From NCBI RefSeq assembly GCF_000427965.1, contig NZ_ATZA01000021.1, positions 17,649 to 81,648 of the forward strand: a DNA stretch of 64,000 nt. Reading direction: 5' to 3'. The stretch is from Olivibacter sitiensis DSM 17696 (GTDB lineage: Bacteria; Bacteroidota; Bacteroidia; Sphingobacteriales; Sphingobacteriaceae). Under the pieces are notes generated by a model, which saw only the letters and a list, made by a program, of their open reading frames with translations, did not search any database and was not told the DNA's origin. Positions within the stretch are counted from its first letter, which is position 1. Each line of letters starts with the position of its first letter. The position numbers and the translations under genes are program-made. Below are positions 1-64,000 of the stretch, piece after piece.

Positions 1-2207
1 ATCCACCAGGCAATGGGGAAGGCTACGGCGCAGGAAATCAGCACCAGCGCTACAAATTCCCGGTTCAGGAGGCCCACCAAGGAAGAGACCGAGGCTCCCA
101 AAACCTTGCGGATACCCAGCTCCTTGGTGCGCCGTTCGGCAGTGAACGCTGCAAGGCCGAACAAGCCCAAACAAGAGATGATGACGGACAGTACGGCAAA
201 TACGCCGGCCAATTTCTGTATGAGCATTTCCGATTTAAATTTGTTGTCGAATAGGTTGTCTAGGAAATTATAATCGAAAGGATATTCGGGCGCTTCGGCC
301 TTAATCACCTTTTCTATTTCTGTCACCGCCTTTGAAAGGTCAATACCTGCCTTCGTACGAATATTGAGCACACCAGAAGTAGACTGCATTGGGTAGAAAA
401 AGACAGGTTCCGCGGGCGTATAGACATTGTTGTAAACGAAATCCTTTACCACACCCACCACCGTGTAAGGTGTCTCGCCCCAACGTACGATTTGGCCAGC
501 TACCTTGCCATCGGGCTTGATGAGCTTGGCAAAAGCCTCATTGATGACTATGCTGCTGCTATCGCCCAGCATATGCTCACGGAAGTTGCGGCCATCTACT
601 AGTTGCATGCCGAGGCTGGGAACAAAACCTGCATCTGTCTGCAGCATGCCAATTAAGGTTTGCTGATTGGGATCTTTGCCATCCCAATCCATTCCCCAAG
701 TATTGGAACCGATGTTCAGCACATACATATTGCTTACACCCACATTTTCCACGTAGCCTGTACCTATCAGTTGCTGCTTGATAGCGTCTAGATGCTGGGA
801 CATGTTCCCTCGCATGCCTGTTGTTAACACTTGGCTTCGGTCAAAGCCCATATCCCTTCCTTTCACATGCTTTATTTGTTCAAATATAATTACTGTACAT
901 ATAATCAGTGTGATGGATGCAGCATATTGCAGTATTACTAGACCTCTGCGAATGAAACCTGCCGCGCCAGCTTTTTGCTTAGCTCCTTTCAGAGTGGTGA
1001 TTGGATTAAAGGAAGACAGGTAGAAGGCAGGGTAGCTACCAGACAGTAGCCCACACGCCAATATAATGCCCGCGAGGAAGATCAGATGAGTAGGCTTAAA
1101 AAGATCTACGATCATTTTCTTTTCCACAAGGTCGTTGAAAGACCCCATGAAAAGATATGTGAGCCCGATAGCCAATAGGGCAGAACAAGTTGCCAAGATG
1201 AGCGATTCGCTCAAAAATTGCCCTATTAGGGATAGTTTACTCGCGCCAACGACTTTGCGCATACCTACTTCTTTGGCACGCTTTTCAGAGCGTGCCGTGG
1301 CCAAATTCATAAAGTTGATGCAGGCAATTAGAAGTACCACCCAGGCTATCACACTGAAAAGACGAACATACTTAATCCTTCCATCCTGCTCATTGCCATT
1401 ATTGTCAAAACTGTTATAAAGTCGCCAACGTTCCATTGGATAAAGAAAATTGCGTGCTACAAGATCTTCGTTGCCAGATTTGATTTTGGCAAAATCGTAG
1501 AGCTTTTTGTTTACTTCCGTCAGGTTGGCCGTAGGTTCCAGCTCTACAAAGGTCATAAAGCTGTTGCTACCCCATTGTTGGATCCAGTCTTTGTCCCGCT
1601 CGTAGTTTTTGAAAGAAATAATCCAATCAAAAAGGTAAGAGCTGTTCTTTTGAAGATCTTTCACCACACCCGTTACGGTATAATCTTCTTTATTGTTAAT
1701 GCGTATAGTCTTTCCCAGTGCTGCATCATTGCCAAAAATCCGTTTGGCGGTCGATTCCGTAATGACGATATCATTTATATTAGATAGGGCAGAGGCCTTG
1801 GTGCCGGCAATGAACTCCAGTGAGAAGATATCCATAAAATCCGGATCTGTATAGTATCCCGTTTGATAGATGCTATTGTCATCTCCTTTTGATAAGAGCA
1901 GGCTGGATGGCCAGTTCACTCGCGCGGCATATTTGATGCCAGGTACTTCTTCCTTAATGGCTGGTGCAAATGGCCCCGGCAGACTTTCAAACACATAAGA
2001 CACACCATCAAAGGTTTGTTTGGATTTGGTGATATAGATATTTTCCTTGTTTGGAAAATGTGCATCATAGCTCATCTCGTCTTCTATCCATAAGAAAATG
2101 AGCGAGGCAGCCGTAATGCCCACGGCAAGGCCAAAGATGTTGAGAGAGCTGTAGCCCCTTGTCTTCCAAAGGTTGCGGAGAGCGGTTTTGAAATAGTTTT
2201 TTAGCAT
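1..2207 (-). CDS. FtsX/MacB-type ABC transporter permease (3' end outside window)
   Basis: Large FtsX-family inner-membrane permease. About 735 residues are visible from ATG (M-L-K-N-Y-F) at 2207; the C-terminus lies beyond the left edge. It aligns without net indels to the next gene (constant offset of 2519 bp). The expected layout is an N-terminal membrane anchor, periplasmic MacB-PCD domain, FtsX domain with three helices, a second PCD and a second FtsX domain. The family couples ATP hydrolysis by a separate ATPase to periplasmic or outer-membrane work; no ATPase gene is adjacent, so the substrate is unknown. It starts 149 bp after the stop of the upstream paralogue with no operator between them, so it is probably third in the operon read from 5485. 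Its ends are almost identical in DNA to those of that paralogue while the middle is diverged. Confidence 0.9.
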   Translation of the reverse strand, partial: MLKNYFKTALRNLWKTRGYSSLNIFGLAVGITAASLIFLWIEDEMSYDAHFPNKENIYITKSKQTFDGVSYVFESLPGPFAPAIKEEVPGIKYAARVNWPSSLLLSKGDDNSIYQTGYYTDPDFMDIFSLEFIAGTKASALSNINDIVITESTAKRIFGNDAALGKTIRINNKEDYTVTGVVKDLQKNSSYLFDWIISFKNYERDKDWIQQWGSNSFMTFVELEPTANLTEVNKKLYDFAKIKSGNEDLVARNFLYPMERWRLYNSFDNNGNEQDGRIKYVRLFSVIAWVVLLIACINFMNLATARSEKRAKEVGMRKVVGASKLSLIGQFLSESLILATCSALLAIGLTYLFMGSFNDLVEKKMIVDLFKPTHLIFLAGIILACGLLSGSYPAFYLSSFNPITTLKGAKQKAGAAGFIRRGLVILQYAASITLIICTVIIFEQIKHVKGRDMGFDRSQVLTTGMRGNMSQHLDAIKQQLIGTGYVENVGVSNMYVLNIGSNTWGMDWDGKDPNQQTLIGMLQTDAGFVPSLGMQLVDGRNFREHMLGDSSSIVINEAFAKLIKPDGKVAGQIVRWGETPYTVVGVVKDFVYNNVYTPAEPVFFYPMQSTSGVLNIRTKAGIDLSKAVTEIEKVIKAEAPEYPFDYNFLDNLFDNKFKSEMLIQKLAGVFAVLSVIISCLGLFGLAAFTAERRTKELGIRKVLGASVSSLVGLLNREFVALVLISCAVAFPIAWW

Positions 2208-2356
2208 GGTATTTAAGCTTTCGGCAGTCGGTTCCTATATAGTTTATTATTTATTTTAACCTTTAGTAGTCGACTTTATATTGTTTACATCTGTATTTCG
2301 CTTCAGGTAGTCAGAAAGGCAGCTGATAGCCGATTTCTGATAGCCGATGCTGTTCA
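2208..2356. other. Intergenic spacer with GATAGCC-type repeats
   Basis: 149-bp gap between the two paralogous permeases. Near 2320-2350 it carries two close copies of a GATAGCCGAT motif, part of a family of short AGCTATCAGCC-like repeats seen again near 14.6, 20.4 and 62.6 kb. I see no sigma-54 element or palindrome pair here. Confidence 0.5.
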
Positions 2357-4726
2357 TTATTCATCCCTCAAACTCTTAGTCGGATTGGCCAGTGCCGCCT
2401 TGATCGCTTGCGAGCTCACGGTAAATAAGGCGATAAGCAAAGCACCCAATCCCGCCAGGCCAAATACCCACCAGTGCAGTTCCGTGCGGTACTGGTAGCC
2501 TTTTAGCCAGTCGCTCATAATCCACCAGGCAATGGGGAAGGCTACGGCGCAGGAAATCAGCACCAGCGCTACAAATTCCCGGTTCAGGAGGCCCACCAAG
2601 GAAGAGACCGAGGCTCCCAAAACCTTGCGGATACCCAGCTCCTTGGTGCGCCGTTCAGCGGTGAACGCTGCAAGGCCAAACAAGCCCAAACAAGAAATGA
2701 TGACGGACAGTACGGCAAATACGCCGGCCAATTTCTGTATGAGCATTTCGGATTTGAACTTGTTGTCGAATAGGTCATCAAGAAAGTTGTATTCAAAAGG
2801 ATATTCTGGGTTTTGGGCTTTGATGACACCTTCGATTTGCGCCACGGTTTTACCCAGATCAACGCCAGCTCCGGTGCGGATATTCAATAGCCCCGTACTG
2901 CCACTAAATGGGAAGAAGAGCAGTGGTTCGGAAGGGGTGTAGACATTGTTGTAAACGAAATCCTTGACAACGCCGATGATGGTTAATGGTGCATCATTTC
3001 CATAGCGGACGGTTTGCCCCGCTACCTTGCCATCCGGTTTGATCAGTTTGGCTAAGGCCTCATTGATGATGATGCTCGTGCTGTCGCCCAACTGCTGCGG
3101 ATGATAGTTCCGACCATCGACCAACTGCAAGCCCATGGTTGGGACAAAATCGGCATCCGTTTGCATAAAGCCTACAAGTGCCGTCATATTCGGGTCTTTC
3201 CCTTCCCAATCGGGGGCATTACCGTTACTGTAGATGCTCAGAATATTAAAATTACTTACGCCAACTTGTTCTACGCCGGGGATTTCCGTTAGTTGTCGCT
3301 TGAGCAGGTCCAGGTGCTCGGCCATCGTACCCCTTATGGGAGTAGTCAACACTTGGTCGCGGTCGAAGCCCATGTCGCGTCCTTTCACGTACTGGATCTG
3401 CTGAAAGATGATAACGGTGCAGACGATTAGCGTAATGGAAGCGGCGTATTGGGCGATGACTAATCCACGGCGAACGAAGCCTGCGGCACCCGCCTTCTGT
3501 TTGCCGCCTTTTAGCGTCGTGATGGGGTTAAAGGCGGACAGGTAGAACGCCGGATAGCTTCCTGACAACAAGCCGCAGACCAGAATAATGCCTGCGAGAA
3601 ATACTAAATGTAATGGATCGAACAGCCCGATGGTCAATTCTTTTTCGACAAGGCCGTTGAACGCGCCAATCGACAGGTAGGTAAATGCGATGGCCAGCAA
3701 TGCCGACAAGGTGGCGAGGATGAGCGATTCGCCAAGGAACTGGCCGACAAGTGAGGCCTTGGTTGCACCTACGACCTTTCGCATACCGACTTCCTTGGCT
3801 CGTTTCTCAGAGCGGGCAGTAGCCAGGTTCATAAAATTGATGCAGGCAATGAGAAGTACCACCCAAGCGATGATACTGAATAGCCGGACATATTTGATGC
3901 GTCCTTCTTGTTCTAATGCATCCCTAGAGAAGCTATTGTACAGTCGCCAGCGCTCCATGGGATATAAAAAATTCCGGTAGAAGTCGACTCCTCCCTCTGT
4001 TTTTACCACGGCAAAATCAAATAATTTTTTATTGACGGCTTGCAAATCGGCATCTGGTTGTAGTTGGATATAGGTGTACACGCCATTGCTGCGCCATTGT
4101 TGCAGCCATTGGTTGTCTTTTTCATAGTTTTTGAATGGGATGAGCCAGTCGAATCGGATTGAGCTGTTGTTGGGCATATCTTCCACAACGCCCGTTATCG
4201 TGTAGCTTTCTCCATTATCTACTTTCAGGTTTTTGCCTATTGCGGGCTCGTTGCCGAATACCCGGCTAGCCATACTTTGGGTGATGACCAAAGAGTTGAT
4301 ACCTGCCATGGCATTACGGATGTTACCCGCAACGAAGTTGAGCGAAAAGATATCGATAAAACTGGGATCTATGTACAAACCAGATTGATAGATGCTGTTA
4401 TCGCCCAACGAAAACAATTTTTTTTGGGAATCGGTTGTTCGGGTAGCGGCCTTTATATCTGGAATTTCTTCCAATACGGTTGGAGCAAATATTCCAGGGG
4501 TAGCTTCCATGACGTAAGTGACGCCATCGTAGGTCTGCTGCGATTTAACGGAATAAATATCAGCCTTATTTAAGAAGTGTTGGTCATAGCTCATCTCGTC
4601 TTCTATCCATAAGAAAATGAGCGAGGCAGCCGTAATGCCCACGGCAAGGCCAAAGATGTTGAGAGAGCTGTAGCCCCTTGTCTTCCAAAGGTTGCGGAGA
4701 GCGGTTTTGAGGTAGTTCTTGATCAT
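2357..4726 (-). CDS. FtsX/MacB-type ABC transporter permease
   Basis: 789-residue FtsX-like permease, the usual length for the large Bacteroidota type with two MacB-PCD and two FtsX modules. Helix 1 lies at about residues 20-41 (start M-I-K-N-Y-L). Three further helices lie between about 280 and 400, containing the conserved stretch ACINFMNLATARSEKRAKEV. A fifth is at about 425-450, and three more are in the C-terminal 120 residues (AAFTAERRTKELGIRKVLGA precedes them). The two periplasmic domains lie at about 45-270 and 450-670. It begins 21 bp after the stop of the CarboxypepD-like gene, so both are probably one transcript from the sigma-54 promoter near 5532-5545. No ATPase partner is nearby. 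Function in transport or envelope signalling is inferred from the family only. Confidence 0.93.
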   Translation of the reverse strand: MIKNYLKTALRNLWKTRGYSSLNIFGLAVGITAASLIFLWIEDEMSYDQHFLNKADIYSVKSQQTYDGVTYVMEATPGIFAPTVLEEIPDIKAATRTTDSQKKLFSLGDNSIYQSGLYIDPSFIDIFSLNFVAGNIRNAMAGINSLVITQSMASRVFGNEPAIGKNLKVDNGESYTITGVVEDMPNNSSIRFDWLIPFKNYEKDNQWLQQWRSNGVYTYIQLQPDADLQAVNKKLFDFAVVKTEGGVDFYRNFLYPMERWRLYNSFSRDALEQEGRIKYVRLFSIIAWVVLLIACINFMNLATARSEKRAKEVGMRKVVGATKASLVGQFLGESLILATLSALLAIAFTYLSIGAFNGLVEKELTIGLFDPLHLVFLAGIILVCGLLSGSYPAFYLSAFNPITTLKGGKQKAGAAGFVRRGLVIAQYAASITLIVCTVIIFQQIQYVKGRDMGFDRDQVLTTPIRGTMAEHLDLLKRQLTEIPGVEQVGVSNFNILSIYSNGNAPDWEGKDPNMTALVGFMQTDADFVPTMGLQLVDGRNYHPQQLGDSTSIIINEALAKLIKPDGKVAGQTVRYGNDAPLTIIGVVKDFVYNNVYTPSEPLLFFPFSGSTGLLNIRTGAGVDLGKTVAQIEGVIKAQNPEYPFEYNFLDDLFDNKFKSEMLIQKLAGVFAVLSVIISCLGLFGLAAFTAERRTKELGIRKVLGASVSSLVGLLNREFVALVLISCAVAFPIAWWIMSDWLKGYQYRTELHWWVFGLAGLGALLIALFTVSSQAIKAALANPTKSLRDE

Positions 4727-4747
4727 GGTATTCGTGTTGAAGTTGAT

Positions 4748-5485
4748 TTATCGGGTATAGACAGCATATTTTGCTGGCTTTGCGTCGCCCAGAGGTGTCA
4801 TGCCCTTAATTTGTTTTCTTTTGATCTGCTCATTTAGTTCATGGGCTTTTATCGTCACGCCATCGTCAATGGAAACGAGGTCGTCTGGTGCATCGACCTT
4901 TACCCAGGAGCTGCTGCTCACCAGGTAGTATGCTGTGTCGACTTGAATGAAGGCCTTTTCGTTGCCAGCCTTGGCCTCCGCCAATTTTTCACGGAACGCC
5001 ACATCCTTTCTTACCTTCTGATCAAAGGTTTGGATAGCCTTATCATAACTCAGGTCGTGATAGGTATAGGGGATAAGGGACGAAAAAGCTTTGGTCTTGC
5101 TGTCGGATTGCTGTAGGGCAAAGTGGAAAATAGCACCCAAGAACGGTGCATTTGCCCAGTTTTCTTTCTGTAGCATGGATTTAAAACCTTCCTTGACGAT
5201 TTTAAGTTCAAAGCGGATAGCCTCATTTTTGGTCGACCCGACTTGGATATGGTAATATCCATTGTCATCCGTGTGCCCGAGAAGTTTACCATTCGAGTCA
5301 TAAATAAATGCTCCAACAATGGGCTTAAGTTGTTCGGCATCGACTACCAGCCCAGCTAGATAAGCTGTGCCAAGGCTATCTATGTTTGCCTTTCCATAAA
5401 CCAGTGAACCAGAGACCATGCAACTGATCAGCAATAAGACAAGTTTTTGTGGTAAAAGCTGTAAGATGGAACTGACGCTGTGCAT
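4748..5485 (-). CDS. Exported protein with carboxypeptidase-regulatory-like domain
   Basis: 245-residue exported protein. Residues about 12-32 form a signal peptide. Residues about 43-115 look like a CarboxypepD_reg-like beta-sandwich (AGLVVDAEQLKPIVGAFIYD, then a TDDNGYYHI turn), the fold that starts SusC-like receptors. The C-terminus (IKGMTPLGDAKPAKYAVYTR) faintly resembles the end of a TonB plug segment that normally reads as a residue pattern ending in a Y-G motif; this is a weak inference. It is the first gene of the operon with the permeases at 2357 and 1, and has a short leader (about 35 nt) after the predicted sigma-54 start. It may be a periplasmic or outer-membrane partner of the permeases. 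No catalytic motif seen. Confidence 0.8.
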   Translation of the reverse strand: MHSVSSILQLLPQKLVLLLISCMVSGSLVYGKANIDSLGTAYLAGLVVDAEQLKPIVGAFIYDSNGKLLGHTDDNGYYHIQVGSTKNEAIRFELKIVKEGFKSMLQKENWANAPFLGAIFHFALQQSDSKTKAFSSLIPYTYHDLSYDKAIQTFDQKVRKDVAFREKLAEAKAGNEKAFIQVDTAYYLVSSSSWVKVDAPDDLVSIDDGVTIKAHELNEQIKRKQIKGMTPLGDAKPAKYAVYTR

Positions 5486-5531
5486 AAGCCGACCAATTAT
5501 GTTGATTCAAACGAGATTTGCGGTAGCTAAA

Positions 5532-5636
5532 GCTGATATTGTTCCAATTTCACAAACTATTTATTTTTAATGAATTACGTTTGGGTGTTTTCATTCGGAT
5601 GTCCGATATCGGACAATTTATGTTCGGTATCGGACA
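5532..5636 (-). promoter_or_regulatory. Sigma-54 type promoter with paired 16-bp enhancer palindromes (site A)
   Basis: On the minus strand a GG (5545-5544) is followed after exactly 10 nt by GC (5533-5532), matching the -24/-12 rule of sigma-54 promoters (TTGGAACAATATCAGC). Upstream lie two 16-bp palindromes: 5600-5615 TGTCCGATATCGGACA, which is perfect, and 5621-5636 TGTTCGGTATCGGACA, separated by 5 bp. The centre of the pair is 73 bp from the GG. The same geometry recurs at 8595-8699, 12886-12990 and 17201-17306. Reading it as an NtrC-type enhancer site is inference from this spacing and recurrence. Confidence 0.75.
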
Positions 5637-5700
5637 GCAAATACCTGTTGTAGGTGTTTGCGTTTATGGTTTAATTTATTTGTTTTTGAACAATGTTTTA

Positions 5701-5776
5701 GAGCCTGTTTAAATTTTAGCAAAGACAAATTCAAAATCAGTATAACAAAAATTTCGTTAAAATTTTAAACAAGCTC
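5701..5776. mobile_element. 76-bp MITE-like element with TTA target duplication
   Basis: Terminal inverted repeats of about 20 bp: GAGCCTGTTTAAATTTTA at the left end and, on the opposite strand of the right end, GAGCTTGTTTAAAATTTTA. The element is flanked on both sides by TTA (5698-5700 and 5777-5779). TNA three-base duplications are typical of IS5-family (IS1031 group) transposition. It encodes no protein, so it would be a non-autonomous derivative. It lies upstream of the enhancer pair of the 5485 operon. Confidence 0.7.
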
Positions 5777-5850
5777 TTAGGCAATTAGCCTTTAAATCTC
5801 CCTTATCTCTTTGAATTCTCTCATATTTTTCGTACATAGGAAATAGGAGT

Positions 5851-5903
5851 TATAGCAACCTTATAGTAAGTATATAGCAAGCATATAGCAACTATTTGCT
5901 ATA
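5851..5903. repeat. 11-bp tandem direct repeats ending in an inverted copy
   Basis: Four head-to-tail 11-bp units with core TATAGCAA (5851-5861, 5862-5872 with one change to TATAGTAA, 5873-5883, 5884-5894). The last unit forms a perfect inverted repeat with TTGCTATA at 5896-5903. An 11-bp period places each core on the same helix face, as in arrays bound cooperatively by a regulator. It sits between the 3' end of the permease at 6026 and the upstream region of the 5485 operon. Function unknown. Confidence 0.75.
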
Positions 5904-6025
5904 CTCAGGCAAAGTCCACATAACACCCAAAACGTGCAACCCACCGAAATGCTCAAAGAAGCTATTATCATGCAATAGATTGATTTACATATAATTTAAT
6001 TATGACGCCGACCGCTTATAGCCAT

Positions 6026-8383
6026 TTACTCCGTCCTGATCGCCTTGATCGGATTTTCCTGCGCGGCTTTCAGCGATTTACCGCAGACCGTGATGGCCGC
6101 GATGGCAAAGGCAGTAAGGCCTGCTATGCCAAATACCCACCATTCTATACTGGTACGATATGCATAGTTGTCCAGCCACTTGTTCATCATCCACCAACCG
6201 AGCGGGAAAGCAACCACGAAGGAGATTCCTACTAGCTTAAGGAAATCCTTTGAAATCAGCAATATGATGTTGCCCACGCTGGCACCCAATGTCTTGCGTA
6301 TGCCGATTTCCTTGAACTTGGTCTCGGCGGTGAACGTGACCAGACCAAACAGACCAAGGCAGGAGAGCAGGATGGCCACACCTGCGAAAATATTAAACAA
6401 TTTGCCCGAGCGGATGTCGCTCTTGTACATATTGTCGAACGACTCGTCCATGAAATTGTAATTGAATTCATAGTCGGCATTGTACTGCTTCCAAATTTTC
6501 TCTACCGCTGCGAGGGCTATTTTGGCATCTTTTCCCGTGGTTTTTACGTACATGGTGTTCCAACCCCAGCTGGGATCCATAAATAGGATGCAGGGCTCAA
6601 TAGCCGTTTTCATGTCCTTGAAATGAAAATCCTTCACTATTCCGGCGATAATGCCCGGATTGTCATGAAACGTGACGGGCTTACCTACGGGATCTTCCAG
6701 CCCCATGACCTTGATAGCCGTTTCGTTTAGGAGATAATAGCTGCTGTCTGCCGCGGTTCCGGTGAAGCCCTTGCCCGCTATCAATTGCATATCCATCACC
6801 TCTGGGAACGTACGGTCTACCGACAGTTGATTGATCATGAAGTTGCTCATATCGGCTGGCTTGCCTTCCCATTCCAAATCGCCGGTTGAACTTTGCACGT
6901 TTAATATGCGTTGGCTGGAGGTGGTTACGCCCAGTATGCCGGGTTGTTGCTCCAATTGTCGGCTGATATTTTCGTAATTTTTCCTGAAATTGTAGCTGTT
7001 AAATGTGAAGGTATTATCTTTAGAATAGCCCAAGTCCATGCTCCTGATGTATTCCAGTTGCCTACTAATGATTATCGTAGATACAATCAATACGACCGAA
7101 CAGGTGAATTGAATGATCACAAGCGCTTTACGGAATCCGCTGTTCTTTCCTAGTCCCGGTATAATGCCCTTGAGCGCCAATGCCGGATTGAAGGAGGAGA
7201 GCATCAAGGCAGGGTATACGCCAGCCAAAGCCAACACGGCTAGTAAGGCCAAGCCAAAGATGGCCCATACCTTGCCATCAAATAAGCTGAATACCATTTC
7301 TTTTCCGGACAGGCTATTGTACAGCGGCATTAAGGCAAACAGCAGTCCGATGGCGATCAGCATGGAGATAATAAATACCACAAAAGACTCGGAGATAAAC
7401 TGCCAGAAAAGGTGACCTTTATTGGCACCTACCACCTTGCGCACGCTTACTTCCTTGCTTCTGCGGGTAGAGCGCGCGGTGACCAGATTGACATAATTGA
7501 TACAGGCAATAAGCAAGATGACCACGGCCACGAGGGCGAAAATCTTGACTTGTTTCATGCCCTGCTCATCACCATCTGCCGAATACAGGTGGTATTTGGT
7601 GAGCGGCTGCATGAGGTAATTGAGATCCTTCCAGAAATCGGCCTGTTGGTTTTTCCGGTGAATGTCGGCCAATTGCCTGCCCACTGCGGCTGCATCGGCG
7701 CCAGGCTTGAGCAAGAAGAAGGTCTGATAGTTGAGATTGCCCCAATCGGCATTCAGTGGATTATTCGGCCTGTTTTCTGCCAATATATCAAAAGGTAAGA
7801 TTAAAGGGAATTGCCAATCGGAGTTTTTGGGCATATCTTCCATCACACCGGTCACTTTATAACTATTGCCATCTTTCACTTGTAATACCTTGCCTATGGC
7901 GGGTTCCTTGCCGAAGTATTTTTCTGCCGTGGTCTTGTCCAACACAATAGATCGGTTATCCGGGAATGGTTTAGCGGGATCGCCTTCCAGCAGCTTGAAG
8001 TCGAAGATTTGAAAAAAATTGCCGTCTACATAGACTCGGCTTTCGTTGAATTTTTTGTCCCCATATTCCAGCAATATATCACCGTTGAAAGTTGATGTAC
8101 GACAAGCATCCTCTATGGCGGGGATTTCCGCTTTGCCAAAAATGGCCAATGGCGCGTTGGTCACTGGCCAGATTTGATCTTTACTTTTACCAATAGCCGC
8201 CGCCGCTATGTAGATACGGTCTGCCTTGCTGTGCATACGGTCGTAGCTCAACTCATCCCATACCCAAAGCAGCAATAGGACGGAAGCTGTGAGGCTAACG
8301 GCCAATCCGGTAATATTGATAGCGGAATAGGTCCTGTTCTTAAACAAGGTGCGGAATGCGATCTTGAAGTAGTTCTTTATCAT
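6026..8383 (-). CDS. FtsX/MacB-type ABC transporter permease
   Basis: 785 residues, the same double PCD/FtsX layout as the permease at 2357 but clearly diverged. Helix 1 is at about 20-42. The first FtsX module follows the stretch IACINYVNLVTARSTRRSKE at about residue 290. The second FtsX module lies in the last 120 residues, after FTAETKFKEIGIRKTLGASV. The start (M-I-K-N-Y-F-K) matches the other paralogues. It is a single-gene unit with its own predicted sigma-54 promoter (8595-8608) and palindrome pair (8663-8699) about 210-320 bp upstream. No ATPase gene nearby. Substrate unknown; by analogy the family acts in efflux of antimicrobial or lipid compounds or in envelope signalling. Confidence 0.93.
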   Translation of the reverse strand: MIKNYFKIAFRTLFKNRTYSAINITGLAVSLTASVLLLLWVWDELSYDRMHSKADRIYIAAAAIGKSKDQIWPVTNAPLAIFGKAEIPAIEDACRTSTFNGDILLEYGDKKFNESRVYVDGNFFQIFDFKLLEGDPAKPFPDNRSIVLDKTTAEKYFGKEPAIGKVLQVKDGNSYKVTGVMEDMPKNSDWQFPLILPFDILAENRPNNPLNADWGNLNYQTFFLLKPGADAAAVGRQLADIHRKNQQADFWKDLNYLMQPLTKYHLYSADGDEQGMKQVKIFALVAVVILLIACINYVNLVTARSTRRSKEVSVRKVVGANKGHLFWQFISESFVVFIISMLIAIGLLFALMPLYNSLSGKEMVFSLFDGKVWAIFGLALLAVLALAGVYPALMLSSFNPALALKGIIPGLGKNSGFRKALVIIQFTCSVVLIVSTIIISRQLEYIRSMDLGYSKDNTFTFNSYNFRKNYENISRQLEQQPGILGVTTSSQRILNVQSSTGDLEWEGKPADMSNFMINQLSVDRTFPEVMDMQLIAGKGFTGTAADSSYYLLNETAIKVMGLEDPVGKPVTFHDNPGIIAGIVKDFHFKDMKTAIEPCILFMDPSWGWNTMYVKTTGKDAKIALAAVEKIWKQYNADYEFNYNFMDESFDNMYKSDIRSGKLFNIFAGVAILLSCLGLFGLVTFTAETKFKEIGIRKTLGASVGNIILLISKDFLKLVGISFVVAFPLGWWMMNKWLDNYAYRTSIEWWVFGIAGLTAFAIAAITVCGKSLKAAQENPIKAIRTE

Positions 8384-8750
8384 TTTTTTAGTATTGAGAT
8401 ATGCGTATTGAGATATGAGATGTCAGACATCAGAAAATCTCGTTGAGTTTGAAGTGGTAAGTATCCTGCCTACCGCAGGCAGGTAAGTTCTAAATTTTCT
8501 GGTGGCTACGCCACTTGTTGACTTAAAGCTTTCGACTTAACAATTTCAACTTACAACTTCTCCTATCCGTCCCGCCGAGTTTGGATTATGATATGCCGAT
8601 TTCATTCCAAAATAGCAATTCATTGATAAATAAGATTTTATAAGTTTTTGCTTTCGTGTAAGTGTCCGAAAACGAACACTTCATGTTCACTTTTGGACAA
8701 TTTAATCTAGGTAGGTCTAAAAGATGTGTATTCCTCTCTACAAAAGGATG
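8384..8750. other. 367-bp intergenic region upstream of the 8383 permease
   Basis: Near the gene it has short GAGATATGAGA-like repeats (8395-8425) and a small palindrome CCTGCCTACCGCAGGCAGG (about 8468-8486), a type of hairpin repeat common between Bacteroidota genes. Further up lie the sigma-54 promoter and palindrome pair. Nothing protein-coding was seen. Confidence 0.6.
8595..8699 (-). promoter_or_regulatory. Sigma-54 type promoter with paired 16-bp enhancer palindromes (site B)
   Basis: Minus-strand TTGGAATGAAATCGGCAT: GG at 8608-8607 and GC at 8596-8595, 10 nt apart. Upstream palindromes are 8663-8678 (TGTCCGAAAACGAACA) and 8684-8699 (TGTTCACTTTTGGACA), 5 bp apart, with the pair centre 73 bp from the GG. 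It serves the permease starting at 8383, leaving a leader of about 200 nt. Confidence 0.75.
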
Positions 8751-10145
8751 TCAATATATACGGTGCAGCTTGCCTTCGCTCGGTTTTTCGAGTTTTTCAG
8801 GTGGATCGAGAATCCAATCCTGATGGGAAAAATAGCCCCATTTCACATGGGCAAGGTCAGTCTCTGAATTGATAAAGTCATAATAAGCACTTCCGTTTAT
8901 CGATACCTTGGCGTGTACGTAAATGGCAATATCCTTTCCATTCTCCCGATATTGTTTCTTTAGGTGCTGTGCAAATTGCCAGATCATGTCCGGAGCCGCA
9001 CCCATGCCATGCCGTTGATCCCTCGTCAGGTATTTGTTCAAATCTACCAATTCCTTTTTACCTGTGTGTTTATCGGTTATCCAGAACTGGACAGTGGCCG
9101 ATTTCGTTCTCAACATCATCCTCCATGCCAGTCTATGACCTTCCTCTGTCCATAGCACATCGCCCGGTATAAACCAATGGCGTAGCGGCAGGTAAACCTG
9201 CCACAAAATGTAGATCGATAGTGCCAAGGTAATAGCCTTTTGTCGCCGCGATGGGGATGTATCCGGCTTTTGGTTGATGGTTTTGAACGGGATTTTTCGC
9301 GGAAGAAACAGCTTTCTGATACTTTCGGGAGGAAAGCAGAAGATGGAAAGGGCCAATGCGAAGTAGGGAAAGATCCCAATTTGCAAGGTAATGGAGTTGA
9401 ACAGGTGAAAGATCAATGCGGCCACAAATGCGACTACGCGCGTTCGCCTCCAGAGTAGTAGCGGGATAATCAGGAAGTCGAAACCGATTCCGATCCAGGA
9501 TACGATCAAGGCAAAGTGCTCGTTTTCCAACAAGGAAGCCATCTTTTGCCAGTCGAGTTGCTGCCTGAACCAGTGAGCCGACTGCCCAAAACGAAGGTGT
9601 AGGTACTGTCCGGTGTACCAACCCGGATAGATCTTTGCAATGGCGGCGAAAACATAGAGGATGAGTAGTTGTGCAATGAACAACAGCCGATTCCAATGAC
9701 AGGTGTACGGTGATTTCATGTGCGGATGACGGCCTACATCAAGCGATAGGTAGCGGTGAGCAGGTATAAAAACCATGATCCAGCATACGAGCATGAGGAG
9801 ATAGTAATGGTTGTTATAATGTGTTTTTTGCATCAAATAGGCTATAGACCAGCCTATGGCAAATAGCAGCATAGATGCTCTGTAAAACAGGCCTAAGGCA
9901 ATCAGCAGGCCCAATATGCCCAAAACGACAAAATAATAATACATGGTTTGTCCCAATAGGAATTGGGTCCATTCAAAGCCAAAAAAGGTAAAGGTAAAAG
10001 CTGGGTCCACAAATACTTTCTTGACCCAACCGGTCAGTATGGCTCCCCAGCATTCAGCCATGATCAAAATCCCTAGAAAGATCCTGAAAACGATGATCTG
10101 CGCATTGTCGATTTTTTGGAAAAGGAACCTGGCCAACATAAGCAT
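8751..10145 (-). CDS. HTTM / vitamin K-dependent gamma-carboxylase-like membrane protein
   Basis: 464-residue multi-pass membrane protein resembling the HTTM domain of the vitamin K-dependent gamma-carboxylase superfamily. Visible hallmarks are a first helix with a conserved R (FRIFLGILIMAE), a Y-N-N-H-Y-Y motif at about residues 107-113 (HYNNHYYLLMLV), a YVFAAIAKI-type helix at about 163-173, and FHLFNSITLQIGIFPYFALA at about 245-265. The animal enzyme carboxylates Glu residues; bacterial homologues are mostly uncharacterised and the reaction here is unproven. The soluble C-terminal 130 residues carry no obvious second domain. It is a single gene, with its 3' end next to the regulatory region of the 8383 permease. 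An in-frame ATG two codons in is an equally possible start. Confidence 0.8.
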   Translation of the reverse strand: MLMLARFLFQKIDNAQIIVFRIFLGILIMAECWGAILTGWVKKVFVDPAFTFTFFGFEWTQFLLGQTMYYYFVVLGILGLLIALGLFYRASMLLFAIGWSIAYLMQKTHYNNHYYLLMLVCWIMVFIPAHRYLSLDVGRHPHMKSPYTCHWNRLLFIAQLLILYVFAAIAKIYPGWYTGQYLHLRFGQSAHWFRQQLDWQKMASLLENEHFALIVSWIGIGFDFLIIPLLLWRRTRVVAFVAALIFHLFNSITLQIGIFPYFALALSIFCFPPESIRKLFLPRKIPFKTINQKPDTSPSRRQKAITLALSIYILWQVYLPLRHWFIPGDVLWTEEGHRLAWRMMLRTKSATVQFWITDKHTGKKELVDLNKYLTRDQRHGMGAAPDMIWQFAQHLKKQYRENGKDIAIYVHAKVSINGSAYYDFINSETDLAHVKWGYFSHQDWILDPPEKLEKPSEGKLHRIY

Positions 10146-10453
10146 GCTTGTGTGGCAACAAATCTATGAATAAATGTGGTTATACCAGGTTCACCGGGGC
10201 ATTTCGAAGAGCTAATTTATTGGTTCTATGATGGATGGTGTGGGCAACGGTATGTTACATTTGCTTGGCAAAAGCGATACAATCGTCATTTGCACTACCT
10301 TGCTTTAGCACTGCCATGGTGGATCGCTATCCCCCTCTGGAGGGGGTAGGGGGAGGTGAGACTGATAAATACATTCACGCAATTCTTCCCCCTTTCCTCC
10401 GCACTGGCTGGGCATACGATCATCTATCCGTACAAAACATCATAGAACTTAAT
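10146..10453. other. Intergenic region with a C/G-run hairpin repeat
   Basis: About 310 bp with no credible gene. At 10331-10360 it holds a CCCCCTCTGGAGGGGG hairpin followed by TAGGGGGAGG, a short intergenic repeat of a kind widespread in Bacteroidota genomes. The rest shows nothing recognisable. Confidence 0.5.
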
Positions 10454-10804
10454 CTATGCTTCAATATCGAGGACAACCAGTACATTTTCCTTTACTTTCT
10501 CTATGAGATGGGCGGGTAATTTTCCTATTTTCTTAATTAATCTTTTGTTATCTATTGCCCTGATTTGATCAATCATAATATCGCAATGCTCCAATAGATA
10601 TCCAGTACCCTTTTTAACATGTACCCTTAAAATAGCTGCATCTTTTTGAACATTTGTCGTTATTGGGCAAATGATTGTTGATGGATGGGGAATTTGATTT
10701 AGGAGATTAGTTTGGATGACTAAAACTGGCCTTGTTTTTTAAGTTTCCGTGCCAATTTGAGGATTTAGATCCGCAACCCAGATTTCGAATTGATTAATCT
10801 CCAT
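10454..10804 (-). pseudogene. MazF/PemK-type mRNA interferase, inactivated by a nonsense codon
   Basis: A 117-codon frame that reads as a MazF/PemK-family toxin: FEIWVADLNPQIGTE, then KTRPVLVIQTNLLN, HPSTIICPITT, and CDIMIDQIRAIDNKRL, all in their usual order. Codon 22 is TAA (10739-10741), exactly where the family has the loop before the K-T-R-P motif; AAA to TAA would be a one-base change. No other disruption is seen down to the natural stop TAG at 10454-10456. The frame begins with an ATG that overlaps the end of the antitoxin gene by 11 nt, the normal arrangement for such a pair. The toxin is therefore probably dead unless the stop is read through or the base is a sequence error. Confidence 0.85.
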
Positions 10805-11024
10805 AATCTATATTCTCAAAATCCTTAAGCACGTTCATGGAATCTATTTTCACTAGATGGGATTCGCTTTTGAGCTGCTTCTCCAGCATTCTCCGTTTTT
10901 GAATCTTATTGTAGTATTCCAGTGCTTCGTTGATATAACGATTTCTGGGAATACACATATCCGCAAGAATCTTTTCGGTCTCTCCAAAAATGGAATCATC
11001 TATTTTAAGGGATACGGTTTTCAT
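10794..11024 (-). CDS. Antitoxin of a MazEF-type module (ribbon-helix-helix-like)
   Basis: 76 residues. The N-terminal half (MKTVSLKIDDSIFGETEKIL, then NRYINEALEYYNK) reads as a ribbon-helix-helix DNA-binding fold: a short beta strand followed by two helices. The acidic C-terminal tail would wrap the toxin. It lies directly upstream of, and overlaps, the MazF-like frame, so it is the cognate antitoxin and probable autorepressor. The partner toxin carries a nonsense codon, so this may now be a lone antitoxin, which can persist as protection against related toxins. Confidence 0.8.
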   Translation of the reverse strand: MKTVSLKIDDSIFGETEKILADMCIPRNRYINEALEYYNKIQKRRMLEKQLKSESHLVKIDSMNVLKDFENIDYGD

Positions 11025-11269
11025 AGCTTTATTAGATATCCTATAAATATATACTTTGTTGATATGAAATGCAATTATGTTTTTACAAATACTAGTGTGT
11101 CATTATTTAGTTGTGCATTGTTGTTGTCAGTTCCTCTCGTAGCTCACAATCCGTCAGTAGTCGGACGAGGCACATAACTGGCAACTAAATGGCCCCAATA
11201 CTTTCCGTATCCCTATTTTCTTACTACGCTTCACGGTATTGAACGGAACTGATATCGTGCGCTCCATAT
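11025..11269. other. Intergenic region upstream of the antitoxin
   Basis: 245 bp holding the presumed promoter of the antitoxin gene (AT-rich just upstream of 11024). No further structure was recognised. Confidence 0.4.
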
Positions 11270-12741
11270 TTAGTTCTCACTTATTACTTTATTTACAAAG
11301 TCAACCCATTTATATGGAGGAATACTTTTGTCTATATAGTAATCAGGTTGAATTCCTTTTCCATCAATAGCCATATCTGGTATTCTATGACTTTTTGAAA
11401 CGCAATACCATAGTTCAAACTCACCACAAGGAGATTGAGCGCCAGTCATATTGGAAATATCCAAAGCGCCAAAAGTTGTGGTCCCAAATAATTTTACCTT
11501 TTTACTCTGTTTAGCGGCTAAAAGAAATTGTTCGGTTGTACTGGCATTGACTTCATTTATAATAATGGCAATATTCTTAGGCTGCGGGTATATAGTGTCG
11601 AGTTTCTGTATGGAAATAATATCGTCGTTAAGTTGAACGAATTTACCGAGATTCTTGTCCAACTTTTCGTAGGCATCCTTAAACCATTTTCTATCCGACT
11701 CGTTAAAATTATCGTCTTGCGAATAATTCAGCATAGCCTGGTTGTTTTGCTTAGTAGAGAGTAATTTGACACCAACAGTTCTAATTGGATTGGTATAGAG
11801 ATAGGGTATAAGGCTTCGAAAGGAACCATCGGCACCCCCTCCATTGCCGCGCAAGTCAATTACAAGATTTAAGGTGCCAAGAATTGTGCGATGATTGGCG
11901 TTCATCACACTGTCGATTGTTTTTTTTGTGAAATGTTAAAATTCGGAATTCTCAGATAACTGGTTTTATCCGATATCTTTTTAAAATACGGTTGTGTGCT
12001 ATTTATGAACTCAAGATAGTCTTTTACCTTTTGTGCGTCTTCATAAACAGGGTTTTCTCTTTTCAACAAAAATGTGTTCCCTATTCTGATATGGTTTTTG
12101 CCTATTAGCTCTACATTTTGGCCTTCTATCTTAGAGAAATTTCTCATCCACATTTCGCCTGTATAGGTGTGGGTATTGCTGTCAGGATATAGTTTTAGTT
12201 TAATTTGATGCTTTTTCCATTGGGTTCCAGGTGCGTCGACGATGAACCCCGTATAGTCATTTTCGGTTTTGATAATACCTATGGTATAAGGTCCAGAGAC
12301 CCATACACCTTCAGGTGTCATGCCTTTTAACGAGCTTACATAATCTTCAAATGCTTTATCGTCAACTTTTAAGCTCTTCTGATTCGAAGCTAAGTTGATT
12401 TCTGCGGCTATGGGTTGTGGTGTACTTTGTTGCTTCAATGCGATCCCAAAATGCCCTTTACGGAAAAATCTCAACCAGTCATATAAAATACGCGTACATT
12501 CTTGCAGTGTCTTAGCGGCCTGAACCCTTATTAATATCGCTGTGTTATGAGTTTCATAAGCATCTCTTCCTTTTTGGTCTATCACATATTGAAAACCAGC
12601 ATCATTTTCTTCAAAAGTTTGTTTCACCCATTTAAAATTGCTTTCGCAGTTACAGTTTTGCCCAAAACTGAATGTCGAAATTAAAATGGCTATTAAAATT
12701 GAAATAGTGATTTTGGTCATAGTTTGATTTTTATGAATCAT
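11270..12741 (-). pseudogene. S41-family (tail-specific-type) peptidase, frameshifted
   Basis: Two adjacent frames make one S41 protein. The 5' part (12741-11905) has a signal peptide (MTKITISILIAILISTFSFG starting at an internal ATG at 12720, the likelier start) and the N-terminal domain. It ends NISQKKQSTV. The 3' part (11908-11270) supplies the substrate-binding strand VIDLRGNGGG and the catalytic-Ser region VNASTTEQFLLAAKQ. The usual Lys of the T-F-G-K-G motif is not present (TTTFGALD). The break falls in a run of eight A (minus strand, 11930-11937). One extra A restores NISQKKTIDSVMNANH, joining both parts. Hence a one-base deletion, a sequencing error, or slippage on the A8 run. It is transcribed from sigma-54 site C. 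Confidence 0.8.
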
Positions 12742-13207
12742 ATTTGTTTTTAGCTGTTGCTCGGTAAAATTGTTATTCCAATACTGATTTTCTCGTTTCC
12801 TTACACGGCAGTCTAAAAGACGAAATATAACCTTTTATATACTTGACTTGAACATCAGCCGACAACTAATTTCGGATTCCTAATAGCCGATTTCGTTCCA
12901 AAAAAATAATATGCTGTTTTTTAATGGGTTGTGCAATTTGACCTAAGCTGCTATGTTCGTTTTCGGACACTCATTGTTCATATGTGGACAAATGGTTTAA
13001 TGCATGTTTTGTGATGGCAGTTGTCCAAAATATAGATTTGGCACATATAGCTTAACGTGAGATTTTTGGCCAATGAGAACTTTCCATTTCCCAGTATTAA
13101 ACTTTTAAGGGAGTAAGGATGGGATGTAAGAAGCATTGCAGAGGTAAAATACATTTACCGTCGTTGAAATCAACAATTTCCAGCAACGTAAATATAAAAA
13201 GGATTAT
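12742..13207. other. 466-bp intergenic region upstream of the S41 peptidase
   Basis: Holds sigma-54 site C in its first half. From about 12991 to 13207 I see no gene, hairpin or repeat. Confidence 0.6.
12886..12990 (-). promoter_or_regulatory. Sigma-54 type promoter with paired 16-bp enhancer palindromes (site C)
   Basis: Minus-strand TTTTGGAACGAAATCGGCTA, nearly identical to site B: GG at 12899-12898, then 10 nt, then GC at 12887-12886. Palindromes 12954-12969 (TGTTCGTTTTCGGACA) and 12975-12990 (TGTTCATATGTGGACA) are 5 bp apart, with the pair centre 73 bp from the GG. It drives the S41 peptidase rather than a permease, which widens the regulon. Confidence 0.75.
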
Positions 13208-14023
13208 TTACCTCCTAAAACTTAGTAAACTATCAATATCCTCCAAATAGATTTCCCAGGGCATTTCTACATAAGGATCGCTTATATGGTTGCCTTCATC
13301 TGTAAACAATTGATGAGCCCTCCGGAGAGCGGCCTGTGCCTTGGATCCTTGTCCCATTCGTTGCCACGTCAATCCTTTATAGTAGTGTACATCCGCCAAC
13401 TTGTCATACAGGCGAATTTGTTCGTCAAAATCTTGCATAGCCCCATCATAGTTTTTTAGCTCTAATTTCAATATACCCCGATAGAGGTAATCATATTGGC
13501 CTATCCATTCTTCCCCTTTTGCCAATGCCGATTCAATACTTTTATTGAAGTATTCCAAGGCAGCTAGCGAATCACCCAGCCCCAGTTTGGCAAAAGCCAT
13601 CCAGGTATAGAGATTGTACTCACCTGCTATCTTGAGATCGCTTTCAATCAATTGATCATATCGCAAGAGATCGTCCAATCCGCCCTCATAATCGTGCAGG
13701 AATTTTATCTTGCACCATCCGCGAACGTTCAAATAATGCGCTGGTTCCAGCTCAACGGCTCTATCCATGTAGTGTGACCAAGTGGCGTAATCACCCCGTT
13801 TTAGATAGGGCACGCTGATTTCTCTCCAAGCCTTGGCAAGACTAGGGCATAGCTTGATGGCACTATCGAGATAAATTTGGGAACGGTGGCTGCCTTGCCT
13901 CCCGTGCCGCTCATACAATTCTTCTGCCAGTTCACAATCTGTGATTGGATCGGCCTTTTTGGGACCATTACACGCTGCTATAACCAAGCAGAGACTAAGG
14001 CAAAATATCCACGGGTATCCCAT
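13208..14023 (-). CDS. TPR-repeat lipoprotein
   Basis: 271 residues. A short signal peptide ends in a lipobox (LVIAAC, Cys18), so it is probably lipid-anchored. The remainder is helical and repeats the spacing and residues of tetratricopeptide units: AWREISVPYLKRGDYATWSH at about 65, YLYRGILKLELKNYDGAMQD at about 184, and VHYYKGLTWQRMGQGSKAQA at about 216. Such proteins act as scaffolds. The start overlaps the 3' end of the TonB-C-like gene by 29 nt, so the two are translationally linked and probably belong to the permease operon read from 17072. Specific function unknown. Confidence 0.8.
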   Translation of the reverse strand: MGYPWIFCLSLCLVIAACNGPKKADPITDCELAEELYERHGRQGSHRSQIYLDSAIKLCPSLAKAWREISVPYLKRGDYATWSHYMDRAVELEPAHYLNVRGWCKIKFLHDYEGGLDDLLRYDQLIESDLKIAGEYNLYTWMAFAKLGLGDSLAALEYFNKSIESALAKGEEWIGQYDYLYRGILKLELKNYDGAMQDFDEQIRLYDKLADVHYYKGLTWQRMGQGSKAQAALRRAHQLFTDEGNHISDPYVEMPWEIYLEDIDSLLSFRR

Positions 14024-14501
14024 TTCTTATTTTAAAGGTCAAGTATTGAAAATAGGCATAGGGTTGATTGTCTATAGTTGCAGGCAACCAATCGTCCAAT
14101 TTCTTGGTGAACGACAATATGGAGTCCACGAGGCTGGGATGAAAATGGCTATTATGGTAGTTTTCATCTACCTGCAAGACCCTAAAACGGTCTGTCTTGC
14201 CTTCACAGTTCACAACGAAACGAATGGTGATGTAGCCTGATAATGGCTTGACGTCACTTTTGGGAAATTTGAGCTGCTTCAACAAACTCAACAACTTCTT
14301 TCTACCGCCGCGATAACCACCGGAAACGCCATAGTATTCGGGAATTTCCTTTGCTCCACACAAGTTAAATGTACTATCGTCCAATGCAGCGTCATAAGGG
14401 ATATAGCCTACCTTGCCACCGTTTTGCGGCCTTAGCGAACTCATTTCCTGGGAAAGCCCTTTAATCGGAACAAATAGTAATATGAAAAGAAGGATACGCA
14501 T
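13995..14501 (-). CDS. Exported protein with TonB C-terminal-like domain
   Basis: 168 residues: signal peptide at 1-17 (ending IKGLSQ), then a C-terminal module from about 90 that resembles the TonB C-terminal fold (GYITIRFVVNCEGKTDRFRV, later LVDSILSFTKKLDDWLPA). Bacteroidota carry many such periplasmic TonB-C-like proteins without the membrane anchor and proline-rich linker of true TonB, as here; role unknown. It lies 159 bp downstream of the permease at 14661 and overlaps the TPR gene, suggesting one transcript and a shared envelope function. Confidence 0.7.
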   Translation of the reverse strand: MRILLFILLFVPIKGLSQEMSSLRPQNGGKVGYIPYDAALDDSTFNLCGAKEIPEYYGVSGGYRGGRKKLLSLLKQLKFPKSDVKPLSGYITIRFVVNCEGKTDRFRVLQVDENYHNSHFHPSLVDSILSFTKKLDDWLPATIDNQPYAYFQYLTFKIRNGIPVDILP

Positions 14502-14576
14502 TGTATAGTTGTGAGTTGCCAGTTTCCAGTTGTGAGCTGTGTGTGTAATATATCAATTTGCAATCTCTCGATTAAG

Positions 14577-14655
14577 CTATCAGTAGTCAGTTTTCGGCCA
14601 TCAGCGGTCAGCGATCAGAAAGTCAGCCGATAGCCGATTTCTGATAGCTGACAGC
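14577..14655. repeat. Cluster of short TCAGC / GATAGCC repeats
   Basis: Between the permease stop at 14661 and the TonB-C-like gene lies a run of near-copies of CAGCGGTCAGC, AGTCAGCCGATAGCC and TGATAGCTGACAGCC. The same repeat family occurs at about 2320-2350, 20415-20445 and 62575-62900. It could form imperfect hairpins between the two genes. No coding capacity. Confidence 0.6.
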
Positions 14656-14660
14656 CATTC

Positions 14661-17072
14661 CTATTCATCTCTCAAAGACTCCACCGGATTGGCCAAAGCG
14701 GCTTTGATGGCCTGAAAGCTGACCGTTGCAAAAGCAATGGCCAATACGGCCGCGGCCGTTAAGGCAAACATCCACCAGCTGATGGCAATGCGATAGGGAA
14801 ATTCTTCCAACCAAAGGGAAGCTCCCCAGTAACCAAGTGGCAGTGCTAGCACAACAGCTATTCCCACCAAAATCAGGAAACGAAGGGAAAGAAGCGCTAC
14901 CAATTGCCGCACGGACGCGCCAAGCACCTTGCGGACACCGATTTCCTTCGTGCGCAGTCGGGCCAATTGGGCCGTCAGTCCGAAGGTACCCGCACAGGCC
15001 ACAAAAATAGCAATGGCACCAGCCGTGGCAATGAGAGTCATCACCACATCTTCCCGCTCGTACTGCTTGTCGAATACTTCATTGCTGTACGAATAGGCAA
15101 AGGTACCCGTGGCGGGTATTTGGGCAAATGCATTCCTTAGGTATTGTACAACAGGTTGTGCCTTGGTAGGATCAATGCGTATGCTGAGGAATTGATGACC
15201 ACTTTGCATGGATACCGCTCCTGTATTATTGCCGAAATGAGCCAAGGGTTCTATGCCGCTGTTGAGCGCCCTATAGTTGAAATCGGCCGTTACGCCAATC
15301 ACGGTATAGGCTTCACCTGTTTCTCCCTTGCCGTAGATAGATTCGCCTATTGCCTCTTCTGGCTGCCAGCCGAAGGCCAATGCTGCCCGTCGGTTGAGTA
15401 TCACCGCATTGGTCTTTGCCAGTGCCTTGGGGTCATGAAAATTGGTGCCAGCTAAAAAATCAATGCCATATGTGGGAAAGTAAGCGCTGTCCAGATCATA
15501 GCTTACCCTGCAGTAAACTTCCGATGCATCGGCTTGGTCTTTTCTTGCGGTATAGGTATTGAACCAGTTACGATATTGACCGGGAATGTTTTGGCTAGTC
15601 GTATAATGTTGGATGTTCTGGAAATCAGCAAGCTGGCGAATGGCCTGATCGAGGGATTGGTATGCTTTTTCCCTATCTTTGAACCCGAGGTATGTGTCTA
15701 CGACCATCACCTGATCCTTATCAAATCCCAGGTTGGCATTTTTCATATAACGCATTTGTTGCTGAACCGTCACCGTAAGGAACACAAATACAACTGCCAA
15801 AGCAAATTGGAGTACAATTAAGCCCTGTTGCAAAGGGTTTCTTTTGGGGAGGTTAGAGGCCTTTCCTTTCAAGGCCAGGGCGACGGGCGTGCGTAGCAGG
15901 CGTTTGGCCGGAATCCAAGCGGAAATGAAAGCCAATAGGATAAAGAGCAGGCAGACCTGTAGTACCACGGGATAGTCCATATGCCAGATGAAATCGACCG
16001 AGAACTCGGTGAGCAATTCTCTGTTGAAGTAGCGGATTAATGGGGCGATCAATGAAAGGCTGATGGCGAGGGCCATGGAAACCAGCAAAAAGGTTTCCGT
16101 GAGAAACAGAGCCATGATCTGCCGCTTGAACGATCCCAATACGTTCCGAACGCCCACTTCCCGAATGCGGTAGAAGGCCGCGGCAGAGCTAAGGTTAATG
16201 AGGTTGACGCTGGCAATCAATACCAGGAAAATGACTATCAGGCGTAAACCGCCGATATAGTAGTTGATTTGTGGTTCATAGCGGGGCGTGATGTCCCTGT
16301 ACAGAAGAATCCCCAATTGTGGTTCCAAATCCTTTCGCGGAAAGTAATGGCCAGCCGCCTGGTTTAGCTTTCTTTCAAAAGCTTCCCTGTTGACACCCTC
16401 TTTCAACAAGACATAAGAAGTGACGAATCTATTTTCCCATCCGTCCGCCATTTGTCTGAAATAAGGTGTTTGCATGTAGAGCCATTGCACGGGCATCAAA
16501 GCGCTGAATTGCAGGGAAGATGCACCGGGAAGCTTCTTGAGCACACCCGTGACCGTGAGCCGGAGCGAATCGTTCCATTGGATTTCCCTACCCACTGGAT
16601 TGAGCTTGCCGAATATGCGCTGGGCCAATTCATCTGAGAGGACAATGCTATTAACGTCGTTCAGGGCAGTTTGTTCATTGCCATACAGCAAGGGGAAGGT
16701 GAACATCTCCAGAAAGTCGGGATCCACAAAGTCTGGGGTGATAGACCAATCTCCTCCGCCATACTTCAATATATAGGTGTCCCAAGTGAGAGTTCTGGTT
16801 GATTTTTCCACTTCTGGAAAATCTGTCTGCAATAGTTTGGCAATAGGAAAAACAGTTCCGGGAGACAGCGCATTGTCTTTGTTTCCTTCCTCTAAAGCAT
16901 ATAAGCGATCGCCCTTTTCGTGGAAATCGTCAAAAGTGACCAGTTTGTTTACCAATAGCAGGATTCCAATGACGCTTGTGAGGCACAGCACCAGCGAAAG
17001 CACGTTGATGGCTGTAAAGAGCCGATGCTTCCAAAGGTTCCGAATGGCAATTTTGAAGTAGTTCTTTATCAT
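14661..17072 (-). CDS. FtsX/MacB-type ABC transporter permease
   Basis: 803 residues, the most diverged of the four permeases here. Helix 1 at about 20-43 follows M-I-K-N-Y-F-K-I-A-I-R-N-L-W-K. The first FtsX module (IASVNLINLSSAAAFYRIRE, at about 290) has replaced the usual N-L-A-T-A-R motif by N-L-S-S-A-A. The second PCD lies at about 440-680, and the second FtsX module follows ARLRTKEIGVRKVLGASVRQ. It is first in a probable operon with the TonB-C-like and TPR genes, and has sigma-54 site D about 130-235 bp upstream. The ATPase partner is not in the window. Confidence 0.93.
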   Translation of the reverse strand: MIKNYFKIAIRNLWKHRLFTAINVLSLVLCLTSVIGILLLVNKLVTFDDFHEKGDRLYALEEGNKDNALSPGTVFPIAKLLQTDFPEVEKSTRTLTWDTYILKYGGGDWSITPDFVDPDFLEMFTFPLLYGNEQTALNDVNSIVLSDELAQRIFGKLNPVGREIQWNDSLRLTVTGVLKKLPGASSLQFSALMPVQWLYMQTPYFRQMADGWENRFVTSYVLLKEGVNREAFERKLNQAAGHYFPRKDLEPQLGILLYRDITPRYEPQINYYIGGLRLIVIFLVLIASVNLINLSSAAAFYRIREVGVRNVLGSFKRQIMALFLTETFLLVSMALAISLSLIAPLIRYFNRELLTEFSVDFIWHMDYPVVLQVCLLFILLAFISAWIPAKRLLRTPVALALKGKASNLPKRNPLQQGLIVLQFALAVVFVFLTVTVQQQMRYMKNANLGFDKDQVMVVDTYLGFKDREKAYQSLDQAIRQLADFQNIQHYTTSQNIPGQYRNWFNTYTARKDQADASEVYCRVSYDLDSAYFPTYGIDFLAGTNFHDPKALAKTNAVILNRRAALAFGWQPEEAIGESIYGKGETGEAYTVIGVTADFNYRALNSGIEPLAHFGNNTGAVSMQSGHQFLSIRIDPTKAQPVVQYLRNAFAQIPATGTFAYSYSNEVFDKQYEREDVVMTLIATAGAIAIFVACAGTFGLTAQLARLRTKEIGVRKVLGASVRQLVALLSLRFLILVGIAVVLALPLGYWGASLWLEEFPYRIAISWWMFALTAAAVLAIAFATVSFQAIKAALANPVESLRDE

Positions 17073-17479
17073 AGTATTTAGATTTGAGACATTAGATATG
17101 AGATTTGAGACTCGTTTCTACGTATATCGGCCTTTTTATAGCTCATAACTCGTAACACACAGCGGGCAGCTTATACTGCTTTGGTCTTTAATTTCCTGCC
17201 GCCTTTTTTATTCCATAAATGCAATTTATTGATTTATAATTTGTTATGTATTTTTTATTTATTTGATAATGTACGTTTTCGGACACTGCTTGTTCATTTA
17301 TGGACAGTGGAGCATGGCAGCTATCGTCTTCTAATCTTCTCAGGGGACGCAAACGAATATCTTTTTTGCTTGACTGTCAAACACAAAAGCTATAAATTTG
17401 AAATATACATAATGGCAAGAATAGCTGTTCTTTAACGAATAAGAATCTAATTTCATGGTTTATTTTTTAAAACAAGTAT
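17073..17479. other. 407-bp divergent intergenic region
   Basis: Contains sigma-54 site D reading left. Reading right towards 17480 there is a candidate Bacteroidota primary-sigma element TAAATTTG at 17393-17400 with TTG about 20 nt upstream (17370-17372). Small GAGATATGAGA-type repeats lie near 17080-17110. No other gene was seen. Confidence 0.5.
17201..17306 (-). promoter_or_regulatory. Sigma-54 type promoter with paired 16-bp enhancer palindromes (site D)
   Basis: Minus-strand TATGGAATAAAAAAGGCGG: GG at 17214-17213, 10 nt, GC at 17202-17201. Palindromes 17270-17285 (TGTACGTTTTCGGACA) and 17291-17306 (TGTTCATTTATGGACA) are 5 bp apart, with the pair centre 74 bp from the GG. The sites also lie about 170-210 bp upstream of the divergent gene at 17480, though no sigma-54 element was seen on that side. 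Confidence 0.75.
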
Positions 17480-17887
17480 ATGATGAAAAGGAGTTTCTAT
17501 TTATTCACCCTGTTTTTGCTGCCGTTATTGGCAGCTTCCAGATCTTCTAAATTTGAATCGCTCGTAGGTAGCTGGGTAAAAGTGTCTGGTGATTCCAAAG
17601 TACAACGCGTGGTGTTTTATCCCAACCAACGCATCCAGTTCATCTCTGCCAATGGCAGTATTTTTCAGCGTCTTATCATGGACGAAGGAAAGGGCAAGGT
17701 AGTAGATTCCCTTCTGCAGGGACGTATGGAATACCTAGACATCGTAGGTCGTGTGGTAGAGAGCACACCTGTGAAGATAACCATCATGCACAAGAACTAT
17801 ATCAAGCTCCATTACAACAACAGAGAAGTGACATTGTTAAAAATGTCTCCAAAAACTGAAGATATAAACAGCAGAAAGTTTAGATAA
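17480..17887 (+). CDS. Exported hypothetical protein, lipocalin-like size and pattern
   Basis: 135 residues: signal peptide (FYLFTLFLLPLLAAS), then LVGSWVKVSGDSKVQRVVFY and alternating beta-strand-like segments. The opening G-x-W of a small beta-barrel is reminiscent of lipocalin-like or DUF4488-type proteins; this is a weak resemblance. It stands alone, diverging from the permease at 17072 and converging with the YihY gene (11 bp apart). Two ATG codons stand at the start; either may be used. Function unknown. Confidence 0.65.
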   Translation: MMKRSFYLFTLFLLPLLAASRSSKFESLVGSWVKVSGDSKVQRVVFYPNQRIQFISANGSIFQRLIMDEGKGKVVDSLLQGRMEYLDIVGRVVESTPVKITIMHKNYIKLHYNNREVTLLKMSPKTEDINSRKFR

Positions 17888-17898
17888 GGAGAGGGGCA

Positions 17899-18891
17899 TT
17901 ATCTTTTCTTTATCAATTTGTCTTGCACTTTATCGTCAGACTTGAAGCTGTTGAACCTGGGTTTCACGATTTTTATGCTGTTTTTGGAAAGCATGATGCT
18001 GGCATTCAGTTCGAAGCCCAGTAGTAGGATAAGCGAGTTGATATAGAGCCACACCATGATGACGATGAGCGTGCCTATGGAGCCATAGAGCTTGTTGTAG
18101 GTGTTGAAATTGTTGATGTAATAGGCAAAGCCCCAAAAGGTCAGCGCGGCCAAAATAGTGGCAAGGGTGGCTCCGGGGCTGAAAAAACGCCACGCCATGG
18201 GTTTGGACGGGCCGAAACGATAGAGCATGTTCAAGGTAAAGAAATAAATGGCCAGCAGGATGATCCATCTGGTGAGGCCAATGAGCCAGGTCCAAATACT
18301 ATTGTTGATCTCGATATTCGTTTCCAGGTAATGGATAATATAATTGGCAGAAGTAATGATACCCATTCCTATTGCCAGTGCCATTACCATCATAAAGCTT
18401 AGCGCGATGGATACCAGCCGCTGTTTGATGAAACTTCTACTTTCCGTAATGAGCGACGACTTATTGAAGGCTACCATCAGACTGTGTATGCCATTGGTGG
18501 AAAAGATGAGGGCCATGAGAAAACCGACGGAGAGCAATCGGCTGTTTTGGTTTTTCACAATGTCTTCGAGTGTCGACTGGATGGCGAGGTAGGCATTGTG
18601 CGGCAATATCATGCTCATGAATTCCAGCAATTGCTCCTGAAAGTTGTCAATAGGTATATAAGGGATGAGCGTGAAGAGAAAGATGATGCCGGGAAAAATG
18701 GCCAACATGAATGAATAGGCTAGGGAAGAGGCTTTATTTAGGAGAGACTCCCTCGCTATTTCCTGGAAGAAGAACAAGGCCACGGTGTACAAGGGCAGTT
18801 TCCCGAAACCGGGCAGCACAACGATCTTCGTCCACTCAATGAAATATTGATAGGGCTTAAAATCCTCCAGTTTTTTTCTTAGCCAATTCAT
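17899..18891 (-). CDS. YihY/BrkB family inner-membrane protein
   Basis: 330 residues with the six-helix layout of the YihY/BrkB family. Landmarks are SSLAYSFMLAIFPGIIFLFT at about 57-76, a central helix block, the family motif region AYYINNFNTYNKLYGSIGTL at about 255-275 and WLYINSLILLLGFELNA in the last helix. The family is sometimes annotated as ribonuclease BN, an assignment no longer held; its role is unclear. The start overlaps the stop of the thioesterase gene by 4 nt (18888-18891), so the two are co-translated. Confidence 0.9.
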   Translation of the reverse strand: MNWLRKKLEDFKPYQYFIEWTKIVVLPGFGKLPLYTVALFFFQEIARESLLNKASSLAYSFMLAIFPGIIFLFTLIPYIPIDNFQEQLLEFMSMILPHNAYLAIQSTLEDIVKNQNSRLLSVGFLMALIFSTNGIHSLMVAFNKSSLITESRSFIKQRLVSIALSFMMVMALAIGMGIITSANYIIHYLETNIEINNSIWTWLIGLTRWIILLAIYFFTLNMLYRFGPSKPMAWRFFSPGATLATILAALTFWGFAYYINNFNTYNKLYGSIGTLIVIMVWLYINSLILLLGFELNASIMLSKNSIKIVKPRFNSFKSDDKVQDKLIKKR

Positions 18892-19304
18892 GTATTATCT
18901 TCAAAATAGGGTTTCAGCATGCTGGCAAAATCCGCGGGACAAAGACAGGGTTTGTTCTTCATCATATCCACAAATACCAAGGTGGTTTCACCCGTATTGA
19001 TCAATTCATCCTTGGGATTGTATACCTCGTATTCAAACCGCATCCTCACCTTGGGCATTTCCTTCAGGATGACGCGCACACGCAAGAGCTCATCGTAATG
19101 GGCCGGCTTGATATACTTGCAGTGCAGTTCAATGACCGGAAGCATCACCTTATTTTGCTCCATAGCACTATAAGAGGTGCCCAAGCTCCGCATCATTTCC
19201 GTACGGGCTACCTCATAGTACTCGGCATAGTTACCATAGTACATATAGCCCATTTGGTCGGTTTCTCCGTATCGTACCCTGATGGAAGTCTCAAATACAA
19301 ACAT
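18888..19304 (-). CDS. Acyl-CoA thioesterase, hotdog fold (YbgC/FadM type)
   Basis: 138 residues, standard for the 4-hydroxybenzoyl-CoA thioesterase branch. The active-site strand-helix VRYGETDQMGYMYYGNYAEY at about 10-29 includes the catalytic Asp16 and the following Y-x-x-Y-x-x-Y-F-E-x-A-R pattern. Hydrolyses acyl-CoA thioesters in the cytoplasm; the chain-length preference cannot be read. It lies 4 nt downstream of mltG and overlaps the YihY gene, forming an operon that links lipid and cell-wall functions. Confidence 0.9.
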   Translation of the reverse strand: MFVFETSIRVRYGETDQMGYMYYGNYAEYYEVARTEMMRSLGTSYSAMEQNKVMLPVIELHCKYIKPAHYDELLRVRVILKEMPKVRMRFEYEVYNPKDELINTGETTLVFVDMMKNKPCLCPADFASMLKPYFEDNT

Positions 19305-19308
19305 GACG

Positions 19309-20358
19309 TTATTTCTTTATATTTCTTTCGTTAAGTGCCTGCTGGAATTTCCGGGCATTTACAAGATGCTCGCTCACGGTCTGTGCAAAATTGTGATAGC
19401 CAGAAAAATCATCTTTGGCGCACATATACAAATAATTGTGTTTCTTGTAGTTCAGTACGCCGTCTATGGCAGCTATACTGGGCATATTGATGGGCCCTGG
19501 TGGAAGACCTTTGTAAAGGTAGGTATTATAAGGCGAATCCGTGGACAAATGCTTGTTCAATACCCGGCGAATGGTGAAATCATTGGTGGCAAAAATCACC
19601 GTAGGATCTGCCTGCAGCAGCATGCCTTTTCGTAAACGGTTGAGATATAGTCCTGCTATGGCAGGCATTTCGTCATTGTGCAAGGCCTCTCCACGTACTA
19701 TAGATGCCAATATGCTTACCTGTATGGGCGTAAGGTTCAGGTCGCTTGCCTTTGCCCTTCTTTCTTCTGTCCAAAATTTTTCATATTCGCTGTGCATACG
19801 CTCAAAAAAATCGGGAGCGGAAGTATTCCAATACAGCTCATAGGTATTGGGAATGAACATGCTGTAAAAGTTGTCCGTATTGAATCCATATTTATGGGCG
19901 AGCGTTTCATCGTAGAAAAGCTGCATGACGATAGCCGAATCTGGCTCTAGCTGTGAGGCCACCAATGCCGCAAAATCACTTTTGAGCCTCACGTTCTGAA
20001 AACGTAGCTTCACAGGCTCTTGGAGACCACCGCCCAGCATATTGATCAAAGCCCTATTGTTCATACCTGGTGTGAGCCTGTATTTTCCCGCCTTTACACG
20101 GCTGGGATATTCCATTTTTGTAGCTGCCCAGCGGAAGGTGGCTGTGTCTTTTACGATGTTATTTATAGCCAAATTGTGAATGACACTGTCTATGGTAGAC
20201 CCGGTAGGTACATATAGGTATTGCTCGCTGTCGGTTACGTTTGGAGCAAAATACCGCTCATAGTAGCGATAGGCAATAATTCCCCCAGCCACCAGAACGG
20301 CCAGTAGGAAGGCCAATAGTACTTTTTTTCCTTTACTTTTTTTCTTATTTGTTTCCAT
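19309..20358 (-). CDS. mltG: Endolytic transglycosylase MltG
   Basis: 349 residues from ATG at 20358. That start is preferred over an upstream one at 20418, whose extra 20 residues run into the repeat-rich spacer. A basic N-terminus (KKKSKGKK) and one helix (VLLAFLLAVLVAGGIIAYRY) anchor it in the inner membrane. A LysM-like segment follows, then the YceG catalytic domain with ILASIVRGEALHNDE at about 225-240 and LQADPTVIFA. In the usual E-K-E-T motif the first Glu is Arg here (R-G-E-A) and the second Glu is kept. The enzyme cuts nascent glycan strands and sets their length. It sits between the PASTA gene (85 bp upstream) and the thioesterase (4 bp). Confidence 0.93.
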   Translation of the reverse strand: METNKKKSKGKKVLLAFLLAVLVAGGIIAYRYYERYFAPNVTDSEQYLYVPTGSTIDSVIHNLAINNIVKDTATFRWAATKMEYPSRVKAGKYRLTPGMNNRALINMLGGGLQEPVKLRFQNVRLKSDFAALVASQLEPDSAIVMQLFYDETLAHKYGFNTDNFYSMFIPNTYELYWNTSAPDFFERMHSEYEKFWTEERRAKASDLNLTPIQVSILASIVRGEALHNDEMPAIAGLYLNRLRKGMLLQADPTVIFATNDFTIRRVLNKHLSTDSPYNTYLYKGLPPGPINMPSIAAIDGVLNYKKHNYLYMCAKDDFSGYHNFAQTVSEHLVNARKFQQALNERNIKK

Positions 20359-20443
20359 TAAACGTTTTTTCAATGATTTACTCCCGTAGATGGGGTTCCA
20401 GCATATGCTCCACAACAACTAATAGCTAATAGCTAACAGCGAA

Positions 20444-21208
20444 TCAGTTGCTCAATTCGAGATTGATGCCTGTGCCAATGCTAACTTTCTTTTGCCCCGT
20501 GGAATCTGCAGCAGGAGTTTGCCGGATAATCCTAGCAGCGCTCGAGTCCGTCACAGACCCCACATAGGTCACATTGCCAAGCGACAAGGATGCCCCTTGA
20601 AGTGTGAATCGAGCCTCATCCAGCGTGAACCCCCTGAGATCCGGAACTTCTACCTCACTATCCCCACGCCCATCGCCCAGTATCAGATCTATCTTCGAGC
20701 CCTTGGGGATAAGTTGGCCCACCTGTATATCTTGCCCACCATAATTTACCTCCAGCACACGGTCACGTGCGATGTCGGGTATATAGGTGGTATCGCCCAG
20801 TTTCAGTCCGTAGTTGTTCAAGGTAGCTAAGGCTTCTACAAGGGCCATGTCCACCAAATCTGGAAACTGCACTTCAGGCGCACTTTTGGTAATGATGGTC
20901 AAGTACAGGGTCCTATTGTTTTTTACCTTGGTGCCCATATCCGGATCTTGCTCAATAACCAATCCGGGAGGACTGTCCGCTTGGTACACTGAATCTATTT
21001 GATAACGGAACCCTTGGGCCTCCAGCGCTCTTATGGCCTCTTCTATCTCCATTCCCTTCAGATTGGGAACCGCAATCGACTCCCCATGGCGGGTATAGAA
21101 ACGTAAAACAAAAAATGTCAGGAGCAGGAGCACGAAACCCGTAACGAGCGCAATAATAAGGTTATTTCTGAACGTGATCGTTTTGAGATATTGCAATAAT
21201 TTATTCAT
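20444..21208 (-). CDS. Membrane-anchored PASTA-domain protein
   Basis: 254 residues: one helix at about 16-36 and then three PASTA modules at about 41-107 (IAVPNLKGMEIEEAIRALEA), 112-180 (PDLVDMALVEALATLNNYGL) and 186-252 (EVPDLRGFTLDEARFTLQGA). PASTA domains bind uncross-linked peptidoglycan or beta-lactams. There is no kinase domain attached, unlike in Gram-positive bacteria; short anchored PASTA proteins of this form are usual in Bacteroidota. First gene of the mltG-thioesterase-yihY run, which supports a cell-wall role. Confidence 0.9.
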   Translation of the reverse strand: MNKLLQYLKTITFRNNLIIALVTGFVLLLLTFFVLRFYTRHGESIAVPNLKGMEIEEAIRALEAQGFRYQIDSVYQADSPPGLVIEQDPDMGTKVKNNRTLYLTIITKSAPEVQFPDLVDMALVEALATLNNYGLKLGDTTYIPDIARDRVLEVNYGGQDIQVGQLIPKGSKIDLILGDGRGDSEVEVPDLRGFTLDEARFTLQGASLSLGNVTYVGSVTDSSAARIIRQTPAADSTGQKKVSIGTGINLELSN

Positions 21209-21424
21209 CTAATATAGCTATGAATATTTTTTTAAACACAAAAAACTGAATACCAGCTTCTTGCTTCTTTTACTATTTCAAATTCACTAGGCAACGAATT
21301 TAGGGATAAAAACGAAGAGTATCATTGAATTTTTGCTTTTAGTTGTTAAATCAACAGTATTTGGCTGGAATTCCCGATAAATTAACCTAGCAACAATATA
21401 AACAAAAATACGTAATATAGCGTC

Positions 21425-22693
21425 ATGGAAAAATGCTACAACCTTGCACTGGCTATTTTCTTATGGCTAGTCTCCTTTGCCTGTTTTGCCCAAACGGATA
21501 CCGCTCAGCAAGTAATTCCCAACAGGCTTAATGGTACCGATCAGTTGACCAAACCCTATGTGATATTGATTTCCGTGGATGGCTTTCGCTATGACTACAT
21601 GGAGAAATATGAGGCAAGGCACTTGCAGCAACTAGCCAGTAAGGGCGTAGAAGCAGATGCGCTGCTGCCTTCCTTTCCCTCTGTTACTTTTCCTAACCAT
21701 TATAGCATCGTCACAGGCATGTATCCGGCACACCACGGCCTTATTGGAAATACCATCTATGACCCTGCGAAGAAGAGCAGGTATAACATGAGCAATGCCA
21801 AAGCGGTGAAAGACCCCTCGTGGTACGGCGGTATACCCATTTGGACGCTGGCAGAGCAACAGCACCTCTTGAGTGCGTCCTTTTACTGGCCAGGATCGGA
21901 GGCTCCCATAGCAGGCTTATTGCCTTCATACTATTATCCCTATAACGAAAAAATACCCATTGCGCAACGTATTCATGCGGTGGTGGAATGGCTGTCATTG
22001 CCCGAGGAAAAAAGACCACATATTATCAATTTTTATTTCCCAGAGGTGGATCATGCAGGACATCGATATGGCCCCGATGCACCGGAAACGGCGCAGGCCG
22101 TCCATTTCGTAGATTCTGCGGTATATGCACTGAGCTTGGCGGTGCAAAAAACGGGCTTGCCAGTCAACTTTGTTTTTGTTTCCGACCACGGCATGACTAC
22201 CATAAATCAAGATGAGCCGATTAATCTGTCGCCCTTACTGGATACCACAAAGGTGGATGTGGCTTTCAATGGCACCATTGTGGATGTACATGTACGCGAT
22301 AAAAAGGAAATCAAGGCCATATACAACGTCTTGAAGGCAGGGGAGGAGCATTACAGGGCCTACCTCAAAAAGAAAGTCCCTTCCAAATACCATTACGGTA
22401 AGAAGGATGATCGCTTTAAGCGCATTGGCGACATCGTCCTGATCGCCAATGCACCTTATTATTTCTCTATCAAGCGTCCCAATCCCGGCGCGCATGGCTA
22501 TTATGTGTACGATACGCCGGATATGAAAGCTACTTTCCTGGCGTGGGGACCTGGCTTCAAAGAAGGTGCCCACATTCCTGCATTTGAAAACATCCATATC
22601 TATCCCTTATTGGCCAAAATGTTGGGACTGCATTATGAACACCATGCTATCGATGGCAAGATGAAAGTGCTGGAGGGAGTCCTGAAGAACTAA
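21425..22693 (+). CDS. Secreted ectonucleotide pyrophosphatase/phosphodiesterase
   Basis: 422 residues with a signal peptide (WLVSFACFAQ). All metal-site elements of the NPP branch of the alkaline phosphatase superfamily are present in order: ISVDGFRYDYM (first Asp, about 49), LPSFPSVTFPNHYSIVTGMY (nucleophile Thr, about 81), FYFPEVDHAGHRYGPD (Asp/His, about 203), FVSDHGMT (Asp-His, about 254) and PGAHGYYVYD (last His, about 359). It would hydrolyse pyrophosphate or phosphodiester bonds of nucleotides or similar substrates in the periplasm. Single gene, divergent from the PASTA operon. Confidence 0.92.
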   Translation: MEKCYNLALAIFLWLVSFACFAQTDTAQQVIPNRLNGTDQLTKPYVILISVDGFRYDYMEKYEARHLQQLASKGVEADALLPSFPSVTFPNHYSIVTGMYPAHHGLIGNTIYDPAKKSRYNMSNAKAVKDPSWYGGIPIWTLAEQQHLLSASFYWPGSEAPIAGLLPSYYYPYNEKIPIAQRIHAVVEWLSLPEEKRPHIINFYFPEVDHAGHRYGPDAPETAQAVHFVDSAVYALSLAVQKTGLPVNFVFVSDHGMTTINQDEPINLSPLLDTTKVDVAFNGTIVDVHVRDKKEIKAIYNVLKAGEEHYRAYLKKKVPSKYHYGKKDDRFKRIGDIVLIANAPYYFSIKRPNPGAHGYYVYDTPDMKATFLAWGPGFKEGAHIPAFENIHIYPLLAKMLGLHYEHHAIDGKMKVLEGVLKN

Positions 22694-22825
22694 ATGCTCG
22701 ATTTTTCGGGAAAGGCTAAATCGGTATCACATAGACTGAGGAGCAAACCAAATACCACTTACGGTGTTGCTATATAAAAATGGGATTAGAACGATCAATC
22801 TTTTTTTTTTTGCTACCATCTATCT

Positions 22826-23986
22826 ATGAATACTTATACAACGGTTGCTCAGATGCAACATCTGTTTGCAGCACCGACAAACTGTAAATTACGTGCATGT
22901 ATCATTGTACCGGCACGTAATGAGGAAGTCCTGATTGCCGATGCCCTGACGGCTTTATACAGCCAATATACACCTGACGGCATGTTGGTGGATAGGGAAA
23001 CTTATGAAGTCCTCTTACTGGTAAATAACAGCCACGACCAAACCTATGCGCTTGCCAGGCAATTTCAGGAAATACACCCCGATTTCCAATTGCAGGTGGA
23101 GGACATAGATTTGACAGGCAAAGAGGCACATATTGGCACCATTCGCGGATTTCTTATGGACAAAGCCTGTGAGCGCATATCTCAAAATGGAAGGGGCGAT
23201 GGTATCATCATCTCCACTGACGGGGATACACGGGTGGACATCCATTGGCTTCACCATACGCTGGAGGAATTTGATAAGGGCTGCGACGTGGTAGGGGGGC
23301 GTATCTTGTCCGAGAACGGGGAACCTCATTCCTATAAGTATCATTTGCGCAATGTCTGCTACCGTTACCTGACCTGTCAATTGGAATCGCTGATAGACCC
23401 CTGTAATCACGATCCCTGGCCTAGGCATTTCCAATGTTTTGGCCCGAGTACGGCGGTGCGGTGCGAGATATACAAGAAGGCGGGTGGAATACCACCCTTA
23501 CCTTTCTTGGAAGACGAGAACTTCCGGAAGGGGCTTTTGCGCATCGATGCCAAACTGCGGCACTCACCCAAGGTGAAGGTCTATACATCGGGAAGACTGG
23601 AAGGGAAAGTGGATTTCGGTTTTTCCGGGCAATTGCAGCAATGGAAAGAAATGTATGAAGCAGGGCGTAATGTCCTTGTAGATAATGTGCAGGCGCTCAA
23701 AATAAAATACGATGCCAGGCACCAACTAAGGCAATTGTTCTTGAAAAAAGATGAAGAGCTTTGCGTGGAGGAAATCAACAAACTGGCCAAACAGCTTGTC
23801 GCAAATCCCTTTCTGCTATCAAAAGCATTGTGCGAAAGCCATTTTTTTGGCCTATGTTGGGAGATCATAGAACAGGGAATCGATAGACAGGGATGGGAAA
23901 ATAAGTATCCCTTGGTGTCCATTGAAGAAGGAATCGCGCAACTTAGACAAGAAATCAACAGAATGGCCAAGGTTTCGGCCGCATAA
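22826..23986 (+). CDS. Glycosyltransferase family 2 protein
   Basis: 386 residues. The GT-A core is visible: RACIIVPARNEEVLIADAL at about 24-42, a nucleotide-sugar segment VLLLVNNSHDQTYALA, and the metal motif IISTDGDTRVD at about 128-138. The acceptor side (GPSTAVRCEIYKKAGGIPPL, then FLEDENF with acidic residues) is typical of inverting GT2 enzymes. No membrane helices, so cytosolic. It lies 15 bp before the acyl-CoA dehydrogenase gene. With the convergent methyltransferase/deacetylase pair it makes a four-gene cluster of a type that, as far as I know, has no assigned product. Confidence 0.85.
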   Translation: MNTYTTVAQMQHLFAAPTNCKLRACIIVPARNEEVLIADALTALYSQYTPDGMLVDRETYEVLLLVNNSHDQTYALARQFQEIHPDFQLQVEDIDLTGKEAHIGTIRGFLMDKACERISQNGRGDGIIISTDGDTRVDIHWLHHTLEEFDKGCDVVGGRILSENGEPHSYKYHLRNVCYRYLTCQLESLIDPCNHDPWPRHFQCFGPSTAVRCEIYKKAGGIPPLPFLEDENFRKGLLRIDAKLRHSPKVKVYTSGRLEGKVDFGFSGQLQQWKEMYEAGRNVLVDNVQALKIKYDARHQLRQLFLKKDEELCVEEINKLAKQLVANPFLLSKALCESHFFGLCWEIIEQGIDRQGWENKYPLVSIEEGIAQLRQEINRMAKVSAA

Positions 23987-24001
23987 GTAGATCAGCGTAA
24001 T

Positions 24002-25162
24002 ATGTGGACATCTGAAGAAATAAATATAAATGGATTTTTCGACAGCATGCGGCAACTCAATGGGCCAACTGCTCAAGGATCGGGTATTCCCAGCGAAGAG
24101 ATTGCGCTGCTGAAATCCAGTGGTTTGCTCGGTATTGTGCTTCCGAACATGCCCTATGATTTTCGGGATGGGCATATGCCCTCCATATTGCACTTGCTCA
24201 AACGCTTTGGCCGTGCGCATGGTGCCATGGGGCGTATATACGAAGGGCATATCAATGCGCTATTCTTGATTCATCAATATGGCATGGCACGGCAAAAGGA
24301 GCACTGGTATCGCTTGGTGCTGGAGGACCAAGCCGTTTTCGGGGTTTGGAATACCGATGCCCAAGATGGCTTGCGCTATGTTCGGACAGCAGAGGGTATA
24401 GTCTTGCAAGGTAGCAAGGCTTTTTGCTCGGGGGCAGACTTGGTAGATCACGCCCTTATGGGAGGCAAATGGGAAATAGATGGGCAGGATACTTGGCAAA
24501 TGGCCATTTTGCCTATGTACATGGTAGAAGAAGGACGAATAGACCGTGAGTCTTGGAATACCCTGGGCATGCGAGCCAGTATAAGCTATACCATAGATTT
24601 TTCAAAGCTAAAGATGGAGGAGCAATCATTGCTCGGCCGACCGGAGGATTATACCAAAAGGCCCTTCTTTTTGGGAGGAGCTATCCGTTTTGCGGCCGTG
24701 CATACAGGTATGGCCGAGGCCATTTTGCAGGCCACGTTGAGCTATCTCATCAAGATGGGTAGAACGGACGACGTTTTTCAAAAAGCACGCTTGGCCCATA
24801 TGGAGATGGCCCTCCGGACCGGAGATCTATGGCTTCGCGAGGCTGCGGCATGGTTTGATAAGGCTACAGTTGACGCCGACCAATACGGGGAAGCATTGGA
24901 AATGCATGCGCATATGACCAGGCTAGCCGTAGAACGAATAGGCCTCTATGTTATAGAACAAAGTGCCATATGCGTAGGAGCCAGGGGGCTGATGGCCGAA
25001 GAAGGCATAGAAAATCTACACCGCGATTTGTTGTTTTATCTACGCCAACCCGCTCCCGATGCCACCTTGCAGCAGGTGGGGACATTTGTGGTCGATAAGG
25101 GGACCAAAATAGTAGATATATTCGATGGGCCGTTAGAAGGTGCTACAGCACGCGTTTTTTGA
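24002..25162 (+). CDS. Acyl-CoA dehydrogenase-like flavoprotein
   Basis: 386 residues with the acyl-CoA dehydrogenase architecture: helical N-terminal domain (about 1-110), beta domain around WNTDAQDGLRYV, and C-terminal four-helix bundle. The FAD/dimer motif near the end is intact (ICVGARGLMAEEGIENLHRD, then YLRQPAPDA). It does not look like a beta-oxidation enzyme in context: no thiolase or hydratase is nearby. Instead it follows a glycosyltransferase by 15 bp and converges with a methyltransferase gene, overlapping it by 20 bp at the 3' ends. It may oxidise a sugar-linked acyl or amino group; substrate unknown. Confidence 0.85.
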   Translation: MWTSEEININGFFDSMRQLNGPTAQGSGIPSEEIALLKSSGLLGIVLPNMPYDFRDGHMPSILHLLKRFGRAHGAMGRIYEGHINALFLIHQYGMARQKEHWYRLVLEDQAVFGVWNTDAQDGLRYVRTAEGIVLQGSKAFCSGADLVDHALMGGKWEIDGQDTWQMAILPMYMVEEGRIDRESWNTLGMRASISYTIDFSKLKMEEQSLLGRPEDYTKRPFFLGGAIRFAAVHTGMAEAILQATLSYLIKMGRTDDVFQKARLAHMEMALRTGDLWLREAAAWFDKATVDADQYGEALEMHAHMTRLAVERIGLYVIEQSAICVGARGLMAEEGIENLHRDLLFYLRQPAPDATLQQVGTFVVDKGTKIVDIFDGPLEGATARVF

Positions 25163-25721
25163 AGACATCTATCCGGTAAGAATCTTCTTGATAGTGATAG
25201 ATGGCTTGCCATTCCTCGTGCCCTAGCATGACCTCATGTACTTCATCTCCAGTCATTGAACAATCTTCAATGGCTGGGCGCCAATGTGTAGCAGCAAAAA
25301 TGCCTTGTGCAGTTAGACTACCGATGATTTTTTGCAAGGTTTCATATAGCTCAGATGCCGATAAATAATAAGCTACTTCACTCATGACGATCAGGTCGAA
25401 CGTGCCATCTGGAAATGTTTGCGGCACTGCTGCGAGCATAAAATCTACATGGTCTTGTTCATGCAGACGTTCTTTTGCTTGTGCTAGGGGCTTTTCACTG
25501 ATATCGACGGCCAGCAGTCGCTCGCACCTAGGGGCTAGCAGCTGAGTGAATACACCGATGGAACAACCGATCTCCAAGGCAGAAGAATAGCGCCTGTCGG
25601 GTATGGCCTCCATGGTGCGCCGGTACTTTGCCTTTTCGTAAGGGCTTCCCTCAAAGTTCCATGGATCATATCCCTTGTCATATAACGCGTCGAAATATAG
25701 TTTGTCCGTTCGTTTGCTCAT
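25143..25721 (-). CDS. Class I SAM-dependent methyltransferase (NodS-like)
   Basis: 192 residues. Rossmann motifs: SALEIGCSIGVFTQLLA at about 46-62 (SAM-binding glycine loop), LLAVDISEKPLAQAK (acidic end of strand 2), FDLIVMSEVAYYL (motif IV). The N-terminus DPWNFEGSPYEKAKY matches the NodS-type family of N-methyltransferases. It overlaps the PIG-L gene by 4 nt; in several bacteria the two are one fused protein, which supports action in sequence: deacetylation of an N-acetyl sugar, then methylation. Confidence 0.87.
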   Translation of the reverse strand: MSKRTDKLYFDALYDKGYDPWNFEGSPYEKAKYRRTMEAIPDRRYSSALEIGCSIGVFTQLLAPRCERLLAVDISEKPLAQAKERLHEQDHVDFMLAAVPQTFPDGTFDLIVMSEVAYYLSASELYETLQKIIGSLTAQGIFAATHWRPAIEDCSMTGDEVHEVMLGHEEWQAIYHYQEDSYRIDVFKKRVL

Positions 25722-26476
25722 AAGGTAGTTTTGTGGTCTACAATGAAATATTCGTTTCCCTGATTGAAATGCTGCAATACATCGGCTGTCAACAGGAATC
25801 CAGTGGGATCATTGAATATATGGGCATCCAATTGGGATCGATGGCACTGCAATGCTGCCCATTTAAAAGATTGTTCTTCTGGTGTGAGTTTCAAGCAACG
25901 GATATCGCCATGCTGTAGCGCCAGCAGATCTTCCTCTTTTCCCAATTCATATACCCAAATGGGGTATTGCCATAGGCTGATATGGCTCGTTGCCGACAAA
26001 TCGAAGGCTAGCTGGTAAGCGGCCCGATGATCGCAATGTGGGTCTAACTGATAGGGTGCCAGTAGGAGATCAATGTGAAGATTGCTAGTCAGTTGCTCCA
26101 ATGCATTTAGGTAACTGGTATATTGTTCTTCACCGCGATGCGGAAAGCGACTATCTGGCCCATTGAAGAAAAAAAGGTGATCTGCCTGTATATTTAATAT
26201 GCTGGCAGCAGCTATAGACTCCTCGTTACGTATCTGGGTACGGCTCTTGGCATCAAACAGGCGCGAATGCGGATGGGACATACTACCATCTGTCAGAAAG
26301 ACCACATATACGTTTGAGCCTAGTGCCATAAAACGTTGAATCAACCCAGCACAGCCCAAGGTCTCGTCGTCTTGATGCGGAGCTAGCAGCAGCACATGGC
26401 GATATTGGTGCATGGGCTCGTCCGTTAGTGGCCTAGCCTCCTGCAATAAATCCACTATTCTTTCCTTTGTTTTCAT
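25718..26476 (-). CDS. PIG-L family deacetylase
   Basis: 252 residues from ATG at 26476 (a TTG two codons upstream is the longer option). The zinc site is present: LLLAPHQDDETLGCAGLIQR at about 28-48, a variant of the A-H-P-D-D-E motif with the His-x-Asp-Asp order kept, and DPHCDHRAAY at about 145-154. The family removes N-acetyl groups from GlcNAc-linked lipids, mycothiol or bacillithiol precursors and similar glycosides. Its partner methyltransferase overlaps its 3' end, and the convergent GT2 and flavoprotein genes complete a small pathway of unknown product. Confidence 0.9.
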   Translation of the reverse strand: MKTKERIVDLLQEARPLTDEPMHQYRHVLLLAPHQDDETLGCAGLIQRFMALGSNVYVVFLTDGSMSHPHSRLFDAKSRTQIRNEESIAAASILNIQADHLFFFNGPDSRFPHRGEEQYTSYLNALEQLTSNLHIDLLLAPYQLDPHCDHRAAYQLAFDLSATSHISLWQYPIWVYELGKEEDLLALQHGDIRCLKLTPEEQSFKWAALQCHRSQLDAHIFNDPTGFLLTADVLQHFNQGNEYFIVDHKTTL

Positions 26477-26482
26477 TACCAA

Positions 26483-26843
26483 GTTATAGATGCCACCACT
26501 AATAGATACATGGACAAACGGGGTATTGTTTTGTGTACATGATAATTCCTTGCGGCCCCTAAATACTCATTTTGAAATAGCATTATTTTAATTAGCTTTG
26601 GGCAATTTAGCCAAGAAGCTAATCCTTCAGGGGGCCTTTATAGGAGAGTAAAACGTACCTGTGGAAGATGGCTTAGCAAATAAAATTAATATAAACCGAT
26701 TAGTATATTTCTCCTATGTTGGATCGAGATTTTTCGATGTTAAAGGCCAGGCTGAGAACTATTGGGAGCGGTTTTGCCTTGTTCCAGCTAAGGGTATAAT
26801 GCCAATCTTGTAAAACCAATCAATTAGTAACCTGCAACAAAAT
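26483..26843. other. 361-bp divergent intergenic region
   Basis: Separates the deacetylase (leftward) and the MFS gene (rightward), and so should hold both promoters. It is AT-rich from 26570 to 26720. No clear riboswitch, operator or repeat was found; a CTGAGA near 26749 was considered and rejected as a thiamine element. Confidence 0.4.
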
Positions 26844-28079
26844 ATGCAACAACAGGAAAAAACAACATTTCAGCATCTGGCCAGTATACCGGTCTTGGTG
26901 GCGGCTCTTGGTTATTTTGTGGACATCTACGATCTGCTCCTTTTCGGCATCGTTCGCATTCCCAGCCTACAGGACTTAGGGCTGGACGAGGAGGAAGTCT
27001 CTGCCGTCGGCAGGGCCATCCTCAACTGGCAGATGACGGGATTGCTCCTAGGGGGCATACTATGGGGTGTCATTGGCGACAAAAAGGGGAGGTTGTCGGT
27101 TCTTTTCGGATCCATATTGACTTATTCTGCGGCCAACATAGCCTGTGGTTTCGTGTCCAGCCCCGATGTGTACAAGGTCTTGCGTTTCGTGGCTGGTATT
27201 GGGCTTGCCGGAGAACTTGGGGCAGGGATCACCCTAGTTTCGGAGATACTGCCCAAGCGCTTGCGGGCCATCGGCACCTCGTTGGTGGCCGGTGTGGGGC
27301 TCTGTGGAGCGGTGGTAGCCTACATCACCGTCGAACTGTTCAGTTGGCGGCAGGCCTATTTCATTGGTGGAGGAATGGGAATCTGCCTACTCCTGCTACG
27401 ATTGGGGGTATTCGAATCGGGCATGTTTGCCAATATCAGGCATGACTCCGGTGTGCAGAAAGGTAATTTTCTGGCTTTTTTTACGAGTAGGCGCAGGCTA
27501 GTACTCTATCTCAAGTGCATCGCACTGGGTTTGCCTACTTGGTTTGTCATCGGTATCCTATCTACTTTTTCCAATGAGTTTGGCCGGGCGCTTGGCCTGG
27601 CAGAAGAGATAAAGCCGGGGCTGAGCATTATGTGGTGCTACGTGGGCCTGGCATGTGGGGATTTGATGAGCGGGCTCATCAGCCATGCGCTGCACTCGCG
27701 TAAGCGGGCGGTTACCTATATGATGCTCTTTACGCTGGTGGGGAGCGTTTTCTATCTCTCTGGCCTGATAGACAGCTCTTTTATGCTGTATGGCACCTGC
27801 CTGTGGATGGGATTGGGGATAGGCTATTGGGCTATGTTCGTGACCATCGGCGCCGAGCAATTCGGTACCAACCTAAGGGCCACGGTGGCTACTACGATAC
27901 CCAATATGGTGAGGGGAGCGCTGGTGCTCATGACCTCATTATATGGAGCGGCCAAGCCATCGCTGGGAATATTGCTCTCGGGAGCGCTAGTAGGAACCAT
28001 TACTTTTGCCTTGGGCTTCTTTGCCGTACTTACCATACCCGAAACGCACGATAGGGACCTTGATTTTCTGGAAGAATAA
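26844..28079 (+). CDS. Major facilitator superfamily transporter
   Basis: 411 residues, 12 predicted helices. The loop 2-3 signature GVIGDKKGRLSVLFGS (about 72-87) is the MFS motif A, and ELGAGITLVSEILPKRLRAI carries the proton-sugar-type motif before helix 5. An acidic membrane residue lies in helix 1 (YFVDIYDLLLF), as in metabolite:H+ symporters. The substrate cannot be read. It is a single gene, 107 bp before the remnant of a GH92 gene. Confidence 0.87.
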   Translation: MQQQEKTTFQHLASIPVLVAALGYFVDIYDLLLFGIVRIPSLQDLGLDEEEVSAVGRAILNWQMTGLLLGGILWGVIGDKKGRLSVLFGSILTYSAANIACGFVSSPDVYKVLRFVAGIGLAGELGAGITLVSEILPKRLRAIGTSLVAGVGLCGAVVAYITVELFSWRQAYFIGGGMGICLLLLRLGVFESGMFANIRHDSGVQKGNFLAFFTSRRRLVLYLKCIALGLPTWFVIGILSTFSNEFGRALGLAEEIKPGLSIMWCYVGLACGDLMSGLISHALHSRKRAVTYMMLFTLVGSVFYLSGLIDSSFMLYGTCLWMGLGIGYWAMFVTIGAEQFGTNLRATVATTIPNMVRGALVLMTSLYGAAKPSLGILLSGALVGTITFALGFFAVLTIPETHDRDLDFLEE

Positions 28080-28185
28080 TATCGTTGGAACACGCTGTCG
28101 GCATCCGTATGGGTAAAGCGGTAATTGTCTGGCCTGAACGGCCATAATATAACGACCTATTCCATCATCAGGGGTAGAATGATAT

Positions 28186-28482
28186 CTAGTTTTTTAAATT
28201 AAGATTCGGCTCATTCCCCATCTTTATTTTTAATATTTCTCCATTTACGATATCTTCAAATGGCATGAATACGGAGCTGCGTTCTTTTCCGTTTTTGCTT
28301 ATGGATTGTACGTATATATTTTCCGTCGAGTTGTTTTCCACCTCGATAGTAAACTTCCCTCCTCGGTAGTAGTCTTTATTTAGTTCTATCTCTATTTTGT
28401 CAAATATCGGGCTTCCTATTTGGAACTTAGGATCGATCGCTGTCAACCCCTTTACATCAAACAAACCTATCCCTGCCATGAC
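28186..28482 (-). pseudogene. 3' fragment of a GH92 alpha-mannosidase gene
   Basis: About 97 codons reading as the C-terminal end of GH92: MAGIGLFDVKGLTAIDPKFQ, then IGSPIFDKIEI, FTIEVENNSTENIYVQSISK and a final G-x-I-L-x-I-K-M-G-x-E-P-N. The frame stays open further upstream, but beyond about 28482 it is antisense to the susC fragment and loses any GH92 character. The catalytic domains are gone, so this is a remnant. It meets the susC fragment head to head, marking a recombination joint. Confidence 0.75.
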
Positions 28483-29649
28483 ACCGGCTGGAGACTTACC
28501 GAGGAATCGTTCATGGAAAACGGATGGTTCGATGATCTCAAGATCAGGGCGGGTTATGGCGAAACCGGCAACGAGGGGTTCAACGCCTATACCTCCACCC
28601 GTATGTACGGCATGGACACTTGGTGGTTGTTTGCGGGAGACTGAAACCGTACTTATGGCGTGATGCATAACCAGAATCAGAACATTCGTTGGGAGGTCAA
28701 AAAGGAATACAATCTGGGACTGGATTTTGCCATACTAAACAATAAGTTGCGTGGACGTTTTGACTATTACAAAAGGAAGGTGGATGACCTCATCTACGAT
28801 ATCAGTGTGTCCCAACCGCCTGCCATTCACGATAGGACCACCATGAACATCGGCAGTATGCAAAACGAAGGTTATGAGTTTGAGTTAAATTACAATGCCG
28901 TGAATACCAGCGACTGGAATTATACCACAACGCTGGTAGCGTCCCATAACAAGAGTAGATTGAACTCTCTTTGGGGAAGCCAGACATTCTCTGACAGGAA
29001 GTGGTTTCCGGCCCCGGGATCACCGGGAAATGCCGTACGTCTGTTTCCCGGACAAGATATAGGTAGGTTCTTTATATGGCAGTTTGCCGGATTTACGGAC
29101 GACGGCCAATGGATGCTCTACGACCAAAATGGAGATGCCTTTGACGTCACCGAAAGGAACAAAACCATCGCGGACAAACGCTTTATCGGCAACGGTATAC
29201 CGCGTTTGCAACTATCGTGGAACCATGCCGTTTCTTATAAGAACTGGGACGCTAGCGTGTACATGCGAAGCTGGCTTGGTTACGATGTGTTCAACATGAT
29301 CAACATGTATTATAGCCTATCCAATGTACAAGGGCAGAACGTGCTTCGCACGGCCTATGAGGAACATCGTGACATTCGCGGTGAAAAAGAGCTCAGCGAC
29401 TATTGGCTGGAAAAGGGCAATTTCCTGAAAATTGATGTGATCAGCCTTGGATACACGTTCAAAAAGAGTTGGATTGGGCCGCTGCAGAACCTACGGCTCT
29501 ATGCCACAGGGCGGGATTTGTTTGTGTTTACGAAATACAGCGGTCTGGATCCAGAGGTGAATATAAATGGATTGGAGCCAGGCTTTGAAGAACGGAATGC
29601 TTATCCCAAAACAAGGACCTTCATGGTAGGATTGCAGGCTAATTTTTAA
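28482..29649 (+). pseudogene. SusC-like TonB-dependent receptor, 3' fragment with an in-frame stop
   Basis: Reads as the last 380 or so residues of a SusC/RagA receptor: GWRLTEESFMENGWFDDLKI, then RAGYGETGNEG, beta-barrel strands, and the usual ending (GLDPEVNINGLEPGFEERNA, then YPKTRTFMVGLQANF). Signal peptide, plug and about 400 further residues are absent. TGA at 28642-28644 interrupts the frame after WWLFAGD; the next residue in frame is N and the pattern continues at once, so TGG to TGA is likely. A short product from GTG at 28660 could be made but cannot form a receptor. The intact susD follows 21 bp downstream. Confidence 0.85.
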
Positions 29650-29670
29650 CCGATTTTTGTTTAGATTACG

Positions 29671-31356
29671 ATGAAAACTACAATAAAAATAACCATAACC
29701 GCCTGTTTCTTGGCTGTCTTTGCCGGTTGCATCAAGCTCGAACAGGAGTTTTACAGTCAGGTTACACCCCAAACCTTTTTCCAAAGTGAGAAAGATATAC
29801 TCGCCGCGGTGAATCGGCCATTTACACATGCGCGATGGTATATGGGAGAAGATCGATGGCGGCTACAGGAATATACGGCAGATAATTTCGCCATCACCAC
29901 CAAAGGCAGGCACTGGTACAATGGCGGCGAGAACGAACGCTATCACTATCATCGCTGGACAGTGGACGAAGGCTGGATATGGGGCGCGTGGCGCGGCACC
30001 CTAATGGGGGTAGCACTGGCCTTGGATGCAAAAACGGATCTGGAACCATTGGATTATTCCCGCTTCGCCCTCACTGACGAGGACAAGGCCGCCCACTTGA
30101 ATCAATTGAATACCCTTGTGGCATATTTCTACATGCGCGGTCTCGATTACTTTGGAGGTATGCCCATATTTACTACTTTGGAAGGAGAAAATCTCCCGCG
30201 TAGCACGGATCAAGAGCTATTTAGCCATATAGAAAGCATATTGCAGGAAGCCATCCCCTTGCTCAACAAAAAGGAAGGTGGTGAACCGGAGCAAGGCGCG
30301 ATTAGACAGGCCGCTGCCGTGGCCATGTTGGCACAGCTGTATTTCAACGCAGAGGCCTATATAGGCAGGCCCATGTATCAGGAAAGCTTGGAGCTTGCCC
30401 AAGGAATCGTTGATGGGCAGTACGGAGTTTATGCTTTAGATGCTTCATGGAACGGGCCCCATGGTTTCAACAATGATCGCTCGCCAGAAATTATCTGGTC
30501 CATACCTTCGGCATTCAATCGCTTGCAGTATGATTGGTTTTATGCCGATTTCTACCATTACAATTCGCGTTTGTACTTCAATCAGGACATGGGGGGCAAC
30601 AACGGTGCTCACCTGACGCCGTCCCGTAGGCCGGATAGTACACTTTATAGAAGTGCCTTCAACCTAGGAGCGCCCTATGAAAAGTTCAGTGACGGCGATC
30701 TAAGAAAAAGGCCTTACCGCTTTTTGGGGAATGGCAATTACGAGGGCATGTTCATCAATGGACCGCATACAACTTCGGCTGGCGCAGTCATTGTGGGAGG
30801 CGAGGAATATAATAACCAGCCTTTAGTGTTCCGCGATCAGGTAGGGCGCTTTTCGGAGGTGGGGCCGGGCAGGCGCTTCGGTTCCGTGAACGAGCTTACT
30901 TCCCGAATGGCCGACGGCGAGGAAAATACGGGTGTACGTCTGGTGAAAGTACCTATACCAACCTTGGCGGAGAATACTTTGCGCTGGGGTGCCGACAATC
31001 CCGTGATAAGGCTAGCAGAGATCTATTATATGCTGGCCGAATGCAAATGGCGCTTGGGCGACCAAGCCGGTGCGGCAACACTGATAAACGAGGTGAGAAA
31101 ACGCAATTTCCCCAATCAGGTAGATCCAAATCCGGTTACCGTGGCCAATCTAGATAAATACCGTTTTTTGGATGAATGGAGCATAGAATTTTTGGGAGAA
31201 GGTCGTCGGCGAACCGATTTGATCAGGTGGGACGCGTTTACCACAGAATCATGGTGGGACCATCAGCCCTCCAATTCCAATCACTTAAAAAGATTTCCCG
31301 TGCCTACGGAAGCCATAGCTGGGAATAATAGTTTGGAACAAAACCCAGGATATTAA
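29671..31356 (+). CDS. SusD/RagB family nutrient-binding lipoprotein
   Basis: 561 residues, intact. Lipobox AVFAGC (Cys20) for outer-membrane anchoring. The TPR-like N-terminal half includes the A-Y-F-Y-M-R-G-L-D-Y-F-G-G pattern near residue 155, and the C-terminal RagB half has IRLAEIYYMLAECKWRLGDQ, EFLGEGRRRTDLIRW and a final N-P-G-Y. SusD proteins cap a SusC receptor and bind glycan. Its SusC partner immediately upstream is broken, so this copy may be orphaned unless it pairs with another receptor. A hairpin terminator follows. Confidence 0.92.
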   Translation: MKTTIKITITACFLAVFAGCIKLEQEFYSQVTPQTFFQSEKDILAAVNRPFTHARWYMGEDRWRLQEYTADNFAITTKGRHWYNGGENERYHYHRWTVDEGWIWGAWRGTLMGVALALDAKTDLEPLDYSRFALTDEDKAAHLNQLNTLVAYFYMRGLDYFGGMPIFTTLEGENLPRSTDQELFSHIESILQEAIPLLNKKEGGEPEQGAIRQAAAVAMLAQLYFNAEAYIGRPMYQESLELAQGIVDGQYGVYALDASWNGPHGFNNDRSPEIIWSIPSAFNRLQYDWFYADFYHYNSRLYFNQDMGGNNGAHLTPSRRPDSTLYRSAFNLGAPYEKFSDGDLRKRPYRFLGNGNYEGMFINGPHTTSAGAVIVGGEEYNNQPLVFRDQVGRFSEVGPGRRFGSVNELTSRMADGEENTGVRLVKVPIPTLAENTLRWGADNPVIRLAEIYYMLAECKWRLGDQAGAATLINEVRKRNFPNQVDPNPVTVANLDKYRFLDEWSIEFLGEGRRRTDLIRWDAFTTESWWDHQPSNSNHLKRFPVPTEAIAGNNSLEQNPGY

Positions 31357-31399
31357 TTGACTGCAATATAGTCCGATAGTTTTCTATCAGCAAAAAGGG

Positions 31400-31448
31400 C
31401 GGTCTCCTACGCTTGTACAAAACAGGCATAGGAGACCGTTCTTCATTG
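31400..31448 (+). terminator. Rho-independent-type terminator after susD
   Basis: Perfect 10-bp stem CGGTCTCCTA (31400-31409) with TAGGAGACCG (31429-31438), a 19-nt loop, and a T-rich stretch after it. It closes the susC-fragment/susD unit. Confidence 0.75.
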
Positions 31449-33866
<2,418 letters not shown>

Positions 33867-33886
33867 CAACTTACTTTAAGTATGAG

Positions 33887-33923
33887 AAAGGGGGCTGTTC
33901 AATTAGAGCGGCGCCCTTTTTTT
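33887..33923 (+). terminator. Terminator after the GH97 gene
   Basis: Stem GGGGGC (33890-33895) with GCGCCC (33911-33916), one mismatch, followed by seven T (33917-33923), 20 bp after the GH97 stop. Confidence 0.7.
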
Positions 33924-34256
33924 GTTTAGCTAAAGGGATAATAAAGCTGTTTGTCGTTTATTGATACGATTTGATTTTAAATTGATACAATCTGATTTAT
34001 CAATTAATTTCCTGTTGGTCAAATTTGAGCAGTCGTATAGTTAGCCGTATAGGACGCTTAACCAAATTGTGATTATGACCAATTGTATAACAAATTAAAT
34101 AATTTTCCATACGAGTTTACTTCAGCCAATCTAACATATCCATATAGACTTTATTTCCCGAACAAAAAACGATTTTTAACGTAAACCAAAAAACAAACCT
34201 ATGGAAGAATAGCATACTAAATTACCGACCAATCTAAATGGCCTTTAGGCCATTTT
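33924..34256. other. Upstream region of the susC 5' fragment
   Basis: Holds the 21-bp direct repeat at 33961-34002. A CAAATTTG at 34020-34027 is one base off the Bacteroidota -7 pattern. The remainder is AT-rich and unremarkable. Confidence 0.4.
33961..34002 (+). promoter_or_regulatory. 21-bp direct repeat, candidate HTCS operator
   Basis: Two adjacent 21-bp units, each with the pattern TTGATAC-N3-YTGATTT: 33961-33981 and 33982-34002. A matching element lies at 47782-47825 upstream of the intact susC. It sits about 255 bp before the susC 5' fragment at 34257. AraC-type output domains of hybrid two-component regulators bind direct repeats, so this is a plausible target; the assignment is inference. 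Confidence 0.6.
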
Positions 34257-34976
34257 ATGAACTACAACCTAATTATTTTATCAATCAATTGTTCAATAAT
34301 GAATGAATATGTGACTAATGAGGGTCTGAGGGATCCCAATAAGGGTACGATGTCTTGTGCTCTTGCCTGTCAACTGATAATATTATGTTTATTATCGTTG
34401 ATCTTTTTTTTGCCGTCTGTTCATGCCCATACTGCTATTGCTTCCTTACAAGATACGGTAATCACCGTAAGCGGTGTGGTGCGAGATCAGAATGGCATTT
34501 TACCGGGCGCTACCGTACGGGTCGTTTCCGACAGTACGAAGTTGGCTGTCACCAACACAAATGGGGAGTATATCATCGAGGTAGCCCATAATAGCACCTT
34601 AGAGTTTTATATGGTAGGCTATGTCTCCCAACAAATAAACGTGAACAAAGAAAACGTGATCAACGTGACCTTGGTAGAATCGAACAATGACCTGAACGAA
34701 GTAGTGGTGATAGGCTATGGTGCCCAAAAGCGCATCACGTTGTCGGGATCTGTTTCTACGGTTTCCTCCAAACAGCTTAAGCAAAGCCCGGTAGCCAATC
34801 TGAGCAATGCCTTGGCGGGGAGACTGCCAGGTCTTTTGTCCGTGCAGAACAGCGGGGAACCAGGTGCAGATGCCGCAAGGATCGTGATACGCGGCTTCGG
34901 TACCTATGCGGGTGGTGCGCAAAATCCATTGATATTGGTCGACGGCGTAGCACCGCCAGTACCCACTAAAAGCTAG
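34257..34976 (+). pseudogene. SusC-like receptor, 5' fragment
   Basis: 239 codons with the N-terminal part of a SusC receptor: signal-like hydrophobic segment at about 44-60, CarboxypepD_reg-like domain (about 71-145, ITVSGVVRDQNGILPGATVR), the TonB-box-like region NEVVVIGYGAQKR, then the first half of the plug (LSNALAGRLPGLLSVQNSGE, IVIRGFGTYAGG, PLILVDGV). It stops right after the D-G-V motif, where an intact receptor would continue with the I-E-S-I-x-V-L-K-D pattern. Several in-frame ATGs near the start make the exact beginning uncertain. The barrel is missing. The upstream operator is retained. About 245 bp of unrelated sequence follow before lctP. Confidence 0.85.
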
Positions 34977-35222
34977 GGGAGGATAGGCTATTGGGAATAT
35001 CCAATAGCTTGAGCAATGAACTTGGAGACCTATTCGACTATTGGTCAAGAGACAGGTATGGAAGACAATGCGGTCTAATATCTGGCTCAAATGACCATGG
35101 TATCCAACAAGGAGATATTATTATGGTAAGCTCGATCTGACTATTAAAAATGAAATTATAAACGGATGAAATAGATTTAAGTGCTTATTTTGCGAGGCGA
35201 GATTAATAATACCTAACAAAAT

Positions 35223-36677
35223 ATGATTTATATATTGGCGCTTTTACCCATTCTTGCCCTAATGGTTTTTTCCCTGACGAAAGGCGTGAAAACAGCTGTA
35301 ATGATAGCACTGACCATCTCGCTGGCTCTGTTTTTCTACTGGGGTGCAGGTTTTTCCCATTTGGTGGCCGTGCTAGGGGTATCTTTGCTTACCACTACAA
35401 ACATCCTGATGATCGTGCTGGGAGCGACTTTTCTCTATAACATAATGGCACGGACGGGGCAGATTCATAAAATCAGCCACTCACTGGACGATTTGCACGC
35501 TTCCCGCGATATCCGTTTCTTTCTGCTCGCTTTTGGACTCACCGCTTTTTTTGAAGGAGTAGCCGGCTTTGGTACGCCAGGAGCCATTGTGCCGCTTATT
35601 CTGATTGCCATGGGCTTTGAGGCCATCCTTTCCGTTTCGGTGGTATTGTTGCTGGACAGTCTATTTTCCATGTTCGGAGCGGTGGGCACGCCCATCGTTA
35701 CGGGCCTTCAGATTCCACTTCGTCTTGCTCATATAGATATACAGAAAATAAGTCTATTGGCAGCTATACTCATACTGCTGGGAGGGCTTGTTTTTCTGTT
35801 TTTCATCTTTCGACTGATCAGGAAACAGCGCAGTCCGCTCGAAAATAAACGGAAAATGATGGTATTGTATCTCTTTTTTGCTGTTCCCTATGTCGTGTTC
35901 GCCTGGTTTTCCCCAGAATTGGCAACTGTTCTGGGCGCATTGGTGATGCTGCTGTTATCGGTAGTCTATCTGAGAGGCAAAAGTGGAAAAGTTGACCTAA
36001 GGCCATGGCTGCCCTATGCAGTGCTAGCTTCGCTCTTGCTATTGCCCAAACTGATCCCCGACCTAAAACAATGGCTGGCTTGGGAATTGACATTGACCAA
36101 TATGCTTGACACGGGAATAAGCGGTGAACTAAGGCCATTGCAATCCCCGCTTTTGCCTTTCTTGCTGGTAGGCCTAGGTGTGGCGTGGCTACAAAAGAGC
36201 AAATCCCTGCATTTGAAAATATCCCTGCAGAAAGTGGCCAACGTATCGGTCATCTTGCTGCCTACCATAGTAATTGCCAATCTGATGATACACTCGGGGG
36301 TGGGGCAACTTTCCATGGTGGGGTATATTGCCAACATGATGAACAAAATAGGTCGTAGCTATACCTTGCTGGCTCCCTTTGTTGGCCTTATTGGTACGTT
36401 CATTACCGGTAGCACTACTATTTCCAATCTGGTGTTTGCCCCTACGCAGTACGAAACCGCCAATTATCTAGAGCTCAATAGACATATCATTCTATCCTTG
36501 CAATTGAGCGGCGCCAGCACGGGCAATGCCATTTGCCTGTTTAATATCATTGCGGCAGCAGCCATCGCCGATATCAAGGATTACAGTGGAGTCCTCAAGA
36601 ACAATCTGTTGCCTACGCTGCTCGTTGGCCTGCTTCTTGGCTTGCTGGGTATGGGCATTATGGTCTTTGTTGGTTAG
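35223..36677 (+). CDS. L-lactate permease (LctP family)
   Basis: 484 residues, about 12-13 helices, somewhat shorter than the usual 550. Characteristic segments: LTAFFEGVAGFGTPGAIVPL at about 103-122, MFGAVGTPIVTGLQIPLRL at about 156-174, and FITGSTTISNLVFAPTQYET at about 397-416. Imports lactate or glycolate with protons. No lactate dehydrogenase gene is adjacent. It is followed after 143 bp by an alcohol-dehydrogenase-family gene. Confidence 0.88.
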   Translation: MIYILALLPILALMVFSLTKGVKTAVMIALTISLALFFYWGAGFSHLVAVLGVSLLTTTNILMIVLGATFLYNIMARTGQIHKISHSLDDLHASRDIRFFLLAFGLTAFFEGVAGFGTPGAIVPLILIAMGFEAILSVSVVLLLDSLFSMFGAVGTPIVTGLQIPLRLAHIDIQKISLLAAILILLGGLVFLFFIFRLIRKQRSPLENKRKMMVLYLFFAVPYVVFAWFSPELATVLGALVMLLLSVVYLRGKSGKVDLRPWLPYAVLASLLLLPKLIPDLKQWLAWELTLTNMLDTGISGELRPLQSPLLPFLLVGLGVAWLQKSKSLHLKISLQKVANVSVILLPTIVIANLMIHSGVGQLSMVGYIANMMNKIGRSYTLLAPFVGLIGTFITGSTTISNLVFAPTQYETANYLELNRHIILSLQLSGASTGNAICLFNIIAAAAIADIKDYSGVLKNNLLPTLLVGLLLGLLGMGIMVFVG

Positions 36678-36820
36678 TCTAGGGATATAAAGTTGACCGA
36701 GAATTAAAACAAGATTAGAATTTACCATTTTGTGTCAATCGCAAAACTTTGCCGTCAACGTGTCGTTACTTTGCTATATACATAGAAGTAACTAGTTAAC
36801 TTATAACGGAAAGAAAAAAC

Positions 36821-37885
36821 ATGGAAAAAATGAAAGCTGCAAGATGGCATGGGGAGAAAGATATTCGCGTGGAAGAAGTCGAAATTGAGCAACCGGGCAA
36901 ACATCAAGTTCAGGTAGAAGTAAAATATGCCGGTATTTGCGGATCGGACTTGCACGAATATACCCATGGCCCCATGATTATCCCTTTTAACGAGCCCTAT
37001 CCACTTACGGGACATAAGGGTGTGACCACAATGGGGCATGAATTTGCAGGAGTGGTCTCTGCGGTAGGAGAGGGTGTAAAAGATATAAAGGTAGGCGATC
37101 GGGTCGCCATTGAACCTATGTACCGCAATAAGGAAAGTGCTTTTTATGTAGAGGGGAATTATAATCTGGGCGAACATTTTGGCTTCGTAGGTTTGTCGAG
37201 CAATGGTGGATTTGCCAAGTATGTGGTTGTAGAAGACTACATGGTCAATAAGATACCAGATTCCATGAGCTTCGAATTGGGTGCACTGGTGGAGCCGGCT
37301 GCCGTAGCGGTGCATGCCGTTAGAAACAGCGGCTTGCAGATCGGCGATACGTGTACGGTATTTGGCGTGGGGCCTATCGGTCTGCTTACCATTCAAGCGG
37401 TCAAAGCTGCTGGCGCATCCAAGATTATCGCCATAGATGTTTCAGAGGCACGTTTGAAGAAAGCCGAAGAAGTAGGTGCTACCCATGTGATCAATGGTAA
37501 GGACACGGATCTAGTGGATCAGATCAAGGAGATTACCGGTGCACGTGGCGTACAATACGGTTTTGAGGTGGCCGGTGTCCAGCCTACGTTTACCAATTTA
37601 ATGAAATCGCTACGCAATGGCGGCACCTGTGTCATCATTGCCCTATTTGCCAAACCGCTAGAGGTAGATGCGTTTGACATTGCTGTGCGAGAGTTGAAGA
37701 TAATAGGCTGCCTGGCTTATAAGAACATATTCCCAGAGGTCATCCAGTTGATAAATGAAGGGAAAATGGACGTTGCCAAGTTAATCTCAAATAAGATCAA
37801 GCTGGATGATATCGTCGATAAGGGCTTTGAAGCACTTTTGGGAGGGAACGAGATCAAGGTATTGGTAGATATCGCGGCCAGTTAA
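36821..37885 (+). CDS. Zinc-type alcohol dehydrogenase, (R,R)-butanediol dehydrogenase-like
   Basis: 354 residues of the medium-chain dehydrogenase family, closest in pattern to 2,3-butanediol dehydrogenases. The catalytic zinc ligands are visible: YAGICGSDLHEY (Cys at about 39), MGHEFAGVVSAVGEGV (His-Glu), and LVEPAAVAVHA (Glu). The NAD site is GVGPIGLLTIQ with an acidic residue after strand 2 (IIAIDVSEARLKKA), so NAD is preferred. Oddity: the structural-zinc lobe has none of the usual four Cys (MYRNKESAFYVEGNYNLGEH), although the flanking N-L-x-x-x-F-G-F-V-G-L pattern is kept. Reaction: acetoin/butanediol or a related secondary alcohol. Confidence 0.87.
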   Translation: MEKMKAARWHGEKDIRVEEVEIEQPGKHQVQVEVKYAGICGSDLHEYTHGPMIIPFNEPYPLTGHKGVTTMGHEFAGVVSAVGEGVKDIKVGDRVAIEPMYRNKESAFYVEGNYNLGEHFGFVGLSSNGGFAKYVVVEDYMVNKIPDSMSFELGALVEPAAVAVHAVRNSGLQIGDTCTVFGVGPIGLLTIQAVKAAGASKIIAIDVSEARLKKAEEVGATHVINGKDTDLVDQIKEITGARGVQYGFEVAGVQPTFTNLMKSLRNGGTCVIIALFAKPLEVDAFDIAVRELKIIGCLAYKNIFPEVIQLINEGKMDVAKLISNKIKLDDIVDKGFEALLGGNEIKVLVDIAAS

Positions 37886-37916
37886 TAGCTGTGGATTTTG
37901 ATTGATTCGATGGAGA

Positions 37917-37960
37917 GAGGCCAATAAGACAAAGAGAGAGTGGGTTTGCCCATTGGCCTC
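37917..37960. terminator. Bidirectional hairpin terminator
   Basis: Perfect 9-bp stem GAGGCCAAT (37917-37925) with ATTGGCCTC (37952-37960), and a smaller GGG-TTTG-CCC hairpin inside. It sits between the convergent dehydrogenase and PAS genes. The T-run is weak on either side. Confidence 0.6.
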
Positions 37961-37970
37961 ATTTCCATCG

Positions 37971-38666
37971 TTAACCGAAAAAGCGACTGAAAAAACCTCT
38001 TTTGACGGGTTCATTAACTACTTCCGGTTCCTTCTCCACTTTAGGTTTATGGCGTTCTTCATACTCCTCCAAGATAGATTGGATGAAGCCTACATAGGTG
38101 TTGCCCTGTTCCTCTAGAAAACCAATCAGGTATTTCTCACTGGCATCTACACTAGTTGTTTGTTCTATTTGTAACAGTCTTTTGTATAATGGGGCTATAT
38201 GTTTGTCAATTATCTCGGTAGGCACGGCTTTCCTCCTTCCAATATAGTTGGTTATCTCTCCATCAGTATTGCGTGTTACTTCAAAATCGGTCATAACCCA
38301 GTAATAGCGGCCAGATTTCGCTAGGTTTTTCACGATGGCGTGAAAGTTGTTCCCTTCTTTGAGATTTTCCCATAGTACCTTGAAAATGACCTTAGGCATA
38401 TCCGGATGCCTGATAATATTGTGTGGCTGTCCCATCAGTTCGTAATCTTCGTATCCGCATACATCAATAAACACATCATTGGCATATTCGATGGTGCCGT
38501 ATTGATCTGTTTTGCTCATGATGGTTTTGGTTTTGTCCCATGCTACCTCCTTGTCGATAGGGGTGGGCCTGTTCCTTGTGTTTTCAGATGCCCCCTCCGG
38601 GAATACCTTCGATAGTGTTTGTTCGTTTTCCATACTTTCGTGATTTTCTTTGTTCGCTATGTCCAT
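37971..38666 (-). CDS. Stand-alone PAS-domain protein, aerotaxis-receptor-like
   Basis: 231 residues. One PAS domain at about 48-150 of the Aer type: SKTDQYGTIEYANDVFIDVC, PHNIIRHPDMPKVIFKVLWE, and KNLAKSGRYYWVMTDFEV. It is not joined to a methyl-accepting or kinase domain; instead a helical segment (about 160-205) and a basic/acidic linker lead to a C-terminal KRGFFSRFFG, which could be a short amphipathic membrane or partner hook. PAS domains of this type can hold FAD or other redox cofactors. A perfect CRP-type site lies 82 bp upstream. Its partner is unknown. Confidence 0.82.
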   Translation of the reverse strand: MDIANKENHESMENEQTLSKVFPEGASENTRNRPTPIDKEVAWDKTKTIMSKTDQYGTIEYANDVFIDVCGYEDYELMGQPHNIIRHPDMPKVIFKVLWENLKEGNNFHAIVKNLAKSGRYYWVMTDFEVTRNTDGEITNYIGRRKAVPTEIIDKHIAPLYKRLLQIEQTTSVDASEKYLIGFLEEQGNTYVGFIQSILEEYEERHKPKVEKEPEVVNEPVKRGFFSRFFG

Positions 38667-38747
38667 AACAGGGGTGTTTTAGAATTTCCGTTTGGCCAAA
38701 GATATAATCTATTGATTGTCAAAATATTTATATTAGTCATGTTAAAA

Positions 38748-38763
38748 TGTGATTGTTATCACA
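38748..38763. promoter_or_regulatory. CRP/FNR-family palindromic binding site
   Basis: TGTGATTGTTATCACA is a perfect TGTGA-N6-TCACA palindrome between the divergent PAS gene (start 38666) and the exported-protein gene (start 38875). It is 82 bp from the former and 112 bp from the latter. Which gene it serves is not determined. Confidence 0.6.
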
Positions 38764-38874
38764 TAAAAGCCACATATCACTTGTCGTGACGTCCACACAA
38801 AAGGGAGTTTCCCTTGTTTATTGCAATAGAGTACAGAAAATTGCATCTTTACACCGGAATAAGAAATTTATCGC

Positions 38875-39621
38875 ATGAAGCCAATACGCATGACCTACAG
38901 AACGATTTACATTATATTATTTGCTTTACCTTTACTTTTTGTTTGCACATCAGGTACAGCCCAGCAATTGCTCAAGGGAAAGGTGCTGGAACTAGGCAGC
39001 AATGAGGTGATGCCTCAAGTGGACATAAAGAACCTGGCTAGCGGTGTCGTGGTAGGGAGTGACCGTAACGGTGATTTTTCGATTGCCGTAAAAAGCAATG
39101 AGATACTGGTGTTTTCATTTCCGGGCTATAGAACGGACAGCTTGGTGGTGACCGATTTTGCTTTCAAACGTGTGTACCTTACCGGCGTGGACGATCCGCG
39201 CCTGCTTTCCGAAGTGAACGTAACGGCCATGACCAATTCGCGTCTGGAAGAGGAGCGGGCAAAGGCCCAGTCGCAAGGGCAGGTGGCTACGACGGTAAGC
39301 GGCGGCGGCATAGCCCTGTCTCCATCCCGCATGTTTGGCAAGGAAGGAAGAAATGCGCGAAGAAGTTATAGGCTCATGGAGGAAGAAGCCAGTAACAGGG
39401 ATATCGATGCGCGTTTTACCCCTGCTCTGGTCCAGAGCTTCACGCCGTTGAAAGGCGAGGACCTGGAGCTGTTTATGGTCAATTATAGACCTAAGGTCAA
39501 TTTCATTAAAAAGGCGACCGATGATGATCTGCGTCTGTACGTCATCGATTCTTATGGCAAATTCAACAAGCTGACCGAAGCACAAAAGAAAAAAATCAAG
39601 CTAGAAACTGACCAAAAGTAA
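38875..39621 (+). CDS. Exported protein with carboxypeptidase-regulatory-like domain
   Basis: 248 residues: signal peptide about 8-30, then a CarboxypepD_reg-like domain at about 33-105 (LLKGKVLELGSNEVMPQVDI, DRNGDFSIAV, LVFSFPGYRTDSLVV). The rest is charged and helical with no known motif; the last part (DDDLRLYVIDSYGKFNKLTE) recurs in similar Bacteroidota exported proteins. An in-frame ATG four codons in is an alternative start. Function unknown. It is a single gene, converging with the LytTR regulator gene. Confidence 0.75.
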   Translation: MKPIRMTYRTIYIILFALPLLFVCTSGTAQQLLKGKVLELGSNEVMPQVDIKNLASGVVVGSDRNGDFSIAVKSNEILVFSFPGYRTDSLVVTDFAFKRVYLTGVDDPRLLSEVNVTAMTNSRLEEERAKAQSQGQVATTVSGGGIALSPSRMFGKEGRNARRSYRLMEEEASNRDIDARFTPALVQSFTPLKGEDLELFMVNYRPKVNFIKKATDDDLRLYVIDSYGKFNKLTEAQKKKIKLETDQK

Positions 39622-39735
39622 ATTCTCTCGTCACGAACCGGGTCCTTTTGGTGTCGGGCAGGGGCCTATGCGGTCCGATTTACCTTGATGCTTGTACCAT
39701 GTGAACGGGTATATATTGGGGAGGAGGACGGGACG

Positions 39736-40473
39736 TCACATACTTGGTTTGGGAGGAAACGAAAGTATTTTTGAGCTGATCGATTTAAAAAAATTTTCTC
39801 TGTATGCGTTTCCGATAGGGATATTTTTGTCGCCATGCAATACGCTGACAACATTCCCCTCCACAGCGGTTATTTGTTTCAGCGAAACGATAAAGGATTT
39901 GTGTATCCGTAGGAAGTCGCTCTTTACCAATTGACGCTCTACATCTTTTAGGTTGAGATAAGCAGGGATACGTTGCCCATCGTCCGTGTGGATGATGACA
40001 TAGTTTCCGAGCCCTTCAATGAAAGTGATGTTCTTGGTGTGGATTTTCAGTAGTTTTCCTTTTTGTTCTGTTTTCACAAAAAAGTACGATTCGTTGCTGT
40101 CATTTGAGACTACGCTTTGGCTATGCTTTTCTTGCAATTTATTCACGGCCTTTAGGAACCTGGAAAAAGAAATGGGCTTAAGCAAATAATCCAATACGGC
40201 ATATTCAAATCCTTCGATGGCGTAGTCGCGATAGGCTGTTGTGATGATCACTTGAATGTCTCTGTTTAGCTGTTTCAGGATCTCTATTCCTGTCAAATCG
40301 GGCATCTGTATGTCCAGCAAGACCAGTCCATTTTGCATTTGATGGAGCAAGGTAAGCCCAACTACTGGATCCGTGGTGGTATCAACTAAATTCAGGAAAG
40401 GAACTTTCTCCACATGATGTGCCAGTAAATCTATCGCATGTTGTTCGTCGTCAATAATAATACAATCTATCAT
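39736..40473 (-). CDS. LytTR-family response regulator
   Basis: 245 residues from ATG at 40473. Receiver domain at about 1-118 with acidic pocket IIIDDEQ, phospho-acceptor Asp in LVLLDIQMPDLTG (about 54), Thr in IITTAYRDY and Lys in DYLLKPISF. LytTR DNA-binding domain at about 140-240 (FLRIHKSFIVSLKQITAVEG). Its start overlaps the stop of the kinase gene (TGATG), so the two are translationally coupled and form a cognate pair. Confidence 0.93.
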   Translation of the reverse strand: MIDCIIIDDEQHAIDLLAHHVEKVPFLNLVDTTTDPVVGLTLLHQMQNGLVLLDIQMPDLTGIEILKQLNRDIQVIITTAYRDYAIEGFEYAVLDYLLKPISFSRFLKAVNKLQEKHSQSVVSNDSNESYFFVKTEQKGKLLKIHTKNITFIEGLGNYVIIHTDDGQRIPAYLNLKDVERQLVKSDFLRIHKSFIVSLKQITAVEGNVVSVLHGDKNIPIGNAYRENFFKSISSKILSFPPKPSM

Positions 40474-41558
40474 CAATATAGCGGTATTTTCAAAAGCACA
40501 CTGAAGCTTAACTGTTCATCTTTCAATAACAAGGTATAGTTATCGCCGTACATCAATCGCAAACGCTGCTCTACATTTTGCAGACCTATGCCGTTAGATA
40601 GTTCTTTAACGCCTTGTCCTTTCTTGTTCTCTATATAGAACGATAATTGTTGCGCATTGGTATTCAGGTTGATAACAAGTGGGTGATTCCTGTCTTGCAG
40701 ATCGCCATGCTTAAAGGCATTTTCTACCAATGTGATGAGCACCAACGGAACGATAGTGGCCGATGGATTGACAATATGTTCATTGTATATGATGTTCAAG
40801 CTATTGTTGTGTCGCATTTGGTTTATCTCAATGACATTTTTCATGTGTGTCACCTCTTTATCGATCATTACTTTTCCGTCGGCATCCTCTTCTTTTCCCA
40901 GTGCATAGCGCATGATGTCTGCCAGTATGAGAACAGATTGTGCCGTGTCTTCATCCAATTTAATGGTTTTTCCATAGATGAAGCTCAAAGAGTTGAAAAG
41001 AAAATGGGGATTGATTTGGTGTTTCAAAGCATTTAGCTCAGCTTCAGCTTTCTGTTTCTCCAGAATAATCTGCTGTTTGCTTTTGCGTATCCACTCGATC
41101 ATCACTGCAGCTGAAAAGCAAATTATCAGGTCAAAAACGTAAAAGATAGTACCCCAGAGCAAAAACCAGTAGATACTGGTTTGGGCAATTACACTGTTTG
41201 ATAGGGCGGTAGTTTCTTCTTGAGATGTAGTGGCAAAGTCCCAATAAGCCAGACTTATTTTTTCAATAAATAAAAGACCTACGATAGCAAATGTATATTT
41301 TCGGTTGCTTTTGCGCATAAAAGGAAGAATGGCACAGAATATCAGGATATAATAAACAAAAACGCCTTCTAGGGTTAAAAGCAACAGGTTGATTCCTATA
41401 CCATGTCTCTTTCCAAACTCGCTAATGGCTTTGTCGGGATCGGAGATATAGGATATGAAAAAGACAAAAGCGAAAAGCAATGTCTGAAATAAGACCAGCA
41501 CAGCGATACGCTTTTGGTTCTTTCTAAGAAACGCTATGATTTTCGACAATAGGTGCAT
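40473..41558 (-). CDS. Sensor histidine kinase, LytS/YehU type
   Basis: 361 residues from ATG at 41558; a TTG at 41567 would overlap the upstream stop. Four helices in the first 165 residues and no large periplasmic domain. A short coiled stretch leads to the His_kinase domain: KHQINPHFLFNSLSFIYG (phospho-acceptor His at about 202) and VPLVLITLVENAFKHGDLQD (N box at about 283). G-x-G near the end (ELSNGIGLQNVEQRLRLMYG). It follows the WD40/Omp85 gene by 5 nt, which suggests that the outer-membrane protein and the kinase serve one function. Confidence 0.92.
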   Translation of the reverse strand: MHLLSKIIAFLRKNQKRIAVLVLFQTLLFAFVFFISYISDPDKAISEFGKRHGIGINLLLLTLEGVFVYYILIFCAILPFMRKSNRKYTFAIVGLLFIEKISLAYWDFATTSQEETTALSNSVIAQTSIYWFLLWGTIFYVFDLIICFSAAVMIEWIRKSKQQIILEKQKAEAELNALKHQINPHFLFNSLSFIYGKTIKLDEDTAQSVLILADIMRYALGKEEDADGKVMIDKEVTHMKNVIEINQMRHNNSLNIIYNEHIVNPSATIVPLVLITLVENAFKHGDLQDRNHPLVINLNTNAQQLSFYIENKKGQGVKELSNGIGLQNVEQRLRLMYGDNYTLLLKDEQLSFSVLLKIPLY

Positions 41559-41563
41559 AATAA

Positions 41564-43588
41564 TCAAAATGTCAAGCCTATACCGCCGGAAATACCCAGA
41601 TCGCCTCGTGTCGTGAAAGAAAGGTCAACGCGCGATTGAAGTTTCAGTTTTGGAATAATCTGTTGCCTATACCCCGTGCCAAATACCCCAACAATCCGAG
41701 GGGTGTAGTTCTTGAAAAAACTGGGGGCTACATCACCTGCACCTGCAAATAGCACATACCCATACCTCGGGTCAATGTCGCTGAAATTGGATCTCAGTTC
41801 ACCCTGTACGGCAATAGCCTGCCTGTCGATATATAAATTGCGCCAAACACCACGCAAGATCCTGTCGGCAGATAGATGCGGCAATTGATAAAAGGGGATA
41901 TCGCCGCCATAGGTATTGTGGTATATGGCTTGAAAGGCTATCGTCGTGCCATCCGTCAGTATATGTAATGGATAAAAACTCCGGTAATCAAGCTGGAGGT
42001 CATTGTATTCAAAATCACTGCCTATTCGGTTGTCATAGCGTATGAAAGATAAATCAATGTAACGGCCTTTCGTGGGGAAAAGCAGGTCATTGCGGGTGTC
42101 ATAGCGGAGGACTGCGCCAATGCCAGCCAAGAAACCTCCTTCATTGTCGGGAACTGGCCATGAGCTGGATGTGTCATATTCCAATGGGCTATCATTGCGC
42201 ACATGATATTTGATGCCTGCAAAAAAGCGATCCTTTATCAATTTGGCTACTTCTCCTTCCCATGAGAATATATGGTTATGATAAACGGAATTCCTGCCCC
42301 TATCGGCATCATGGCCTATTCCAAAGAAGAAAGATCGGTTGTTTTTGAGAAAGCCAATCTGATTGAAAAAACGCCATCCACGCCTATGAAAATAGTCGGC
42401 ATGGATGCTGGCCTGCCATTGTCCGTTGAAACCATATGAAACCATAGGGGTGAGGGAAGATGGACGGAAGAAGTGTGATTGGGCCTGCTGGCTACCTTCG
42501 TTATCGTTGAATACAAAACTCATTCCCATTCCCAATATCATACTTGCTTCTGGAGTATAGCTGATAATAGGTAACGGAACGATATTTACTTTTTTCGTGG
42601 AGCCGCCTAGAAATGCGTCGTCGGGCTGCGCACTGGTATGCTTTTGTGCGTTTTTCTTGGGCCAGTTGCTATTATCGACAAGATGCCAAACATGTTGCTT
42701 GTATACGCTCAATTTTCCTTCTTCAAAACCTACGGCAGCCTCTATGCCTTCCATACTGTCCACTTTTAAGCTGTCCTGCAAGTCCCATATGCTGAGGTGG
42801 CCTACGTCGTCCAAACTCATCAGATGCCTGCCGTCAGGCGCATAGGCCAGTTGCGTAATAGCGCCTTTTTCCGTACGGAGACTATGAATTACCCGATCTG
42901 CTTGGAGATCCCTAACTTCGATGACGTTTTTGTGATTGACGCTGGCATATTGGTGTTTCATGGTAGGATTGAAAATCAGGTTTTTCAATCTCGAAGCTTC
43001 CCAATTTACTTTTTTTTTCCGTAAGGTTTTTGGGTCAATATCCCAGACAATTGATCTTCCGGCAGCTAGCAATTGCGAATTGTCATCATCGATGGCTAGG
43101 CTATTGGCATAATCGCTAATGGAACGGCTGTTGTGCAAATGCCAGTTTTGCGTATCATAAGTGGATAGGTACGCTTTCCAAAAGGATCTGGAGTGGATTA
43201 AATAGGCCGTGCCACCGTCTTTTGTAAATGCAACGGTTTCGATCACAAAAGGCAATATCTGCTTTAATTGGCAAGCATTGTCTATATCATATATGTATGT
43301 CGTTTTTTCTTTTTTGGAAGAATAAAGTACCCATCTGCCATCGTCGCTTATCGTGTAGAAGTAAGGGATTTCCGAACTGGACAGGTCAATGGTGCCGATC
43401 TCTTGATTTGATAGAATATCCGTCACGATGAGCTGTCCATCCCTGTATCCTATGGCTTTTTTGCCTTTAGCCGCTAAGATGCTTTTAGGATGAGATGAAG
43501 TAAGGTCTTGAGCATGAACAAATACAATAGGGTGCAAGCAAAATATGGATAAAAAAGTGATTCTTAAAACAGTGTTCATAAAAAGCAT
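41564..43588 (-). CDS. WD40 propeller fused to an Omp85/BamA-type outer-membrane barrel
   Basis: 674 residues. Signal peptide (ITFLSIFCLHPIVFVHAQ). Residues about 30-310 are WD40/propeller-like with YAPDGRHLMSLDDVGHLSIW as the clearest blade. A linker (about 310-345) leads to a C-terminal barrel of about 330 residues with Omp85 features: GIGAVLRYDTRNDLLFPTKG at about 498-517, RYIDLSFIRYDNR, GRxxx-type turn ADRILRGVWRNLYIDRQAIA and a terminal Phe (GGIGLTF). POTRA domains are absent; the propeller stands in their place. First gene of the operon with the LytS kinase and LytTR regulator. It may be a sensor or partner-binding porin; no published function known to me. Confidence 0.8.
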   Translation of the reverse strand: MLFMNTVLRITFLSIFCLHPIVFVHAQDLTSSHPKSILAAKGKKAIGYRDGQLIVTDILSNQEIGTIDLSSSEIPYFYTISDDGRWVLYSSKKEKTTYIYDIDNACQLKQILPFVIETVAFTKDGGTAYLIHSRSFWKAYLSTYDTQNWHLHNSRSISDYANSLAIDDDNSQLLAAGRSIVWDIDPKTLRKKKVNWEASRLKNLIFNPTMKHQYASVNHKNVIEVRDLQADRVIHSLRTEKGAITQLAYAPDGRHLMSLDDVGHLSIWDLQDSLKVDSMEGIEAAVGFEEGKLSVYKQHVWHLVDNSNWPKKNAQKHTSAQPDDAFLGGSTKKVNIVPLPIISYTPEASMILGMGMSFVFNDNEGSQQAQSHFFRPSSLTPMVSYGFNGQWQASIHADYFHRRGWRFFNQIGFLKNNRSFFFGIGHDADRGRNSVYHNHIFSWEGEVAKLIKDRFFAGIKYHVRNDSPLEYDTSSSWPVPDNEGGFLAGIGAVLRYDTRNDLLFPTKGRYIDLSFIRYDNRIGSDFEYNDLQLDYRSFYPLHILTDGTTIAFQAIYHNTYGGDIPFYQLPHLSADRILRGVWRNLYIDRQAIAVQGELRSNFSDIDPRYGYVLFAGAGDVAPSFFKNYTPRIVGVFGTGYRQQIIPKLKLQSRVDLSFTTRGDLGISGGIGLTF

Positions 43589-43748
43589 TGATCAGTAAAT
43601 GTTCTCCAAGGAAAAGCCCTTGGATAGACTAAAGCTACAATGTTACTTAAATACAGCTTTTTCCCCAATTATATTATGTCAACTAGAGGATTGGAGGTGT
43701 AAACAAACAGATGCTATATGGCAAGTGTATAAACGGTCTCGCTGATTG

Positions 43749-46700
43749 TCAAGCATCATGTTTCAAATGGAGCACATAGGTACTGGGACTGACGCCAAAT
43801 TGCTTCTGGAAGTCCCTGGAAAAATTGGTAGGAACACTATACCCAATCTGATAGGCTACCTCATTTATCTTGTATCGTCCTTCGGCCAGCAGCTCCGCCG
43901 CACGCTTTAAGCGTGTCAAGTGAATAAGTTCGTTGGGAGTAAGGTTCGAAATGCCTTTGATCTTACGATATAAGGTTGGCCTACTCATATGCATTAATTC
44001 GGATAGCTTTTCAACGTCCAGTGTACTATCCATTATATATTTGTTTATTTCCTCATTAAGCCGCTCCAGAAAGTCTTTGTCTGTCTTGGAGTAAGCCATC
44101 CCTTTGATATGGGTCAAGGGCGAATTGGCAAAATAGTTTTTCAATTGATCTCTGCTGGCCAGCAAATTGTTGACTTGTGCCAATAGGTAATCGAAGGCAA
44201 AAGGTTTTTCGATATAGGCATCGGCTCCCGTCTCCAATCCTTCGATCTTGGACTGTATGCTGTTTTTGGCTGTCAGCAGCACAAGGGGGATATGGCTGTA
44301 TTGGATATCGTTTTTAATCGCCTTGGTCAGCTCTATGCCGTCCATCACGGGCATCATGATGTCGCTAATGATAAGGTGTACCTGCTCTTGCTGAAGTTGG
44401 GTGAGTGCCTCTTGGCCATTTCGGCTTTTGATGACACGATAGCTGTTAGCAAGTTCATGTGCTAGGTATTGGAGTATTTCTGTGTTGTCTTCCACGAGCA
44501 AGATAGTTGGCAAAGCAACTTGTTCTTTGTCGGACAGGTTATCCTCGTCTAGAGCAGTTTCTTCCTTTCGCTCCTCATGGTCTATGATTTCCAGTTCATA
44601 GTCTTGGTGTATAGGGATGGAAAGCACAAAAGTGTTCAATTGATCCGAACTATTCGTGATTTCAAGTGATCCTTTGTGCAGCTCGGCCAGGGAGCGGGCG
44701 AGGGGCAGGCCAATACCGGTGCCAGATACCTTGTCGGATTCCTGGGTGCGGTAAAAGGGTTCGAATACTTTCTTCTGCTCTTCCTCTCTGATGAGTGGAC
44801 CATCGTTCCTGAACTCGATATGGAACAACAAGTCATCGCTGCTGAAAGGCAACATGCGCACATGAACCTGCTCTTGGGCATATTTGATGGCATTGCTAAG
44901 TAGGTTGCCGATTATCTTTTTCATGGCTTCGGCATCTACGAAGGCATGTAACGTCATTCTGGGCAAACGTAAGGTATAGGAGAGCGCTTTGTTGTCGGCT
45001 GCTGGCTTAAAGCGGTCGAACTCTGCTCTCAACAGCTCATTAACATCTGTCTTGGAAAAATTCAGACTGAAACTATTGGCTTCTGCCTTTCTGAAATCGA
45101 GCAGTTGGTTAGTCAAATTGATCAATCGATCGGTGTTTTTTTCTATCATAAGTAAGCTTTCATTCGTTTGTTCATTCCCTTCGTGCTGTTTGATTAGCTT
45201 ATCCAGGGGCATTTTGATAAGGGTGAGAGGCGTTCTGATCTCGTGGGCAATATTGGTAAAGAAATCGATTTTGGAATGATGTATTTCCCGTTCCTTGCTC
45301 AGTTCAAAAGACTGCATTCGCTCCTTTTCCTTTGCCTTCAAAGCTAGGTAGTAATATCGAAAAACTACGGTAACAATCCCTAAAAACGTAAGTATATATA
45401 ATGAATAGGCAAAATTTGTAGCCCAAAATGGAGGGCTAATGGTAATATGCAATCTTTTTTCCATTTGGTTCCAAAGGCCATCGCTATTGCTCGCCTTCAA
45501 ACGAAAAACGTAATGCCCGGGAGCCAGTTTGGTATAGTAGATCTTGCGATTGTCCTCTAGGCTGATCCATTCATTGTCTAGGCCGTCCATCTTGTACCTA
45601 TAGCGGTTTTTCTCCGGAATGCTATAGCTCAGTGCTGCTACACTGAAGTTGATGTTTGCCCTATCATAACTCAGAGTGAGGCTATCCGTATATAAAATGG
45701 ATTTCTTCAATATTTGATCATCGCCATGTAGGCCAATAGGCCTATTGTTTATCTCCAGTCCCGTTATATATAGGGGAGGTACAAACGTGTTTTGTAGAAA
45801 ATTGCTAGGGCTGAAACTGATCATGCCTTTTACCGTACCAAAATACATGGTGCCATCGCTATCGGCAAAAGAAGAATTGTAGTTGAACTGCTCGGTGGGA
45901 AGTCCATGGGCCGTATGGTAATGGTCAAATTTCTTTGCTTGGGCATCGTATTTGTTTAATCCCTTTGCCGTAGAAATCCAATACAACCCCTTGTCATCTT
46001 CCATGATGCGAAATACCTGGTTGTCCGTCAGCCCATTTGCCGTGGTATAGTGCTGGAACTTATCTTGCTGGGGATCATATTTGCTCAGCCCTCCCTCCGT
46101 ACAGAACCAAAGATGGCCATTGCTGTCGCGGTAAACGTTGTTTACATAGTTGTTGATGATACTTGGCTTTCCTGAAAGATGTTCCAAATGGCCGCTTACT
46201 TGAAGGCTATCTTGTTGAAAGTATACCCCATTGCCGTAGGTACCTACCCAAAGCGTACCCCGGACGTCCTCGGTGATGGACTGTATATGTCCATTGAAGA
46301 ACGGAAGTTGCACGAAATGATTTTTACCTCGGTCGTATCGGTATAGTCCACTCCATGTCCCCACGAGTATTTCTCCCTTTTTCGTTTTATAAAGACAAAC
46401 GATAAAGTTGCTGCCGAAATTGTGTTCCATGGCCGTGTTGTAATGGCGAACTACCTTACGGCTTTTCAGGTCCATTACATCCAGTCCGTGTTCATAGGTG
46501 CCTATCCACAACTCATCTCCATCGGCTACCAATCCATGTATGTTGCGGTAGCTAATGCCTCCAGACTTTCCGCTTGGCAGAAAATGTTCAAACTGCCCCG
46601 TTTTCGTGTTCCATCTGTTCAGCCCGGCATCTTCCGTGCCTATCCAGAGTGAGCCATATTGATCCTTGCAGATTTCGTGTACAATATCCCCGCTGATGCT

Positions 46701-47702
46701 GTTCTTACTAGGTTCGGCATAATACTTTCGGAAATTGTTGAAGAGACCGGAATAATAGTTGACGCCACCAAAGAAGGTACCTACCCATATGCCTCCTTCA
46801 TGGTCTTTGTATATACTGGACACGGTATTGTCCATGATAGCATCCATTTGCCCTGATTCCTTATCGAGGATAGTCGTGTGCTTGCTTTTGAGATCATATA
46901 GGTACATGCCGCTTTCCGTACCAAACCAATAGGTGGCGGCATTTTGATGGAAAATGCTGTGGCTTTGTACTTCCGAGCTGGGCAGATCGGCAAAGACGGG
47001 TTGGATACGTTTTGTTTTATGATTGAACAGATAGGTCTGGTTGATGGCACCTATCAAAAGAGCACTATCTCCCACGGCATGGATCACATTGATGGGTTTG
47101 TCTTGTGTATCGAAGCTTTCAAAGCGGCTTTCTTGCGTCAGGAAGCGCTTCACCTTGCCGGCAATGGTGGCTATCCAGATATCTCCGTTCTTGCTGATGT
47201 GCAATGAGCTAGTCAGATCATCTTTCAGTACAATTGCCGTTAGTCGTCTCTTGTGCGGTGTGTATCGATACAGCCTATTGCTGGATATAATCCATATATT
47301 ACCTTCCCTGTCTCCGTCGATAAATCGGATTTCTCCTTTGGGTATGATAGGTAAAGGGACGAAGGCTTCCTTTTTGGGATAATAAATGTACACACCGTTA
47401 TAAGAACCGACCCATATATGCTCATCCTTATCTTCATAAAGGCTCAATATAGAATTGCTTCCTAGGCTGAGGCTATCTTGCAAATCGGTTTTAAACACTT
47501 TGAAATGGGTGCCGTCAAAGCGATTCAATCCATTGCGCGTGCCGAACCACATGAATCCTTTTTTGTCCTGAAGTATAGACGTGATGGTATTGCTCGATAG
47601 ACCATCGGATACCTGATAGCTCTTGAAATAATAAGTAGTTGGGCCAGCCCAACCGTATAGGTAGCCGAGCCATAGGAAGATGCATGCATATAGGCTTTTC
47701 AC
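43749..47702 (-). CDS. Hybrid two-component system regulator (HTCS) of the dextran locus
   Basis: About 1317 residues. GTG at 47702 gives a clean signal peptide (KSLYACIFLWLGYLYGWA); a TTG three codons earlier is the alternative. The periplasmic sensor is two seven-bladed propellers of Reg_prop repeats (about 25-690) and a Y_Y_Y domain (about 695-755). One helix at about 765-787 crosses the membrane. The cytoplasmic part has HisKA (FFTNIAHEIRTPLTLIKMPL, His at about 833), HATPase, receiver (TILLVEDNTEI, Asp in IISDIMMPVMDG) and an AraC helix-turn-helix at the C-terminus. HTCS proteins sense a glycan fragment and switch on the adjacent PUL. Divergent from susC at 48055. Confidence 0.95.
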   Translation of the reverse strand: MKSLYACIFLWLGYLYGWAGPTTYYFKSYQVSDGLSSNTITSILQDKKGFMWFGTRNGLNRFDGTHFKVFKTDLQDSLSLGSNSILSLYEDKDEHIWVGSYNGVYIYYPKKEAFVPLPIIPKGEIRFIDGDREGNIWIISSNRLYRYTPHKRRLTAIVLKDDLTSSLHISKNGDIWIATIAGKVKRFLTQESRFESFDTQDKPINVIHAVGDSALLIGAINQTYLFNHKTKRIQPVFADLPSSEVQSHSIFHQNAATYWFGTESGMYLYDLKSKHTTILDKESGQMDAIMDNTVSSIYKDHEGGIWVGTFFGGVNYYSGLFNNFRKYYAEPSKNSISGDIVHEICKDQYGSLWIGTEDAGLNRWNTKTGQFEHFLPSGKSGGISYRNIHGLVADGDELWIGTYEHGLDVMDLKSRKVVRHYNTAMEHNFGSNFIVCLYKTKKGEILVGTWSGLYRYDRGKNHFVQLPFFNGHIQSITEDVRGTLWVGTYGNGVYFQQDSLQVSGHLEHLSGKPSIINNYVNNVYRDSNGHLWFCTEGGLSKYDPQQDKFQHYTTANGLTDNQVFRIMEDDKGLYWISTAKGLNKYDAQAKKFDHYHTAHGLPTEQFNYNSSFADSDGTMYFGTVKGMISFSPSNFLQNTFVPPLYITGLEINNRPIGLHGDDQILKKSILYTDSLTLSYDRANINFSVAALSYSIPEKNRYRYKMDGLDNEWISLEDNRKIYYTKLAPGHYVFRLKASNSDGLWNQMEKRLHITISPPFWATNFAYSLYILTFLGIVTVVFRYYYLALKAKEKERMQSFELSKEREIHHSKIDFFTNIAHEIRTPLTLIKMPLDKLIKQHEGNEQTNESLLMIEKNTDRLINLTNQLLDFRKAEANSFSLNFSKTDVNELLRAEFDRFKPAADNKALSYTLRLPRMTLHAFVDAEAMKKIIGNLLSNAIKYAQEQVHVRMLPFSSDDLLFHIEFRNDGPLIREEEQKKVFEPFYRTQESDKVSGTGIGLPLARSLAELHKGSLEITNSSDQLNTFVLSIPIHQDYELEIIDHEERKEETALDEDNLSDKEQVALPTILLVEDNTEILQYLAHELANSYRVIKSRNGQEALTQLQQEQVHLIISDIMMPVMDGIELTKAIKNDIQYSHIPLVLLTAKNSIQSKIEGLETGADAYIEKPFAFDYLLAQVNNLLASRDQLKNYFANSPLTHIKGMAYSKTDKDFLERLNEEINKYIMDSTLDVEKLSELMHMSRPTLYRKIKGISNLTPNELIHLTRLKRAAELLAEGRYKINEVAYQIGYSVPTNFSRDFQKQFGVSPSTYVLHLKHDA

Positions 47703-47711
47703 AAGCGTCAA

Positions 47712-48054
47712 AATTAAGGTCTATCTGCTATAATGGAATAAAAATACCGCTTTTTTGGCACAAATCAAGTATTTGGCAAGTGTGAGACATATTGATTTTA
47801 AATTGATATGCTCCGATTTTTCAAATTAGATAATAGCCCGCAACTTCGCATTATCAATATTTGACTGACCAAAATATAAATTAATGAACAAGCAATACAT
47901 CAGGGATTGGGGCTTTCGCATAATTAAGGATGCAAAAGCAAATGATAAATGATGGTATTGAGCATATAAACGCTATTCGTTGAATTAATGTTCCTTACAA
48001 TAGTATTTATAGGCGATATCTAAGTTAACCAATTTTAAACAGACTAGAAGAAGC
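47712..48054. other. Divergent regulatory region between HTCS and susC
   Basis: 343 bp holding the 21-bp direct repeat at 47782-47825. An AATATTTG at 47856-47863 is a possible -7 element for susC. Nothing else stands out. Confidence 0.5.
47782..47825 (+). promoter_or_regulatory. 21-bp direct repeat, candidate HTCS operator
   Basis: Second instance of the element at 33961-34002. Unit 1 (47782-47802) ends TTGATTTTAAA as in the other locus, and unit 2 (47803-47825) reads TTGATATGCTCCGATTTTTC, against TTGATACAATCTGATTTATC there. It lies 230 bp before susC, next to the HTCS gene whose AraC domain would be its natural ligand. Confidence 0.65.
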
Positions 48055-51000
48055 ATGAAATTTTGTCAAATGAAAATTGCCTTCACCAAGGCAATTAAGG
48101 GAAGTATTTTTCTGAAGCTATTCGCGGTAGGTATATATCAAGTGATTTCCTTGCCAAGTGCAAGTTACGCTACCTATCTGCCTATCCCCATCGAAAGGCA
48201 ACAGCAAGAGATAATGGGAGTAGTGCGCGATGCAAATGGGCAAGCGTTGCCAGGTGTCACGATCCTGGAAAAAGGGACTACCAACGGCACCACTACCAAT
48301 GAGGGTGGAAAATACAGTATAAGGGTGGCAAGCAGCCAAGCGGTACTGGTATTTCGCTCAATGGGCTTTGTAGAACGCGAGGTGCCAGTCGCTAACCGAA
48401 ATGAGATCAATATCTCCCTTGCTGAAAATGCCGCCCAATTGGAACAGGTTGTGGTGGTAGGGTATGGCTCCCAGCGTAAGAAGGACCTGACCGGAGCCGT
48501 GGGCACGGTAAAGACGGAAGAGATAAAGGGCTTGCCCGTGCCGAGCCTCAGTGATGCCGTACAGGGTAGAGTGGCCGGTGTACAGGTGGTAGCCTCTGGT
48601 ACGCCGGGATCCGATGCTACATTTAGAGTGCGTGGTACGTCTACGATGAACAATAACAATCCACTTCTGGTGATAGACGGTGTTCCTGTGATGAGCGGTC
48701 TAAACAGCATTAACCCGGATGATATCGAGTCCATGCAGGTGCTCAAGGATGCTTCGGCCGCTGCAGTATACGGATCGCGTGGCGCCAATGGTGTGGTTAT
48801 TATTACTACCAAAAGGGGCAAAGGACTGTCTAACCAGCTCAATGTAAATGCCTTTACCGCTTGGCAAAATGCTACAAATATGGTAAAGATGTTGAATGCC
48901 AGTCAGTTTGCAGAGTTGCACAACGAGATGATGTCTGCCAATAACCAAGCGCTTAACCCTGAATTTGCCAATCCTAGCACTCTGGGAGTGGGAACGGATT
49001 GGCTGGACAATATATTCCGCACGGCACCCATGCAGAACTATTCCATATCCTATACGGGCAATTCCGAAAATGCCAATTATTATGTTTCTGCCAATATCCT
49101 AGATCAGAAAGGTATTGTTAATAATACGGCATACAAACGTTACACGCTGCAATTCAACAGCGACCATAAGCTGTTCGATAGGTTGACCTTTGGCAATAGC
49201 TTGACCTTGAATCACGATTTGAAGCCCCAAAATGCATACAATATACGCGAGACCATGGCTGCATTGCCCACGCAGGCCATCTATAACGAAGATGGAACCT
49301 ATGCAGGCCCTATAGGCCCGGCCAACTGGGTGGGCAATATCCGCAATCCGGTAGGGGTAAACAACTTGGTGGAGAACAATACCAAGGGCTATAACATCAT
49401 CGGTAATATATACGGCAGTTGGGAAATCATCGATCACCTGACTTTCAAGTCTACGGGCGGTTTGCAGGCCAATTTCTGGGATGATCGCACTTGGTCCCCC
49501 GCCTATAGCTGGAGCCCTACACCAGAACCCTATTCTTTCCTTTCCCAGGGAAGTAATAAGGCATTGACTTGGCTGTGGGACAATACCTTGACCTATGACA
49601 ATTATTTCAACGAGGTGCACCACGTCACGGCATTGCTAGGTACCAGTGCCCAAAACAACCGCTTCGATACCATGTTTGGCTCCGTGCAAGGCTTTGCCAG
49701 TGATGTGACGCAGCAATTGAGCAATGGGATCATGCCGCCTACGCTGGGCGGCACGGCCAATGAATGGGCCCTGATGTCCTACATTGGACGGGTCAATTAT
49801 GATTATAACGGTAAATACTTAGTTACGGCTACCATCAGACGCGACGGATCCTCGCGTTTTGGGCCTGAAAACAAATACGGTACGTTTCCTTCCGTATCGG
49901 GTGCATGGCGCCTGTCGGAAGAAGCTTTCCTAAAGGACGTAGCGTTTCTCAACGATCTGAAACTACGTGCCGGCTACGGACAGACGGGCAATCAGGAAAT
50001 CGGCAATTATACCTTTGCGGCGGTGCTGAACACCGGTCAGTATAACTTCAACGGCAATCTGGTCCCAACGGTGACACCAGATGCCATGCCCAACCCATTT
50101 GTGCGTTGGGAAGCCGTGGCACAGAGCAATATCGGTATAGATGCTTCCTTGTTTCAGGATCGCTTGTCCATTACGCTGGACGCTTACCTGAAAAACACGG
50201 AGGACATGCTCGTGCAACAAGTTGTACCTATCTCTACAGGCTATTCGGGAGACAGACCTTATGTCAATATCGGTGCCATGCAAAACAAAGGACTTGAACT
50301 GACCATTACCAGCCAAAACCTGAAAGGTACGCTGGATTGGAATACCAATTTCAATGTATCCCTCAACCAGAACAAGATTAAGCGCTTGGATGGCAACGTA
50401 CCCATTCCTGCCAATGGCATTGGCCTCAATCAGTTTCTTTCCCTGCAGCAAGTGGGCATGCCCGTGGGATCATTTTATGGTTTTGTAACGGACGGTATCT
50501 TCCAGACACAGCAGGAGATAGATGACCATGCGGTGCAGGTACCCGGTCAGGATCCGTTCAACAGGACTTCGCCCGGCGATATCCGCTTCCTTGATATGAA
50601 CAACAATGGAGTCATTGATGATGATGATCGGGCCATTATCGGTAATCCCAATCCCAAGTATATTTTTGCCATGAACAACAGCCTTTCCTATAAAGGGATA
50701 GATTTTAGCCTGTTCTTACAAGGAGTGGCTAAGGTGGATATCTATAATGCCAACCTCGCATGGCAGGAAGGCATGGCGGTAGCCGAAAATCAAACCATAG
50801 CTGTACTGGATCGATGGACTGGCCCAGGTACCAGCAATACCATGCCCAGAGCTATCTTCAACGACCCCAATAAGAATACACGTGTTTCGGATAGGTTTAT
50901 AGAAGATGGTTCGTACTTGCGTATCAAGAACGTCACCTTAGGCTATACGTTTCCGGCGTCTCTTACCAACAGGATAGGCGTTGGGAGTTTGCGCTTGTAT

Positions 51001-51138
51001 ACATCTGCCCAAAATCTTTTGACCATCACCAATTACAGCGGATTTGATCCTGAAGTTGGGGTAGGAGGTATAGACAATGGTGTATATCCGGTGACGCGCA
51101 CCATCAGCGTGGGACTTAATGTAGGCTTTACAAAATAG
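48055..51138 (+). CDS. SusC/RagA TonB-dependent receptor
   Basis: 1027 residues, complete. N-terminal signal region to about residue 43, CarboxypepD_reg-like domain (about 52-130, IMGVVRDANGQALPGVTILE), linker LEQVVVVGYGSQRKKDLTGA, plug (PLLVIDGVPVMSGLNSINPD, IESMQVLKDASAAAVYGSRG, ANGVVIITTKRG) at about 145-265, and a 22-strand barrel ending YPVTRTISVGLNVGF. Imports glycan oligosaccharides across the outer membrane with TonB energy. First gene of the dextran PUL; susD follows after 19 bp. An ATG four codons in is a possible alternative start. Confidence 0.96.
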   Translation: MKFCQMKIAFTKAIKGSIFLKLFAVGIYQVISLPSASYATYLPIPIERQQQEIMGVVRDANGQALPGVTILEKGTTNGTTTNEGGKYSIRVASSQAVLVFRSMGFVEREVPVANRNEINISLAENAAQLEQVVVVGYGSQRKKDLTGAVGTVKTEEIKGLPVPSLSDAVQGRVAGVQVVASGTPGSDATFRVRGTSTMNNNNPLLVIDGVPVMSGLNSINPDDIESMQVLKDASAAAVYGSRGANGVVIITTKRGKGLSNQLNVNAFTAWQNATNMVKMLNASQFAELHNEMMSANNQALNPEFANPSTLGVGTDWLDNIFRTAPMQNYSISYTGNSENANYYVSANILDQKGIVNNTAYKRYTLQFNSDHKLFDRLTFGNSLTLNHDLKPQNAYNIRETMAALPTQAIYNEDGTYAGPIGPANWVGNIRNPVGVNNLVENNTKGYNIIGNIYGSWEIIDHLTFKSTGGLQANFWDDRTWSPAYSWSPTPEPYSFLSQGSNKALTWLWDNTLTYDNYFNEVHHVTALLGTSAQNNRFDTMFGSVQGFASDVTQQLSNGIMPPTLGGTANEWALMSYIGRVNYDYNGKYLVTATIRRDGSSRFGPENKYGTFPSVSGAWRLSEEAFLKDVAFLNDLKLRAGYGQTGNQEIGNYTFAAVLNTGQYNFNGNLVPTVTPDAMPNPFVRWEAVAQSNIGIDASLFQDRLSITLDAYLKNTEDMLVQQVVPISTGYSGDRPYVNIGAMQNKGLELTITSQNLKGTLDWNTNFNVSLNQNKIKRLDGNVPIPANGIGLNQFLSLQQVGMPVGSFYGFVTDGIFQTQQEIDDHAVQVPGQDPFNRTSPGDIRFLDMNNNGVIDDDDRAIIGNPNPKYIFAMNNSLSYKGIDFSLFLQGVAKVDIYNANLAWQEGMAVAENQTIAVLDRWTGPGTSNTMPRAIFNDPNKNTRVSDRFIEDGSYLRIKNVTLGYTFPASLTNRIGVGSLRLYTSAQNLLTITNYSGFDPEVGVGGIDNGVYPVTRTISVGLNVGFTK

Positions 51139-51157
51139 ATGACCAAAATATAAACAG

Positions 51158-52633
51158 ATGAAAAAGATAATATATACTTGTTTTTTTGCTGTGGCACTGC
51201 TCGTCGCTGCCTGTCAGAAAGACTATTTGGAAAGGGTACCATTGGATACCATCAATACAGAAAATTATTACAAGACCGCTGCCGACGCCATTGCCGCGGT
51301 AAATGGCGCGTATCAACCCTTGCAATGGCCCAAGCTTTATAACATGCGCATGTGGACCACGGATATATGGGCCGGCAATAGCCAAGTGGGTGCGGGTGGA
51401 GGAACGGATGGGATAGAGACCCAGGATATAGCCAATTTCGTAACAACGACGGACAATGCTGCCGCGCTGGACGTATGGCGTGGACCGGCACCCGGTATTT
51501 TGCGTTGCAATACCGTATTGCAGCGTATACCCGATATCGAGATGGACGAGGAGTTGAAAAACAGGATACTGGGAGAAGCCAAATTCCTCCGGGCACATTA
51601 TTACTTTGTGCTGGTACAGTTGTTTGGTGATGTCCCCTTGATATTGCTTCCGCAAGGTCCCGAGGACGACCTGTATCCACCACGTACGCCCAAGGCAGAA
51701 GTGTATCAGCAGATTATTCAGGATTTGGCCGAAGCCATAGGCCAACTGCCCACGGCACAAAGCTATGGTGCCGAGGACAAAGGGCGGGCAAGCAAAGGCG
51801 CAGCTGCTGGGCTATTGGCCAAGGTTTACGTGACCCTCGGTCAATACGAGCAAGCATTGCCCTATATCACTCAAGTGGAGGGTATGGGTTACTCCCTGAA
51901 TGCAAATTATGCCAACAACTTCAATCCAAGCATGAAAAATGGCGTAGAATCTTTGTTTGAAGTGCAATACATTGGTAAGACCAGCGCCGACTTTTGGTCG
52001 GATGCCAATCAAGCCTCCTGGCTGAGTACTTTCATGGGCCCTAGAAACTCCAACATGGCAGAAGGTGGATGGGGCTGGAATCAACCTACCAGCGAATTTG
52101 TCAATGCCTACGAGAATGGCGATTTACGTAAAGACGCTACCATCTTTTATGAAGGTGGTCCCAATTTCGATGGCCAGGCTTATCGCGCTTCTTATTCGAG
52201 CACGGGATACAATGTCCGCAAATTTATCGTTTCCAGAAGCATTGCGCCTACATATGATGCCAGCCCGATGAATTTTCCCGTATTGCGTTATGCGGATATC
52301 TTGTTGCTGAAGGCAGAGGCCCTGAACGAACTTGGCCGCACCGTGGAGGCAGAAGAACCCTTAAACCAGGTACGTAGTCGTGCCGGACTTCCAGCCGTGA
52401 GTGGCTTGGGACAGGATGCTTTTAGACAAAAGGTATTGCACGAACGCAGGATGGAACTCGCATTTGAAGGGCACCGTTGGTTTGACCTTGTCCGTGTAGG
52501 CAATGGCCAGTATGGACTCAATTTCCTACATAGCATAGGTAAATTGAATGCTACACAGAAACACCTGCTGTTGCCCATCCCACAGCAGGAACGTGACGCC
52601 AATTCAAATTTGACTCAAAACAACGGGTATTAA
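51158..52633 (+). CDS. SusD/RagB family glycan-binding lipoprotein
   Basis: 491 residues. Lipobox ALLVAAC (Cys14). N-terminal SusD-like part with ILGEAKFLRAHYYFVLVQLF, the conserved motif of the first TPR pair, and C-terminal RagB part with PVLRYADILLLKAEALNELG, KVLHERRMELAFEGHRWFDL and a final N-N-G-Y. Lid of the SusC importer; binds glucan at the surface. Between susC (19 bp) and the GH66 gene (26 bp). Confidence 0.95.
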   Translation: MKKIIYTCFFAVALLVAACQKDYLERVPLDTINTENYYKTAADAIAAVNGAYQPLQWPKLYNMRMWTTDIWAGNSQVGAGGGTDGIETQDIANFVTTTDNAAALDVWRGPAPGILRCNTVLQRIPDIEMDEELKNRILGEAKFLRAHYYFVLVQLFGDVPLILLPQGPEDDLYPPRTPKAEVYQQIIQDLAEAIGQLPTAQSYGAEDKGRASKGAAAGLLAKVYVTLGQYEQALPYITQVEGMGYSLNANYANNFNPSMKNGVESLFEVQYIGKTSADFWSDANQASWLSTFMGPRNSNMAEGGWGWNQPTSEFVNAYENGDLRKDATIFYEGGPNFDGQAYRASYSSTGYNVRKFIVSRSIAPTYDASPMNFPVLRYADILLLKAEALNELGRTVEAEEPLNQVRSRAGLPAVSGLGQDAFRQKVLHERRMELAFEGHRWFDLVRVGNGQYGLNFLHSIGKLNATQKHLLLPIPQQERDANSNLTQNNGY

Positions 52634-52659
52634 GCAGGCTACTAACCAATTATTGAATT

Positions 52660-54465
52660 ATGAAAAAGTCAACTTATTTCTTGCATATGTGCCATAGGGG
52701 AATGCATGGTGCATGGTTCATGCTGCTGCTGGCCGTGGTCGTACTGGGCTGCAAAAAAAATCCGGCTAATGAAGAAAGCCTAGGGTTACCGTTTGACCAC
52801 AATGGCCTATTGGATTTTCGGCTCCGGGTGAATACCGATAAATCGGCCTATGCACCGGGTGAAGCCGTAGCTTTTGTACTGAACAAGGAAGTATCCGTGC
52901 CGCTTAAGGTAAAGTACAAATGGTTGGGCGAACTATTGGGCGAACAGGATATAACGGGGTCATCCTGGTCATGGATACCTCCATCGGACGATTTCAAGGG
53001 CTATTTGGCCGAAATCTACGCGCTACACGAAGGGGAAGAGTACCTACAGACAACCATAGCGGTAGATGTGTCCTCATCCTGGATCAAGTTTCCGAGATAT
53101 GGTTTTCTGTCCAAATATCCCGGTATGTCCACGCTGCAGCAGGACGAGATATTGGACAACCTGAAACGGCACCACATAACTGGCTTGCAGTTTTACGATT
53201 GGCAGTACAAACATCATAAACCATTGGCAGGTACGGTACAGTCTCCTGCACCCTCTTGGCTCAATCTATTTGGTGCACAATGCAGTGGAGCTACCGTGAA
53301 ATATTATATAGACGGTGCCCATGCCCGCAATATGAAGGCCATGGCCTACAACCTCATATTCGGTGCGGTGCAAGATGCCGAAGAGGACGGCGTATTGCCC
53401 CAATGGTACGCTTACAAGGACAATCAACGGGGTGAGATAGATAATCACCACCTCGACCCGCCTTTCCTGAGCAGTATATACTTGACCAATCCGGGCAATA
53501 CGGGCTGGCAACAATTTCTCAACGGGCAAAACAACGATATGTACGAAGTATATCCTTTTGATGGCTTTCACATGGATCAGCTGGGCAACAGGAATATGAC
53601 CCATTATGATTATGATGGCCAATCTTTCCAGATGTATGAAGGTTATGGCTCCTTTATCAACGCTGCTAAGGCTGCCAAACCGGATAAGTTTGCCGTACTG
53701 AATGCCGTAAGCCAATATGGGCAGCCGGAAATTGCCGAGGCCGCCAGCGATTTTCTGTACAGCGAGGTATGGGATGCCACCACTTACGAAGATTTGGCCA
53801 ACATCATTAAGGAGAACGATCGTTTGGGCAACTATCGGAAGAATTCGGTCATTGCCGGATACATGAACTACGGGCTTTCGGGAAGCCAAGGTTTTTTTAA
53901 TACACCGGGCGTTTTGCTGACCAATGCGGTCATTTTTTCGCATGGGGGGGCACATATCGAATTGGGCGAGCATATGCTGAGCAATGAGTTCTTCCCCAAT
54001 TCCAACCTCATCATGCGCGATAATCTGAAAGAGGCGATTATCGGCTACTACGATTTTCTCACGGCCTATCAAAACTTGTTGCGCGATGGCGGCAATTGGT
54101 ATAGCCCATCCGTCACAACTTCGGGAACCCCGGTATCCATCGCCTCATGGCCCGCTAGAAATGGCCAGGTCGCTAGCTTCGGCAAGCATGTGGGCAGTAG
54201 GGACGTTATTCACTTGATCAATTTTGTCAGTGCCAGCCATATGGAATGGAAAGACTACAACGGTACCCAAGCCGAACCGGTGCAGCTGAGCCAACTTCAG
54301 TTGCAAATAGGGGTAAATGGCTCGGTGAAAAAGGTTTGGTGGGCTTCGCCCGATGTGGACAAGGCAAAAAGTAATGCGATTGATTTTGAGCAACAGGGTG
54401 GCACCATTAGCTTGCAATTACCCAAGCTGAAATACTGGGATATGATCGTCATCGAATACAATTAA
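52660..54465 (+). CDS. GH66 dextranase, surface lipoprotein
   Basis: 601 residues. Lipobox VVVLGC (Cys31), so it is probably at the outer membrane. An N-terminal beta domain (about 45-145, DKSAYAPGEAVAFVLN) precedes the TIM barrel, where GLQFYDWQYKHHKPLAGTV, MAYNLIFG, YPFDGFHMDQLGNRN (nucleophile Asp) and DFLYSEVWDATTYEDL (acid/base Glu) follow in the order of GH66. A C-terminal beta domain closes it. GH66 cuts internal alpha-1,6 bonds of dextran; the cyclising branch carries an inserted CBM35, which is absent here, so a plain dextranase is likely. This gene gives the locus its substrate. Confidence 0.92.
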   Translation: MKKSTYFLHMCHRGMHGAWFMLLLAVVVLGCKKNPANEESLGLPFDHNGLLDFRLRVNTDKSAYAPGEAVAFVLNKEVSVPLKVKYKWLGELLGEQDITGSSWSWIPPSDDFKGYLAEIYALHEGEEYLQTTIAVDVSSSWIKFPRYGFLSKYPGMSTLQQDEILDNLKRHHITGLQFYDWQYKHHKPLAGTVQSPAPSWLNLFGAQCSGATVKYYIDGAHARNMKAMAYNLIFGAVQDAEEDGVLPQWYAYKDNQRGEIDNHHLDPPFLSSIYLTNPGNTGWQQFLNGQNNDMYEVYPFDGFHMDQLGNRNMTHYDYDGQSFQMYEGYGSFINAAKAAKPDKFAVLNAVSQYGQPEIAEAASDFLYSEVWDATTYEDLANIIKENDRLGNYRKNSVIAGYMNYGLSGSQGFFNTPGVLLTNAVIFSHGGAHIELGEHMLSNEFFPNSNLIMRDNLKEAIIGYYDFLTAYQNLLRDGGNWYSPSVTTSGTPVSIASWPARNGQVASFGKHVGSRDVIHLINFVSASHMEWKDYNGTQAEPVQLSQLQLQIGVNGSVKKVWWASPDVDKAKSNAIDFEQQGGTISLQLPKLKYWDMIVIEYN

Positions 54466-54485
54466 CCTCTTATAGACCATAAATA

Positions 54486-55952
54486 ATGAAAACCAATCAA
54501 CGTTTTTTAAATCTGCGTCTGTTGGCAGCCCTATTTGTTGGGGTGCTCTTTGCCGCTTTGGGAGGCTGCGCCAAAAGCGATTTTATTGTGCTACAAAAGG
54601 CCGATCAACCATTGGCCATTCAAGCAGATACCAATACTGTTACCCTTTATCAAAAACTGAAACGTGCCAATGCGCTCCGATTGGACTGGACCACGGGCAG
54701 CAACCAAGGAACCGGGTCAGCCATTTCCTATATCCTGCAAATAGACAAATCGGGGAATGAGTTCAAACAAGCCAGGGATTTCAGTTTAGGAAAACAGGTT
54801 TACTCCAAGGTATTTACTATTGAAGAACTCAATAATCTATTGATATATGAATTGAACCTGCCAACTGAACAGGAGAGCGAGATTGAAGCTAGGGTAGTTG
54901 CCTCTTTCACTTCCGACAAGTTGGCTGCAGAGATTTCCACACCCGTATCTGTCAAGGTCACGCCTTATAAGAAAGTGGCAGAAACTGTATTTATTTTGGG
55001 ATCGGCCACACCCGCTGGCAACGCCTTGCATCTGGCAACACCACTCAACAGAAATGCACAGGATGAGACGGTATTTTCCTACAGGGGCAGGTTGGAACCG
55101 GGCAATTACTATTTTGCCACGACACAAGACGCTCAAACGGCTACTTATTTTTACAAGGGAAGTGAAGAAGACCGGATAGTAGCCCGAGAGACTAGTGGCG
55201 GTAACGCCTTTACCATACAGGAGGCAGCAACTTATTCCATCACCCTGGATCTGGTGACGCTTGACATTACTACGTTAAAGATAGACGAACCGGCCCACAC
55301 CCAGCTTTGGGTGTTTGGCAGCGCTACGCCAAAGGGATGGGTCATCGATGATCCGGATGAAATGGAACGCGATGAGGAAGATCCGTACATCTTCCGTTAT
55401 TCTGGCGTATTGCAAGTGGGCGAACTGAAAATTCCCACGGAAACAGGCAATTTTGACCAAGACTACTATATGCCGCCCAATGAGGCAGGAAATATAAACA
55501 ATCCAGAAGTTATCCTGGTGCCCAACGGTGGACCCGATTGGAAGTGGCAAATCACAGAGGCCGGGCCTTATCAAATCGTGCTGGATTTGCGCCAGATGCG
55601 GATAACGTTTACCAAAGTGAGCCTGTATGCCCAGTTGTGGATGGTGGGAGACGCAGCACCTGCGGGATGGAATATCGATAGTCCGACACCCATGACCTTG
55701 AATCCAAACGATCCCAATGAATTTATCTATGAAGGGCCATTGAACGTGGGCGAGTTTAAGTTGCCCGTAGCTACGGGCAACTGGTCCACGGACTTTTTCA
55801 TGCCAGCGGTAAACCACCCACCATTGACGGATACCCGTGCGGCATTGGTGCCTGGTGGCGATCCCGATTACAAATGGTACATCGCACAGGCCGGAACGTA
55901 TAAAATAGTGCTCAATCAATTATTGGGAACAATCATTATAGAAAGAAAATAA
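54486..55952 (+). CDS. SusE/SusF-like surface glycan-binding lipoprotein
   Basis: 488 residues. Lipobox AALGGC (Cys28). A SusE-type N-terminal Ig-like domain (about 40-155) is followed by three related modules of about 100 residues, at about 165-255, 268-370 and 383-488. Each begins with a G-x-A-T/A-P-A-G-like strand (LWVFGSATPKGW, LWMVGDAAPAGW) and contains F-R-Y-S-G or F-I-Y-E-G followed by G-E-x-K-x-P. These are starch-module-like binding domains that hold glucan at the cell surface. The last two are near-repeats. It sits between dextranase and the six-hairpin glycosidase. Confidence 0.88.
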   Translation: MKTNQRFLNLRLLAALFVGVLFAALGGCAKSDFIVLQKADQPLAIQADTNTVTLYQKLKRANALRLDWTTGSNQGTGSAISYILQIDKSGNEFKQARDFSLGKQVYSKVFTIEELNNLLIYELNLPTEQESEIEARVVASFTSDKLAAEISTPVSVKVTPYKKVAETVFILGSATPAGNALHLATPLNRNAQDETVFSYRGRLEPGNYYFATTQDAQTATYFYKGSEEDRIVARETSGGNAFTIQEAATYSITLDLVTLDITTLKIDEPAHTQLWVFGSATPKGWVIDDPDEMERDEEDPYIFRYSGVLQVGELKIPTETGNFDQDYYMPPNEAGNINNPEVILVPNGGPDWKWQITEAGPYQIVLDLRQMRITFTKVSLYAQLWMVGDAAPAGWNIDSPTPMTLNPNDPNEFIYEGPLNVGEFKLPVATGNWSTDFFMPAVNHPPLTDTRAALVPGGDPDYKWYIAQAGTYKIVLNQLLGTIIIERK

Positions 55953-55966
55953 AGAAAATAATCCGA

Positions 55967-58675
55967 ATGTATATTTTGCCGAAGAACAGTATTTTGAAGT
56001 ATTTGCCATTGATTGGTACCTTAGCATGCATGCAGGCTTGCCAAGTCAATAATCAGGAAACCAGCAAACTGGTGACTACCTATAAAGTCGCCGATAATAA
56101 GGTAGTACAGGGAGACTATATGGCCGAGGCGTTGTCGCCTACTAAGTTGCGTTCCAACTACAAGAGCCTGGCGACTTTATATAAAAGTCCGGAACTGACT
56201 TTTAAGTTTGCCATCAATGGTAGGGATAACGAGATGCCATCCGGCAGTGATCATCGCTTGGTATTGTTGCCTGATACCGATGGTTCGGAAGTTTCCCTCA
56301 TCAAGTTTGGCGAAGCGTACGTGGATAAAAGTGAGGTGCCAAGCGATGTTTACCTTAAACGAAATACACCTGTACATATTAGGTTGGACATGCGGCATGT
56401 GCTGGCTTCCTTTGATGAAAAGGGCTATTATGAAAGCTATAACGGCAATAAGCTTTATAAGGAAGATTTTAAGGGCGTATACATGGCCGGAAGTAGTGCG
56501 CCATTGATTTGGGATTTCGACAATTTGGTGAATCATCCCGACCTACAACTGCATGATAAGGACGGTGATGGTATCTATGAGCTTGATTTGGTGCTGAACG
56601 CAGAAGAAGAACAAGCAGAAGACCGATTGTGGGAATTGAGCACTAATCTGGATGCCTATCCCAAGTACCAATCTGATCATGTATTGTCCGATGCGCTGTA
56701 CAACCTCTCTTTGGAAGAAATGACCAAGGATATAGAGGCCGATAGCACGTTTCGCACCGGTAAGGAATGGTCTGGTGTATGGACGCGCGACATCAGCTAT
56801 AGCATCATCCTGTCGATGGCTGCGCTACAACCCGAAGTGGCAAAGAAGAGCCTGATGCGCAAGGTACAAAACCAGCGCATCATCCAAGATACGGGAACAG
56901 GGGGTGCCTACCCGGTTTCTACCGATCGGATGATATGGGCCGTAGCGGCGATGGAAGTCTACAAAGTGACAGGCGATGAAGCTTGGCTAAGGCAGGTATA
57001 TCCCATTATCAAGAACAGCCTGGAAGACGATTTCCGCAATGCCTATGATATGGAGCGGGGATTGGTACGGGGCGAATCCTCTTTTCTGGATTGGCGCGAG
57101 CAGACCTATCCGAAATGGATGGAACCCAAGGATATATTCGTCTCCGAAAACCTAGGCACCACGGCGGTGCATTACCAAGGCAATAAGGTATTGGCAGAAA
57201 TGGCGGAACTCTTGGGAGACAAAACAGCTGGTGACCGCTATAGCGACATGGCAGACAAACTGAAAGCGGGTATGGTCAAATACCTTTGGATGGACGATAA
57301 GGGCTATTTTGGTCAGTACCTATATGGACAAAACTACCTGTCCTTGTCGCCAAGGGCGGAAGCACTGGGCGAGGCCTTGTCCGTCTTGTTCGATATTGCC
57401 GATAGTGAACAACAGGAAAGCATCGTGGCTCATACACCGGTCATCGACTTTGGTATTCCTTGCATTTTTCCGCAAATACCGGGCATTCCCCCTTACCACA
57501 ACGATGGCATCTGGCCTTTTGTGCAGGCCTATTGGGCATTGGCCGCCGCCAAGGTAGGCAATGAGGCTTCCCTGGTGCATAGCATCAATGCCATTTATCG
57601 TCCGGCCGCCTTGTTCCTCACCAATAAGGAAAACTTTGTGGCCAGCAATGGGGACTATGCCGGTACCCAAATCAATTCCAGTGAAATGCTATGGAGTATT
57701 TCGGGCAATCTCGCCTTGGTCTACAAAGTGTTGTTCGGCATGCAGTTCCGGCACGACGGCCTGTATTTTTCTCCTTTTGTGCCCAAGGTGTACGGAGGTG
57801 AGCATAGGCTGAGCAACTTCAAGTATAGAAATGCCGTGCTGGATATTGAATTGACGGGCCATGGCAATCAAATCAAATCGTTCCTGCTGGATGGCAAGGA
57901 GCAGCAAGATGCTCTTTTGCCCGCAAACCTAAGAGGAGCGCATCGTATAAAAATCGTATTGGCCAATAACGATACGGGTAATAAGGCGATCAACTTAATA
58001 GCCAATCAGACCAGTTTGCCGGATCCTAAGACCCAACTGAAAGGCAATCAATTGACATGGGACAAGGTTGCCGGGGCCATTGCATACCAAGTTGTGCAAA
58101 ATGGACAAGCGCTGACCAAACAAACCGAAACTAGCTATAGCATAGACACAGCAAACTATGGAGCGTATCAGGTCATTGCGCTGGACAGTGCCGGCAATGG
58201 ATCCTTTGCCGGTAAGCCCTTTATCTATTCGCCCCGGAGCGATATACAGCGATTGGACATGGCCGCTATCTTACCTCCAGACCAGCAGTATGCTGCCAAG
58301 GGAGCCGAAGGCAAGGGATATATCACCATTAATCATAAGCGACATAGGACAATAAATATACCTGTCGTAGTTGGCAAATCGGGAACTTATGCTATTGATT
58401 TCCGCTATGCCAATGGCCATGGCCCCGTCAATACGGAGAACAAGTGCGCCATCAGGACATTGCAGGCCAATGGTCAATTTGCGGGAACCTTTGTCTTCCC
58501 ACAGCGCGGTAAGGCCGAATGGTCCAACTGGGGCTATAGCAATGCCGTGCAAGTGAAGTTGAACGAGGGAGCCAATATATTGATACTAAGTTTTGAACAG
58601 CCCGTGAACGATAATATGAACCTGGCTGTCAACGAAGCCCTGTTGGACGAGGTAAGGCTGATTAGGCTAGATTGA
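55967..58675 (+). CDS. Six-hairpin (alpha/alpha)6 glycosidase with C-terminal accessory domains
   Basis: 902 residues. Lipobox ACMQAC (Cys25). N-terminal beta domain to about 215, then an (alpha/alpha)6 barrel at about 220-665: KEWSGVWTRDISYSIILSMA (a W-T-R-D-x-S motif with a candidate catalytic Asp), SSFLDWREQTYP, YHNDGIWPFVQAYWALAAAK and SSEMLWSISGNLALVYKVLF. A fibronectin-III-like module follows at about 685-760 and a CBM6/35-like beta sandwich at about 765-900. I cannot place the barrel in a numbered GH family with confidence. In this locus it should trim alpha-1,6-gluco-oligosaccharides. Confidence 0.8.
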   Translation: MYILPKNSILKYLPLIGTLACMQACQVNNQETSKLVTTYKVADNKVVQGDYMAEALSPTKLRSNYKSLATLYKSPELTFKFAINGRDNEMPSGSDHRLVLLPDTDGSEVSLIKFGEAYVDKSEVPSDVYLKRNTPVHIRLDMRHVLASFDEKGYYESYNGNKLYKEDFKGVYMAGSSAPLIWDFDNLVNHPDLQLHDKDGDGIYELDLVLNAEEEQAEDRLWELSTNLDAYPKYQSDHVLSDALYNLSLEEMTKDIEADSTFRTGKEWSGVWTRDISYSIILSMAALQPEVAKKSLMRKVQNQRIIQDTGTGGAYPVSTDRMIWAVAAMEVYKVTGDEAWLRQVYPIIKNSLEDDFRNAYDMERGLVRGESSFLDWREQTYPKWMEPKDIFVSENLGTTAVHYQGNKVLAEMAELLGDKTAGDRYSDMADKLKAGMVKYLWMDDKGYFGQYLYGQNYLSLSPRAEALGEALSVLFDIADSEQQESIVAHTPVIDFGIPCIFPQIPGIPPYHNDGIWPFVQAYWALAAAKVGNEASLVHSINAIYRPAALFLTNKENFVASNGDYAGTQINSSEMLWSISGNLALVYKVLFGMQFRHDGLYFSPFVPKVYGGEHRLSNFKYRNAVLDIELTGHGNQIKSFLLDGKEQQDALLPANLRGAHRIKIVLANNDTGNKAINLIANQTSLPDPKTQLKGNQLTWDKVAGAIAYQVVQNGQALTKQTETSYSIDTANYGAYQVIALDSAGNGSFAGKPFIYSPRSDIQRLDMAAILPPDQQYAAKGAEGKGYITINHKRHRTINIPVVVGKSGTYAIDFRYANGHGPVNTENKCAIRTLQANGQFAGTFVFPQRGKAEWSNWGYSNAVQVKLNEGANILILSFEQPVNDNMNLAVNEALLDEVRLIRLD

Positions 58676-58687
58676 TATTATTCCCGA

Positions 58688-59265
58688 ACTATCCTGAGTC
58701 TGGAGCTTGGGAAAGGGCGGAAGAGACTCGGGATTGAGCAAATGAAAGCGGTAGTCTGGAGACTACCGAACCATATAGGTATCCGTAGTCTCCCACGCAC
58801 ATTGCCATCCCGACAGACCTACGGATAGGTTGCAGTAGAAGTCTTCATTAGGAGATTTCTCCTCATACTTCGTCGAAATGACGAGATAGGATATGGCCCG
58901 TACTATCCTGAGTCTGGAGCTTGGGAAAGAGCGGAAGAGACTCAGGATAAAGTAAATGAAAGTGGTAGTCTGGAGACTACCGAACCATATTAGGTATCCG
59001 TAGTCTCCCGCACACATTGCCATCCCGACAGACCTACGGATAGGTTGCAGTAGAAGTCTTCATTAGGAGATTTCTCCTAATACTTCGTCGAAATGACGAG
59101 ATAGGATATGGCTCCCGTACTATCCTGAGTCTGGAGCTTGGGAAAGAGCGGAAGAGACTCAGGATAAAGTAAATGAAAGTGGTAGTCTGGAGACTACCGA
59201 ACCATATTGGGTATCCGTAGTCTCCCGCACACATTGCCATCCCGACAGACCTACGGATAGGAGAC
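58688..59265. repeat. Tandem 215-bp intergenic repeat, 2.7 copies
   Basis: Units start at 58688, 58902 and 59119 (214 and 217 bp); the third is cut short near 59265. Each has a strong hairpin GTAGTCTGGAGACTAC, a GGAGATTTCTCC palindrome in the first two, and TTCGTCGAAATGACGA. Open frames here are by-products of the repeat and not genes. It separates the six-hairpin glycosidase from GH31 inside the PUL and fills most of the 627-bp gap. Confidence 0.9.
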
Positions 59266-59308
59266 GGATAGGAGTGGGATAAGAATAATAAATAAAAATA
59301 GATTGATT

Positions 59309-61843
59309 ATGGTGTTACGTAGATGGAGTTTGTGTTTTTCCTTATTTTCCTTTTTATATCTCCTATTGTGGCCTTGTAAGGCACTTCTTGCACAGGCTAC
59401 CTTGCCAAAGGGCCTAGGAAAGTGTACCGGTTATGAGGTAGAAGGCAATCGGGTGATTTTCAGTTTGGAACATGGCGATAAGGTGCTGTTGCAGGTGCTG
59501 AGCGGTAATGTGTTTAAGATATGGTATAGCCCAAATGGCGGATTTGAGCGCAGGAATCCCTCATTTGCCGTTATCGACGAGCAGCTGGGAGGGCCAGATG
59601 CCATTCAGGTGGACGAGCAGCAGGGGTTATATGAATTCTATACGGAGACCTTACGGGTCCGGGTAAAAAAGGCACCCTTTGGGATGCAGATTTTCGATAA
59701 GTACCAACGCTTGTTGTTCGAAGACTATCGGGATATGGGCTATGCCGTGGAGAACGGGCAGCTTATCAGTCGCAAGACCCTACGGCATGACGAGAAATTG
59801 ATAGGTTTGGGGGAAAAGAACGGCACGGTCAATCGCAAGGGACAGAATTTCAAGATGTGGAACAGCGACATGCCCTGTTATTCGCCCAATTTGGATCCGC
59901 TGTACAAGAGCATTCCCTTTTTTATGAGCTCGTACAACTATGGCCTGTTTTTCGATAATACCTACAAGAGCGAGTTCAAGTTTGGTACGGAATCACCGGG
60001 CTTTTATTCCTTTGAGGCTAATGGCGGGGAAATGGTCTACTATTTCATCTATGGCAACAATTACAAGGAAATCATCAAGCGCTATACGGAATTGACAGGC
60101 AAGGCCATTATGCCACCGCAATGGGCCTTTGGCTTTTCGCAGAGTAGGGGCATGCTCACTTCCGAGAAGCTGACGCGCGATATTGCCTCCGGCTATCGCG
60201 AGCGTGGTATTCCCTGCGATATTATTTTCCAGGACATTGGCTGGACCAAAGCCCTCATGGACTTTGAATGGCGAGATCGTTACGACAAACCAAAGGAAAT
60301 GCTGGCAGACCTCAAGGCACAGGGCTTTAAGGTTATCGTCTCGCAAGACCCGGTGATCTCCCAGAGCAATGTCAAGCAATGGAAAGAGGCGGACAGTCTC
60401 GGCTATTTTGCCCTGGATGAGCGTACGGGCAAGAGTTATGACATGCCCTGGCCCTGGGGCGGCAATTGTGGCGTGGTGGACTTCACCAAGCCCGAGGTGG
60501 CCGACTGGTGGGGCACCTACCAGCAGAAACCCATAGCCGATGGGGTAAGCGGCTACTGGACGGATATGGGCGAGCCGGCCTGGAGCAATGAGGAAGCGGA
60601 AGACAGGCTCTTCATGAAGCATCACCTGGGAATGCACGACGAGATCCATAACGTGTACGGCCTCACCTGGGACAAGGTGGTGACCGAGCAGTTCGAGAAG
60701 CACAATCCCAATACGCGCATCTTTCAGATGACACGTGCGGCCTATGCCGGCTTGCAGCGCTATACCTTTGGCTGGTCTGGCGATGCGGGCAATGGCAATG
60801 ATGTGCTGGAAGGCTGGGAACAATTGGCAGCGCAGCTACCCTTGGCGCAGTCGGCCGGATTGGGATTGATTCCCTTTTGGGCTACCGACATTTCGGGCTA
60901 CTGCGGCGATATCAAAGATTATGAGGCCATGGGGGAGTTGTATATCCGTTGGTTGCAGTTTGGTGCTTTCAACCCCATCAGCCGCATACACCATGAGGGC
61001 AACAATGCCGTGGAGCCCTGGCTGTTCGGCGAGGAAATAGAGCAAATGGCCAAGAAGGCCATTGAATTGAAATACAAGCTATTCCCATATATCTATACCC
61101 TAGCTCGAGAAGCACATGATACCGGCTTGCCACTCATTAGGGCCATGGCGCTGGAATACCCGAACGATGCCAATGTGTACCAAAGTGCCGACGAGCAATT
61201 TATGTTCGGCAGCAACCTCTTGGTAGCACCCGTGGTTGAGCAAGGGGTCAATTACAAAAACATCTATTTGCCCAAGGGCGAATGGATAGATTTTCACGAC
61301 AAGAAAACGCTATATCGGGGAGGCAAGAGCATAGAGTACGATGCGCCCTTGGACGTGACACCGGTACTGGTCAAGAAAGGTTCCATTATACCCACGATGC
61401 CCGTGATGCAATACATCGGGGAAAAGAGCGATGCTCCCTTATTGTTGGAGGTATTTCCGCCCAATGAGCGGCAAGAAGCAACCTTTACCTTGTATGAGGA
61501 TGACGGACTGAGCAATGACTACAAAAAAGACGTCTATGCCAGGACCACTTACTCCTGCAAACAGACAAAAACGGGTTATGAGTTTGTGTTGGGGAAAAGG
61601 GAAGAGCAGGGATATAGCGCTTCGAAAGAAAGAACGACCGTAATAACCATCTATGGTGTTTCCAAGCCAAGTGAAGTTGCTATCAAAGGGAAGAAAGTGA
61701 AAATAGGGAAGACCTTTGACGCAAGTAGTCTTTCGGAAGTTGATACGGTATCACCAGCTTGGTACTGGGACGGTGTGATGTCGTCCGTAGTGGTTGTGTT
61801 GAAAGACACGGGTATGGAGCAAAAAGTGGAGATGAAACGATAG
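59309..61843 (+). CDS. GH31 alpha-glucosidase
   Basis: 844 residues from ATG at 59309 (TTG two codons earlier is the longer option). Signal peptide ending KALLAQA; no lipobox. N-terminal GH31 beta domain, then the barrel with IFQDIGW, SGYWTDMGEPAWS (nucleophile Asp in W-T-D-M-G-E-P), FQMTRAAYAGLQRY, FGWSGDAGNGNDVLEG (acid/base Asp in W-S-G-D) and PFWATDISGYCGD, then two C-terminal beta domains. It removes alpha-linked glucose from non-reducing ends; in dextran loci GH31 enzymes finish the breakdown of isomalto-oligosaccharides in the periplasm. Last gene of the PUL. Confidence 0.94.
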   Translation: MVLRRWSLCFSLFSFLYLLLWPCKALLAQATLPKGLGKCTGYEVEGNRVIFSLEHGDKVLLQVLSGNVFKIWYSPNGGFERRNPSFAVIDEQLGGPDAIQVDEQQGLYEFYTETLRVRVKKAPFGMQIFDKYQRLLFEDYRDMGYAVENGQLISRKTLRHDEKLIGLGEKNGTVNRKGQNFKMWNSDMPCYSPNLDPLYKSIPFFMSSYNYGLFFDNTYKSEFKFGTESPGFYSFEANGGEMVYYFIYGNNYKEIIKRYTELTGKAIMPPQWAFGFSQSRGMLTSEKLTRDIASGYRERGIPCDIIFQDIGWTKALMDFEWRDRYDKPKEMLADLKAQGFKVIVSQDPVISQSNVKQWKEADSLGYFALDERTGKSYDMPWPWGGNCGVVDFTKPEVADWWGTYQQKPIADGVSGYWTDMGEPAWSNEEAEDRLFMKHHLGMHDEIHNVYGLTWDKVVTEQFEKHNPNTRIFQMTRAAYAGLQRYTFGWSGDAGNGNDVLEGWEQLAAQLPLAQSAGLGLIPFWATDISGYCGDIKDYEAMGELYIRWLQFGAFNPISRIHHEGNNAVEPWLFGEEIEQMAKKAIELKYKLFPYIYTLAREAHDTGLPLIRAMALEYPNDANVYQSADEQFMFGSNLLVAPVVEQGVNYKNIYLPKGEWIDFHDKKTLYRGGKSIEYDAPLDVTPVLVKKGSIIPTMPVMQYIGEKSDAPLLLEVFPPNERQEATFTLYEDDGLSNDYKKDVYARTTYSCKQTKTGYEFVLGKREEQGYSASKERTTVITIYGVSKPSEVAIKGKKVKIGKTFDASSLSEVDTVSPAWYWDGVMSSVVVVLKDTGMEQKVEMKR

Positions 61844-61998
61844 CGTGCTCTCCGGATTTTTTGTGTTTGTTGTTGTGTAATAGGTATTTTATTGCTAATC
61901 TTGCCTCAACTAATTATTAAATCGAAATGATTACCACAATCAATAGTCGTTTCTTTTTGCAAATCAATGGTTTAGGTATTTAACGCAATAGTGTGGAC

Positions 61999-62574
61999 AT
62001 GGCAAGGCAAAGCGTAGTACTCGAAGATTCCGAATTGCTTTCCAAGCTTCGGGATGATAATCGCCATGCCTTTAACCTATTGTACGATAAATATTGGGAA
62101 TTTGTTTACAACAATGCCCTGAAAAGATTGGTAGACCATACACTTGCCGAAGATGTGGTACAGGAAGTCTTCACGCAGCTTTGGCTCCGGAAGCACCTGG
62201 ATGATATCAAGAATCTTCCGGCCTATTTTTATATAGCCACCCGCAACCAGGTGTTCAAACTGCAAAAAAGAGAGGGAAAGTATATTCCCGTGGAGGAAAT
62301 TGCCCAAGAGCTTTTGGTAACCCATGAAAATGCGGAAGCAAAACTTTTGTACAAGGAACTGCAAATGGCCTATCAACAGTTGATAGCCAACTTGCCACCC
62401 CAACAGCAGTTGATCTATGAACTGAAATACAACAAAGGATTGAGTACGGAGGAAATAGCTTCCATGTTGAACCTTTCACCAAAAACTGTACGCAATCAAT
62501 TGGGTAGAACGCTCAACCGCATTCGCGATTCGTTGATCGTCTCTATTATTCTGTTCAATATCTTTAATCAGTAG
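61999..62574 (+). CDS. ECF RNA polymerase sigma factor
   Basis: 191 residues from ATG at 61999 (GTG two codons earlier is the alternative). Region 2 at about 20-85 (AFNLLYDKYWEFVYNNALKR, AEDVVQEVFTQLW) and region 4 at about 120-175 (LPPQQQLIYELKYNKGLSTE, EIASMLNLSPKTVRNQLGRT). A hydrophobic tail (LIVSIILFNIF) follows, common in the Bacteroidota family-1 sigma factors. It pairs with the FecR gene at 62983, the classic sigma/anti-sigma arrangement that responds to a TonB-dependent transducer expected to lie to the right. Confidence 0.93.
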   Translation: MARQSVVLEDSELLSKLRDDNRHAFNLLYDKYWEFVYNNALKRLVDHTLAEDVVQEVFTQLWLRKHLDDIKNLPAYFYIATRNQVFKLQKREGKYIPVEEIAQELLVTHENAEAKLLYKELQMAYQQLIANLPPQQQLIYELKYNKGLSTEEIASMLNLSPKTVRNQLGRTLNRIRDSLIVSIILFNIFNQ

Positions 62575-62607
62575 CTATCAGCCAACAGCTATCGGCAGTC
62601 AGCTATC

Positions 62608-62900
62608 GGCCAACAGCAGTCAGCGCCCTGTTCGTCATATCGAGCGGAACGCAGGGCAGTCGAGATATCTCATCCCGATTATTTCGGGAATGCGGGAACA
62701 ATAAGCTGACGCTAGCCATCAGCTATTAGCCATCGGCAGTCAGCTATCGCCTATCGGCCAACAGCAGTCAGCGTCCTGTTCGTCATATCGAGCGGAACGC
62801 AGGGCAGTCGAGATATCTCTTCCCGATTATTTCGGGAATGTGGGAACAATAAGCTGACACTAGCCCTCAGCTATCGGCCATCAGCAGTCAGCTATCAGTC
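62608..62900. repeat. 148-bp tandem direct repeat between sigma and anti-sigma genes
   Basis: Two copies start at 62608 and 62756 with only scattered changes. Each holds a GTCATATCGAGC ... GTCGAGATATCT inverted pair, a CCCGATTATTTCGGGAAT hairpin and flanking CAGCTATCGGCC-type short repeats. It occupies most of the 408-bp gap from 62575 to 62982; such a long gap is unusual between sigma and anti-sigma genes that normally lie close together. A few more TCAGC repeats follow up to 62905. Confidence 0.85.
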
Positions 62901-62982
62901 ATTAACCATTTTTTTACTTTTTTTTCAATCGCGAGTGGGCTAATTCCATTTTGCAGGGTCATGTATAGTATAGACCCTTATT

Positions 62983-64000
62983 ATGAACTCATTGGACAAG
63001 GAAAAATATATTGAAATACTCAATAAGTATATGGAAGGCAAAGCCTCTGCCGAAGAAGTCCAATTTTTGGAAGCCTATTATAAGGCTTTTGATTTGAAGG
63101 GTGAATATACCGATAAGTTGAGCGAGCAAGAATTTTTAGATCTTAAAGGTAGGATCAAAAGGAAAACGGACGATGCCATCCACGAATATGAAGCTGCACG
63201 CAAATCATTGCCGGGTATTGGCAAACTGTTCAGATATGGTATTGCGGCATCCTTATTATTCGGATTGCTGATTTTTGCGTACTATCAGCTTTCTCCAAGA
63301 CCTACAGAAAGTAAACAGCTTGCAGAACATATCATGCCCGGTAGGGATATGGCGATATTGACCTTGTCCAATGGGAAACAAATACTATTGGACAGCGTAG
63401 ATGTAAACACAAGTCTGGAAGAAGAAGGCATACTGATCAGTAAAACAGCGGATGGATATCTGTCCTATCAATTGTTAGACAACGACGCAACAAATAATCC
63501 ATCTGGTGCTATAGCTTACAATACCATTAGTACGCCCGAAGGGGGGCAATATAGCGTGTCGCTCCCAGATGGCACTAAGGTGTGGCTCAATGCCTCATCC
63601 TCCATAAGGTACCCTGTCAGGTTTGATTCCAAATATCGTTCCATCGAGATGGACGGTGAAGGATACTTTGAGGTAGCGAAGCAATTGGGAGCGAGCTCAT
63701 CAAAGCCAGTCCCGTTCATAGTGCAGACCGCCATGCAGCAAGTGGAGGTACTGGGAACGCACTTCAACATAAACGCTTATGGCGATGAAGATAGGGTGAA
63801 AACGACCTTGCTGGAAGGATCGGTACGTGTCACGCCAAGCGGCCATTCTGGAGAATCGAAAATTTTGAAGCCGAACCAGCAAAGCATTCTGCGCAAATCC
63901 GATGCAAACGGCAGTCTAGAGATAGTAGAGGTCGAATCGAGCTCGGTCATCGATTGGAAAAACGGCAATTTCATATTCGATAATGAGAATCTCGTCAGCA
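62983..64000 (+). CDS. FecR-family anti-sigma factor (3' end outside window)
   Basis: 339 residues visible from ATG (MNSLDKEKYIEILNKYMEGK), open at the right edge. Cytoplasmic N-terminal sigma-binding helices (about 1-75), one membrane helix at about 84-105 (YGIAASLLFGLLIFAYY), then the periplasmic FecR domain: GGQYSVSLPDGTKVWLNASS, GEGYFEVAKQ, VLGTHFNINAYGDE and LLEGSVRVT. It would hold the ECF sigma factor until a TonB-dependent receptor signals. It is not in the list of closed frames because its stop lies outside. Confidence 0.92.
   Translation, partial: MNSLDKEKYIEILNKYMEGKASAEEVQFLEAYYKAFDLKGEYTDKLSEQEFLDLKGRIKRKTDDAIHEYEAARKSLPGIGKLFRYGIAASLLFGLLIFAYYQLSPRPTESKQLAEHIMPGRDMAILTLSNGKQILLDSVDVNTSLEEEGILISKTADGYLSYQLLDNDATNNPSGAIAYNTISTPEGGQYSVSLPDGTKVWLNASSSIRYPVRFDSKYRSIEMDGEGYFEVAKQLGASSSKPVPFIVQTAMQQVEVLGTHFNINAYGDEDRVKTTLLEGSVRVTPSGHSGESKILKPNQQSILRKSDANGSLEIVEVESSSVIDWKNGNFIFDNENLVS

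Follow-up and report, generated by a model that had tools for sequence, protein, structure and literature searches.

A WD40-Omp85 fusion gene in one operon with a LytS/LytTR-type two-component pair and LytTR-type repeats upstream in Olivibacter sitiensis

Gene layout of the locus

Analysis of the window (the whole stretch of 64,000 nucleotides) from the soil bacterium Olivibacter sitiensis AW-6T revealed that positions 39736-43588 encode, on the minus strand, a WD40-Omp85 fusion protein followed by a sensor kinase and a response regulator. The features are as follows.

43697..43705, minus strand: LytTR-type direct repeat 1, TGTTTACAC, seen by eye and with the matrix
43676..43684, minus strand: LytTR-type direct repeat 2, AGTTGACAT, 12 bp from repeat 1 (21-bp period)
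43638..43645, minus strand: Bacteroidota -7 box-like element, TAACATTG (consensus TAnnTTTG), 30 nt past repeat 2
41564..43588, minus strand: WD40-Omp85 fusion gene, 674 aa, from the open reading frame and domain matches
43511..43588, minus strand: signal peptide, residues about 1-26, by eye; a helix at 2-22 in the model
42635..43492, minus strand: WD40-type beta-propeller, residues about 33-318, from Pfam and the structure model
41567..42589, minus strand: 16-strand Omp85 barrel, residues about 334-674, from Pfam, alignments and the model
40473..41558, minus strand: PF06580 sensor kinase, 361 aa from its ATG, from the open reading frame and Pfam
39736..40473, minus strand: response regulator with receiver and LytTR domains, 245 aa, from the open reading frame and Pfam

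The ATG of the kinase at 41558 lies 5 nt past the fusion stop, and that of the regulator, at 40473, overlaps the kinase stop as TGATG; the regulator ends at 39736. Both joints had been given correctly in the preliminary description. A scan 3' of the trio on its own strand found no terminator-like site, and a sigma-70 scan gave 11 matches against a mean of 10.0, which is no excess. No gene naming a client was found adjoining the trio.

The fusion protein

The fusion matched the Omp85 family PF01103 in Pfam at 31.1 bits (cut-off 24), covering positions 12-198 of the 325 in the profile. Pfam families of the WD40 type matched mostly at residues 140-286, each under its own cut-off, and the NCBIfam model Omp85_fam scored 73.1 bits, under its cut-off of 200. 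At E up to 0.1 Pfam gave no POTRA family, and the N-terminal part was modelled as a propeller. This propeller model (pLDDT mostly 79-93 over residues 41-300) matched WD40 propellers with Z about 23-24 over about residues 32-318; among the matches listed (50) these were mainly eukaryotic, by which TolB is not excluded. When a profile of the fusions was compared with solved structures, the best 60 of 356 all matched via the propeller. The full-length model gave a poor barrel; a better one came from a barrel-only model with a 36-row alignment, with 16 strands, pLDDT 82.5 and as best matches BamA (Z 26.4, rmsd 3.0, 304 residues) and TamA (Z 25.8). In the models, residue 305 closes the final strand of the propeller, and the barrel's first strand begins at 334-336.

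Arginine 579 and glycine 580 are invariant across 11 fusions and, as R260 G261, in the alignment of 36 barrels; this RG is the conserved loop 6 motif of Omp85 proteins. Q27, which follows the signal peptide, is also invariant in the 11 fusions. With barrel domain and conserved RG motif both present, the fusion is a member of the Omp85 superfamily. The preliminary description had read a signal peptide, a propeller and an Omp85 barrel in one 674-residue chain lacking POTRA domains, and Pfam and the models agree; the structure prediction that it proposed as a check gave BamA and TamA as best barrel matches (Z about 26), and not the barrel unlike Omp85 that it had named as an argument against itself.

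Among the ten Omp85 subfamilies distinguished by Heinz and Lithgow (2014; PMC4104836) is "WD40-Omp85", and the fusion, with its WD40 propeller and Omp85 barrel and no POTRA domain, fits that definition.

Kinase and regulator

The kinase matched PF06580 at 70.2 bits. Its N-terminal part has four hydrophobic segments joined by short loops only, with no sizeable periplasmic domain; a further, weak fifth peak falls inside the ATPase part. No sensor domain was found in Pfam, and at E up to 0.1 the matches did not include 5TMR-LYT. LytS proper has a 5TMR-LYT sensor region, and since none was reported here the kinase is called LytS-like; the earlier label of a LytS kinase stands for the PF06580 kinase and not for the sensor region. 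The regulator matched Response_reg and LytTR. The two genes thus form a LytS/LytTR-type two-component pair, a PF06580 kinase adjoining a receiver-LytTR regulator.

Repeats and -7 box at the promoter

Comparison of 29 upstream regions revealed two 9-bp LytTR-type direct repeats 12 bp apart in 14, O. sitiensis included. These 14 were chosen by eye and represent about eight lineages, the number of independent cases being lower than 14. With a matrix built from 13 sites, the held-out O. sitiensis promoter scored 31.4 bits, whereas 200 shuffles gave no more than 3.4. In tests that withheld sites one at a time or in groups, 12 of the 14 outscored all 298 other upstream strings (305 minus 7 containing a true site); the O. 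jilunii site was indistinguishable when left out, 37 of the 298 scoring as high. The -7 box, which played no part in finding the repeats, lies exactly 30 nt past repeat 2 in all 14 repeat-bearing promoters, and 5 or 6 of its 6 positions match at that offset against means of 1.1-2.6 at other offsets (20-44). In the O. sitiensis promoter a TTG at 43666-43668 falls in the region of the Bacteroidota -33 box.

A clear site was not found in 15 of the 29 upstream regions. Both Mucilaginibacter trios, where the gap between barrel and pair is some 340 bp, are without one; none was found upstream in the group L086-L089 or of the Pedobacter cryoconitis lipoprotein described below, and the full site is absent upstream of all three fusions standing alone. 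L086 has a weak site before the kinase (9.0 bits), a score reached in none of 200 shuffles but in 5 of the 298 strings. Because each upstream region ended at the first possible start codon of its frame, sites may have gone unnoticed where translation really begins further downstream. A generic repeat search of the DNA did not pick up the imperfect repeats.

A site pattern composed after the sites had been seen matched the O. sitiensis genome once at zero mismatches, at the trio promoter; in S. haloxyli it also matched, again at zero mismatches, away from the trio, and it missed the O. jilunii trio site. With up to one mismatch it gave 8 matches in O. sitiensis (5 in the reversed control) and 37 in six trio genomes (52 in the control), which is no commoner. 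Given these counts, a regulon wider than the operon itself was dropped and none is claimed. One one-mismatch match, on contig C14, precedes another PF06580 kinase by about 0.2 kb and is on the opposite strand to it, and one O. jilunii match lies upstream of another kinase; both are perhaps sites of those other kinase systems.

As judged from the sequence, the trio promoter has the layout of a LytTR-autoregulated operon, two 9-bp repeats about 12 bp apart upstream of a predicted promoter. In autoregulated LytTR operons of S. mutans the repeats, also of 9 bp and 12 bp apart, are reported just upstream of the -35 (PMC6193735). Since LytTR sites overlapping the -35 are reported to be able to repress (PMC11347149), activation by the regulator is here read from the position of the site alone. 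A search for LytTR target repeats had been suggested in the preliminary description; they lie in the unit's own promoter and argue for the self-regulating device proposed there.

Distribution and co-inheritance

Of the 13 fusions found, 10 have a kinase and regulator next to them, with five genera and two gene orders represented; the other three lack the pair. With O. sitiensis excluded, a similar pair adjoins 9 of 12, so the adjacency is more than chance. The neighbourhood survey that had been advised thus bears out the conserved trio; confinement to the lineage, named in advance as evidence against it, does not hold at genus level, although every trio found belongs to one family, to which we take Pedobacter to belong as well. 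Distance matrices of the nine trios with an unbroken fusion correlated at 0.93 (barrel-kinase), 0.93 (barrel-regulator) and 0.88 (kinase-regulator), none of which was reached in 2000 permutations. Mean identity is 0.34 for the propeller versus 0.50 for the barrel, the propeller diverging faster. Parapedobacter composti and Sphingobacterium haloxyli have in common a 4,026-bp block of repeats and trio, 97% identical and higher in GC than its surroundings; the trio appears to have moved between genera as one block.

The fusion is present in few relatives and is not universal. A scan of 395 genomes of the phylum at E 1e-40 returned its own match and one barrel-only protein, a threshold so strict that distant propeller fusions would escape it. 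On genome contigs, a single-protein query found no relatives and an alignment query 10 loci.

Where relatives lack the fusion, the neighbour of the pair is mostly a small lipoprotein, and the same site is often present. One scan covering 20 places found the pair without a barrel in 11, of which 10 were beside a lipoprotein, and P. cryoconitis has both partner types, propeller-Omp85 barrel and lipoprotein. Lipoprotein relatives occur in 8 of 15 genomes searched. The copies in O. domesticus and genome G037 and the second P. cryoconitis copy have no kinase within short flanks, so the lipoprotein is not tied to the pair. In Pfam it was YdgH/BhsA-like, under cut-off, in two of five members scanned; it may perhaps resemble RcsF. 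Against solved structures it had four matches, which, with a best E of 0.15, we attribute to chance.

Interpretation of the trio

We consider it likely, with some reserve, that the trio is a compact, mobile and probably positively autoregulated envelope-response cassette with the Omp85 protein as its output. The four-segment kinase would detect a signal within or close to the inner membrane and then phosphorylate the LytTR regulator, which may bind the two 9-bp repeats just upstream of its own operon's promoter. Binding would activate the operon and yield more fusion, kinase and regulator, a positive feedback. The output would be an outer-membrane barrel acting on a client by inserting it, repairing it or letting it through, the periplasmic propeller serving as a docking platform. 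That a propeller replaces the POTRA domains of an Omp85 barrel coupled to a two-component pair had been noted before, and the models, Pfam and the gene layout agree with it.

It had also been suggested that the propeller-barrel might be an outer-membrane sensor; as such it would perceive surface or periplasm and signal to the kinase. The kinase has short loops only and no Pfam sensor domain, barrel and kinase are closely co-inherited, and the barrel gene is usually first in the operon, all of which would suit a sensor. The pair is nevertheless kept without the barrel at the 11 places mentioned, so that the sensor would be replaceable by an unrelated protein, and lone fusions occur without the pair; the barrel therefore looks more like output, and we regard the sensor as improbable. 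Rather doubtful too is surface display or export of a type Vd-like kind, in which the propeller would reach the cell surface as a passenger, either passing through the barrel or being delivered by it. Both N- and C-terminal ends of 16-strand Omp85 barrels are in the periplasm, the final strand of the propeller and the first of the barrel lie fewer than 30 residues apart, and Pfam showed no POTRA domain, which speak against it, whereas the faster divergence of the propeller and the precedent of PlpD, whose Omp85-type barrel brings the enzyme domain at its N-terminus to the cell surface (PMC4104836), speak for it.

That a common LytTR pair merely settled beside a barrel gene, by chance or in one lineage, is hardly credible. 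PF06580 kinases are indeed common (21 matches across the O. sitiensis genome) and all trios found are within one family. Against this stand the pair at 10 of 13 fusions in two gene orders, the promoter site common to the units, the block common to two genera, and the barrel-only paralogues, which had no such neighbour at any of 24 loci (mostly with flanks of about 1.5 kb, counting complete frames of at least 200 aa).

An unlikely though arguable extension of the cassette reading is a mobile envelope-sensing module whose exchangeable outer-membrane partner, fusion or lipoprotein, would report the state of the membrane back to the kinase. It would join one kinase-LytTR subfamily and one promoter site with either regulated partner. 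Such a module, if true, would be the equivalent, in Bacteroidota, of stress responses connecting an Omp85 barrel with an outer-membrane lipoprotein.

Comparison with known systems

In E. coli, BtsS/BtsR is a LytS/LytTR pair with a tandem-repeat site and a single direct envelope-protein target. YpdA/YpdB-yhjX resembles the present unit in its LytS-type kinase, LytTR regulator and tandem-repeat site, and YpdB is reported to have a single direct target, encoding an envelope protein (PMC4847170). However, yhjX is a putative transporter, whereas the candidate target here is an Omp85 outer-membrane protein in the regulator's own operon, and both E. coli systems are LytS pairs, whereas 5TMR-LYT was not reported in this kinase. 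The LytTR regulatory systems (LRS) of S. mutans are described with the same repeat spacing and upstream-of--35 layout (PMC6193735), but have a membrane inhibitor protein where a kinase and receiver stand here. BamA and TamA have the 16-strand Omp85 fold in common with the fusion; they carry N-terminal POTRA domains and are universal, unlike the fusion with its propeller and few relatives.

The available text of PMC4104836 likewise describes an N-terminal propeller on a POTRA-free Omp85 barrel, gives TolB as structurally nearest to its WD40 domain (here, mainly eukaryotic WD40 propellers among the matches listed), offers hypotheses only on function, and does not mention a kinase, a regulator, a promoter site or transfer of a unit. 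In the openly licensed literature "WD40-Omp85" was found named only there and no paper was found on Omp85 together with LytTR; titles and opening abstract lines, among the matches listed, held no description of the three-gene unit. The earlier statement that no system of this form was described thus fails for the fusion architecture, known since 2014, and stands for the three-gene unit, which appears undescribed.

An apparently autoregulated, dedicated pair gives a handle on function, as the inducer of the promoter would tell the purpose of the barrel. Overall, our analysis suggests that Omp85 barrels may be acquired as self-contained regulated accessories, beyond the core assembly machines.

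Domain composition of the three genes

Analysis of the O. sitiensis assembly (110 contigs, 5,053,571 bases in total), which represents strain AW-6T of the family Sphingobacteriaceae (PMC4149018), bore out the three-gene layout at 39736-43588 proposed in the preliminary description, with gene coordinates, joints and domains as claimed.

41564-43588, reverse strand, WD40-Omp85 fusion gene (674 aa)
40473-41558, reverse strand, kinase gene
39736-40473, reverse strand, LytTR regulator gene
43697-43705 and 43676-43684, two direct 9-bp repeats upstream of the operon

In the Pfam search, Omp85 scored above its cut-off in the fusion and WD40-type families below theirs, and no POTRA family was reported; the second gene matched His_kinase (PF06580) and the third Response_reg and LytTR. 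The propeller was the sole confident region of the predicted full-length fusion structure, and its model (residues ~32-318) matched WD40 propellers at Z ~23-24. A barrel-only model built from 36 alignment rows gave 16 strands (pLDDT 82.5) and matched BamA (Z 26.4, rmsd 3.0, 304 residues) and TamA (Z 25.8). The kinase N-terminus has four hydrophobic segments joined by short loops.

Next to the trio lie a hybrid two-component regulator containing a Reg_prop propeller (43749-47711) and, judged by eye, a divergent SusC-like receptor (48055-51138); 43749-51138 is probably a separate polysaccharide-use locus. A 239-aa frame at 34257-34976 looks like a truncated gene: by eye, its resemblance to a SusC-type receptor is confined to the receptor's N-terminal part.

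Distribution of the fusion and its neighbours

Searching 201 family genomes revealed 11 fusions in nine genomes; the remaining matches, among those listed, were barrel-only (frames of 241-451 aa). A named-genome scan (10 loci) and a family scan (399 genomes) both added the S. phlebotomi fusion, which is split by a frameshift, and the former alone added that of Pedobacter cryoconitis, bringing the total to 13. A phylum-wide scan (395 genomes, E 1e-40) found one match besides the query's own, a barrel without propeller. In S. phlebotomi (locus L051, 6007-7873) the frameshift, real or an assembly error, falls in the propeller; kinase, regulator and promoter site are all present.

The kinase-regulator pair adjoins 10 of the 13 fusions: those of the window, another Olivibacter genome (two copies), O. 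jilunii, Parapedobacter composti, Sphingobacterium haloxyli, S. phlebotomi, P. cryoconitis, Mucilaginibacter aquatilis and M. roseus, the last two in the order kinase, regulator, gap, barrel. The three lone fusions belong to O. domesticus, Olivibacter sp. XZL3 and S. haloxyli (second copy). With 21 PF06580 matches among the 4,565 genes of strain AW-6T (PMC4149018), a random gene would have such a neighbour in ~1% of cases, a figure not turned into a probability since the loci are related. No kinase or regulator match occurred at any of 24 barrel-only loci, most of them covered to ~1.5 kb from the match for complete frames of at least 200 aa, nor in the ~7-kb flanks of the two barrel-only paralogues of O. 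sitiensis.

Across 399 family genomes, a scan with the kinase alignment (E 1e-65) identified 20 places in 18 genomes, where the partner was a WD40-Omp85 gene (nine), a lipoprotein of 131-135 aa (ten) or neither (one, with a shortened kinase). A class scan of 395 genomes (E 1e-60) gave three partial matches outside the family (223-253 bits). The lipoproteins were recognised by a lipobox seen by eye.

Lipoprotein genes beside a kinase-regulator pair
L079-L081 and L083-L089 (fetched loci), 131-135 aa, motifs PSYFGKTY..NVDVY and GADGV
L056, 9717-10109, member of the same family

No family scored above its cut-off for five members in Pfam and three in NCBIfam. P. cryoconitis, from a different genome collection, has both partners. 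In an unrooted tree of 19 pairs, two lipoprotein groups lie at opposite ends, the second beside P. cryoconitis, and the barrel-linked pairs fall between them; from this layout, gain or loss of a partner seems to have occurred repeatedly. Relatives of the lipoprotein also occur apart from the pair, which counts against a fixed tie; none was found in O. sitiensis.

Repeats and -7 box in the promoters

From 29 upstream regions, 14 with repeats were chosen by eye, eight preceding trio barrel genes and six preceding lipoprotein genes; as two are near-identical and six related, they represent about eight lineages. Six of the 11 lipoprotein promoters thereby share both the site and its spacing. The window repeats scored 31.4 bits with a matrix from the other 13 promoters, against a maximum of 3.4 in 200 shuffles. 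When each promoter or related group was left out, 12 of the 14 outscored every one of the 298 upstream strings that remained after seven of 305 were removed for containing a true site; L079 was outscored by one and O. jilunii (L046) by 37. The 21-bp period stands out sharply, with 6.14 of 9 positions matching compared with 1.8-3.4 at other offsets. A TAnnTTTG-like -7 box, the sigma-A element of flavobacteria (PMC9723704), lies exactly 30 nt past the second repeat in all 14, outside the matrix training stretch, with five or six of six positions matched. Autoregulated LytTR operons described in PMC6193735 carry 9-bp repeats with 12 bp between them just upstream of the -35 element, the same length, spacing and position as here.

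The site pattern without mismatch occurs once in the O. sitiensis genome, at the trio promoter, and also at the trio in Parapedobacter composti and S. phlebotomi; in S. haloxyli it occurs once, away from the trio. With up to one mismatch it was not enriched relative to a reversed control (37 versus 52 in six genomes; eight versus five in O. sitiensis). None of the three lone fusions has the full site, and that of O. domesticus seemingly retains a single half-site (score reached in 1 of 200 shuffles). Neither Mucilaginibacter upstream region has the site, and it is weak or missing in the rest of the 15 unchosen regions. On O. sitiensis contig C14 (L112), a one-mismatch match to the pattern lies on the opposite strand, ~0.2 kb upstream of a further PF06580 kinase gene; it may mark another LytTR system whose repeats are similar.

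Co-inheritance and a shared block

Distance matrices of nine of the ten trios (S. phlebotomi omitted because its fusion is split) correlated at 0.93 for barrel-kinase, 0.93 for barrel-regulator and 0.88 for kinase-regulator, each unequalled in 2000 permutations. A stretch of 4,026 bp is common to Parapedobacter composti and S. haloxyli (97.2% identity).

Shared block with trio and repeats
L041 (Parapedobacter composti), 5246-9271
L042 (S. haloxyli), 8093-12118

The block begins 114 bp upstream of the barrel start (~30 bp past the repeats) and ends 23 bp beyond the regulator stop; identity just outside is 25% and 27% (ungapped comparison), and its GC content is 50.5% against 41-42% in the remainder of the fetched stretches. 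Two short matches 0.3-1.3 kb further upstream (163 bp at 87%, 55 bp at 84%) count against a sharp limit; the original block was perhaps longer, or it may adjoin a shared gene. We infer a recent acquisition, perhaps by both from a third source, in which repeats and three genes travelled jointly. The window's trio has no GC excess (42.1% versus 44.6% and 44.8% alongside). Raw codon differences between the two loci were 32 amino-acid-changing and 26 silent in the WD40-Omp85 gene, and 11 and 19 in the kinase gene.

Proposed role of the unit

A signal would pass through the four-TM kinase to the LytTR regulator, which would bind the two repeats and raise expression of the WD40-Omp85 protein (or lipoprotein) and of the pair itself. 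The preliminary description suggested an outer-membrane sensor or a self-regulating export device; the pair occurs without the barrel, the barrel without the pair, and the site lies in the barrel's promoter, so that the barrel is favoured as the output. By analogy with its superfamily, the Omp85 fold may confer an insertion, repair or export activity. In M. aquatilis the gene immediately after WD40-Omp85 encodes an M23 peptidase (L047, 7004-8101, reverse strand), and an apparent homologue, by sequence likeness, follows the barrel gene in M. roseus; these neighbours hint faintly at the cell wall.

The preliminary description was aware of no described system of this form, but the fusion is not new: Heinz and Lithgow named WD40-Omp85 as one of ten Omp85 subfamilies and compared it with a BamA-BamB fusion (PMC4104836). 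The fusion architecture was previously known and the control elements all belong to familiar types; what appears new is their union in a mobile, apparently self-regulated unit.
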